From NCBI GenBank assembly GCA_021779665.1, contig JAJYAG010000045.1, positions 1 through 39,572 of the forward strand: a DNA stretch of 39,572 nucleotides. Reading direction: 5' to 3'. Positions 1 to 39,572 of this stretch are shown here, one piece after another. Positions within the stretch are counted from its first letter, which is position 1, and every line of letters begins with the position of its first letter. The notes under the pieces were generated by a model. The model was not told where the DNA came from. It was given only the letters and a program-made list of their open reading frames with translations, and made no database searches. The DNA is from Bacteroidota bacterium. Lineage in GTDB: Bacteria; Bacteroidota; Bacteroidia; Bacteroidales; JAAUTT01. Made by a program: the position numbers and the translations under genes.

Positions 1-14
1 ACACCGTCCCAACA

Positions 15-62
15 GCTACCTTCAACCTTCAAAGAGTTTTACCCAAATCTATCATAAGTAGA
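15..62. repeat. Tail of a dispersed repeat unit (direct repeat copy 1)
   Basis: This 48-bp segment recurs at 235-282 with three mismatches by eye, a spacing of 220 bp. It looks like the end of one repeat unit whose remainder lies left of the window, followed in tandem by a fuller unit (63-282). A minus-strand open frame across it is most likely non-coding. Confidence 0.75.
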
Positions 63-282
63 CGTGGCCCCCAAAAGCGAGCATAATGTGGTAATGAGAG
101 TCTATTCAACGCCGGAGGTGTTGCACTTTTGTAGCCGGGGGTGAAACGAAGTGTAACCCCCGGATTAAATTCAAAGCAAATTCCGGCGACGCGCAAACAT
201 TCAAGCAAAGAGATTTCTCTGACATCGTCGCAATGGCTACCTTCAACCTTCAAAGAGTTTCACCCAAATCAGTCATAAGTAG
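63..282. repeat. Dispersed structured repeat element, copy A
   Basis: About 220 bp of non-coding sequence with a diverged relative at 10028-10268. Shared landmarks, in the same order, are a cataatg-ggt-atga block, a GC-rich stem-loop, a cggcg-cgc block, a caaacatt-like block and a caaat-tcat end. The stem-loop here pairs 135-142 (CCGGGGGT) with 156-163 (ACCCCCGG). The last 48 bp duplicate 15-62, so units are arranged in tandem at this edge. The minus-strand frame at 29-253 reads a peptide rich in Pro, Arg and Leu that resembles the frame over copy B. That is expected from DNA-level conservation and is not evidence of a gene. Function unknown; a mobile repeat or a structured RNA are both possible. 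Confidence 0.65.
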
Positions 283-330
283 ATGCTTGTACCTTTGGCT
301 TGATCCAAAGGTACCCAAAGATCAAGGCTT
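282..330. repeat. Short palindromic element
   Basis: A perfect 10-bp inverted repeat (GTACCTTTGG, 6-bp loop CTTGAT, CCAAAGGTAC) is followed by a second GATCAAGG copy of the loop sequence. It directly abuts the repeat unit at 63-282. I believe related CTTTTGGATCAAGCCAAAAG-type sequences are common between genes of Bacteroidota, but that is from memory only. Confidence 0.55.
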
Positions 331-339
331 CCTGAAAAT

Positions 340-495
340 TAGCTAAAAACAAACATGCTTCCTGTTGCGGGGATAAGCCGCTGGAGTCTATAAAATTTCA
401 ACTGCTTCCATATTTATAAAGATGATCTGTAATTACAAATCTTTTATATTTATGCCGCTTCAATCCCCTCACAACGTCAGCATGTTTGTTTTCTT
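340..495. repeat. Large imperfect inverted repeat (fold-back)
   Basis: The left arm at about 343-381 (aaacaaacatgct, then a gttgcggggat and aagc segment) pairs with the right arm at about 452-493 (gcttcaatcccctcacaac, then agcatgtttgtttt). An inner short palindrome (ataaagat against atctttta) lies at about 416-451. The whole could form a cruciform or a long RNA hairpin. No coding frame is convincing. Confidence 0.55.
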
Positions 496-538
496 AACGC
501 CATTTTCAAAAGGCCGATCCCGAACCTTGTCCTTAGTG

Positions 539-585
539 GTAACCCTTAACTCGCAACCCGTAACCCTCCACCCGTAACCTCCCCA
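539..585. repeat. Short tandem repeat, about 14-bp unit
   Basis: The unit cccgtaaccctcca (557-570) is followed directly by cccgtaacctcccc (571-584), and two looser units precede it (aacccttaactcg, caacccgtaac). The array lies 40-60 bp ahead of the fucR promoter. It is too short and too degenerate to be a CRISPR. Confidence 0.6.
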
Positions 586-626
586 ATTTTTTTCAACCAA
601 GGTATCCTCCATTTCAAAAACTTTCA

Positions 627-634
627 TATATTTG
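627..634 (+). promoter_or_regulatory. Candidate -7 promoter element upstream of fucR
   Basis: TATATTTG exactly matches the TAnnTTTG -7 consensus known for the main sigma factor of Bacteroidota. It lies 53 bp before the fucR start codon. No clear TTTG -33 element is seen at the usual spacing, so the promoter may be weak or regulated. Confidence 0.5.
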
Positions 635-637
635 CTT

Positions 638-657
638 CAGCACAGTACAGCACAGCA
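638..657 (+). promoter_or_regulatory. 10-bp direct repeat around the likely transcription start (possible FucR operator)
   Basis: CAGCACAGTA is followed immediately by CAGCACAGCA, two near-identical 10-bp units lying just after the -7 element. Placement over the expected start of transcription suits a repressor site such as that of the adjacent GntR-type regulator. That role is inferred from position alone. Confidence 0.3.
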
Positions 658-687
658 TAGATAAAACACAACTATAACTGATTAAAA

Positions 688-1683
688 ATGAGTGGTAAAA
701 AACTCTCGCTCACAATAACGCCTTCTTCAACAAAAGTTCAACATCTTATTGATGCTATGGTTAAAGCCATTGGCGATGGCATTTATCCTGCCGGAAGCCA
801 ATTGCCTTCTGTAAATCAACTTAGCAAAGATTACAACCTTTCGCGCGATACCGTTTTCAAAGCCTTTCGTGAGCTGAAAAAGCGCGGCATTGCCGAATCC
901 ACGCCTGCAAAGGGCTACCATGTTGCCAATCCCAACTTCAGAATTCTTCTCTTTCTCGATATCTACAGTCCTTTCAAGGATATGCTTTATAATTCCTTTG
1001 TCAGCAATCTTCCATCCAACTATAAAGTCGACCTGCTTTTTCACTTTTACAACGACTGGCTTTTTGAGCAGGTGATTATGGATAGTGTTGGGCGCTATAA
1101 CGCCTATGTGGTGATGAATTCGAGCAACGAGGTTTTTCATGAAGCTTTGAAAAAGATAGACGCCAACAAGCTGTTGCTGCTCGACCTGGGCGACTTCGAC
1201 AAGAACGGCTATTCGTATGTTTGCCAGGATTTTGGCCCGTCGGTGTACCAGTGTCTTATTGAACAGAAAGATCTCTTTAAAAAGTACGAGCGTGCTTATT
1301 TTTTCTTTCCGAAAGAGTCGGAGCATCCCCGTATTACTGCAAAATACTTCAAAAAATTCTGCAAGGAAATAAACCTCGAATATCAGATAATTGAAAAACT
1401 GCCCGAACAGAAGCTTAAGCCAGGGTCGATGTATTTTGTCATCAACCAGAAAGAGCTCATCGAAATAGTTAAGTTCTGCAAGGTAAACAAGTTGCGCATA
1501 GGCAAGGATATAGGCATTCTGGCTTATAACGACACGCCCGTTTATGAGGTACTCGAAAACGGAATAACTGCGATATCTACCGATTTCAGCGAAATGGGTA
1601 AAAAAGCAGCGCATTATATTGTGTCGCGCGAAAAAATGAGTGAATGGATCAAAACTTCATTAATAGTCAGAAATTCTCTTTAA
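688..1683 (+). CDS. fucR: GntR-family transcriptional regulator of fucose use (FucR-like)
   Basis: This 331-aa protein has an N-terminal GntR-type winged helix (about residues 12-83: a run reading [15 protein letters not shown], then [20 protein letters not shown]). A periplasmic-binding-protein-like sensor domain follows to the C-terminus, the layout of sugar-responsive GntR/LacI hybrids. It starts the fucose cluster and is followed 11 bp later by L-fucose isomerase, as in the fucR-fucI order known in Bacteroides, where the homologue represses the operon. By that analogy it should bind fucose or a fucose metabolite and control the downstream genes. The symbol is assigned by context, since the sensor domain does not reveal its ligand. 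A 295-codon antisense frame inside it is a shadow. Confidence 0.8.
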
Positions 1684-1694
1684 CAATTAATACT

Positions 1695-3458
1695 ATGAAT
1701 AAATTACCAAAGATTGGCATCAGGCCTGCAATAGACGGTCGCCTGGGAGGTGTTCGCGAATCACTCGAAAATCAGACAATGGGAATGGCAAAAAGGGTTG
1801 CAGAGCTCTACTCAGCTAACCTGCGCCATGCCGATGGCAGCAAAGTGGAATGTGTTATTTCCGACACCTGCATTGGCGGTGTTGCCGAAGCTGCCCGATG
1901 TGCAGAGAAATTCGAACGCGAAGGTGTTGGTGTTTCTCTAACAGTTACTCCCTGCTGGTGTTATGGCAGCGAAACCATCGATATGAACCCTTACTTACCC
2001 AAAGCTATCTGGGGTTTTAACGGAACGGAACGTCCCGGTGCCGTTTATCTTGCTGCTGCTCTTGCAGGTCATAATCAAAAAGGTTTACCTGCTTTCAGCA
2101 TTTATGGTAACGATGTTCAGGACTCCAGCGACACTTCCATTCCAGCCGACGTGGTTGCAAAGCTTCTTCAGTTTGCAAAAGCCGGACTTGCCGTAGCCAC
2201 CATGAAAGGTAAATCGTATCTTTCTATTGGCTCAGTATCGATGGGTATTGCCGGCTCGATTGTAAACGAGCAGTTCTTCCAGGATTATCTCGGTATGAGA
2301 AACGAATATGTGGACATGAGCGAAATCATCCGTCGTGTGAACCTCGGTATTTTCGATCAGGACGAATATAAAAAGGCTTTGGCGTGGACCAAGGCTAACT
2401 GCAAGGAAGGTGCCGACAATAACGAGCCTGCACAGCAGAAAAGCCGTAAAGAAAAAGACGAGATCTGGGAATATGTTGTGAAAATGACGCTTATCATCCG
2501 CGATATGATGATTGGTAATCCCAAGCTTGCACAAATGGGTTTTGGTGAAGAAGCTCTCGGTCACAACGCCATTGCATCTGGTTTCCAGGGTCAGCGCCAG
2601 TGGACCGACTTTATGCCTAACGGCGACTTTGCCGAAGCAATTCTCAACTCTTCGTTCGACTGGAATGGTATCCGCAAGGCATTTATTGTGGCTACCGAGA
2701 ACGACAGTCTCAACGGCGCAGCGATGTTGTTTGGTCAGCTGCTTACCAACACCGCACAGGTTTTTGCCGATGTTCGCACCTACTGGAGTCCAGAAGCTGT
2801 AAAACGTGTTACCGGAAAAGATTTGACCGGACTGGCAGCCAATGGATTTATCCATTTAATCAACTCAGGATCGGCTTCGCTCGACGGAAGCGGTCAGCAG
2901 ACCAAAGATGGCAAACCTGCCATGAAGCCCTTCTGGGAAATCACCGAAGATGAAGCAAAGAAATGTCTCGACAGCACCACCTGGTATCCTGCAGCAAATG
3001 GATATTTCAGAGGTGGCGGATACTCATCGAACTTCCTCACCAAGGGCGGAATGCCGGTGACCATGTCGCGTATTAACCTCATCAAAGGACTCGGCCCTGT
3101 TCTGCAGATTGCCGAAGGATATACCGCCGAATTACCCGATGACGTTCACCAGGCACTTAACAAACGTACCGACCCAACATGGCCTACAACCTGGTTTGTG
3201 CCGAACCTGACCGGTAAAGGCGCTTTCCGCGATGTTTATTCCGTGATGTACAACTGGGGCGCTAACCATGGTGCTTTCAGCTACGGACACATTGGCTCCG
3301 AACTGATAACGCTGGCTTCCATGTTACGCATTCCTGTCTGCATGCATAATGTTGACGAATCGAAGATTTTCCGTCCGAGCGCCTGGGGTGCATTCGGCAT
3401 GGATGCTGAAGGTTCCGATTACCGTGCCTGTTCAGCATACGGTTCGCTTTACAAGTAA
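1695..3458 (+). CDS. fucI: L-fucose isomerase
   Basis: This 587-aa cytoplasmic enzyme converts L-fucose (and usually D-arabinose) to the ketose L-fuculose, the first catabolic step. I chose the ATG at 1695, giving [20 protein letters not shown], because family members begin with this KIGIRP-IDGR-GVRESLE block. An in-frame ATG at 1644 would add 17 residues and overlap fucR by 40 bp. Length matches the roughly 590-aa family norm. Visible family landmarks are [13 protein letters not shown] near the N-terminus, the mid-protein [16 protein letters not shown] stretch that carries an acidic Mn ligand in this family, and the C-terminal [12 protein letters not shown] segment with the conserved His. 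fucR lies just upstream and a terminator-like hairpin lies just downstream. Confidence 0.96.
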
Positions 3459-3473
3459 GAAAAAATTTCAAAG

Positions 3474-3510
3474 AGGCTGGTGTAGAGGTACAATCTTGCA
3501 TCAGCCTTTT
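3474..3510 (+). terminator. Terminator-like hairpin after fucI
   Basis: AGGCTGGTG (3474-3482) pairs with CATCAGCCT (3499-3507) with one mismatch, a 16-bp loop and a short T run. It sits between fucI and the first fucosidase and may give partial attenuation, because the next gene starts only 40 bp later on the same strand. Confidence 0.45.
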
Positions 3511-3549
3511 CTTACATCACTATATTCATACAACTAATTACCTTACTAC

Positions 3550-5916
3550 ATGAAATATAATTCCATTTTCGTTCTGCTGCTAAGTTTCATGACGCTGCTG
3601 CTTTGCAGTTCGGGTGTCAGGACAGAAGCTCCGGTTCATTCCATGAAGCTCTGGTACCGCGAGCCTGCCAAACAATGGACCGATGCCTTACCTGTCGGAA
3701 ATGGCCGGTTAGGCGCCATGGTTTACGGGAAAACCGACAGGGAAACCATACAGCTGAACGAAGAAAGCCTCTGGGCCGGCTCAAAAATCAATAACAACAA
3801 TCCTCAGGCACTTTCGGCACTGCCCCAGATCCGCAACCTGCTCCTAAACGACAGCAACCTCAGGGCCAGTGAACTTGCCAATAAGACTCTGCTGGGAACA
3901 CCGCCGCGCATCCGGTCGTATCAGACGCTGGGCGATTTAATGATACAGCTCCAATCCAATGGCGATGTTAAAAACTACCGGCGCGAACTCGACCTCACCA
4001 CCGGCATAGCTTCTACGGTATTTGAGCAGAACGGAGTACAATTCTCAAGAACTGTATTTGCCTCGGCTCCCGACAATGTTATTGCCGTTCGCATGACAGC
4101 AAAGAGAGGAAAGATCAGCGCATCGATCTCGCTGCGGCGACAAAAGGATGCCACCACCACAGCAGCCGGCAATTATCTGCTTATGGAAGGTCAGATCAAC
4201 GATCCTGAAAACCCGCAGGCAGGCCCTGGTGGCAAACACATGAAATTTGCAGCCAAAGCAGAAATAAAGCTTGAAGGAGGAAAACTGACGGCCAAAGGCG
4301 ACAGCCTCATCATTCAGGGCGCCACCTCCTTTACAATTCTCCTCACCGCCAAAACAGATTATAATCTCAGCATTCTCAACTTCGACCCTTCTATTCAGAC
4401 AGTAAGCGAATGCAACAAAATATTAAATAAGGCTAAATCGAAGCCTTTTGCAGAACTTGAAAAAACGCACATCGCTGATCACCAGTCGATGTTTAACCGT
4501 GTCGACTTTAAAATCTGTAATGAAATAACCGATACCATTCCTACTGACATCAGGCTGAAGAACGTAATAGCAGGCCAAAGCGACCTGCATCTGGAAGAGC
4601 TTTACTTTCAATACGGTCGTTACCTGCTGATGGGCAGTTCCCGTGCTCCGGGCGTTCTCCCTGCCAACCTGCAGGGTATCTGGAACAAGGATACCGACGC
4701 CCCGTGGAACAGCGATTTCCATGTAAACATAAATCTTCAGATGAATTACTGGCTGGCCGATGCTTGTAATCTTTCGGAGACAGTCACGCCACTCACAAAC
4801 TTTTTCACCCGGCTCATGGAACCCGGAGCGGTAACAGCACGCGAAATGTACGGATGCCAGGGCTGGACCATGCACCATCTCACCGATCCTTTTGGAAGAA
4901 CCGGGTTGATGGACGGCGTTCAGTGGGGAACATTTCCCATGGGTGGCCCGTGGATGTCGCTCCATTTCTGGGATCACTACCTTTACACCCAGGATAAAAA
5001 TTACTTAAAAAATGAGGCCTGGCCCATCCTGAAAGGTGCTGCCCAATTTGTCACATGCTTTTTAATACCCGACAAAAACGGCAACCTTGTAACGGCACCC
5101 TCCTATTCGCCCGAAAACACATTTTATCTGCCCGGCAGCAAAACCAGGATGCAGCTTACCTACGGAGCGACCATGGACATCCAGATTGCCCGTGAGCTGC
5201 TGAATGCGACTATAAGTGCAGCCAGTATCCTGAATGAAGATCCGCAGTTTATCCAGGCTATGAAAGAAGTGCTTGAAAAGCTTCCGCCTACACGCATCGG
5301 GAAAACAGGAACCATCATGGAGTGGATCAAGGACTATGACGAAGCAGAACCCGGACACCGGCATATTTCGCATCTTTTCGGACTTCACCCCGGAACCCAG
5401 ATTAACCAATCCACTCCCGAACTTATGGCGGCTGCACGCAAAACGCTCGAGCGAAGACTTTCGAACGGTGGCGGTCATACAGGCTGGAGCCGCGCATGGA
5501 TCATCAATTTCTATGCACGGTTAAAAGATGCCGACAAAGCTTATGAACACCTAAAAGCCTTGCTGGCGAAGTCGACACTTACAAATCTTTTCGACACGCA
5601 CCCGCCGTTCCAGATAGATGGAAACTTTGGCGGCACCGCAGGAATAGCCGAAATGCTGCTTCAGAGCCATACCAAGTTTATAGAAATCCTGCCGGCCCTT
5701 CCTTCAGCATGGAAAACCGGTCATATTTCGGGACTAAAAGCACGAGGCAATTACATCTTTGATATCAGCTGGGAAAACGGAAAGCTGAAACAGCTGAAAA
5801 TCAAATCACTCTCAGGAGGAACCTGCATTATTGGCTACAACAATTTAATAAAAGACATCACCATCCCGGCAGGTCAAACATTTACATTCGGTGGAAATCT
5901 CAACCTCACTCAATAA
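3550..5916 (+). CDS. Alpha-L-fucosidase, glycoside hydrolase family 95
   Basis: This 788-aa secreted inverting fucosidase likely cleaves terminal alpha-1,2-linked (or related) L-fucose from host or plant glycans. Residues 1-26 look like a signal peptide. Cys19 lies in it but the residues before it are Leu, so a lipoprotein signal is weak. The GH95 N-domain begins at KLWYREPAKQWTDALPVGNG. The family's key sites are visible: HVNINLQMNYW carries Asn393 and Asn395, which activate water in GH95; SPEN carries the acid Glu522; QIDGNFGG carries Asp690. All catalytic positions are intact and the length is typical. The GH29 fucosidase follows 24 bp later, which suggests one transcript. Confidence 0.93.
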   Translation: MKYNSIFVLLLSFMTLLLCSSGVRTEAPVHSMKLWYREPAKQWTDALPVGNGRLGAMVYGKTDRETIQLNEESLWAGSKINNNNPQALSALPQIRNLLLNDSNLRASELANKTLLGTPPRIRSYQTLGDLMIQLQSNGDVKNYRRELDLTTGIASTVFEQNGVQFSRTVFASAPDNVIAVRMTAKRGKISASISLRRQKDATTTAAGNYLLMEGQINDPENPQAGPGGKHMKFAAKAEIKLEGGKLTAKGDSLIIQGATSFTILLTAKTDYNLSILNFDPSIQTVSECNKILNKAKSKPFAELEKTHIADHQSMFNRVDFKICNEITDTIPTDIRLKNVIAGQSDLHLEELYFQYGRYLLMGSSRAPGVLPANLQGIWNKDTDAPWNSDFHVNINLQMNYWLADACNLSETVTPLTNFFTRLMEPGAVTAREMYGCQGWTMHHLTDPFGRTGLMDGVQWGTFPMGGPWMSLHFWDHYLYTQDKNYLKNEAWPILKGAAQFVTCFLIPDKNGNLVTAPSYSPENTFYLPGSKTRMQLTYGATMDIQIARELLNATISAASILNEDPQFIQAMKEVLEKLPPTRIGKTGTIMEWIKDYDEAEPGHRHISHLFGLHPGTQINQSTPELMAAARKTLERRLSNGGGHTGWSRAWIINFYARLKDADKAYEHLKALLAKSTLTNLFDTHPPFQIDGNFGGTAGIAEMLLQSHTKFIEILPALPSAWKTGHISGLKARGNYIFDISWENGKLKQLKIKSLSGGTCIIGYNNLIKDITIPAGQTFTFGGNLNLTQ

Positions 5917-5940
5917 TTATCAACTAAACTAAAATCAGTT

Positions 5941-7287
5941 ATGAAAAATTTATTGCTACTCATCCTTACATTTATCTACATCCCTATGACAGCCCAGGTG
6001 GATTATGCTGAAAAAATGCAGCGTACCCAGTGGTTTCGCGATGCACGCTTCGGCATGTTTATCCATTTTGGCGCTTATGCCGTGCCTGCAAGAGGCGAAT
6101 GGGTAAAGTCGAACGAAAAAATGACAACCGAACAGTACCAGAAATATGTGGATGCCTTTAATCCTTACGCTTTCGATGCCAAAGAATGGGCGCGGATTGC
6201 AAAAAAAGCAGGGATGAAATATGCAGTGCTCACTGCCAAACACCACGACGGATTTTGCATGTTCGACAGCAAACTCACCGATTACAAAATAAGCTCCCAG
6301 TTTAACGGACGCGACATAGTCCGCGAATTTCTCGATGCTTTCCGTGCCGAAGGTTTGAAAGTAGGACTTTACTATTCACTCATCGACTGGCATCATCCCG
6401 ATTATCCAAATGTTGGAAACCACCCGCAGCGCGACGATAAAGAATACGCTAAAAGAAAATTCAACTGGGACAATTACCTGAAATACATGCATGGCCAGGT
6501 GGAAGAGCTTTCGAAAAACTATGGCAAAATTGACATCATGTGGTTCGATTACTCGTTCGACGAATATTCGGGCGAAAAATGGAAAGCCAAAGAGCTGGTA
6601 GCTATGCTGCAAAAAAATCAACCGGGCATCATTCTCGACAACCGTCTCGAGGTGAATCATGGTGTTTCTCCTAACGGAAGAGAACTTTCGCCCTACGGTG
6701 ACATTGAAACTCCCGAGCAAGCCATTCCGGATAAAGGCATTGTTCATGTTTCGGGCAAACCATTGCCATGGGAAACATGCCTCACCCTGAACAACAACTG
6801 GGGATATGCTGAAGGCGACAACAACTGGAAATCGCCCACACTCATTATCCAAACCCTTGTAAACTGCGTTTCGAAAGATGGTAACCTGCTGTTAAATGTG
6901 GGTCCGGATGCTACAGGCAGAATTCCTGCTAAGAGTGTTGAAATTTTAGGCGAAGTTGGAAAATGGATGGCTCTGAACTCCGAAAGTATTTATGGTTGCG
7001 GCAGTTCAAAAGTTGAGAAGCCCGAATGGGGCCGGATCACCCAGAAAGGGAATACCATCTATGCACACTGGATGTACCCGGTAATTGGTCATATTAACGT
7101 TCCCGGCATTGGCGATAAAGTTAAACGTGTAACACTATTAAGCACAGGAGCCGAACTGCCAACTTCAGGAAACTGGTGGGGAAACAGCGGTCAGGGAAAC
7201 TTCTTCATCAATGTGAACAGTCCTACTTACCATACTTTTGAATTACCCGACAAGAGCGATACCGTAATCAAAATAGAACTGAAATAA
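5941..7287 (+). CDS. Alpha-L-fucosidase, glycoside hydrolase family 29
   Basis: This 448-aa retaining fucosidase has a signal peptide (residues 1 to about 19, ending PMTAQ), so it is periplasmic or surface-located. Family hallmarks are WFRDARFGMFIHFG (His42 in the substrate pocket), TAKHHDGFCMF with its paired His, and IDIMWFDYSFD, where Asp203 is the expected nucleophile. It continues through the GH29 barrel to GNLLLNVGPDATGRIP and ends with a small beta-domain. The C-terminal extension is short, so no extra carbohydrate-binding module is obvious. Together with the GH95 enzyme, which has different linkage preferences and an inverting mechanism, it would broaden the fucosylated substrates used. 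Confidence 0.93.
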   Translation: MKNLLLLILTFIYIPMTAQVDYAEKMQRTQWFRDARFGMFIHFGAYAVPARGEWVKSNEKMTTEQYQKYVDAFNPYAFDAKEWARIAKKAGMKYAVLTAKHHDGFCMFDSKLTDYKISSQFNGRDIVREFLDAFRAEGLKVGLYYSLIDWHHPDYPNVGNHPQRDDKEYAKRKFNWDNYLKYMHGQVEELSKNYGKIDIMWFDYSFDEYSGEKWKAKELVAMLQKNQPGIILDNRLEVNHGVSPNGRELSPYGDIETPEQAIPDKGIVHVSGKPLPWETCLTLNNNWGYAEGDNNWKSPTLIIQTLVNCVSKDGNLLLNVGPDATGRIPAKSVEILGEVGKWMALNSESIYGCGSSKVEKPEWGRITQKGNTIYAHWMYPVIGHINVPGIGDKVKRVTLLSTGAELPTSGNWWGNSGQGNFFINVNSPTYHTFELPDKSDTVIKIELK

Positions 7288-7289
7288 CT

Positions 7290-8534
7290 ATGTTACCCAT
7301 TTTTTCACAACCTCTCAGGAATACAGTCATGGCAGTGTTTTGCTGCCTGGCTGCTTCCTGTTTGTCCCCTCAAAATAACAGCACCATGAACGAAAAAGGA
7401 ACCTTTGGCTACGATCTTCAATTTATGCGCCAGCATCAGACGCCACTCATTCTCTCCGACAGCACCGACTCAGCCCGCGTAATGATTATACCCGGTTGGC
7501 AGGCACGTGTTATGACCAGCACAGCCGGCGGTAATAAGGGATTTAGTTATGGATGGATCAATTACAAGCTGATAGAATCGGGAAAAGAAGCCGAACACAT
7601 CAACGCTTTCGGCGGAGAAGAGCGGTTTTGGTTAGGACCCGAAGGCGGACCTTTCTCACTGTATTTTGGTCCCGGAAAAGAACAGGAATTTGCAAACTGG
7701 TATGTACCTGCACTGCTCGATACGGTGGCATTCGAAACCGTAAGCAGTTCGAACAGTGAAGCTGTATTTGCCAAAAAAGCCACGTTGACAAATTATTCGG
7801 GCACGAAGTTCGAATTTGAAATAAACCGTAAAATCAAGCTTTTGTCGAAAAGCGAAACTGCCGGCAATCTGGGAATAGAACTTCCGGAAAGTATCTCGAG
7901 CGTGGGTTATGAAACTGAAAACTCAGTCACCAACCTCGGAAGTGAAGCATGGACAGCAAAAACCGGAGCTTTATCCATCTGGATGCTGTCGATGCTCAAC
8001 CCATCTCCCGGCGTTACAGTTTTTCTGCCTTACAAAAATAATGGCGAAAATACGCCCGTGGTAAACGACGACTATTTTGGCAAAGTACCTGCCGATCGGC
8101 TGACTGTAAAGGACGGAATCATATGGTTCAAGGCCGATGGCAAACACCGCAGCAAAATAGGCTTAGCTCCCGAAAGAGCCAGGGAAATCTGTGGCAGCTA
8201 CGATGCCAATAACAAAGCTTTAACCATTCTGTGGTGCAAGCTTCCGGAAGAAAGTTCCCAATATGTAAATTCGAAATGGGGAAAACAGGATGATCCTTTC
8301 AAAGGCGATGTAATCAACTCCTACAACGACGGTCCTGTGGAAGACGGAACCCAGATGGGGCCTTTCTATGAAATTGAGAGCTCCTCGCCGGCAGGATTTT
8401 TGAAACAGGGCGAACGTCTGGTTCATACCCAAAGAATTTACCACTTTGAAGGTGAAGAAAAAGATCTTGACGCTATCACACAAAAAGTATTTGGTATTTC
8501 AATTAACCAGATAAAAAGTATATTTACAAAATAA
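7290..8534 (+). CDS. Lipoprotein of unknown function (DUF6786-like) in the fucose cluster
   Basis: This 414-aa protein begins two bases after the GH29 stop codon. The N-terminus has a short signal with a lipobox ending AAS-Cys24, so an outer-membrane or periplasmic lipoprotein is likely. A shorter start at 7329 (MAVFCCLAAS) is possible and gives a more compact signal. The body is beta-rich, with a GGEERFWLGPEGGPFSLYFG motif near residues 107-126, which I associate from memory with the DUF6786 family. No catalytic signature is recognised. Its place between fucosidases and the fucose permease argues for a role in binding, epimerising or trimming the released sugar, but this is inference. About 13 bp separate it from fucP. 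Confidence 0.7.
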   Translation: MLPIFSQPLRNTVMAVFCCLAASCLSPQNNSTMNEKGTFGYDLQFMRQHQTPLILSDSTDSARVMIIPGWQARVMTSTAGGNKGFSYGWINYKLIESGKEAEHINAFGGEERFWLGPEGGPFSLYFGPGKEQEFANWYVPALLDTVAFETVSSSNSEAVFAKKATLTNYSGTKFEFEINRKIKLLSKSETAGNLGIELPESISSVGYETENSVTNLGSEAWTAKTGALSIWMLSMLNPSPGVTVFLPYKNNGENTPVVNDDYFGKVPADRLTVKDGIIWFKADGKHRSKIGLAPERAREICGSYDANNKALTILWCKLPEESSQYVNSKWGKQDDPFKGDVINSYNDGPVEDGTQMGPFYEIESSSPAGFLKQGERLVHTQRIYHFEGEEKDLDAITQKVFGISINQIKSIFTK

Positions 8535-8546
8535 CACTGCTAACTT

Positions 8547-9863
8547 ATGACAGAACAAAATCAAAAAACCTCACTGGTACGCGTTAATGGCACCAACTAC
8601 CTTGTTCCCTTCGTTTTAGTAACAAGTCTTTTCTTACTTTGGGGGTTCGCACATAGCCTGCTGGATGTGTTAAACAAACATTTTCAAAACATTCTTCATG
8701 TAAATTATACTCAATCGGCCTTTGTGCAATTCTCAGTTTATATTGGATATCTTTTAATGGGGATTCCTGCCGGTTTGATTATGAAGAAGTTTGGTTATCG
8801 CAAGGGGATTATTTTTGGACTTTTATTGTTTGCAACAGGAGCATTCATGTTCTATCCGGCAGCAAAAATGGGTACTTTCCTACCTTTCTTAGTGGCTCTT
8901 TTCATTATTGCATGCGGCCTGGCCTTTCTTGAAACTGCGGCCAACCCTTATACAACAGTTTTAGGTCCTAAAGATAGTGCAGCTCAAAGGATAAATCTCT
9001 CCCAATCATTTAATGCAGTCGGTTGGATTCTAGGCCCTCTACTTGGAGGGTTACTGATTTTCGGAGCTGAACATTCAGAAAATGCTGGAAAATTCGATTC
9101 CCTGTTAACCCCTTATATGATTATTGGGTGTGTAGTTTTGGTTGTTGCACTTGGTTTTGTTTTTACCAAACTTCCTGAAATAAAAGAGGAAAGCGACCAA
9201 CAACATATGGATGAAAATCCTCCCATGCGCTTATTGCTTAAATATCCTTTTTTTGTTTTAGCAGTAGTAGCTCAATTTCTATATGTTGCAGCTCAAACGG
9301 GCATAAATTCGTTTTTTATTAATTATGTTACCATTGAATTACCAAATGTTCAGGAGCCTGTAAATAATCTCATGTCACATCTTGGTGCATTCGGTAGAGT
9401 TTTTATGCCTAAGAATCCTGAACAAGCAGCTTCGCTTGTACTGGCGTTTGGAGGTATGGGAATGTTCTGGATCGGACGTTTAAGCGGTTCCTTTTTAATG
9501 AAATACTTTAAACCTCAGAGAATACTTGCTGTCTATGGAACTATCTGTACTATTCTTATGGCAATGGTTGTTTCAGGATTAGGCTGGCTTTCTGTCATTT
9601 CACTTTTCAGTACGTATTTCTTTATGTCAATCATGTTTCCAACCATTTTTGCTTTAGGTATCCAAAATCTGGGACCTCTGACTAAAAAAGCCTCATCTTT
9701 TTTAGTAATGGCGGTTGCCGGAGGTGCATTTTTACCTTTGGCTATGGGAGCAATAAAAGATAGTACAGGAAGTATGGCCCTGGGATTTGTTTTACCACTC
9801 CTCTGCTTCAGTTTTACAGCATTTTATGGAATATACGGCTATAAAATAAAAGCAAAGGTATAG
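8547..9863 (+). CDS. fucP: L-fucose:H+ symporter (MFS permease FucP)
   Basis: This 438-aa inner-membrane protein has about 12 hydrophobic spans and is identical in length to E. coli FucP. Two residues known to be needed for proton coupling and sugar binding in FucP have clear counterparts: Asp40 in AHSLLDVLNKHFQ and Glu129 in GLAFLETAANPYTTVLGP. That second stretch is the strongest FucP signature. It closes the cluster and is followed by a terminator at 9891-9926. Base composition is visibly more AT-rich than in the fucosidases before it. This could reflect membrane-protein codon bias or a different origin. Confidence 0.94.
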   Translation: MTEQNQKTSLVRVNGTNYLVPFVLVTSLFLLWGFAHSLLDVLNKHFQNILHVNYTQSAFVQFSVYIGYLLMGIPAGLIMKKFGYRKGIIFGLLLFATGAFMFYPAAKMGTFLPFLVALFIIACGLAFLETAANPYTTVLGPKDSAAQRINLSQSFNAVGWILGPLLGGLLIFGAEHSENAGKFDSLLTPYMIIGCVVLVVALGFVFTKLPEIKEESDQQHMDENPPMRLLLKYPFFVLAVVAQFLYVAAQTGINSFFINYVTIELPNVQEPVNNLMSHLGAFGRVFMPKNPEQAASLVLAFGGMGMFWIGRLSGSFLMKYFKPQRILAVYGTICTILMAMVVSGLGWLSVISLFSTYFFMSIMFPTIFALGIQNLGPLTKKASSFLVMAVAGGAFLPLAMGAIKDSTGSMALGFVLPLLCFSFTAFYGIYGYKIKAKV

Positions 9864-9890
9864 GTTTAACAATAGTATAATCACGTAAAA

Positions 9891-9926
9891 AAAAGCCTCT
9901 GGAATCGAAATCCGGAGGCTTTTTTA
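9891..9926 (+). terminator. Rho-independent terminator after fucP
   Basis: AGCCTCTGGA (9894-9903) pairs with TCCGGAGGCT (9911-9920) through one G-U pair. The stem is flanked by an A run before and a T run after, so it can work in both directions. Confidence 0.85.
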
Positions 9927-9975
9927 TTTTATATATACATCTGCAACCTAAATGCATGTAGAAGATATAATATAA

Positions 9976-10010
9976 GATTCCTCATTCCAGTTCCTTCCAT
10001 TCGGAATGAC
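9976..10010 (+). repeat. Dispersed repeat motif (ttcctc...ttcggaatgac)
   Basis: A 35-bp motif of the form gattcctcattcc then ttcggaatgac. Related copies occur at 13052-13076 in the same orientation and at 13158-13183 in reverse. It is non-coding and looks like a small genome-wide intergenic repeat. Confidence 0.5.
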
Positions 10011-10027
10011 ACGTCTATGTATTTTAT

Positions 10028-10268
10028 AGGAGGCGGGGGTTCACCCCAAATAAAATGCGGTCATAATGCGGTGATGACTGGTCTCTCCTGGTTATAAGCG
10101 CCGTTAGGCGCGGCCTCTTTGTAACCCGGGGTGGAGCAAAGCGGAGCCCCGGGATTGAAAAGTACCCGGATACATTAGCGGCGCGGCAACCATTAAGTAA
10201 TGCAATTCCGTCGCCATCGCCGCAAGAGGTAAATTCTCTTTTACAACATCTAACCAAATTCTGTCATT
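10028..10268. repeat. Dispersed structured repeat element, copy B
   Basis: A diverged relative of the element at 63-282 with the same order of landmarks. Strong local dyads are present: GCGCC-GTTA-GGCGC (10098-10111), and CCCGGGG (10125-10131) pairing with CCCCGGG (10147-10153), matching the GC-rich stem of copy A. The intergenic span 9864-10420 holds this element, the two flanking terminators and the small motif at 9976. No gene is supported, and a 77-codon minus-strand frame is judged a shadow of the repeat. Confidence 0.65.
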
Positions 10269-10362
10269 GGTAACGAAGTGAAGATTCTATATGTGGCGTT
10301 AAAAACATCATTAATAACTGACTGTTTAAATGGTAATCAAACCGATATTTAGTTTTAAAGCA

Positions 10363-10399
10363 TAAAAAAAGCCTCTGGACCAAAATCCCGAGGCTTTTT
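10363..10399 (-). terminator. Terminator of the chemoreceptor operon
   Basis: AGCCTCTGGA pairs with TCCCGAGGCT with one mismatch between an A run (10364-10370) and a T run (10395-10399). It lies just past the stop codon of the minus-strand chemoreceptor and is symmetrical enough to stop both directions. Confidence 0.8.
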
Positions 10400-10420
10400 C
10401 ATTACTCTGTATTTCTGCAA

Positions 10421-12181
10421 CTAAAATTTCTCGTAATCGGCATCGCTGGAATCATCGTTGTAAAGGTTCAGGTTAATTCCACCGTTTTTCCTGATAGTAT
10501 CTTTCAGTTTTGATTTAGCAGGCTTGCTTTCTTTAGCCGAGGGGATAATTAAATCTTCCTCTTCTTCCACTTCTTCTTTCACCTCAATTTTAGGCTTTGC
10601 TGTGAATACCGGAGCAGCAAAGGATACATTTTTACGTGCAACCTTAACAGTGGTATCCAGCTTAAAGAAAGAAATGGTGTCTCTTAACTCATCGGCTAAA
10701 TCGTGCAGTGTTTTTGCATTTCTTGTAATCTCGTCCGAAACTACTGCATTTTGCTGGGTAATGGTATTCAGCTGCTGAATGGAGTTGTTAATCTGATCTA
10801 CACCTGCATTTTGCTCAACACTTGCAGCAGTGATTTCCTGAACAAGTTTTGCTGTTTTTTCAATTTCGGGAGCAATTTCGATCAGAAGCTTACCCGATTC
10901 TTCAGTTGCCTGAACACTACTCTTTGCAAGTATCTGAATTTCGTCGGCGGCAAGCTTGCTTCTTTCGGCAAGTTTACGTACTTCGGCAGCAACTACAGCG
11001 AAACCACGGCCATGCTCACCTGCTCTTGCTGCCTCAACAGCCGCATTAAGCGCGAGAATATTTGTCTGAAAAGCAATGTCGTTAACAATGGAAATTTTTT
11101 CGGCAATGGTTTTAATACTTTGAATGCTGAGCTGGGCTGCATCTCTTACTTTCGAAATTCCTGTGGAAGCGGTGAGCGCTATTTTCTCAGTCTGCTGTGC
11201 ATTGTCGGTATTCTGCTGAATGTTGGAAACCATTTCCTCCATGCTCGAAGAAACTTCTTCAGTGGATGAAGCCTGATCAGAAGCACCTTGTGCAAGCTGT
11301 CTTGCTTTTGAATTCATGGTTTCGCCGGTTTCACCAATTTTTTGTGAATTATCGAATACTCTGGAGATGATTTCTCTGAGTTTTACAATCATATCTCTTA
11401 AAGCATTGGCTAACTCTCCTATTTCATCATTCTGGTTAATATCCACGGTTGCCTGAAGATCACCTGCCCCTAGTGATTTGGCAAATTCAACACTTTGTTT
11501 CAGGGGTTTAACAATGGAAGCGATAGTTGTGAAGGTTAACACAATTACCAGCACAACTAAAATGATACCCGTTATAACCACGAACCATGTGAATCCCGAG
11601 AAAGATTTTGCCATATTGGCTCTTTCAAGATTTGCCTTTTCCTGCTGATTTTTAAGCAACTGCTGAAGCTGAACAAGGATACGGTCGGTCATCACCATTA
11701 TTTCGCCACCTTCTTCAACAGTAGGAATAATTTCGAATGTGATTAACGCATCGTCGTAGCTTGCAAAATCCTTAAGCTGCGACATAATATATTTGTGCTT
11801 AACAAACAATGTATCGTTAATGGCCGACATGATTTTTTTGTACTGATCCTGGTCCTGCTGGGGCCATTCAACCGATATCTTATCAAGCTGTGCCTTCAGA
11901 GTGGGAAATTCCTTTTCCTGAAGTTCGCGAAGTTTTACTTTATCCGGTGTGTCCGATTTTTTATCAATAAACACCCAGTTTTTAATTAACATCTTGGAAC
12001 TGATAATTTGATTATTAAGTTCTCCCAGATGCTGTTCAGAGGGTAAAAATATGTTAGTTATATCCCTGTTCTTCCTGGCATTTGAGCTCGTATTTATAAC
12101 AGTAATGATGACATTGATTGTAATGGCCACCAGCAAAATTCCAAAGGATAAAGATAGCTTCTGACTTATTGTAAGTTTCAT
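10421..12181 (-). CDS. Methyl-accepting chemotaxis protein
   Basis: This inner-membrane chemoreceptor is 586 aa from the ATG at 12181 ([12 protein letters not shown]). A TTG eight codons upstream is less likely. TM1 is at about residues 9-30, followed by a four-helix-bundle-like periplasmic domain (about 31-195), TM2 at about 197-220, a HAMP linker, then a long coiled-coil signalling domain. The hairpin tip is clear: [20 protein letters not shown] followed by [18 protein letters not shown]. The C-terminus is acidic and Lys-rich ([10 protein letters not shown]) and lacks the NWETF-type CheR tether. It is co-transcribed with the YfiR-like gene 20 bp upstream. No CheA, CheW or CheR gene is in the window. 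Confidence 0.92.
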
Positions 12182-12201
12182 ATTTAAAAATTTAAGGAAA
12201 A

Positions 12202-12714
12202 TCAATATTTAGTAGTTGCCATGTTTTCAAGGTTGGAATGAATTTTTAAACCAACACTTGAAGCATTAGATGTTTTGAGTTCGAACTTTAATTTATCTTC
12301 GATTATTACAAAATTGATAGCGGCTCCTTTATCAATGGCCGCTTTATTTTCCGAGACTATAAGCGTGCTGCCGCCGGAAAGTTTTGTTACTATATCAGCA
12401 AGCTCCTTGGTTTTTCCATAGCCTACAAATAAAATGTGACATTTGGTAATTTCGGCAGTGGCATTAAATCTTACAACTTTGATAGGCTGAACTCCAACCA
12501 TTTTTGATGCAGTATAATTCTTGAGCTCATTAAAAACCTCTCCCGATCCAATAACTCCAATAACGAAATCGCCGGTTTTATATTCAGCAGGCCATTCAAT
12601 AAGTCGTGTAAAATTGTATACAAAGACTGATTGCGCTGCCGGAATAGAAGATTGCGAGTACGATTTGCCTAAGGCGAACAAAAAAAGCAATAAAAATATA
12701 CTATACTTTTTCAT
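12202..12714 (-). CDS. YfiR-like periplasmic protein (DUF4154)
   Basis: This 170-aa protein has a signal peptide (residues 1 to about 20, ending KSYSQ). The mature part opens with a [15 protein letters not shown] stretch typical of YfiR/DUF4154 proteins, followed by an alternating alpha/beta pattern ([35 protein letters not shown]). In Pseudomonas, YfiR is a periplasmic inhibitor of a membrane diguanylate cyclase with a HAMP domain. Here the partner directly downstream is a HAMP-containing chemoreceptor, so control of that receptor from the periplasm is a reasonable inference. The two conserved Cys pairs of Pseudomonas YfiR are not evident, since only one Cys is seen in the mature region. Confidence 0.75.
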
Positions 12715-13051
12715 GAGTTGTGTTTTTTGCCTATTTACGTCATTTGTTACGTTAGGTTACGAATTGAGTTGTCTAACTCCTTAAAAAATACTATTAACCA
12801 TAATAAACTTCATATTAAGGTAATAAAAATAGCTTAATTATAAAAGCCTTACCCTGATTATTTGCTGCGCTGAGAACTGCGTGTTCATAACCTTTGACCG
12901 CCTTTGTTGCAGGGCATTTACCTCAAATTTTCATTATGTACTCCACAAAAAACAGAAAAAAGACTTTTAATGTCAATATTGTCCGGGAAATATCCATTAT
13001 TGTAAGAATATCTGGATTTCTCACTCCGTTACCAAGGATAGATTTGTGAAG

Positions 13052-13183
13052 AGGTTCCTCCCTTCGGTCGGAATGACTGGCTTTTAAGCGGAGATCAGGG
13101 GGAGAGGTGTGACGGCGAAGCCGCCACACCTCTCCCCCTGATTATATGGCCTAAATTGTCATCCCGAATGGAATGAGGGATCT
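13052..13183. repeat. Fold-back element with a 49-bp palindrome
   Basis: A near-perfect inverted repeat spans 13094-13142: two 23-bp arms (starting atcagggggagaggtgtg), a GAA loop and one mismatch. It is flanked by inverted copies of the ttcctc/ggaatgac motif (13052-13076 forward, 13158-13183 reverse). It resembles a small non-autonomous mobile or structural element. The gene-free stretch 12715-13350 holds this element and otherwise AT-rich sequence in which I see nothing else. Confidence 0.7.
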
Positions 13184-13350
13184 ATTCCAATGTTATTACT
13201 GCATTATGCCCAAATTTCTCTGGGGTGGACTCTCGAAATGACTTTCAATTAATAGGGTTAGGAAGTATAGGTGGTTGAGAAACTTAGAGTCCATTTGTGA
13301 ATTAAGCATCTTTGTGTCAGACATATTAACCCAAAAGGTTTGACCAAGAA

Positions 13351-14106
13351 TTAAGGTTGAAGAAGAACCGACAGCGGATAATCGATTTTTGTCAGGTAAA
13401 GACCATGTGCAGGTACTGAGGTTCCGGCTGAACATCGGTCCTTTTTTTCAATTATTTCGCAAAACTCTTCAATAGAAATCTTGTTCTTTCCAACTTCTAT
13501 TAACGTTCCAACAATTGCTCTCACCATGTTTCTTAAAAACCTATCGGCTGTAATGGTAAACACAATTTGATTATTGCTATTTTCCCAATTTGCAAACACA
13601 ACCTTGCAGTTATTGGTTTTTACATCGGTATGCAATTTGGAAAAGCTTGTAAAATCGTTGTAAAGGAACAATTTAGCCGATGCTTCATTCATTTTTTCAA
13701 TATCCAGTTTCCAGGGATAGAAAAATGCATATTCTGTACGAAACGGATCTTTAACAGTGCTTAAATGATATTCGTATGTTCTTGAAATGGCATCGAAACG
13801 TGCATTGGCCTGACTCATCACTTCCCTGATATCCAAAGCCGAAATATCATATGGAAGCAGACTGTTGATTTTATAAAGAAAGTGCTCCTTTTCGGGTAAA
13901 GGAAACTCAAGGTCGAAATGGGCAGCAAATTCACGTGCATGAACTCCGGTATCGGTACGTCCGGCACCTGTGGTTTCAATTTTACTTTTAAGCAATACGG
14001 AAAGCTTATCCTCCAGCACTTGCTGAACAGTAACAGCATTGGGCTGTTTTTGCCATCCATGATAAGCCGTTCCCTTGTATTGTAAAAAAATAAAATACCT
14101 GTGCAT
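13351..14106 (-). CDS. truA: tRNA pseudouridine(38-40) synthase TruA
   Basis: This 251-aa enzyme isomerises uridines 38-40 in the tRNA anticodon stem. I chose the ATG at 14106 because the protein then begins MHRYFIFLQYKGTAYHGWQK, the usual TruA opening. An upstream ATG at 14142 would add 12 non-conserved residues. The catalytic motif TGAGRTDTGVHA is intact with Asp52. Later landmarks are SRTYEYHL, the FTSFSK segment and DRFLRNMVRAIVGTL near the C-terminus. It is a stand-alone housekeeping gene here, divergent from the Bat operon with about 180 bp between them. Confidence 0.95.
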   Translation of the reverse strand: MHRYFIFLQYKGTAYHGWQKQPNAVTVQQVLEDKLSVLLKSKIETTGAGRTDTGVHAREFAAHFDLEFPLPEKEHFLYKINSLLPYDISALDIREVMSQANARFDAISRTYEYHLSTVKDPFRTEYAFFYPWKLDIEKMNEASAKLFLYNDFTSFSKLHTDVKTNNCKVVFANWENSNNQIVFTITADRFLRNMVRAIVGTLIEVGKNKISIEEFCEIIEKKDRCSAGTSVPAHGLYLTKIDYPLSVLLQP

Positions 14107-14185
14107 AACTAACCTTTGCGACAAAAATAAAGGAATATTCATTCAGTAACAAGCATTTCGAACCCGTTAAAGGAAATCCCCTCAT

Positions 14186-14241
14186 TTAAAATGGTTTAAC
14201 TTTTTTTAACATCGCCCTTTTTCCAAAAACAGCTATTTTCG
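14186..14241 (+). promoter_or_regulatory. Candidate control region of the Bat operon
   Basis: Three TTAA cores at exactly 10-bp steps (TTAAA at 14186, TTAAC at 14196 and 14206) precede a TATTTTCG at 14234-14241, one base off the TAnnTTTG -7 consensus and 43 bp before the moxR start. Repeats in helical phase suggest a regulator site. The 10-bp period differs from the 11-bp boxes near the phosphate genes. Confidence 0.35.
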
Positions 14242-14283
14242 TGCTGCCAAAGAAAAACATATTAAAATTTAATCATATCATAT

Positions 14284-15279
14284 ATGAGCGAAACAGTGAA
14301 TATCAGAGAATTAAATGAGCGTATCCAAAGGGAAAGTTCTTTTGTTGATCTTATTCAGATTGAAATGGGGAAAGTAATTGTCGGGCAGAAGCAACTTATC
14401 GAAAGCCTTTTGATTGGCTTACTTTCCGATGGTCATATTCTGCTGGAAGGTGTTCCGGGTTTGGCAAAAACCTTAGCCATCAAAACACTGGCCGAAACTA
14501 TCGACGCCAAATTCAACCGTATTCAGTTTACCCCCGACTTACTGCCGGCCGACTTAATTGGTACAATGATTTACAGCCAGAAGGAAGAAAATTTTATAGT
14601 GAAAAAAGGTCCTATCTTTTCGAACTTTATTTTAGCCGACGAAATAAACCGTTCTCCGGCGAAAGTTCAGAGTGCACTGTTGGAAGCTATGCAGGAAAAG
14701 CAGGTAACCATTGGCGCTAATACATTCGAACTTGGTAAACCTTTTCTTGTGCTGGCTACCCAAAACCCAATAGAACAGGAAGGTACCTATCCGCTTCCCG
14801 AAGCCCAGGTTGACCGCTTTATGCTTAAAGTTGTTATCGATTATCCCAAAAAAGAAGAAGAACGCGGCATTATCCGCCAGAATCTTGCAAAAGCATTCCC
14901 AACTGTTTCTAAAGTTCTAAGGCCCGAAGATATCCTGAAAGCCAGAGATGTGGTTAAAGATGTATATATGGATGAGAAAATTGAAAAATATATTCTCGAT
15001 ATTATTTTCTCCACACGCTATCCTCAGGAATATAATCTCTCGAAATTCCAGAGTCTGATTCAATACGGAGGCTCGCCACGTGCAAGCATCAGTCTTGCGA
15101 TGGCATCCAAGGCATATGCATTCATCAAACGTCGTGGCTACGTTATCCCGGAAGATGTGCGTGCCGTATGTCACGAAGTACTGCGTCACCGTATCGGGCT
15201 GACCTATGAGGCGGAAGCTGAAAATATTACCACCGAAGATATCATTACCGAAATTTTAAATACCGTTGAAGTACCTTAA
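14284..15279 (+). CDS. MoxR-type AAA+ ATPase of the Bat operon
   Basis: This 331-aa cytoplasmic ATPase is thought to act as a chaperone for the von Willebrand (VWA) proteins encoded just downstream. Walker A is GVPGLAKT (residues 56-63), Walker B is ILADEI (116-121) and sensor 1 is ATQNP with Asn161. EGTYPLPEAQVDRFM is a strong MoxR-family stretch. Length is typical. It is the first gene of a nine-gene + strand run ending at 23243. A small secreted-protein gene follows after 5 bp. Confidence 0.95.
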   Translation: MSETVNIRELNERIQRESSFVDLIQIEMGKVIVGQKQLIESLLIGLLSDGHILLEGVPGLAKTLAIKTLAETIDAKFNRIQFTPDLLPADLIGTMIYSQKEENFIVKKGPIFSNFILADEINRSPAKVQSALLEAMQEKQVTIGANTFELGKPFLVLATQNPIEQEGTYPLPEAQVDRFMLKVVIDYPKKEEERGIIRQNLAKAFPTVSKVLRPEDILKARDVVKDVYMDEKIEKYILDIIFSTRYPQEYNLSKFQSLIQYGGSPRASISLAMASKAYAFIKRRGYVIPEDVRAVCHEVLRHRIGLTYEAEAENITTEDIITEILNTVEVP

Positions 15280-15284
15280 AGCAT

Positions 15285-15692
15285 ATGGCTGGAAAATTTG
15301 AAATAATATTATTTCTGACATTGTTCGGCTACGAAGTAAAAGCCCAGCATCTTATTGGTCTTTCAAAAGAAGATGTTATAAAGAAGATGCAGGAAACCAG
15401 CTTTGTAATTGACAAAACCAGCCGTAACACAACATTCAGCTATTTAAAATACGTCCACAGGTTGGAAGAAAAAACATTCCTGGTATTTCTATCGAAGGAA
15501 AACATTTGTACTTCTACAAAACTCATGAGCGATTACTCCTCATTTAAGAGCACACTGGCTGAGTTTAATAAAAAGTACAAAAAAGCCGGCTCTATGGAAT
15601 GGACTTACAAAATAGAAGGAATTACCTATAAAGTGCTTGTACGAAAAGAAGAATGGTTTTATAGTGTAATTGTAACCACTAAAACTAAGTGA
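15285..15692 (+). CDS. Small secreted protein of unknown function within the Bat operon
   Basis: This 135-aa protein has a signal peptide (about residues 1-20, cleavage likely after EVKA). The mature part is basic and Lys-rich, starts HLIGLSKEDVIKKMQETSF and has alternating beta-like segments (WTYKIEGITYKVLV, WFYSVIVTT). I recognise no family. Its stop codon overlaps the GTG start of the DUF58 gene as GTGA, implying translational coupling. That makes it a true member of the operon even though it is not part of the usual Bat set. Secretion suggests it acts in the periplasm with the VWA proteins, which is inference. Confidence 0.75.
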   Translation: MAGKFEIILFLTLFGYEVKAQHLIGLSKEDVIKKMQETSFVIDKTSRNTTFSYLKYVHRLEEKTFLVFLSKENICTSTKLMSDYSSFKSTLAEFNKKYKKAGSMEWTYKIEGITYKVLVRKEEWFYSVIVTTKTK

Positions 15693-16558
15693 TTGTGGAA
15701 GCTTCGGAATTATTAAAGAAAGTAAGAAAAATTGAAATAAAAACCCGGGGATTATCGTCAAATATCTTCGCAGGTCAGTACCATAGCGCCTTTAAAGGAC
15801 GTGGAATGGCATTCAGCGAAGTTAGAGAATATCAGTATGGCGACGATATCCGCAACATCGACTGGAATGTAACCGCCAGGTTTAATCACCCGTTTGTCAA
15901 GGTTTTTGAAGAAGAACGTGAGCTTACGGTAATGCTTGTGATCGACGTGAGCGGCTCGCGTAATTTTGGAACGGCTATGCGTACAAAACGCGAGTTAATT
16001 ACCGAAATTGCTGCGGTCCTCTCGTTTTCGGCCATCCAGAATAACGACAAAATTGGGGCCATCCTTTTCAGTAACAAAGTTGAGAAGTTCATTCCTCCCA
16101 AAAAGGGAAGAACGCACATTTTAAGAATCATCCGCGAGCTTCTTGAATTTGAGCCGCATGAAAAAACAACTGATGTTTCGGAAGCTTTACGTTATCTCAC
16201 CAACGCTATAAAAAAGAAAAGTATCTCGTTTCTGTTGTCCGATTTTATTTCTCCCAACTTTGACGATGCAATCCGTATTGCAAGCCGCAAGCACGATTTA
16301 ATTGCCCTGCAGGTTTACGATCCGCGTGAAGTGGAAATTCCTCCTGTTGGTCTGATAAAACTGCAGGATGCCGAAACCGGTGCCTGGAAATGGGTGGATA
16401 CCTCGGATGAAATGACCCGTCGTGCTTATAAAGTCTGGTGGCAAAACCGGCAGCAAAACCTGATGCAGATATTCCGCAAAAGCGGTGTAGACAATGCTTC
16501 CATACGGACCAATGAAGATTACATTAAGCCATTGATTAACATTTTTAAAAAACGATAA
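15689..16558 (+). CDS. DUF58 VWA-like protein of the Bat operon
   Basis: This 289-aa protein starts at a GTG overlapping the previous stop codon (a second GTG lies two codons on). It carries the DUF58 signature YGDDIRNIDWN (about residues 50-60) and a VWA-like fold with the metal-site motif DVSGS (86-90). No signal peptide or membrane span is seen, so it is cytoplasmic or peripheral. DUF58 proteins are almost always paired with a MoxR ATPase and are presumed clients or partners. The next gene starts one base after the stop, a tight operon arrangement. Confidence 0.93.
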   Translation: MIVEASELLKKVRKIEIKTRGLSSNIFAGQYHSAFKGRGMAFSEVREYQYGDDIRNIDWNVTARFNHPFVKVFEEERELTVMLVIDVSGSRNFGTAMRTKRELITEIAAVLSFSAIQNNDKIGAILFSNKVEKFIPPKKGRTHILRIIRELLEFEPHEKTTDVSEALRYLTNAIKKKSISFLLSDFISPNFDDAIRIASRKHDLIALQVYDPREVEIPPVGLIKLQDAETGAWKWVDTSDEMTRRAYKVWWQNRQQNLMQIFRKSGVDNASIRTNEDYIKPLINIFKKR

Positions 16559-16559
16559 T

Positions 16560-17546
16560 ATGTCAGGCTTTTACAGCATGTTAAAGCTAATTTTAATATC
16601 GGGGATCGTGTCTGTAACAGGCATCCAGTCGGCTTATTCGCAAAAAATAAAGCTGAATGCTTATCTGGACACCACTACCATTCTTATAGGCGACCAGCTT
16701 AAATATAATATTGAGCTGGAACAGCCCAAAAATATCAGCGTAAAATTCCCCGTTTTAGTCGATTCGCTTGCCTCTAAAATTGAAATTATAGAATCCGAAC
16801 CAGCTGATACTGCCAAACAAGGCGATAATATTGTTGTCCGTAAACGGTACCTAATCACTTCTTTTGATAGTGGATATCATAAAATTCCTGCTTACAAATT
16901 TGCCTTTGCGATCGATAATATCAGAGACACCATTTCGTCGCAGGAATTATTTCTTACAGTAAACACAATGCCTGTCGACACTTCAAAAGAAATTATGGAC
17001 ATCAAGCCGGTGATGAGTACACCCTTCAGCTTTAGCGAAATTAAAACTGAAATTATTATTGGTGCGATAGTTCTGGCAGTCCTGGCTCTCTTAATCTGGA
17101 TCCTTATCCGGTATCGTAAAAACAAGCCCATTTTTGTTCCCAGAAAGCCTCAGGAACCTCCCCATGTAACCGCCTTGAGAGCTCTGGATGCCTTGCGTGC
17201 CGAAAAGCTGTGGCAAAACAATCAGGTTAAGCTCTATTATACCCGCATGACCGATATTCTACGTGCTTACATATTTGGACGATTTGGTATTAATGCCATG
17301 GAAATGACAAGTGAGGAAATATTATCAGCACTTGAAATGGAACTGAACACCGATATGGAACTTAAAACTTCGTTTACAAAGCTGCTGGTGCAGGCTGATA
17401 TGGTTAAGTTTGCCAAAGAAGAGCCTCTTCCGCAGGAAAACGAAATTTCGCTTCTGAGTGCATATACATTTGTTAACCGCACTAAAATAGAAGTATTAAG
17501 TAATCCGGGAAATAACACCCCGAAAACCGAAACAGGAAAAGAATAA
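16560..17546 (+). CDS. Bat-operon membrane protein (BatD-like N-domain, single TM)
   Basis: This 328-aa protein has a signal peptide (about residues 1-28, ending QSAYSQ) and an extracytoplasmic beta-domain (KIKLNAYLDTTTILIGDQLK onwards). One strong TM segment (about 163-182, IIIGAIVLAVLALLIWILI) precedes a basic turn and a cytoplasmic helical tail (about 200-328). The layout is that of the unnamed membrane protein commonly encoded between DUF58 and BatA in Bacteroidota Bat operons. The N-domain resembles a protein-interaction beta-sandwich of the BatD type. Role in the complex unknown. Confidence 0.8.
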   Translation: MSGFYSMLKLILISGIVSVTGIQSAYSQKIKLNAYLDTTTILIGDQLKYNIELEQPKNISVKFPVLVDSLASKIEIIESEPADTAKQGDNIVVRKRYLITSFDSGYHKIPAYKFAFAIDNIRDTISSQELFLTVNTMPVDTSKEIMDIKPVMSTPFSFSEIKTEIIIGAIVLAVLALLIWILIRYRKNKPIFVPRKPQEPPHVTALRALDALRAEKLWQNNQVKLYYTRMTDILRAYIFGRFGINAMEMTSEEILSALEMELNTDMELKTSFTKLLVQADMVKFAKEEPLPQENEISLLSAYTFVNRTKIEVLSNPGNNTPKTETGKE

Positions 17547-17550
17547 ATAT

Positions 17551-18540
17551 ATGTTGAACATCAGTTTTGCTAATCCCTGGTTATTCCTGCTGTTGGTTCC
17601 CGTTGCAGCATTAATTGTGTGGTATATCCTGCGCAACGGAAAAATGCATGCTACCCTCAGGGTATCGTCAATGGAACCGGTTGTAAAACAAAGCTCGTGG
17701 AAAGTACGTTTCAGACATTTAATATATGTTTTGAGGTTTATAGCTCTCTTTTTAATTGTAATTGTACTGGCACGGCCCCAATCGAAAAACACCCAGAAAA
17801 ACTCAAGAACAGAAGGAATTGACATTGTAATTTCTCTCGATATTTCGAGCAGTATGCTTGCCAAAGATTTCAATCCCAACCGTCTCGAGGCTTCGAAGGA
17901 TGTTGCCACCCAGTTTATCTCGGGCCGACCCACTGACCGTATCGGACTGGTTGTGTTCAGTGGAGAAAGCTTCACACAGTGTCCGCTCACAACCGACCAT
18001 GCTGTTTTGATCAATTTGTTCAAGGATATTGAATGTGGCATGATTGAAGACGGAACCGCAATAGGTATGGGTCTTGCCACAGCGGTTACCCGTTTAAAGG
18101 ACAGCGATGCCAAAAGCAAAGTCATTATTCTTTTAACCGATGGTGTCAATAACCGCGGTTCTGTTGCCCCTCTTACAGCAGCCGAAATAGCCAAGACTTT
18201 CGGAATAAGGGTTTATACAATTGGAGTCGGTACCACCGGAAAAGCTTTAGCTCCTGTTCCCACGCCATTCGGCCTGCAATACGACTATGTTCCCGTTGAA
18301 ATTGACGAACCCATTTTACGGCAAATTGCTGCCGAAACCGGTGGTAAGTATTTCCGTGCTACCGATAATGCAAAGCTGCGTTCCATTTATGCAGAAATTG
18401 ATAAACTAGAAAAATCGAAAATTGAGTACACCGATTTCACAAAACGGAACGATGAGTATTTCGGCATACTGCTTATTGCAGGGTTATTACTGTTAATTGA
18501 AGTTTTTGCCCGTTTCACAATCTTTAAAACCATTCCTTAA
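17551..18540 (+). CDS. batA: VWA-domain membrane protein BatA
   Basis: This 329-aa inner-membrane protein has N-terminal TM segments (about residues 8-27 and 55-75), a periplasmic or membrane-adjacent VWA domain with an intact metal site (DISSS, residues 97-101; later VIILLTDG), and a C-terminal TM (about 305-325). BatA and BatB are the paired VWA proteins of the Bacteroides aerotolerance operon. The next gene, batB, follows after 3 bp and has the same architecture, indicating an old duplication. Confidence 0.93.
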   Translation: MLNISFANPWLFLLLVPVAALIVWYILRNGKMHATLRVSSMEPVVKQSSWKVRFRHLIYVLRFIALFLIVIVLARPQSKNTQKNSRTEGIDIVISLDISSSMLAKDFNPNRLEASKDVATQFISGRPTDRIGLVVFSGESFTQCPLTTDHAVLINLFKDIECGMIEDGTAIGMGLATAVTRLKDSDAKSKVIILLTDGVNNRGSVAPLTAAEIAKTFGIRVYTIGVGTTGKALAPVPTPFGLQYDYVPVEIDEPILRQIAAETGGKYFRATDNAKLRSIYAEIDKLEKSKIEYTDFTKRNDEYFGILLIAGLLLLIEVFARFTIFKTIP

Positions 18541-18543
18541 CCT

Positions 18544-19587
18544 ATGGAAAGCGAATTGTTTCATTTTGCCCGACCTTACATTCTATATGGCTTTGTTCTG
18601 ATTCCCATATTTCTGCTTTTATTTGCAGTGACTCTGAGGCGCAAAAAAAAGCTGATCTCCTTGTATGGCGAAAGCAGGCTGGTGATGGATCTCACTCCTG
18701 ATATTTCAACCTCCAGACCAATATGGAAGTTTGTTTTACTGATGCTTGCTTTTTCGTTTTTCATTCTTGCTCTTGCCGGTCCCCAGTTCGGTGTAAAACT
18801 GCAGGAAGCAAAGCGAAAAGGTGCCGAAATTATCATTGCACTCGATGTATCAAACAGTATGCTCGCCGAGGATATTGCCCCCAGTCGGCTCGATCGCTCA
18901 AAACAAGCTATATCCAGGCTGGTTGACCGACTTCAGGCCGACCGTATCGGACTGATAGTTTTCGCGGGCGAGGCGTATACCCAGTTACCGGTCACCTCCG
19001 ATTATGTTTCGGCAAAAATGTTCCTTTCGACCATCAACCCCAACCTGGTTCCCATCCAGGGAACTGCGATCGGAGAAGCAATTCATCTGGCAAGCCGTTC
19101 GTTTTCCGAATCGAATGATGCTGATAAAACCATTATTGTCATTTCTGATGGCGAAAACCACGAGGACAATCCGGTTGAAGCCGCCGAAGAAGCTGTAAAA
19201 AAAGGAATTACGGTTAATGTTGTGGGGGTGGGTTCAACCAACGGTGTTCCCATACCTGTAATGTCGGGAGGCCAGAAAACATTTATGAAGGATAACAAGG
19301 GAGATGTGGTTATTACGAAAATGGATGATAAAATGCTGAGCGAAATAGCCGATGCAGGAAACGGGCAGTTTGTGGTTGCATCCGGAGCCGATATGGGCCT
19401 GGATGTTATCATGGGACAGCTGTCGAAGCTTAAAAAAGCTGAATATAAAGCAAAACTTTATACCGATTTCGAAGACCAGTTCCAGTGGCCATTGGCTTTG
19501 GCATTTCTGTTTCTTTTAATTGAATTTATTGTTCTCGAAAAGAAGAACCCCTGGTTAAAGCGTATTCAATTATTTTCAAAAGGATGA
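18544..19587 (+). CDS. batB: VWA-domain membrane protein BatB
   Basis: This 347-aa paralogue of BatA has two N-terminal TM segments (about residues 12-30 and 61-80), a VWA domain with metal site DVSNS (101-105) and the TIIVISDGENH strand, and a C-terminal TM (about 315-335). Its stop codon overlaps the start of batC in an ATGA, typical of translational coupling. Metal-binding residues are all present, so it should be active. Confidence 0.93.
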   Translation: MESELFHFARPYILYGFVLIPIFLLLFAVTLRRKKKLISLYGESRLVMDLTPDISTSRPIWKFVLLMLAFSFFILALAGPQFGVKLQEAKRKGAEIIIALDVSNSMLAEDIAPSRLDRSKQAISRLVDRLQADRIGLIVFAGEAYTQLPVTSDYVSAKMFLSTINPNLVPIQGTAIGEAIHLASRSFSESNDADKTIIVISDGENHEDNPVEAAEEAVKKGITVNVVGVGSTNGVPIPVMSGGQKTFMKDNKGDVVITKMDDKMLSEIADAGNGQFVVASGADMGLDVIMGQLSKLKKAEYKAKLYTDFEDQFQWPLALAFLFLLIEFIVLEKKNPWLKRIQLFSKG

Positions 19588-20234
19588 TTATGAAGAATTT
19601 TATTATACTTTCCACCTTACTTTTCTTTACAGTAGCAGCCCAAGCCCAGGAAGAGCGAAAAATTATCCGTCAGGGCAACAAAGCATACGGTGAAAAGAAG
19701 TATACCGAAGCAGAAGAATATTACAGGAAAGCGCTGGAGAAAAAACCACAATCGCTCGAGGCTAATTACAATGTTGGCAATGTGCTGTATAAGCAAAATA
19801 AATACCTCGATGCTGCCAGTAAATATAGCTCATTAGCAAACAGTACCGATAATAAACGGGAAAAAGCCTATATCTACCATAATATGGGTAACTCCTACCT
19901 GAAGGCAAATAAACTGGGTGAAAGCATTAGTGCATACAAAGAAGCCCTGAAGCTAAATCCTTCGGACAGAGAAACGAAATTCAACCTTGCTTATGCCCAA
20001 AGACTTTTAATAAACCATAATCAAAACAAGGATAAAAATGACGACGGTCAAAGTAAAGAACCTAGTGATTATGCAAAAAAAATAAAGAAGCAGGCAGATG
20101 AGCTGGTTGCTAACAGGCAGTACTCTCAGGCATATAAAATAATGAAAGATTTATTAGCTAAAGATATTACGGCAAGTACTTATAGTGATTATACTAAAAG
20201 ATTAAAAGATGTTGTTGAAGTTAATTCCCTTTAA
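19584..20234 (+). CDS. batC: BatC-like TPR protein (N-terminal half of a split BatC?)
   Basis: This 216-aa secreted or anchored protein has a signal peptide (residues 1 to about 21, VAAQAQ) and three TPR units between about 28 and 140 (for example EAEEYYRKALEKKPQSLEAN and ESISAYKEALKLNPSDRETK), ending NLAYAQRLL. This is how BatC proteins normally run before a Gln/Lys-rich linker and a conserved tail. Here the linker is short (NHNQNKDKNDDGQ) and leads into a different basic helical segment, and the frame stops after DVVEVNSL. The BatC-type tail appears in the next, overlapping gene. From about 20000 onward the DNA is clearly more AT-rich than batB. A start at 19590, two codons later, is also possible. 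Confidence 0.8.
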   Translation: MIMKNFIILSTLLFFTVAAQAQEERKIIRQGNKAYGEKKYTEAEEYYRKALEKKPQSLEANYNVGNVLYKQNKYLDAASKYSSLANSTDNKREKAYIYHNMGNSYLKANKLGESISAYKEALKLNPSDRETKFNLAYAQRLLINHNQNKDKNDDGQSKEPSDYAKKIKKQADELVANRQYSQAYKIMKDLLAKDITASTYSDYTKRLKDVVEVNSL

Positions 20235-20655
20235 GATAATTGTAGCTGTTGGATTATTTATAAGCCTTAATAGCTACGGACAGGATGTGACAGATTTATT
20301 TCATACTGCCTCTCAGCAATTCATCCATGGTAAAACAGATGAATGTAAGCAAACTATTGCAACTGCATTAGCTCTATATCCTAATGATAAGAGATTAATC
20401 GAATTAAGAAAAAGAATAAAAGAAGAGGAAAATAAGAATCAAAATAATAAAGATCAGCAAAAACAGGATCAGCAGGATAAGAAAGAAGATCAGAAACAAA
20501 AAGATCAGCAGCAGCAACAACAAAACAAGAATATTTCGCAGGAAGATGCTAACAGAATCTTAGAAGCAATGCAAAACGAAGAAAAAGAACTGCAGAAAAA
20601 ATTAAAGATGGAGAAAGTGCAGGCTCAAAGGGGCAAAACCCTTAAGAATTGGTAA
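20209..20655 (+). CDS. Secreted protein with BatC-type Q/K-rich linker and C-terminal tail
   Basis: This 148-aa protein overlaps the end of the batC-like gene by 26 bp in another frame. It has its own signal peptide (about residues 1-24, IVAVGLFISLNSYGQ), one TPR-like unit (DLFHTASQQFIHGKTDECKQ), then a long Glu/Lys/Gln coiled linker. It ends with a segment (EDANRILEAMQNEEKELQKK, finishing GKTLKNW) that closely resembles the usual C-terminus of BatC. Together the two genes cover all parts of BatC plus an extra signal peptide. Either this is a lineage-specific partner or BatC was split and rearranged. The overlap argues against a simple sequencing frameshift, because a credible signal peptide sits at the new start. 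Confidence 0.7.
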   Translation: MLLKLIPFKIIVAVGLFISLNSYGQDVTDLFHTASQQFIHGKTDECKQTIATALALYPNDKRLIELRKRIKEEENKNQNNKDQQKQDQQDKKEDQKQKDQQQQQQNKNISQEDANRILEAMQNEEKELQKKLKMEKVQAQRGKTLKNW

Positions 20656-20694
20656 TTTTACATTCAAAATTTTTAAAATATATCAGATACCATT

Positions 20695-22458
20695 ATGGAT
20701 TACGATAATAAAAAATATCTGAAATTAATCTATGTAGTCTTTACGTTATTCCTTTTATCGGCCACGGTAGAAGGACAAAACGTGAAAGTAATTCTTGACG
20801 GTCCCACCGAAGTTGGGGTTGATGATAGATTTCAGTTAAATGTTACCGTAAATGCAGAACCTACGGAATTTACCCCACCCGATTTAAAAGACTTTCAGGT
20901 GTTAACAGGTCCTAACGAATCATCGGGCAGCAGTGTCCAGATTATCAATGGCCGCATGACACAATCGGTCGAATTTACCTATTCCTATATTCTGCAACCC
21001 CGTAAAGCAGGTAAGTTTAATCTGGGAACTGCATCGTACACCGTAAAAGGGAAGAAATATGTTTCCAACAGCCTTACGATCGAAGTTACAGGAACAAGCT
21101 CACAAAGCAATCAAAACACCACTCAGCCCGAGCAAAAAATAGACGAGACTGATGATATATTTCTTAAAGTCATTCTTGACAAAACCAATGTTTATCAGGG
21201 CGAGTTTATCACAGGAACTGTAAAAATTTACACCAAATACGATCTGCGAAATCTGGATCCCGTATCTTTACCAGCCTTCGATGGCTTTTACAAGGAGGAA
21301 ATTGAAACGCCACCCGCCCGTCTTAAACTTGAGGTAATTAACGGACAAAGATTTGGTACCGCAACAGTCCAGAAATTTGTTCTGATTCCACAAAAAGCTG
21401 GCGAATTAACCGTTCCGCCTTATAAAATCATTTGTACACTCAACGGTTTCTTTTCCGAAAAATATGAAGCCAAAAGCCGCCCTGTAAAAGTAACCGTTAA
21501 ACCACTTCCAACCCGTCCGGCCTCATTTACAGGAGCTGTTGGCAAATTCAATATCGATGTAAAATACGATAAAACAAAAGTTAAGGAAAACGAGCCTGTA
21601 ATACTTAAAGTTTCGGTTAGCGGAGCCGGTAATATCAAACTTTTTGATGCTCCTAAAATCAGTTTTCCCGAGGGCATCGAAACAAGTGAACCCTCGGTTA
21701 CCAATAAAACCAACGACAAAGATGGAAGCATCTCAGGCTCCAAACTCTTCGAATACTTGTTAATACCGCGAGCTCCGGGGAAAATAACATTACCTCCCGT
21801 GGAATTCTCATATTTTGACCCCATTGCAAAACAATATAAAACGCTCACCTCATCATCCACGACCCTGGAAGTGGAGCCAGGATCGGCCGATAGTAAAACC
21901 GCAACAGGAACATCCATGTCCAAGGAAGATCTGAAATTTCTCGGAAAAGACATCGAGTATATCAAGCTGAATGATATCAAACTCAGAAAGTCGGGCAGCC
22001 GTTTATATGGAAGTTTACTCTTCTTTGCCTCCTATTTGATTCCTTTGCTGCTATTTATTGGGATCCTGATATTGCGCAGGAATTATATTAAACAGAATGC
22101 CAATACCGCGCTCACCCGTAACCGGAAAGCACAGAAATTTGCCATCAAACGACTTAAAAAGGCTAAGGAGTACCTGGCTCAGTCGAAAAAGGAAAATTTC
22201 TACGAGGAAGTTCTGAAAGCGCTTTGGGGCTATCTGAGTGATAAGCTGAATATACCCGTTTCGGAATTATCGCGTGAAAATGCCCGTGACCAGCTGATTC
22301 ATGCAAATGTTGATGAAGAATCGATTAACCGAGTGATGAATCTGCTCGACACATGCGAATTTGCCCGGTATGCTCCGGCATCGGCCGATAACTCCATGGA
22401 TTCAGATTACAGGGAAGCAATACAAATTATCACTCAAATTCAGGAAAGAATACGATAA
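20695..22458 (+). CDS. batD: BatD (oxygen-tolerance family) membrane protein
   Basis: This 587-aa protein has a signal peptide (about residues 1-27, SATVEGQ). Three or so beta-sandwich domains of the BatD type follow on the periplasmic side (starting VKVILDGPTEVGVDDRFQLN; later VILDKTNVYQGEFITGTVKI and KYDKTKVKENEPVILKVSV). One TM is at about 440-463 (SLLFFASYLIPLLLFIGILI), followed by a cytoplasmic helical tail with a WGYLSDKLNIPVSELSREN motif. Length and order match family members. It is separated from the preceding small gene by 39 bp and from batE by 17 bp. Confidence 0.94.
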   Translation: MDYDNKKYLKLIYVVFTLFLLSATVEGQNVKVILDGPTEVGVDDRFQLNVTVNAEPTEFTPPDLKDFQVLTGPNESSGSSVQIINGRMTQSVEFTYSYILQPRKAGKFNLGTASYTVKGKKYVSNSLTIEVTGTSSQSNQNTTQPEQKIDETDDIFLKVILDKTNVYQGEFITGTVKIYTKYDLRNLDPVSLPAFDGFYKEEIETPPARLKLEVINGQRFGTATVQKFVLIPQKAGELTVPPYKIICTLNGFFSEKYEAKSRPVKVTVKPLPTRPASFTGAVGKFNIDVKYDKTKVKENEPVILKVSVSGAGNIKLFDAPKISFPEGIETSEPSVTNKTNDKDGSISGSKLFEYLLIPRAPGKITLPPVEFSYFDPIAKQYKTLTSSSTTLEVEPGSADSKTATGTSMSKEDLKFLGKDIEYIKLNDIKLRKSGSRLYGSLLFFASYLIPLLLFIGILILRRNYIKQNANTALTRNRKAQKFAIKRLKKAKEYLAQSKKENFYEEVLKALWGYLSDKLNIPVSELSRENARDQLIHANVDEESINRVMNLLDTCEFARYAPASADNSMDSDYREAIQIITQIQERIR

Positions 22459-22475
22459 CAATTAAGAAAGTAACT

Positions 22476-23243
22476 ATGAAGATCAGAAATTTTAAATTGC
22501 TTTTAGTTGTTATGCTCCTTGGATGCAGCATAAATTCCAAGGCCTTTGACCCTCATAATTCGGTTAAAGAGGGCAACGAATTATACAAAAAAGGAATGTA
22601 CAGTCAGGCTGCCTCCAAATACCAACAGGTGGCCGATTCAGGCTTTGTCTCGGCCGATCTCTTCTACAACCTTGGAAATGCCTACTATAAAGCCAATGAT
22701 AACAAAAAAGCCATTCTCTATTACGAGAAAGCTAAATTGCTCTCGCCACGCGATAAAGAGCTAAACCATAACCTTGCTTTGGCCCAGTCGAAAGCGGTGG
22801 ATAAAATCAACAACATTCCCGACCTGTTTTTTCTTGAATGGATACGGAATTTTCGCGATCAGATGGCAGTGGACACCTGGAGTGCTTACAGCATCATCTT
22901 CTTTATTCTTGGACTTTCCGGCTTACTATTGTACTTTTTTACGATTAGGATAAATCTCAAAAAAGCAGGTTTTTGGATTGGAGCGGCAAGTATTTTTCTA
23001 TCGGTTATAACTTTTCTTTTTGCCTCGAGCTCTTATAATTCTCAGATAAAACAACGCACGGCCATTATTTTTGTCAAGGGAGTAACAGTAAAAAGTACAC
23101 CTGCTGAAACTGGTACAAACCTTTTTATCCTTCATGAAGGAACAAAAGTCAAAATAATCGATAAAGTTGATAACTGGGAGAAAATAAAAATCCCTGATGG
23201 AAATCAGGGATGGGTTAAAGAGAGTGATCTTGCAAAGATCTGA
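22476..23243 (+). CDS. batE: BatE: TPR plus SH3-like membrane protein
   Basis: This 255-aa protein closes the Bat operon. It has an N-terminal signal with a possible lipobox (LLGC, Cys17), two TPR units (about 29-100, including DLFYNLGNAYYKANDNKKAI), two TM segments (about 134-155 and 165-185), and a C-terminal bacterial SH3-like domain (about 195-255, ending NQGWVKESDLAKI). BatE proteins have this TPR-TM-SH3 layout. The last 50 bp of coding sequence contain a perfect hairpin that, on the other strand, works as a terminator for the convergent gene. Confidence 0.93.
   Translation: MKIRNFKLLLVVMLLGCSINSKAFDPHNSVKEGNELYKKGMYSQAASKYQQVADSGFVSADLFYNLGNAYYKANDNKKAILYYEKAKLLSPRDKELNHNLALAQSKAVDKINNIPDLFFLEWIRNFRDQMAVDTWSAYSIIFFILGLSGLLLYFFTIRINLKKAGFWIGAASIFLSVITFLFASSSYNSQIKQRTAIIFVKGVTVKSTPAETGTNLFILHEGTKVKIIDKVDNWEKIKIPDGNQGWVKESDLAKI
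23188..23211 (-). terminator. Terminator of the universal stress gene, embedded in the batE coding sequence
   Basis: ATCCCTGAT (23190-23198) and ATCAGGGAT (23203-23211) form a perfect 9-bp stem with a 4-bp loop. On the minus strand it is followed by TTTTTATTTT. It therefore suits the convergent minus-strand gene ending at 23248 while also encoding the PDGNQG turn of BatE. Confidence 0.65.
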
Positions 23244-23247
23244 TATC

Positions 23248-24075
23248 TTAATGAAACCCGGCGTATTTCAGGAGTTCAAACCTGGGGTTAAGGCACATTA
23301 CCGGAATTTTATAAGGATTGGCTAATATTCGCTGTTCTTTTACTCCAAATAGGAATTTGGTGAATGTGAGGTTTTTCTCCAGCTGAATTACAATCAGATC
23401 GCAACTTTTTTTATGGGCACATTCAATAATCTGTTCTGCGTAACTTCCTTTGCTTTCGGCAGCGATTATTTCAAATGGGATATTTTTGCTCTCGAGGAGT
23501 ACTTTCGCAAGATTAACAGTATTTGCAATATTCTTTTTAAATATTTTATCATTAGTCTGAGGTTTCATCAATACTAACTTAAACTGATAAAACTTGCTGA
23601 AACTGGAAACATAACTAATCACCTGTTTATTCTCAATCCGGTAATCAATTGGCAGCAAAACAGTTCTGAAGGAGTGGTTAGAAGGCGGCTGCTGCACCAC
23701 AATGAAAGGTATTTTTGATCCTTCAATTATTTTAATTGCCCGACTTCCCGTAAAGCGCTGCATTCCTTTCACTCCGTCGGTTTTCATCACTGCAAATGCA
23801 AATTCAGGATCGCCGGCAACCTCGCTTATGGTATTAAATATGGAACCTGTTTTAATCATGTAGCCAGGTTTTATATTCCAGTTCTTTTCAGCATCTGCCA
23901 CAACTTTTTCAAGTTTTGCACGGGCAGGAGTCTCTTCAACCTGTTTAGCTACTATATGCAATAAAATTATGTTATAATTTGTCACTTTAGATATTTCGAC
24001 AGCTTCTTGTAAGGCATAATATGCATGTTCGCTAAAGTCCCACGGAACTAAAATGCTTTTAACTTGGGTTTCCAT
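23248..24075 (-). CDS. Universal stress protein with two Usp domains
   Basis: This 275-aa cytoplasmic protein starts at the ATG at 24075 (METQVKSILVPWDFSEHAYY). A TTG seven codons upstream is unlikely. The first Usp domain spans about residues 5-140 and contains a nucleotide-binding-type Gly/Ser loop (DGVKGMQRFTGSRA). The second spans about 145-270 (RTVLLPIDYRIENKQ) and has a degenerate loop (FTKFLFGVKEQRIL), so only the first half may bind ATP. Tandem-Usp proteins of this kind are common in Bacteroidota. It is convergent with batE (4 bp apart) and divergent from the next gene. Confidence 0.9.
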   Translation of the reverse strand: METQVKSILVPWDFSEHAYYALQEAVEISKVTNYNIILLHIVAKQVEETPARAKLEKVVADAEKNWNIKPGYMIKTGSIFNTISEVAGDPEFAFAVMKTDGVKGMQRFTGSRAIKIIEGSKIPFIVVQQPPSNHSFRTVLLPIDYRIENKQVISYVSSFSKFYQFKLVLMKPQTNDKIFKKNIANTVNLAKVLLESKNIPFEIIAAESKGSYAEQIIECAHKKSCDLIVIQLEKNLTFTKFLFGVKEQRILANPYKIPVMCLNPRFELLKYAGFH

Positions 24076-24175
24076 ATAAATTGAGTAATTAGGCAATACT
24101 GTTATTAACGTTTTTTTTAATATAATTACAATTTAAGCGTTTTATACGGTTCAATTATTTAAAAGTTTATAATTC

Positions 24176-24910
24176 ATGCAACTGGTTTTATATAGATGTA
24201 AATGTTTTTTCAAAATTAAGATAATAATTTTATTCGTCTTATTGAAATCATTTACATGTTATTCGCAGGAAACGGCTTCAGTGCGATTTGTATGGACAGA
24301 TAATGCCCTAAAAACCAGTAACGAAAAAACCATTTACCTCATATCGGAATTATCGGGCAAAAAAGACACAATTTTTCCCGTCCGCTGGGAACCATCAATT
24401 GATGATACCATAAAATTTCTCATAAAAGCCTACAGAAATCCTGTTTATCTTGAACTTACAATCGATACTTCAAAAAAATACAGCAACAGGTTTAACTTAA
24501 TCCCATTCCACACCTATAATTTAACTGAATTCAGCGACTCGCTGGTTGTGAAGCCCCGTCCGCTTATTTTCGACAACTTCAATTCCAATGCACAGCTGCT
24601 CTATTCCTTTTTAATCAGGCTTTTTATTGAATTACTGATAGCAATTCCTCTGGCTGCATTGTTCAGGTTGCCGGCACGACTTCTTTTCTTTGTGTTTGTG
24701 GCAAATATCATGAGCTTTCCAACGGTTTATCTGACCTTTTTTCCTGTTTACCTGAAGGAACTAATTACAATTGTTCTCGAAGCTCTTTTTATCTGGGGAA
24801 TTGGATGGAAAAGACTCAAAATCAGCAAAGCGCTTGTGGTTAGTTTAATATTAAACATCCTCCGTTTTGGCATTTATAAAATACTGATGCTGATTATTAA
24901 GATTATTTAG
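24176..24910 (+). CDS. Membrane protein of unknown function
   Basis: This 244-aa protein has a signal peptide (about residues 1-31, ending CYSQ), an extracytoplasmic beta-type domain of roughly 100 residues (SVRFVWTDNALKTSNEKTIY), and four hydrophobic segments in the C-terminal half (about 140-240). No family is recognised. It is divergent from the stress-protein gene with 100 bp between the two starts, so the promoters may overlap. It is followed by 177 bp with a dyad at 25007-25043 and no gene. Confidence 0.7.
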   Translation: MQLVLYRCKCFFKIKIIILFVLLKSFTCYSQETASVRFVWTDNALKTSNEKTIYLISELSGKKDTIFPVRWEPSIDDTIKFLIKAYRNPVYLELTIDTSKKYSNRFNLIPFHTYNLTEFSDSLVVKPRPLIFDNFNSNAQLLYSFLIRLFIELLIAIPLAALFRLPARLLFFVFVANIMSFPTVYLTFFPVYLKELITIVLEALFIWGIGWKRLKISKALVVSLILNILRFGIYKILMLIIKII

Positions 24911-25006
24911 GAAGTGTGATGGATGAGGGATGAAGTATGAGTAAGACCATTGTATATTTATCGAATGTAAATGACTGAATTGCAGTGAGATTTCCACCAG
25001 CTAAAC

Positions 25007-25043
25007 TTCCCGTTAGGGAATAATTATATTCCCCATTAGGAAA
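25007..25043. repeat. Dyad symmetry downstream of the first PiT gene
   Basis: GGGAATA (25016-25022), ATTA loop, TATTCCC (25027-25033), with partial extension on both sides. It lies 45-80 bp past the stop codon of the minus-strand transporter. It lacks a clear T run, so it may be a processing or termination structure. Confidence 0.35.
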
Positions 25044-25087
25044 GGCACCCGAATTAAAACTTTAACGCTGAAATTACTTCCGCATTT

Positions 25088-26497
25088 CTAGAGAAATAAA
25101 CGAACCAACAAAAATAAACCACCAGAAACTACAATGGTAACCGGAAGAGTTATCAACCACGCAATTAAAATACTTTTAACGGTTTTCATGCGCAGGTTTT
25201 TTATTCCCTTTGAAGCTACCATGGACCCTGCAACACCCGAGGAAAGAACGTGCGTGGTGCTAACAGGCAAACCTAATTTTGACGAAATAAATATTGTAAA
25301 GGCTGCAACCATCTGTGAGCTGAATCCCTGGGCATAAGTCAACTGACTCTGACCGATTTTTTCTCCAATCGTAACAACAATACTTTTCCATCCTACCATG
25401 GTTCCTACTCCAAGTGATATTGATATCAGCAATATTACCCACCATGGAGAATACTCAATGTATTCTTTTATTCCGGTAATTTCTTTGTCGATTGACTTTT
25501 GCAAAGCTTTGCTTACATAAAAATCCCTCTCATCAATATGCCTGTCGTTAATCTGTTTTATTTCTTTCGACATCAAAATAATATCTTTTCTGATTTCGTA
25601 ATTCTGTTTTTTCTCAAGCTTTTTGAAATCGTTGATATTTGTAAGCATTCCCTGTACTTTATCAATATTCTCCCTTACAAGATAGAAACTTGCCCGGTCT
25701 ACAACGCCCATTTTAACGGAATCGATAGTTAGAATATTAGCTTCCAGTTTATTCATATGATTTAACAACTCGCCCGGAGCTTTTTGATGGTTTAGTGCAA
25801 AATGAACAGGAACAAGGCTGATAAGAATGATCATAATCAAACCGACACCTTTTTGTCCATCGTTGGATCCATGCGTAAAGCTTACAAATGTTGAGGAGAG
25901 TATTATTAAGGATCTGATTCCAAGTGGTGGAACTTTTTTCTTTGAAGGTTCCGCAAATAACTTCTTTTTCTTAACAACCTTTTTTAAAAGAACCATAAAC
26001 CCCATGGTCAGGCCAAAACCAATAAGCGGCGAAATTAACAAAGCCAGTAAAACATCTTTTACCTTAACCCAGTTCAGAGCCACGCCAGTTTCCGAAATAA
26101 AAGAATATGCTATTCCAACGCCGAAAATTGATCCTAAAAGGGTATGCGAACTTGAGCAGGGAAGACCAAAATACCATGTGCCCAGGTTCCAGAGTATGGA
26201 AGTTAAAATAACCGCAGTTAACAAGGCTACAATGTGTGAAACGCTTTGATCCAGTAATAACCCGGTGGGTAATAAATTAACAATACCCATTGCCACAGCA
26301 ATGCCTCCTAAATAAACACCTATAAAGTTCCAGATACCCGACCAGATAACAGCAATGGTTGGTTTTAATGAATTTGTATAAATAACAGTTGCCACCGCAT
26401 TGGCTGTATCGTGAAAACCATTGATAAACTCGAAAGCACAAGCTGCAACCAGGCAAATTATTAGCACTAACGTTAAACCAGGATCAAGACCAAACAT
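25088..26497 (-). CDS. Inorganic phosphate transporter, PiT family (first copy)
   Basis: This 469-aa inner-membrane protein is a low-affinity phosphate (metal-phosphate) symporter of the PHO4/PiT family. The two family signatures are present: NGFHDTANAVAT near residues 26-37 and THGSNDGQKGVG in the middle. About ten TM segments are split by a soluble loop of roughly 110 residues (about 245-350) that carries Lys/Glu-rich helices. It is a tandem paralogue of the gene at 26670-28091. The flanking halves are nearly identical between the two, while the central loop has diverged strongly. The conserved C-terminal half contains GLPVSTTHVLSSGVAGSMVA. A regulatory box lies 94 bp upstream. Confidence 0.94.
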   Translation of the reverse strand: MFGLDPGLTLVLIICLVAACAFEFINGFHDTANAVATVIYTNSLKPTIAVIWSGIWNFIGVYLGGIAVAMGIVNLLPTGLLLDQSVSHIVALLTAVILTSILWNLGTWYFGLPCSSSHTLLGSIFGVGIAYSFISETGVALNWVKVKDVLLALLISPLIGFGLTMGFMVLLKKVVKKKKLFAEPSKKKVPPLGIRSLIILSSTFVSFTHGSNDGQKGVGLIMIILISLVPVHFALNHQKAPGELLNHMNKLEANILTIDSVKMGVVDRASFYLVRENIDKVQGMLTNINDFKKLEKKQNYEIRKDIILMSKEIKQINDRHIDERDFYVSKALQKSIDKEITGIKEYIEYSPWWVILLISISLGVGTMVGWKSIVVTIGEKIGQSQLTYAQGFSSQMVAAFTIFISSKLGLPVSTTHVLSSGVAGSMVASKGIKNLRMKTVKSILIAWLITLPVTIVVSGGLFLLVRLFL

Positions 26498-26534
26498 AGT
26501 ATATTTTATAGATTTTGATGATCGAAAAACGGCC

Positions 26535-26542
26535 GAAAGATA
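26535..26542 (-). promoter_or_regulatory. Candidate -7 element of the first PiT gene
   Basis: TATCTTTC on the minus strand (one base from TAnnTTTG) lies 38 bp before the start codon. The same TATCTTTCGGC string occurs ahead of the second PiT gene at 28129-28139. In both, the TTAA box is 48-50 bp further upstream. Confidence 0.45.
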
Positions 26543-26589
26543 TGAAATTTAAGGTCCATAATCCGAGACTAATGTTTACCTCAGACAGA

Positions 26590-26606
26590 TTTAACGTTAA
26601 CTTAAC
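26590..26606 (-). promoter_or_regulatory. Phased TTAA box (Pho-box-like) of the first PiT gene
   Basis: On the coding strand this reads GTTAAGTTAACGTTAAA: outer TTAA cores 11 bp apart with a third core between. It matches the box at 32946-32962 in 15 of 17 positions and the one at 38412-38428 in 13 of 17. An 11-bp repeat period is what OmpR/PhoB-type regulators bind. Assignment to a phosphate regulator is inferred. Confidence 0.5.
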
Positions 26607-26669
26607 ATAAACATTCTGTAAGAAACTGTTTTTCAGAAATTTATTCAAAAACCTTCAATCAGGTTATGA

Positions 26670-28091
26670 TCAGAGGAACATTCTGAATAACAGGAACAGG
26701 CCGCCAGCCATTATTATTGTAACAGGAAGTGTAACCAGCCATGCAATGAGAATGCTTTTAACAGTTTTCATGCGCAGGTTTTTAACCCCGTTTGTTGCAA
26801 CCATTGATCCGGCAATCCCCGAAGATAGAATGTGTGTAGTACTTACAGGCAATTTCAGATGGGTTGATATGAAAATAGTACTGGCAGCAACCAGCTCAGC
26901 CGACATACCCTGTGCGTAAGTCAGATGTTCTTTACCAATTTTCTCTCCAATGGTAACTACAATTCTTTTCCATCCTACCATGGTTCCTATACCTAATGAT
27001 AGTGATATAATCAGAATTACCCACCAGGGAGCATACTCGGTATATGTTTTTATTTCGTTTACCGATTCCTCCAACAAATCTTTCTGTTTCTTATCGAGTT
27101 TTATTTTTACAAGATCATCTTTGGGCTTTATAATATTGTTTAACTCCTTTGCCGAAAGAAGAATTTCTTCGCGCAATAATTGAGGCTGGCCTTTCTTTAA
27201 ATCATTAAAGCTCTTTACACCGGTTAAAACATATTGGATGGTATCCATTCTGTTATTTACATCTTTCAAAGTTCCCTTTTCAACTTCCGTAAAATTAGTC
27301 TGGTCGATACCGGTTATGATATTTTCCACCTGATTAACTTTCACCAAAAGATTTTCGGGATGTTTGGAATGATTCAGCGAAAAACTCATAGGAACAAGCG
27401 CTATCAGAATAATCATTATTAACCCTACGCCTTTTTGTCCGTCGTTGGAACCATGCGTATAACTGACACTGGTACAGGTTAATACTAAAATTGAACGGAT
27501 GAGAAAAGGTGGTGCTTTCTTTTTGCTTGGTTCATCAAATAGCTTTTTATACTTTAATTTTTTTGTGATTTTTTTCAGTAACTGAACCAGTAACATGGTC
27601 AAACCAAAGCCAATTAACGGAGATACCATCAGGGATAATCCGGCATCTTTTACTTTGGTCCAGTTGAGACCTACATTATCGATCCCGGGCAATAAGCTGA
27701 ATGCCAGACCCACTCCAAACAACGACCCTAATAAAGTATGAGAACTTGAGCAGGGAATTCCAAAGTACCAGGTTCCAAGGTTCCAGATAATAGCAGTAAA
27801 TATAATTGCCAGAATCATTGCAATATTGTGACTTACGCTCTGATCCAGCAGAATATCCATAGGTAAAAGGTTTATGATCCCGATAGCAACACCAATCCCG
27901 CCAAAGTAAACCCCAATAAAGTTAAAAATGCCCGACCATACAACTGCAATACCAGGTTTTAGTGAGTTGGTATAAATTACAGTTGCCACAGCATTCGCCG
28001 TATCATGAAACCCATTGATAAATTCGAATGCACATGCTGCCACCAGGCAGATAATTAAAATTGTTGTTAAACCCGGGTCAAGACCAAACAT
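26670..28091 (-). CDS. Inorganic phosphate transporter, PiT family (second copy)
   Basis: This 473-aa paralogue of the adjacent transporter has the same N-terminus (MFGLDPGLTTILIICLVAAC) and the same two signatures (NGFHDTANAVAT; THGSNDGQKGVG). The C-terminal LPVSTTHILSSGIAGSMVAT segment is also shared. The hydrophilic central loop (about 245-355) differs in sequence but has a similar length and charge. Having two copies suggests specialised affinity, partner or regulation. The start ATG is clear. Both genes share promoter features and lie on the same strand, but a box and promoter also sit between them, so they are probably separate transcripts. Confidence 0.94.
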   Translation of the reverse strand: MFGLDPGLTTILIICLVAACAFEFINGFHDTANAVATVIYTNSLKPGIAVVWSGIFNFIGVYFGGIGVAIGIINLLPMDILLDQSVSHNIAMILAIIFTAIIWNLGTWYFGIPCSSSHTLLGSLFGVGLAFSLLPGIDNVGLNWTKVKDAGLSLMVSPLIGFGLTMLLVQLLKKITKKLKYKKLFDEPSKKKAPPFLIRSILVLTCTSVSYTHGSNDGQKGVGLIMIILIALVPMSFSLNHSKHPENLLVKVNQVENIITGIDQTNFTEVEKGTLKDVNNRMDTIQYVLTGVKSFNDLKKGQPQLLREEILLSAKELNNIIKPKDDLVKIKLDKKQKDLLEESVNEIKTYTEYAPWWVILIISLSLGIGTMVGWKRIVVTIGEKIGKEHLTYAQGMSAELVAASTIFISTHLKLPVSTTHILSSGIAGSMVATNGVKNLRMKTVKSILIAWLVTLPVTIIMAGGLFLLFRMFL

Positions 28092-28131
28092 ATAATTTTT
28101 ATTTGTTAGAAATTTGATGATTAAATCAGCC

Positions 28132-28139
28132 GAAAGATA
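28132..28139 (-). promoter_or_regulatory. Candidate -7 element of the second PiT gene
   Basis: TATCTTTC on the minus strand lies 41 bp before the start codon, in the same TATCTTTCGGC context as the promoter of the first PiT gene. Confidence 0.45.
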
Positions 28140-28188
28140 GATATTTTAGTTTTCCCTTCGTTTGTACAGCTCTATGTTTCAGATAGAT

Positions 28189-28222
28189 TTAATATTGACT
28201 TAAGATAGAGTTAACATTTAAC
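28189..28222. promoter_or_regulatory. Triple phased TTAA box between the second PiT gene and the orphan gene
   Basis: TTAAT at 28189, TTAAG at 28200 and TTAAC at 28211 follow each other at exactly 11 bp, with a further TTAAC at 28218. The box is about 98 bp from the minus-strand transporter start and about 91 bp from the plus-strand orphan start, so it could serve both divergent genes. Confidence 0.5.
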
Positions 28223-28312
28223 CTGATAAAAGTTAAAACAAATTTTTCAATCAAACGTAGAAATAATCGGTTTTTATAACTAATTTTATTTCCATATTTA
28301 AAAATTTGAATT

Positions 28313-28621
28313 ATGGGACACGGACATTCAGACCCGGAAGAAGCAAAACAAAAAATTCTGATTAAACGCAGCCAGAAAAAATATCACTTACCGGTTATTG
28401 GTCATTTTGCCGACAGAAGTGTCAGGTTCAACTCCATTATGGAAGCGTGGCATGCAACCGGAATTCACTATACCTTAATATTCGAAGCGTGCATTGGAAA
28501 AATATATAAAGCAAAAAACGTAATCTGGGAATTCGAAAAAGGTAACCATTTTATAAAGTATAAAGCTTTTTATATCAATGCTCAGGAAAGCTATACACGC
28601 ACAACCGGAATAACCGGCTAA
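28313..28621 (+). CDS. Small hypothetical protein
   Basis: This 102-aa soluble protein starts MGHGHSDPEEAKQKILIKRS. It has no signal peptide and no TM segment, is basic, and contains His-rich and aromatic stretches (EAWHATGIHYTLIFEACIGK). No family recognised. It is transcribed divergently from a phosphate transporter across a shared regulatory box and is followed by a strong terminator. Codon use and the isolated good ATG support it as real. Confidence 0.6.
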   Translation: MGHGHSDPEEAKQKILIKRSQKKYHLPVIGHFADRSVRFNSIMEAWHATGIHYTLIFEACIGKIYKAKNVIWEFEKGNHFIKYKAFYINAQESYTRTTGITG

Positions 28622-28653
28622 GAAATTACCGATTTATGAGAAAGACAAAACAA

Positions 28654-28684
28654 AACGGTCGGGCATTCTACCCGACCGTTTTTT
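28654..28684. terminator. Bidirectional terminator
   Basis: AACGGTCGGG (28654-28663) and CCCGACCGTT (28671-28680) form a perfect 10-bp stem with a 7-bp loop, flanked by A-rich and T-rich runs. It serves the orphan gene (+) and the convergent MORN gene (-). Confidence 0.88.
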
Positions 28685-28707
28685 GTTTAAATCCTCTTTA
28701 GAATTCC

Positions 28708-29160
28708 TTATTTCGAATAATCTTTTTCAAGAAGAAGTTTCCCGTTTTCGTCCCAGGTGAGCCATTTTCCGGTTTTTCTGCCATTCTCGTAATTCATTTC
28801 ACAACGTTTTGTCCCATTATCATCCCAGATAATCCATTTGCCATGCTTCTGGTTATTTTTGAAAGCTGCTTCAGAAACCTTTATACCATTCTGGTTATAT
28901 GCCGCCCAAACCCCGTCAAAGTTCCCGTTTTTATACGAACGAATTTCCCGCAATGAACCATCTTCAAAGTAAACTTTCATCTGACCATCCACCAGTCCGT
29001 TGACAAAACTGGCTTCCTGTTTTACAATTCCATTGTCGAAATACTCGGCAAACAAACCATCAGATTTATTATTTGCTGAAAGAGTATTTGCTTCCTGTGC
29101 ATTTGAGGATTTAACCAGGCCTAAAAATAAAAAGCTGAATATTATAAGTATATTTTTCAT
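28708..29160 (-). CDS. MORN-repeat (YwqK-like) secreted protein
   Basis: This 150-aa protein has a signal peptide (about residues 1-21, SSNAQ). About five MORN_2-type repeats follow, each built around a G-xx-ExxFxNG or GKWxxWDxNG pattern (for example NQKHGKWIIWDDNGTK and NGRKTGKWLTWDENGK). Such proteins are often labelled YwqK antitoxins, but here there is a secretion signal and no toxin gene next door, so that label is not supported. It probably forms an extended beta-sheet for binding at the membrane. A phased TTAA box lies 56-93 bp upstream. Confidence 0.8.
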   Translation of the reverse strand: MKNILIIFSFLFLGLVKSSNAQEANTLSANNKSDGLFAEYFDNGIVKQEASFVNGLVDGQMKVYFEDGSLREIRSYKNGNFDGVWAAYNQNGIKVSEAAFKNNQKHGKWIIWDDNGTKRCEMNYENGRKTGKWLTWDENGKLLLEKDYSK

Positions 29161-29215
29161 TGGGAAAAGGTTTTATGTTTTTCTATTAATCTATTTACAA
29201 TCTCGATTAAAGATA

Positions 29216-29253
29216 TTAAGCCTATCTCACAACAATCTTAATCTAATCTTAAA
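29216..29253. promoter_or_regulatory. Phased TTAA box upstream of the MORN gene
   Basis: TTAAG at 29216, a degenerate TCACA at 29227, TTAAT at 29238 and TTAAA at 29249 are all at 11-bp steps, 56-93 bp ahead of the minus-strand gene. Confidence 0.4.
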
Positions 29254-29329
29254 TTTCGGCGTGAAAGTGCCAATATTCCCATTTTTGTGCTGGATGTAAA
29301 CCTTTATCCACCTGCCGTGAAGCAGAATT

Positions 29330-29345
29330 TTAACATTAAATTAAA
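29330..29345 (+). promoter_or_regulatory. Phased TTAA box upstream of the lone regulatory-domain gene
   Basis: TTAAC (29330) and TTAAA (29341) are 11 bp apart with another TTAAA between them (29336), the same three-core pattern as at 26590 and 32946. It lies 87 bp before the ATG at 29432. Confidence 0.45.
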
Positions 29346-29431
29346 ATTCGGGATTATTTCAGACTTACTTAGGATTGTATAAAGCTATGATTCAGATATA
29401 AAACATTATTTTGCAGGCAAACTTACTTCTT

Positions 29432-29833
29432 ATGGCTTTGATAAAAATTCTCACTCCATATCTTCTCGTTGCATTTAGTATTGGAACTCATAATGTTTAC
29501 GGCCAAACGGGAAAAATTCGCGGACAAGTTGTTGATGCTCAAACTGAGGAGACTTTGGCAGGTGTTGACATTTCGGTGCAGGGAACAAAAATAAAAGTGT
29601 TGACCGACATGGACGGTAACTTTACAATTAATATTAAGCCCGGAATTTTCAAAGTGGAAGCTTCATTAATATCTTATGAAACAATTGTTACAGGAACAAT
29701 TGAAGTCAAAAATAATGAAACTGATGAAATTAAAATAAAGCTTAATCCGGTTAACGTTGTAAATTCAAAAGAAGCCGGATCGATAATATTAAAGCAACTA
29801 ATAACAGAAAATACCGATTCAGGCAGAGGTTAG
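29432..29833 (+). CDS. Stand-alone carboxypeptidase-regulatory-domain protein
   Basis: This 133-aa protein starts at the ATG at 29432 (MALIKILTPYLLVAFSIGTH). The frame could be opened from a TTG seven codons earlier. It has a signal peptide ending VYGQ, then one CarboxypepD_reg-like beta-sandwich (KIRGQVVDAQTEETLAGVDI; DMDGNFTINIKPGIFKVEAS). It closely parallels the N-terminal domain of the TonB-dependent receptor encoded 200 bp downstream, but stops shortly after the domain, just where the receptor's plug region would begin. It may be a truncated receptor remnant or a small accessory protein. Confidence 0.7.
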   Translation: MALIKILTPYLLVAFSIGTHNVYGQTGKIRGQVVDAQTEETLAGVDISVQGTKIKVLTDMDGNFTINIKPGIFKVEASLISYETIVTGTIEVKNNETDEIKIKLNPVNVVNSKEAGSIILKQLITENTDSGRG

Positions 29834-29877
29834 TTTGATAAGCTTTGTTGGTTCTTTTATATTTCTTTCAGATACCA

Positions 29878-29893
29878 TTAAGGTATATTTAAG
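29878..29893 (+). promoter_or_regulatory. Phased TTAA box upstream of the TonB-dependent receptor
   Basis: TTAAG-GTATAT-TTAAG has two identical cores 11 bp apart, 139 bp ahead of the receptor start. The 198-bp gap between the two genes contains no gene. Confidence 0.4.
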
Positions 29894-30031
29894 GCCTGCC
29901 CAATAAACAACTGTTAACCAGCCAATTTAGAACTTCCCTGATTATTCTGTTTTCAGAATAAGATAAATCCGGCTTAAGTTACGCGTAATGTTAAACCTGT
30001 TCTTTTGCTGCGTAAACCAAACCAATATTTT

Positions 30032-32899
30032 ATGTTTAATCCCATAGTAAAAGAAAAACAACTCTTCAGAAGTTCCTTAATTTTAGTATTCCTCTTTCTT
30101 TCGGCTTATATTTTCGGGCAATCCGGTAAAATTGAAGGAACCATCACCGACAGTAAAACTGGTGAAACGTTGCCAGGAGCAACGGTTGTTGTGGTTGGAA
30201 CCAACCTGGGAGCCATAGCCGATTTCGATGGCCACTATACAATTCCGAATGTCAAACCAGGCCAATACCAGGTTCAGATATCTTTCATCTCTTACAATCC
30301 GGTAATATTCGAGAAGGTTGCTGTTGAGGCAAATAAAGTAACCCAGCTAAATACAACCCTTGCAGAGGTTAGTGTTACATTGAATAATGTTGAAGTAGTA
30401 GCTGTAAAGCGAGGGGGATCGGAACTATCGATGATTAGTGCTATTAAAAGTACACAGCTTGTGGCAAGCGGTATTTCGAGTCAGCAGATTCAACGCTCGC
30501 AGGACCGGGATGCCTCAGAGGTTGTAAAAAGAATACCGGGAATTACAATCCTGGACGACCGTTTTATTGTGGTGCGCGGTCTGAATCAGCGTTACAATAA
30601 TGTGTGGCTCAATAATTCAGCGACACCCAGCAGCGAAACAGATATTAAAGCTTTTTCGTTCGATGTGATTCCAAGTTCCATGATTGAGAACATGATGATT
30701 TACAAATCAGCTGCCCCGGAAATTCCTGCCGATTTTACAGGAGGGTTTGTAAAGATCTTCACTAAAAATATGCCCGACAAAAACTCTTACAGCATTGGTT
30801 ATTCTTCATCGTTTTCTTCTGGAACTACATTTGGAGATTTCTACAATTTCGAAACCGGTAAAAATAACTGGACAGGGTTCGACAAAAACAGAGCTCTTCC
30901 CTCCTATTTTCCCGATAACCTGCAGAATGCTTCAGCAAACGATCAGATTGAACTTAGTAAAAGATTGAATAATAACTGGTCGCCGTTTAAAACCACAGCA
31001 ATACCCGATCAACGGTTTGCCTTTGTGATGACACACAGAATTAAGCTGGGCAGGACCACTCTTGGGGAGTCAACCTCAGTAAACTATTCAAATACGAATG
31101 ATTTCAATACAGTTTTAAACCGGAATTTTGGCGTTTACAATTTCGTTGAAAATAAGCCGGGAATAGATTTCGATTTTACCGACAGTGTTTATAACCAGAC
31201 AGCCAAAACAGGGATTATGAACAATTGGTCGTGGTTTATTGGCAACGGTCATAAAATTGAACTTCGTAACCTCTTTAACAACCAGGGGAAGTACCGCACT
31301 TCTTTCAGGCATGGAAGAGAATATTACAGCAACACCGAAATATGGTCGATGGAAAACGGCTTCACCAACCGGCAGACTTACTCGGGTCAGTTGAGCGGAA
31401 CCCATTCATTTAAAGAAGGAAATACAAAAGTAGACTGGGTGGGTGGATACGCTCTTGCGAACCGTAATGAACCGGATTTGAAGCGGATAAAAAGAAATCT
31501 TAACGAGACACCGTCGGACCCAAATTATCGTCAATATGGCCTTTTTATTCCAACCAACCCGCTTTCGAGTAACGCAGGCCGGTTATTTATGGACATGAAC
31601 GAAAATATTATTTCCCTGGGAATTAACCTGGAACAAAAGCTGAGCATGGGCAATTACAAACCTTTTTTCAGAGCCGGATTTTATGGTGAAAAAAAAGACC
31701 GTAATTTCAAAGCCCGAAAGCTGGGGTACATTTATTCTAACCTAAGTCAACGCGACAACAGCATCCAGTATTTACCAACCGAAGAATTATTCTCAGGAAA
31801 TTATTTTAATAATACAACCGGAATTAAGTTGGCTGAAGAAACCTCAAAGTCTGATTCGTACACAGCCACAAACGATTTATATGCTGCTTACATTGGACTG
31901 AATTTGCCGGTAGGAAAAAAGATTAACATCTACGGCGGCATCAGGGCAGAACAAAACCGGCAGGTGCTCAACAGTTACGATAGGTTTCAGCAACCTATTA
32001 AAGTTGTAAACGACACATTGAACATATTTCCTTCACTCAACATAACCTTCAACTTTACTGAAAAAAGTCTCATCCGCTTTGCTTATGGTAAATCGGTTAA
32101 CAGGCCCGAATTCCGTGAAGTAGCTCCATTTCCTTTTTACGACTTCGAAAATAATGCAGTATTCTCGGGTAATCCTGATCTTAAAAATGCCTATGTGGAT
32201 AATTTTGATTTCCGCTTTGAGCGCTATCCCTCGCAATTCGAAACCTTCTCTGTCGGATTTTTTTACAAATCGTTTAAAAATCCGATTGAAATAAAGTATG
32301 CCGAAACCGGAAGCGGATTGGAATATACCTATCAAAATGCTGATGAAGCTCAAAGCTATGGCGTTGAAGTAGAGCTTAGAAAAACATTGGGAAAACAGGG
32401 GTTGTTCAAAAAAATATCAGCCGTGGTTAACGGTGCATATATCAAAAGCACCATCAATTTTACGAACACGATTACCGACTTAAACCGCCCCATGGCAGGA
32501 CAGTCGCCATATGTTTTCAACGCGGGACTTTACTATGACGATGCAGAAAAGTCGAAACTCATGGTTAGCCTTCTTTACAACGTCATAGGAAAAAGAATTC
32601 ATATAGTTGGTTTACCAAAAGAGCACGAATGGGAAAATATTCCCGATGTTTACGAGATGCCCCGCCATCTGCTGGATTTAACTATATCGAAGAAAATTGG
32701 TAAACACCTCGAAATAAAAGGCGGTATAAAAGACATTCTGAATCAGGCTGTCCTCTACCAGCAAAATATTGATACCAATGTTGACATGAGTTTCTATAAT
32801 CATGGTGAAGTTTCGGTTAAAAACGTGAAAGCAGATCAAACTTTCAGAAAGTATAAACCCGGGAGTTACTATACGTTGGGAGTCCAGTTCCAATTTTAA
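30032..32899 (+). CDS. TonB-dependent outer-membrane receptor (SusC-like N-domain)
   Basis: This 955-aa outer-membrane transporter starts at the ATG at 30032; a TTG nine codons earlier also opens the frame. It has a signal peptide (about residues 1-30, SAYIFGQ) and a CarboxypepD_reg-like domain (about 33-110: KIEGTITDSKTGETLPGATV). The plug follows (about 140-245: DASEVVKRIPGITILDDRFIV), then a 22-strand-type barrel ending in aromatic YYTLGVQFQF. The substrate cannot be read from the sequence. No SusD partner follows. Instead an Ig/beta-helix surface lipoprotein does, with TTAA boxes in between, pointing to a phosphorus-related uptake role by association. Confidence 0.93.
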   Translation: MFNPIVKEKQLFRSSLILVFLFLSAYIFGQSGKIEGTITDSKTGETLPGATVVVVGTNLGAIADFDGHYTIPNVKPGQYQVQISFISYNPVIFEKVAVEANKVTQLNTTLAEVSVTLNNVEVVAVKRGGSELSMISAIKSTQLVASGISSQQIQRSQDRDASEVVKRIPGITILDDRFIVVRGLNQRYNNVWLNNSATPSSETDIKAFSFDVIPSSMIENMMIYKSAAPEIPADFTGGFVKIFTKNMPDKNSYSIGYSSSFSSGTTFGDFYNFETGKNNWTGFDKNRALPSYFPDNLQNASANDQIELSKRLNNNWSPFKTTAIPDQRFAFVMTHRIKLGRTTLGESTSVNYSNTNDFNTVLNRNFGVYNFVENKPGIDFDFTDSVYNQTAKTGIMNNWSWFIGNGHKIELRNLFNNQGKYRTSFRHGREYYSNTEIWSMENGFTNRQTYSGQLSGTHSFKEGNTKVDWVGGYALANRNEPDLKRIKRNLNETPSDPNYRQYGLFIPTNPLSSNAGRLFMDMNENIISLGINLEQKLSMGNYKPFFRAGFYGEKKDRNFKARKLGYIYSNLSQRDNSIQYLPTEELFSGNYFNNTTGIKLAEETSKSDSYTATNDLYAAYIGLNLPVGKKINIYGGIRAEQNRQVLNSYDRFQQPIKVVNDTLNIFPSLNITFNFTEKSLIRFAYGKSVNRPEFREVAPFPFYDFENNAVFSGNPDLKNAYVDNFDFRFERYPSQFETFSVGFFYKSFKNPIEIKYAETGSGLEYTYQNADEAQSYGVEVELRKTLGKQGLFKKISAVVNGAYIKSTINFTNTITDLNRPMAGQSPYVFNAGLYYDDAEKSKLMVSLLYNVIGKRIHIVGLPKEHEWENIPDVYEMPRHLLDLTISKKIGKHLEIKGGIKDILNQAVLYQQNIDTNVDMSFYNHGEVSVKNVKADQTFRKYKPGSYYTLGVQFQF

Positions 32900-32924
32900 T
32901 ACTGTAAGATTTTTCAGGCATTCC

Positions 32925-33013
32925 TTAAATATGAGCAAATCACACCTTAAGTTAACCTTAAAAAATCAGTTCCAAGATCTTCATTTTTAAGGTTTTGATA
33001 AAATACACTTAAG
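32925..33013 (+). promoter_or_regulatory. Cluster of phased TTAA boxes upstream of the beta-helix lipoprotein
   Basis: The strongest box (32946-32962) reads CTTAAGTTAACCTTAAA, with outer cores 11 bp apart and nearly identical to the box of the first PiT gene. TTAAA at 32925 is 22 bp upstream in phase. A second pair, TTAAG at 32987 and 33009, is also 22 bp apart. The start codon is at 33070. Confidence 0.5.
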
Positions 33014-33069
33014 TATTAACTCACCTTAAATCTATTGCTTTGTACCAGTTAATTAAAACAAAATTATCT

Positions 33070-34620
33070 ATGAAAAGAAAAAACTTATTTATTCTGCTTT
33101 CACTTGTTTCAACATTATCGTTTACAGTGTTTTCGTGTAAAAAAGATGATGATGTGAAAGTGACCGGTATTAACCTTGATAAAGAAACTGCAACGGTAAG
33201 AGTCGGTGCAACGGTAGATATTACTCCATCCATCCAACCGGTTGATGCTTCCTCAAAGGAAATCACCTGGAATTCTACCGATGAAGCTATAGCAACAGTG
33301 GCAAACGGGACTGTAACCGGTGTAGCTTCAGGTTCAACCTGGATAGTGGCTGTTACCCGGGATGGCGGGTTTCGTGATTCGGTAAATGTGATTGTAGAAC
33401 CGGCAGCCGGATCAGTTGTAACCTTATCGGGAAACATTACCGCGAACACTCTTTTAAAAGCCGATGTAAAATATGTACTCGATGGCTGGGTTTACGTTAA
33501 AGATGGCGCAACCATTACCATCGAAGCCGGAACTTTAATTAAGGGAAAAACCGGCACCAAGGCATCGTTGATAATTGAGCGTGGTGCAAAAATAATTGCC
33601 GAAGGTACGGTAGATAAACCAATCGTTTTCACATCCGAAAAAGCTGCAGGATCGAGGAATGCAGGTGATTGGGGAGGTATTATTATCTGCGGTAAAGCAA
33701 GAATTAACCCGACCGGAGGAGAAGCCGAAATTGAAGGTGGTGTGGGTTCAAAATATGGAGGTACCAACGACGATGATAACTCCGGCGTTTTGAAATATGT
33801 TCGGATTGAATATGCCGGCTACGCTTTTGCAACCGACAAGGAAATAAATGGTTTGACCCTTGGTGGTGTGGGCCGTGGCACTGTAATAGATTATGTTCAG
33901 GTTTCTTATTCAAACGACGACTCATTCGAGTGGTTTGGCGGAACAGTGAATTGCAGGCACTTAATTGCCTTTTCAGGACTTGATGATGAATTTGATACCG
34001 ATTATGGTTTCTCAGGCAATGTTCAATATGCTGTTGGTTTAAGAAATCCTGATATTGCCGATATCTCCAAGTCGAACGGTTTCGAATCGGATAACGATGG
34101 TACCGGTTCTACCAACACACCGGTTACAAATCCCAAATTTGCCAATGTAAGTCTTTATGGACCAAAAGCAACACTTGTCTCAGCAAGCAACTCTCTGTAT
34201 CAGGCGGCCATGCACCTGCGCCGCAAATCAGCTTTGGAAGTATATAATTCAGTATTTGCGGGATGGCCTAAAGGTTTAATGATGGCCGATTCCAAAGGAA
34301 ATGCAGGTAATATCCAGATCAAAGGCTGTGTTTTTTCGGGTATTGCCGACAATTACAGCGGCAATACAGCCGGTGAGCAGGCCTTCTTTACCGATGCTGC
34401 CCGCAGTAACCGCACATATAATGAAAATTCGGAAATTAAGGTTACCGCTCCGTTTAGTTTAACAGCTCCCAATTTCCTTCCCCAGACAGATTCTCCGCTG
34501 TTAACAGGCGCAACAACTTTACCGGCCGGACTTGAAGCTACCGATTATGTAGGTGCTTTCAAAACAACCGACTGGACTTCCGGGTGGGCGAACTGGACAC
34601 CCAATACAACTGCCTACTAA
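33070..34620 (+). CDS. Surface lipoprotein with Ig-like domain and parallel beta-helix
   Basis: This 516-aa protein starts at the ATG at 33070 (MKRKNLFILLSLVSTLSFTV). The lipobox VFS-Cys23 is followed by KKDDD, an acidic stretch of the kind known to send Bacteroidota lipoproteins to the cell surface. A Big_2 Ig-like domain (about 29-112; VTGINLDKETATVRVGATVD) is followed by a right-handed beta-helix region rich in Gly/Asn/Thr (RNAGDWGGIIICGKARINPT, about 185-480). No catalytic motif is recognised. It sits directly downstream of a TonB-dependent receptor, in the place usually taken by a SusD-type binding protein, so ligand capture for that receptor is a plausible role. Confidence 0.85.
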   Translation: MKRKNLFILLSLVSTLSFTVFSCKKDDDVKVTGINLDKETATVRVGATVDITPSIQPVDASSKEITWNSTDEAIATVANGTVTGVASGSTWIVAVTRDGGFRDSVNVIVEPAAGSVVTLSGNITANTLLKADVKYVLDGWVYVKDGATITIEAGTLIKGKTGTKASLIIERGAKIIAEGTVDKPIVFTSEKAAGSRNAGDWGGIIICGKARINPTGGEAEIEGGVGSKYGGTNDDDNSGVLKYVRIEYAGYAFATDKEINGLTLGGVGRGTVIDYVQVSYSNDDSFEWFGGTVNCRHLIAFSGLDDEFDTDYGFSGNVQYAVGLRNPDIADISKSNGFESDNDGTGSTNTPVTNPKFANVSLYGPKATLVSASNSLYQAAMHLRRKSALEVYNSVFAGWPKGLMMADSKGNAGNIQIKGCVFSGIADNYSGNTAGEQAFFTDAARSNRTYNENSEIKVTAPFSLTAPNFLPQTDSPLLTGATTLPAGLEATDYVGAFKTTDWTSGWANWTPNTTAY

Positions 34621-34640
34621 AGCATAAGAATCTAAAAGCA

Positions 34641-34676
34641 AAATGGCATTCCGTATGAGCGGAATGCCATTTTTTA
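34641..34676. terminator. Bidirectional terminator
   Basis: AAATGGCATTCCG (34641-34653) and CGGAATGCCATTT (34660-34672) form a perfect 13-bp stem with a 6-bp loop and a T run after it. It sits between the beta-helix gene (+) and the patatin gene (-). Confidence 0.9.
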
Positions 34677-34682
34677 TATTTA

Positions 34683-35540
34683 TTAATATTGGTTCAGCCA
34701 CTCCTCAAAATCCGAAAGCTTTTTTCGGGCAAGTACCATCGCTTCAGTATAAACTTTAGCTGTTTTGTGAGGTTTGTTTTCGAGCCTGCTTACTTCAAGC
34801 TTCTCATCCGGACGGATTACATAAACCTTTCCTTCTTTTTCCAGAATCTCCAACCGGCGTACAGAGGCATTGTATTGTTCGGCCCTGTTTTGCAACATCT
34901 CGTAGACTATTGGGTATTTCCGGTAATACCATTTAAAAAGCGAACCAAACTTCATTGGTTCTTTGATGTATCCCTTTGGCTGCGTTAATATAACAACAGC
35001 TCTGTTATGACCGTGATTTAATGCATACTCAAAAGGAATAGAATCGGTTAAGCCACCATCCAGCAATAATTTTCCTTCATACGAAACAATGGGAGCTATC
35101 AGGGGTAAGGAACTGCTGGCAGCTAAAACGGTTCTGAAATTCTTTTTGTCGACCTCGTTTAACAAAAAGAATTCCGATTCGCCTGTGAGGCAATTGCTTG
35201 TGCCAACGTAAAATTTACTTTCCGATTTTTTAAGGGCTTCGTAATCGAATGGAATAATCAACTGGGGGATCTCTTCATAAATAAATTTCCACGAAAATAA
35301 TGAACCCTGTCGCATTAGATTATGGAGGCTACAGTAACGCCTGTCGCCAATATAATCGTTAACGGCAATATTTCGTCCGGCCTGCTGAGAGAGGTACGAC
35401 ACCCCGTAAGCTGCTCCGGCAGATACTCCGTAAACAGATTCGAAAAAGAAATTTTTTTCAAGAAACACTTCTAAAATCCCGGCAGTAAAAATGCCGCGAA
35501 AGCCGCCACCTTCCAATACCAGGGCAGTATTTTTAATCAT
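34683..35540 (-). CDS. Patatin-like phospholipase
   Basis: This 285-aa protein starts at the ATG at 35540 (MIKNTALVLEGGGFRGIFTA); a further-upstream TTG is rejected. Catalytic features are intact: oxyanion loop GGGFRG (residues 11-16), nucleophile elbow GVSAG with Ser40, and LLDGG with Asp161 as the dyad partner. No signal peptide, so it is cytoplasmic or membrane-associated, like the RssA/YjjU type of bacterial patatins. Expected activity is hydrolysis of acyl groups from phospholipids. It is divergent from the histidine kinase gene with 149 bp between the starts. A role in lipid turnover under phosphate limitation would fit the neighbourhood but is speculative. Confidence 0.9.
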   Translation of the reverse strand: MIKNTALVLEGGGFRGIFTAGILEVFLEKNFFFESVYGVSAGAAYGVSYLSQQAGRNIAVNDYIGDRRYCSLHNLMRQGSLFSWKFIYEEIPQLIIPFDYEALKKSESKFYVGTSNCLTGESEFFLLNEVDKKNFRTVLAASSSLPLIAPIVSYEGKLLLDGGLTDSIPFEYALNHGHNRAVVILTQPKGYIKEPMKFGSLFKWYYRKYPIVYEMLQNRAEQYNASVRRLEILEKEGKVYVIRPDEKLEVSRLENKPHKTAKVYTEAMVLARKKLSDFEEWLNQY

Positions 35541-35689
35541 TCGGAATTCCCTATATAACAGTAAAAACAAAAAACCTTCAAATATAATACAACTGCTTCC
35601 CCTATTTCATAATACCCATAAGTTATTTGAAAATTAGCGGACAAATTATACTTTTAACAATTATAACATACCGCCCTTATTCTTTTAAA

Positions 35690-37615
35690 ATGAAAAAGTT
35701 ATGTATTCTTCTGGTTCTGTCGCAGTTTTTTTTCATTAATACGAATGCACAGAATCTCGACTCTCTGGAAAAGGTTATTGTTAAAGAGGGAATTAAAACA
35801 TCAGATAAGTTAAAAATTTACGACGATTTAAGCTGGGGATATTTATCTTCCGATTTTAAAAAAGCTTCTTTTTATGCTAACAAAGGAATTGAATTAGCTC
35901 AAAAAGTTAATGATCCGCTTATGGAGGGAACCCTCTACCGGAATTTGGGAATCACTTATTACATGTTTAGTAAGTTCGATTCAGCTTCCATGTTTTATGA
36001 AAAAGCAATGCAATGTGCAATATCCGCAAACAACCTGAATCTTCAGGCCCTGATAAATTCTGCCATTGGAAATCTTTATAACATGAAAGGTGAATATCAA
36101 ACTGCGTTAAAATATTACTTAAAAGCTCTTCCTGTTTTTGAAAAACTGGGAAATAAACAGCGCATAAGAATTTTACTCGGAAATACAGGAACATTATATT
36201 TAGGATTGAACAATTTCGCTCAGGCCGAAAAATACTTTCTAAAATCAAAAAAAATTGCCGAAGAAATTAATGATCTGGAAGGCTTAGGCCAGGCATATGA
36301 AGGTTTATGCCGTATTTATATCGATAAAGAGCAATACGGGAAAGCAATAGAATATGGAAAACAAGCCATAGAAACCTTTCATTCCACAGGCAATAAATTG
36401 TTTGAGGCTAATTCAATGCAATCTCTTGCGATGGCCTATTACAATGGACCTAAGGATTATGATAAAGCAGAAATGCTTGCACTTAAAGCTTTAGACATTA
36501 ATAATGAAATAGGGCTCCCAGGACACATAGCAGGAGCTCTTAATATGCTTTCAAATATCGCTTTTCACAAAAAACAATATGAAAAATGTAAACAATATGC
36601 TATAAAAGGATTTAATACCGACTCAACCGATTCTAATATAAACAGTAATTTAATGGCTAATCTGGTTCGGTCAGGAATATGGCTCGGGGATAAAAAAATG
36701 GCGAATGAGTATTTTGATAAATACAGAGACATAATTGACATTAGGGGAACAAAAGAATTTCAGAATACTTTAACGGAAATGGAGGTTAAATACGAGACCG
36801 AAAAAAAACAGATTAAGATAGAAGCACTTGAAAAAGAAAAGAAGCTTTTTTTGTTATTAACCATTTCGGGTGCCTCTGTATTGATTTTATTGATTACGGC
36901 TTTATTCCTGGTTTATAAAAACATTAAGAATCAAAAAAGAATCGTAGAAGAAGAAATGAAGAATTTGGAGCAAAAGCAGAAGCTGGTTGCTACTCAGGCT
37001 GTCCTCGATGGCGAAACCGCCGAAAGAAGTCGCCTTGCTAAAGACCTGCATGACAGTTTAGGTGGTATGCTTGCTGTAGTAAAACTTAATCTGCAAGACG
37101 CAAAAAAATTAACGGTTCTAGATTCGGGAGAAGTTAATAGTTTTAACAAAGCTTTAGATTTATTGGATAATTCGATTAAAGAACTAAGAAGAGTTGCACA
37201 TCATATGATGCCGGAATCGTTAATGCGATATGGATTAAAAGTTGCTTTATCTGACTTTTGCGAATCAATATCCGTTGCTAAATTTCAACATTTTGGGCTC
37301 GATAGCCGAATTGAAAATAAACTCGAGGTACTTCTTTATCGCTCTGCACATGAGTTGGTGCATAACGCCCTTAAACATGCTGAAGCCACTCAGATTAACG
37401 TTCAGCTTATTCAGGAATCGGACCGGATTTCGTTAACAGTGCATGATAATGGCAAAGGCTTCGATGCAAAAAAAGAATTTATGGGTATGGGGTTAAAAAA
37501 CATCAAGCAGCGGGTAGAGATCTATAACGGCATAATTGATGTGTATTCCGAAAAAAATAAAGGTACTGAAGTAAATTTGTCATTTCAGCTTAACCCTGAG
37601 AATAATGCTTATTGA
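35690..37615 (+). CDS. TPR-containing sensor histidine kinase (NarL/DesK class)
   Basis: This 641-aa protein starts at the ATG at 35690 (MKKLCILLVLSQFFFINTNA). A frame opening from a TTG 21 codons earlier is not favoured. It has a signal peptide, then about six or seven TPR units (about 30-370, for example YQTALKYYLKALPVFEKLGN) as a periplasmic sensor, a TM at about 385-407, a short coiled coil, a HisKA_3 domain with phospho-acceptor His454 (KDLHDSLGG), and an HATPase_c domain (NALKHAEAT; DNGKGFD; GMGLKNIKQRVE). Kinases of this class normally signal to LuxR/NarL-type regulators. The only regulator next to it is an OmpR/PhoB type on the opposite strand, so pairing is doubtful. The region is AT-rich. 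Confidence 0.92.
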   Translation: MKKLCILLVLSQFFFINTNAQNLDSLEKVIVKEGIKTSDKLKIYDDLSWGYLSSDFKKASFYANKGIELAQKVNDPLMEGTLYRNLGITYYMFSKFDSASMFYEKAMQCAISANNLNLQALINSAIGNLYNMKGEYQTALKYYLKALPVFEKLGNKQRIRILLGNTGTLYLGLNNFAQAEKYFLKSKKIAEEINDLEGLGQAYEGLCRIYIDKEQYGKAIEYGKQAIETFHSTGNKLFEANSMQSLAMAYYNGPKDYDKAEMLALKALDINNEIGLPGHIAGALNMLSNIAFHKKQYEKCKQYAIKGFNTDSTDSNINSNLMANLVRSGIWLGDKKMANEYFDKYRDIIDIRGTKEFQNTLTEMEVKYETEKKQIKIEALEKEKKLFLLLTISGASVLILLITALFLVYKNIKNQKRIVEEEMKNLEQKQKLVATQAVLDGETAERSRLAKDLHDSLGGMLAVVKLNLQDAKKLTVLDSGEVNSFNKALDLLDNSIKELRRVAHHMMPESLMRYGLKVALSDFCESISVAKFQHFGLDSRIENKLEVLLYRSAHELVHNALKHAEATQINVQLIQESDRISLTVHDNGKGFDAKKEFMGMGLKNIKQRVEIYNGIIDVYSEKNKGTEVNLSFQLNPENNAY

Positions 37616-37622
37616 GCTCCCA

Positions 37623-38324
37623 TCATTTGGCTACCTCAAACTTATAACCAACTCCTTTAATGGTTTTTATCAAATTATCGCCTAGTTTTTCGCGGAGTTT
37701 GCGGATATAAACATCGAGGGTACGATCGCCCACAAAAGTCTCGTTGCCCCAGATAAAGTCAAAAATTTCCTCACGGGTAAAAACTTTGGAAGGTTTTGAA
37801 GTAAGAAGTTTTAGAAGTTCAAATTCCTTTTTGGGCAGATAAACTTCATTGCCATCAATCAGAACATTATATTTTTCATTGTCGATAACTATATTTCCTA
37901 AAGATAACTGAGGTTCCTGAGCCTGATTTTTTGGAGCATTGGGTGCATACCTTTTCAGCAGTGCATTAATGCGACTGATCAGAAGCTTTGGCCTTATAGG
38001 CTTCGCAATATAATCGTCTCCTCCTGCTTCAAAACCCGCTATCTGGGAATAATCCTCGGTACGGGCAGTAAGAAAAGCTACGATGCAATTATTAATTTCA
38101 GGTGTTTCCCTGATGCGTTCGCACATTTCAATTCCATCCATTTCAGGCATCATAATGTCAAGAAGAATAAGATGCGGCTGAATTTGAACTGCCAGCGAAA
38201 GTGCATTCTTTCCATTGTTGGACGTATAAATCTGAAACCCTTCTTTTTTCAGATTATAACTAAGAAATTCAAGTATATCGGGCTCATCGTCGACAATTAG
38301 TATTTTATATCCGTTTTGATCCAT
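37623..38324 (-). CDS. OmpR/PhoB-family response regulator
   Basis: This 233-aa protein has a receiver domain (residues 6-120) with acidic pocket Asp12-Asp13, phospho-acceptor Asp56 in LILLDIMMPEMDG, Thr86 and Lys108 (YIAKPIRP). A winged-helix DNA-binding domain follows (about 135-230; KEFELLKLLTSKPSKVFTRE; GDRTLDVYIRKLREKLGDNL). Sequence style is closest to PhoB/PhoP-like regulators of Bacteroidota. No PhoR-type HisKA kinase is adjacent. It is convergent with the TPR kinase (7 bp apart). A TTAA box like those ahead of the phosphate genes lies 88 bp upstream of its own start, suggesting autoregulation. Confidence 0.9.
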   Translation of the reverse strand: MDQNGYKILIVDDEPDILEFLSYNLKKEGFQIYTSNNGKNALSLAVQIQPHLILLDIMMPEMDGIEMCERIRETPEINNCIVAFLTARTEDYSQIAGFEAGGDDYIAKPIRPKLLISRINALLKRYAPNAPKNQAQEPQLSLGNIVIDNEKYNVLIDGNEVYLPKKEFELLKLLTSKPSKVFTREEIFDFIWGNETFVGDRTLDVYIRKLREKLGDNLIKTIKGVGYKFEVAK

Positions 38325-38372
38325 GGCTAAATTTTATAGAATCAAAACTAGCCTTTCAATGTAAATCAATTG

Positions 38373-38388
38373 TTAAGCAATATTTACC
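38373..38388 (-). promoter_or_regulatory. Secondary phased site upstream of the response regulator
   Basis: TTAAG (38373) and TTACC (38384) on the plus strand are 11 bp apart. It is weaker than the box at 38412-38428 and may be chance. Confidence 0.25.
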
Positions 38389-38411
38389 ATTAAATAAAAA
38401 TAAAGGTGCGA

Positions 38412-38428
38412 TTTAACGTTAGGGTAAT
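38412..38428 (-). promoter_or_regulatory. Phased TTAA box upstream of the PhoB-like regulator
   Basis: On the coding strand this reads ATTACCCTAACGTTAAA, 13 of 17 matches to the box ahead of the first PiT gene, with the CTAACGTTAAA half almost fully kept. It lies 88 bp upstream of the start codon, like the other boxes (87-107 bp). Confidence 0.4.
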
Positions 38429-38431
38429 ATT

Positions 38432-38530
38432 AGGAGTTTAGGCTGTAGGTTATAGGCTGTAGAGTGCAGGCTGTAAGAAAATACACAAATGTATTTACCT
38501 ATAGCCTACACCCCTATAGCCTAAACTCCT
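38432..38530. repeat. Imperfect inverted repeat in the 3' region of the esterase gene
   Basis: The left arm at 38432-38462 begins AGGAGTTTAGGCTGTAGG and the right arm at 38499-38530 ends CTATAGCCTAAACTCCT. An inner dyad (AATAC...GTATT) lies near 38481-38495. The left arm also repeats ggctgtag internally. It may form a long hairpin past the esterase stop codon at 38537 and act as a terminator for it, though no T run is present. Confidence 0.6.
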
Positions 38531-38536
38531 TTTCAG

Positions 38537-39572
38537 CTATTTAGTTATTCCTTCCCAATTATCAGTTCTGAAAGGAGTAGCAGGAAGTCCTTCTTTATTA
38601 TAGAAATTGGCATCATCAGGGTTATCGGCCCATGCATAGCGAACTGCAACAGGATTCGGAACCGATTCGCTCCATACCACAACCTTATCGCCTTCAATGG
38701 CAGCTTTGGACCATACAAACCTTTTGTCGTCGCCGGCAATGGCAAAGCCTTTCAGGTAGCCATATTTATCTTTGGCTAATAATCCGGAACCAATATTTGT
38801 AAACGAGAGTACCATTTTATTTCCGTTCTTTTCGAACGATTTATAAACAGGTCCGGAATAAACAATATCCTGATTATAGGTAACCTTGCGGGCAGCCAGA
38901 GCAAGACGATAACCTACATCCTGCTTGTTACGGGGGTGAATATCCTTTTCTTCGCCAATATCGATAATTACAGCCATACCCGTTTTTGGCAGTGAAAGAG
39001 TTTTAAGCTGAGCATTCCGCAACTCAGCCCATTCGCTGTTGCCCGGCTCGGGTTTAACCGCCATATAATTTGCCAACTGCACAAAATGAAACGACATATC
39101 CGGGTTGTTCCATTGTTTACGCCAGTCGTTTATAAGGAGCGGGAAGATACGTTCGTACTGTTTGGCACGACCGGCATTCGATTCGCCCTGGTACCAGATA
39201 GCACCCTGAACAGCATAGGGAAGAATTGGCTTTATCATGCCATTAAACAATAAAGTTGGATATGCATTGGGACCAACTTTTGAACTTGGATTTGGTCCGG
39301 GATCAACACCTATTTCGTATTTCCAGGCACCAGCAAGAGATGTTTTTCCCTTGGGCGAAACATAGAACATATCGGCAGCATCGCCGTATATACCTCCACC
39401 GCCGCCTGTATCGGTAACTTTAACAGCGATGATATTTACACCTGCTTTCAAAAAATTGGCACCAACATTATACACCCTTTTCTGACTGTACTGATTTGTG
39501 GTTTCGCCAACCTGTTTTCCGTTCACAAAAGTATTGTCACTATCGTCAATTGTCCCAAGATTCAATGTAATT
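38537..39572 (-). CDS. Sialate O-acetylesterase family protein (partial, N-terminus outside the window)
   Basis: About 345 C-terminal residues of an SGNH-type carbohydrate esterase; the reading frame continues through the right edge of the window, and the TTG near 39565 is simply an internal Leu codon. Visible parts are a jelly-roll-like inserted domain (LNLGTIDDSDNTFVNGKQVG), the active-site block GAIWYQGESNAGRAKQYE, and IDIGEEKDIHPRNKQDVG with the catalytic Asp-x-x-His-type pair (DIHP). The enzyme should remove acetyl groups from sialic acid or acetylated plant polysaccharides. It ends WEGITK just before an inverted repeat. Confidence 0.9.
   Translation of the reverse strand, partial: ITLNLGTIDDSDNTFVNGKQVGETTNQYSQKRVYNVGANFLKAGVNIIAVKVTDTGGGGGIYGDAADMFYVSPKGKTSLAGAWKYEIGVDPGPNPSSKVGPNAYPTLLFNGMIKPILPYAVQGAIWYQGESNAGRAKQYERIFPLLINDWRKQWNNPDMSFHFVQLANYMAVKPEPGNSEWAELRNAQLKTLSLPKTGMAVIIDIGEEKDIHPRNKQDVGYRLALAARKVTYNQDIVYSGPVYKSFEKNGNKMVLSFTNIGSGLLAKDKYGYLKGFAIAGDDKRFVWSKAAIEGDKVVVWSESVPNPVAVRYAWADNPDDANFYNKEGLPATPFRTDNWEGITK

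Follow-up and report, generated by a model that had tools for sequence, protein, structure and literature searches.

Bacteroidota are major recyclers of phosphorus in soil, sea and gut, and the 39,572-nucleotide stretch analysed here as a whole (the window), from a genome of the order Bacteroidales (G000), raises the question of what is signalled by a TTAA motif that recurs ahead of two phosphate transporter genes and several of their neighbours. An earlier note had proposed that TTAA cores 11 bp apart form the Pho box of this lineage, and that the small genes beside them belong to its regulon. We conclude that the motif is very probably the Pho box of a Bacteroidota PhoB-type response regulator, most likely the one at 37623-38324. 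The genes concerned are the following:

25088-26497, minus strand: PiT phosphate transporter, copy 1 (PF01384, 292 bits)
26670-28091, minus strand: PiT phosphate transporter, copy 2 (PF01384, 290 bits)
28313-28621, plus strand: orphan of 102 aa, oriented divergently from PiT (without a Pfam match up to E 10)
28708-29160, minus strand: MORN-repeat protein (PF07661)
29432-29833, plus strand: lone carboxypeptidase-regulatory-like domain protein (PF13715)
30032-32899, plus strand: TonB-dependent receptor (PF13715, PF07715, PF14905)
33070-34620, plus strand: lipoprotein with a Big_2 domain (structure model pLDDT 81)
37623-38324, minus strand: PhoB-like response regulator (PF00072 and PF00486)

Eight exact TTAA-N7-TTAA pairs are present in the whole window, at 25165, 26591, 28189, 28200, 29238, 29330, 29878 and 32947. 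The first lies within the coding sequence of PiT copy 1 and was absent from the earlier note; the other seven are intergenic, all fall at 26.5-33 kb and agree with the coordinates given there, and zero exact intergenic pairs lie upstream of the other window genes, among which the earlier note had noticed none ahead of the fucose, MCP, truA or Bat genes. A further pair proposed at 38412-38428 survives in part, as one of its cores is TTAA whereas the partner is an imperfect GTAA. Over the whole window a spacing of 11 bp is unremarkable (8 pairs, vs 0 to 12 at other spacings). Within intergenic DNA there are 7 pairs at this spacing vs 0-5 at the remaining spacings from 5 to 39, and an order-3 Markov simulation of intergenic pairs gave a mean of 1.4 and reached at least 7 in 0/1000 runs. 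Of the core TTAAGTTAACGTTAAA that three boxes were said to share, an exact copy occurs at PiT copy 1 alone; the lipoprotein box departs from it at one position and the box at 29329 at two. Searched genome-wide as bare patterns, neither TTAAGTTAACGTTAAA (17 matches vs 30 for the reversed control) nor CTTAASN6TTAA (52 vs 96) is enriched; giving fewer matches than their reversed controls, such patterns are too weak a description and were rejected as a definition of the box, and only a fuller matrix combined with position relative to genes tells the box from the AT-rich background.

The fuller description is a tandem box of 11-bp units with a consensus of approximately cTTAACATT-N3. Ahead of the transporters and the small genes, the following sites were delineated:

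26588-26615, plus strand: putative Pho box upstream of PiT copy 1, units TTAACGTTAAC / TTAACATAAAC on the plus strand, inverted relative to its gene
28186-28224, plus strand: putative Pho box of three units between the divergent PiT copy 2 and 102-aa orphan genes (12.4 and 14.8 bits; TTAA pairs from 28189 and 28200)
29238-29252, strand not applicable: second, MORN-proximal TTAA pair, from the earlier note (exact pair; below 6.5 bits by the matrix)
29327-29354, plus strand: putative Pho box between the divergent MORN and regulatory-domain genes (13.7 bits)

When the window was held out and scored with a matrix from other genomes, values of 13.7-22.1 bits were obtained at PiT copy 1 (whose box alone reaches 22.1 bits), PiT copy 2/orphan, MORN/regulatory-domain and the regulator, values of about 8 bits at the receptor and lipoprotein, and values of at most 5.6 bits at ten other window upstream regions. 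The pair at 29238-29252 is graded as weak because of its matrix score. A similar box likewise precedes the PiT gene of the related genome G003, and the MORN/regulatory-domain interval holds TTAA pairs in G003 and in locus L162 too. Of the small genes proposed for the regulon, the 102-aa orphan is a weak case, with the exact pair upstream of 1/4 copies examined. This orphan, which may resemble a NUMOD1-like DNA-binding protein, is divergent from PiT in G001, G002 and G004 also (52-71% identical), and its structure model is poor (pLDDT 53).

The association with phosphate genes was counted across 139 sources (the window, L031, L033-L050, L111-L130, L161-L180 and L182-L260; left out were the short loci L001-L030, L032, L051-L110 and L131-L160, and L181, a duplicate of a G004 stretch). 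Gene classes were assigned by phmmer using proteins of the window and its relatives, and the phosphate class comprises transporters and regulators together with relatives of the receptor, lipoprotein, MORN, regulatory-domain and orphan proteins. TTAA-N7-TTAA occurs in 122/224 phosphate-class upstream regions vs 70/839 controls; with the window's genome removed the count is 114/211 vs 70/839, and this association, together with the exact promoter spacing and the regulator orthology described below, supports the reading as the Pho box of this lineage. Among spacings of 5 to 21, 11 alone stands out in the phosphate class (122 vs 15-46); another, smaller peak follows at 22 (68), and the controls show a small excess at 11 (70 vs 22-59 elsewhere). 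Merging shared regions left 95/190 vs 54/669, and outside the genus the merged count was 77/158 vs 40/529. A two-fold cross-validated matrix at 12 bits separated the classes further (97/158 vs 21/529, with halves divided by locus number and relatives present in both). These enrichments are probably understated because the control regions seem to retain phosphate genes, as judged by eye (a metallophosphatase in L204, glycosyltransferases and porin-like proteins).

Resolved by class, the exact pair lies upstream of 5/11 PstS, 11/17 PiT-PhoU, 7/12 PiT, 47/90 regulator, 5/9 porin, 24/36 receptor and 16/30 lipoprotein genes. The pst genes are preceded by a box in 5/5 genus genomes, ahead of the porin in four and ahead of pstS in G004, where one core reads CTAA; in other families the exact pair stands ahead of pst or its porin in just 2/8 pst stretches, and the Saprospira grandis locus has no intergenic site of at least 10 bits. 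No exact pair precedes the PiT genes of G001 (C55) and G004. In the window's genome a third PiT gene scores 12.6 bits but lacks the exact pair, and there is no good box at two pstS-like genes, one on C219 (-2.5 bits) and one on C215 (2.4 bits). As expected of a Pho box, the spacing peak and the matrix describe tandem head-to-tail 11-bp units with about seven conserved and four variable bases, located upstream of pst genes and of genes for phosphate transporters and regulators, though not universally.

The units also keep preferred distances to the promoter. Counts of TTAA starts are highest at 26, 37 and 48 bp upstream of the -7 element TAnnTTTG (14, 16 and 15 vs 0-7 at other distances of 4-80), and the total observed at offsets 15/26/37/48/59 was reached in 0/2000 permutations. 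A box of at least 7 bits with a phased -7 element (one mismatch allowed) was found at 80/211 phosphate-class regions vs 23/863 controls, the offsets having been derived from largely the same data, and moving these offsets by 1-5 bp reduced the phosphate-class count to 3-21/211. Phasing distinguishes the following sites ahead of the receptor, lipoprotein and regulator genes:

29878-29892, strand not applicable: TTAA pair of the earlier note, TonB receptor upstream (exact pair; below 6.5 bits; unphased with the -7 element)
29971-29998, plus strand: promoter-phased box, TonB receptor (7.9 bits)
30000-30007: -7-like TTCTTTTG, TonB receptor (exact offset of 26 from the box; one mismatch)
32937-32964, minus strand: box of the earlier note, lipoprotein upstream (7.8 bits; exact pair; unphased with the -7 element)
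32984-33033, plus strand: promoter-phased box, lipoprotein (units from 32987, 32998 and 33009; 8.0 and 6.3 bits)
33035-33042: -7-like TTGCTTTG, lipoprotein (box offsets 48 and 26; one mismatch)
38343-38350, minus strand: -7 element TAGTTTTG, regulator gene (exact TAnnTTTG; start codon 26 bp on)
38352-38379, minus strand: promoter-phased box, regulator gene (TTAACAATTGA TTTACATTGAA; 12.9 bits; offset 26 from the exact -7; absent from the earlier note)
38410-38437, plus strand: box of the earlier note, regulator upstream (15.0 bits; inverted relative to the regulator gene)

By the phasing test the boxes of these three genes lie at 29971, 32984 and 38352, some 40-95 bp from the sites first named for them. 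The -7 element is exact at the regulator and has one mismatch each at the receptor and lipoprotein, and the strongest box-plus-promoter unit in the window is the regulator gene's own. For the boxes of PiT, the orphan, the MORN gene and the regulatory-domain gene, the expected offset holds no -7 element.

That TTAA pairs are merely frequent in AT-rich intergenic DNA is a reading to which we give almost no credence. The bare and rigid patterns show no genome-wide excess, and two window intergenic stretches away from the claimed genes reach 8.9 bits (9863) and 9.0 bits (13183), more than the boxes of the receptor and lipoprotein do, and scores of 10.8 and 10.5 bits occur in two stretches of coding sequence. 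Chance is contradicted, however, by the peaks at spacing 11 and its multiple 22 ahead of phosphate-class genes, by five intergenic matches of at least 13 bits in the window (two overlapping) vs 0.08 expected, and by the exact promoter phasing; it was rejected on spacing specificity, merged regions, cross-validation, simulation and phasing.

Which protein reads the box is suggested by the regulator gene and its relatives. The window regulator has a full-length receiver and an OmpR/PhoB winged helix, and its two best curated models are PhoB models, the top one being Bacteroidetes PhoB; it scores under the cut-offs of both (NF053854, 218.6 against 270; TIGR02154, 205.9 against 296.2). It is 65% identical to the G004 regulator that adjoins pst-phoU, the two form one clade in the tree (support 100/85), and on these sequence comparisons it is orthologous to that regulator. 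A phosphate-class neighbour lies within 7 kb of 55/101 regulator relatives (lipoprotein 40, receptor 35, PiT-PhoU 17, PstS 5, PiT 4, PhoU 1), and the neighbourhood is similar in other families, with receptor, lipoprotein or PiT-PhoU.

Alternatively, the box could be phosphate-linked but have as its main reader a different OmpR-family protein, for which paralogue B (G000:C12:6764-7468) is one candidate, or be shared by several paralogues acting together, which we consider rather unlikely. Paralogue B is 65% identical to the window regulator and in G004 has a TTAA box directly upstream; in G001 it is the only close relative at E<=1e-40, yet the pst operon is boxed, and in G002 (85% complete) pst is boxed with no regulator relative found at E<=1e-40. 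Because pst is boxed in these two genomes without a window-type regulator at this threshold, another regulator may also read the box, and the small spacing-11 excess ahead of control genes persists. However, in the stretches covered from four genus genomes no phosphate-class gene lies within 7 kb of paralogue B, and in the window's genome the region upstream of paralogue B lacks a box (-1.7 bits), whereas the clade of the window regulator adjoins pst-phoU or the receptor, and the strongest box-plus-promoter unit found in the window belongs to this regulator.

No HisKA kinase adjoins the window regulator. The TPR/HisKA_3 kinase at 35627-37615 was rejected as its partner, as the kinase domain is of the NarL type and the G030 regulator adjoins a HisKA kinase instead. 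A kinase at C244 of the window's genome is a clear orthologue of this G030 kinase (50% identity; next best by score 32%); it scores under the PhoR cut-offs, and a 10.2-bit site lies upstream of ribE-phoR.

The design of the box is already known elsewhere, and a TTTAACA motif has been published for one Bacteroidota PhoP; the wider box definition and the promoter spacing appear to be new, judging from the accessible portions of the papers cited below. The cyanobacterial SphR Pho box consists of CTTAACCT repeats and resembles ours in its 8-bp units, CTTAAC core, 3-bp linkers, 11-bp period, direct repeats and location upstream of pst (PMC1906773), whereas the consensus here runs on with AT(T) rather than CCT, often has two units rather than at least three, and is tied to TAnnTTTG. 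The E. coli PhoB box is likewise built of two direct repeats, each 11 nt long with 7 conserved and 4 less conserved positions, but with the core CTGTCAT instead of TTAACAT (PMC4415409), and sits 10 bp upstream of a -10 element (PMC1906773), the promoter element here being TAnnTTTG. Within the phylum, the accessible text on Bacteroides fragilis PhoRB reports binding of PhoB to the pstC promoter and a requirement for PhoB in pstC expression, and a word search of it turned up neither a consensus nor a direct repeat nor a TTAA sequence (PMC3547664). In Flavobacterium johnsoniae the receptor (pf07715, pf13715, pf14905) of the phoBR cluster (PUSIV) and its lipoprotein FII (IPR011050) are strongly induced by low phosphate (PMC8115612); as there, the window regulator is accompanied by a TonB receptor with the same Pfam domains and by a lipoprotein of the pectin-lyase-like class, whereas PiT, MORN and regulatory-domain genes are additional in the window, whose regulator lacks an adjoining HisKA kinase. 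A search of the accessible text for 'Pho box' and 'motif' found neither (PMC8115612), and tandem box and promoter geometry are not defined in the accessible parts of these two Bacteroidota studies (PMC3547664, PMC8115612). A similar published motif is the DAP-seq motif of Riemerella anatipestifer PhoP, in which TTTAACA is most conserved; this autoregulated protein binds the motif and is upregulated in phosphate starvation, but is treated as a virulence regulator, and 'pst' and 'direct repeat' were not found in the accessible text (PMC9603813).

The repeats might instead belong to an ArcA-like redox regulator, an assignment that we regard as highly improbable. In E. coli, ArcA too works through direct repeats that are rich in TTAA and spaced by about 11 bp. 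The motif of Riemerella PhoP was itself reported as ArcA-like, but that study assigns it to a PhoP upregulated in phosphate starvation (PMC9603813), and the compared genes that carry the motif are phosphate-class genes.

We return to a PhoB-type regulator as the preferred reader. The boxes are genuine and correspond to a switch that precedes phosphate genes in many members of the phylum, and therefore most likely activate their genes when phosphate is short. Under phosphate scarcity, a PhoR-type kinase (in the window's genome perhaps the one behind ribE, G000:C244:243-1304) would phosphorylate the regulator, two subunits of which would sit side by side on the same face of the helix, on neighbouring head-to-tail units of a box of two or more immediately ahead of the -7 element, and the bound regulator would recruit RNA polymerase, with units preferentially starting 26, 37 or 48 bp upstream of this element. 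The predicted regulon comprises PiT copies 1 and 2, the MORN and regulatory-domain genes, the receptor and lipoprotein, the regulator itself and a porin-pst operon elsewhere in the genome, with a plcP-like gene as a probable further member. With moderate confidence, we view these promoters as a phosphate-starvation class of the Bacteroidota's own, with TTAACAT units in strict 11-bp steps locked 26/37/48 bp upstream of TAnnTTTG, probably replacing the -33 element; it would be common to Bacteroidales-type and Flavobacterium-type members, with a regulon including TonB receptor-lipoprotein pairs, PiT, MORN-repeat and lone regulatory-domain proteins and plcP-type lipid remodelling. If so, the matrix and exact promoter spacing would make phosphate regulons of uncultured Bacteroidota predictable and open to annotation from sequence alone, and the spacing would let mutations probe directly the way in which an OmpR-family activator operates at the phylum's unusual -33/-7 promoters. 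Phosphate shortage is also suggested as the condition for several unknown envelope proteins. Among these genes, the lipoprotein is modelled as nearly all beta and probably a beta-helix; its top structure matches are tailspikes and pectate lyases (beta-helices) at low TM-scores, none at E<=0.001.

Further candidates in the window's genome were obtained with model R1, built from 42/133 sites, which scored 150/3224 first-look candidates. Ranked among the 26 scored sites only, the PiT copy 1 box is the best match, the regulatory-domain box third and the pst box fourth. Twenty-two listed sites lie neither in the window nor ahead of pst, and among the 17 whose surroundings were inspected, one precedes the plcP-like gene, one precedes ribE-phoR, two are inside coding sequence, and others stand at a peptidase C69 gene, a DUF1573/kinase pair and a sugar-kinase operon, which are not obviously phosphate genes. 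The R1-listed C230 stretch has no site of 11 bits. A rigid pattern of box plus TAnnTTTG gave 0 matches in the window's own genome (1 with the spacing shifted by 5 bp), and across 99 genomes of the order it gave 30 matches vs 23 for the 5-bp-shifted spacing, with 14 for each reversed control, raw totals that are nearly alike. In these lists, as read post hoc, a C follows the first TTAA in 15/30 phased vs 2/23 shifted matches.

The tandem TTAA motif, with cores spaced 11 bp apart, is a predicted Pho box of this lineage, a reading put forward in the earlier note and supported by association with phosphate genes, a weight matrix that scores in the held-out window, promoter spacing, and the regulator's kinship to a neighbour of pst-phoU. 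The window is one entire contig (C26) of a 6.94-Mb draft genome of 305 contigs, and the note's gene calls (two PiT transporters, MORN, a lone regulatory-domain gene, a TonB receptor and an OmpR/PhoB-type regulator) agree with Pfam annotation. Eight exact TTAA-N7-TTAA pairs are present, one within the PiT1 coding sequence and seven intergenic; all seven lie between 26.5 and 33 kb, each at a site the note had named, and its site at 38412 has one imperfect core. The seven intergenic pairs compare with 1.4 expected; in 1000 simulations the count never rose to seven. Across the window's genome the bare pattern is not enriched (52 matches versus 96 for a reversed control), nor is TTAAGTTAACGTTAAA with up to two mismatches (17 versus 30 for its control), so counting alone cannot separate the motif as first written from AT-rich background.

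We fetched 80 loci of Bacteroidota type around relatives of the regulator, one of which (Glaciecola) lies outside that phylum, and classed their upstream regions by gene. The pair occurs in 122 of 224 phosphate-class regions (114 of 211 minus the window's genome) versus 70 of 839 control regions not close to phosphate-class genes. Between 5 and 21 bp, a spacing of 11 is the sole outlier in phosphate-class regions (122 versus 15 to 46), with a second peak at 22 (68), and control regions also show a slight excess at 11 (70 versus 22 to 59 elsewhere). When regions shared by divergent genes are merged, the counts are 95/190 versus 54/669 controls, or 77/158 versus 40/529 outside the genus. At 12 bits, a cross-validated matrix recovers 97 of 158 held-out phosphate regions versus 21 of 529 controls, relatives being present in both halves. 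We place weight on the spacing peak and the cross-validation because kinship among the loci inflates Fisher p-values. At least one exact pair is found in 49 of the 73 public loci with a phosphate-class region, and the median distance from pair to start codon, ~92 bp, is close to the 87-107 bp originally proposed.

The pst and PiT-PhoU genes, absent from the set on which the motif was proposed, provide an independent test. An 11-bp tandem box lies upstream of the pst operon in all five genus genomes, the window's own included; it precedes the porin gene in four and pstS in G004, where one core is CTAA. The box reads TTAACATACGC-TTAACATTAGC in G001 and TTAACATTTAG-CTAACATTAAA-TTAATG in G004, and has three units in G003. 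Further afield in the order, two of eight stretches from other families (L128, L052) carry an exact pair ahead of pstS or its porin, and PiT-PhoU genes (~750 aa) have one upstream in loci L166, L167, L168 and L169. The gene order in Flavobacterium aquicola runs from the lipoprotein through the receptor, the regulator, another gene and a porin-like gene to pstS and the rest of its operon. The best boxes there lie upstream of the lipoprotein (score 12.7), the porin-like gene (22.2) and pstS (18.0) and in the gap between receptor and regulator (23.0). No intergenic site reaches 10 bits in the Saprospira grandis locus. In the window's genome, no box precedes the pstS-like genes on C219 and C215, and the third PiT lacks an exact pair; the PiT genes of G001 (C55) and G004 have no pair upstream.

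A weight matrix was trained on genomes other than the window's (28 bp; consensus about nCTTAACATTaanTTAAyAT), and it scores high at PiT1, PiT2/orphan, MORN/regulatory-domain and the regulator.

Scores of the foreign-trained matrix in upstream regions of the window
PiT1: 22.1 bits
PiT2/orphan: 14.8 bits
MORN/regulatory-domain: 13.7 bits
Regulator: 15.0 bits
Lipoprotein: 8.0 bits
Receptor: 7.9 bits

With this matrix, no score above 5.6 bits was obtained in ten other upstream regions of the window. The whole-window scan also returned two sites within coding sequence (10.8 and 10.5 bits) and, at 9863 (8.9) and 13183 (9.0), two intergenic ones that do not precede claimed genes; given such unclaimed sites of 8.9-10.8 bits, an 8-bit score by itself proves nothing. 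Forty-two foreign sites also served to build a profile model, with which 150 of the 3224 first-look candidates in the whole genome were scored; of the 26 matches listed, the PiT1 box came top, with the regulatory-domain box third and the pst box fourth.

The -7 element of Bacteroidota promoters is TAnnTTTG. Ahead of phosphate-class genes, TTAA starts peak exactly 26, 37 and 48 bp from this element (14, 16 and 15 counts), and the remaining distances from 4 to 80 have 0 to 7 counts; offsets 15, 26, 37, 48 and 59 sum to 51, whereas 2000 permutations averaged 14.6 and never exceeded 33. Of 211 phosphate regions, 80 combine a box scoring 7 bits or more with a -7 element (at most one mismatch) at 26, 37 or 48, as do 23 of 863 others; the offsets were derived from largely the same data, a circularity that does not affect how sharp the peak is. 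With the offsets moved by 1 to 5 bp, 3 to 21 of the 211 remain. Such phasing would be needed by an OmpR-family activator sitting on one DNA face beside polymerase. If the element begins near -12, the typical pair would lie near -49 and -38. In rigid whole-genome box-plus-promoter patterns, phased and shifted spacings were hardly separated (30 versus 23). Within the window, the TTAA pairs named in the earlier note are real, but the promoter-phased boxes of three genes stand elsewhere.

Promoter-phased boxes in the window
38352-38379, minus strand: regulator box, 12.9 bits, exact TAGTTTTG at offset 26
29971-29998: receptor box, 7.9 bits, TTCTTTTG at offset 26
32984-33033: lipoprotein box, units at 32987, 32998 and 33009, TTGCTTTG at 33035

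No phased -7 element accompanies the boxes of PiT, the orphan, MORN or the regulatory-domain gene, and a phased box with a -7 element is absent from the eight further window promoters examined. The PiT1 box is oriented opposite to its gene. An imperfect inverted repeat, gtttaggctgtagg... cctatagcctaaac, was seen by eye at 38437-38533, between the regulator and the next gene.

The window regulator is 65% identical to the G004 regulator situated behind pst-phoU; together with the G003 orthologue they form one clade (100/85), separate from a second paralogue (paralogue B) present in G000 (the window's genome), G001, G003 and G004. Its best NCBIfam models are Bacteroidetes PhoB, then PhoB, both below cut-off. 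Genes for MORN, regulatory-domain and receptor proteins adjoin the G003 regulator, and TTAA pairs lie between them; in more distant genomes, the regulator adjoins receptor and lipoprotein (G028, G008) or lies near PiT-PhoU (G018, G020, G011). Although G001 and G002 both have pst boxes, a search at E≤1e-40 turned up paralogue B alone in G001 and no such regulator in G002. Paralogue B has a TTAA box immediately upstream in G004, and in G000:C12 (L161:6764-12466) it lies in a conserved gene row with a Pfam-less protein and, by eye, HPt-like and CheY-like genes. The kinase adjoining the G030 regulator has one clear orthologue in the window's genome, behind ribE on C244. A PhoR-like kinase directly follows a ribE-like gene (named by eye) in four genus genomes, two of which have sites ahead of the pair (10.2 and 13.0 bits; G000:C244, L331:243-1993, and G003:C86, L332:5412-7197). 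The sensor adjoining the window regulator (35627-37615) is a TPR protein; its HisKA_3 kinase is of NarL type and does not match an OmpR-type regulator.

The design itself is known; its extension here from one window to many Bacteroidota and the exact promoter spacing look new, and in searches of the open-access PMC literature we recognised no paper that sets out, for Bacteroidota, a tandem Pho box or the spacing to its promoter. The 11-bp tandem is the standard PHO box design (PMC4415409), and the cyanobacterial box, CTTAACCT with linkers of 3 bp, closely resembles that of the window's lineage (PMC1906773). TTTAACA is the most conserved part of the motif bound by Riemerella PhoP (PMC9603813); in B. 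fragilis, the pstC promoter is a target of PhoB binding (PMC3547664). In F. johnsoniae, low phosphate strongly induces PlcP (pf12850) and the phoBR-cluster glycosyltransferase, receptor and lipoprotein, and the cluster's OprP and PhoR are not significantly induced (PMC8115612). A PlcP-resembling metallophosphatase has box-like sites in three genus genomes: G000:C156 (L302:3648-4501; 12-13 bits upstream), G001:C180 (L308; 17.5 bits) and G004:C4 (L119; 10.8 bits). It is likely a lipid-remodelling part of the regulon. Nearby genes include, in G000, a YegS-type lipid-kinase fragment and, in G004, a glycosyltransferase.

The 102-aa orphan (28313-28621) has no Pfam match and presumably resembles a small NUMOD1-like DNA-binding protein; it is divergent from PiT in three other genomes as well (52-71% identical), and a pair lies upstream in one of the four. 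Strong sites also stand ~200 bp upstream of a peptidase C69 gene, identified by Pfam in G000:C197 (18.8 bits, L292:4756) and by eye in G004:C15 (20.5 bits, L306:4605-4643).
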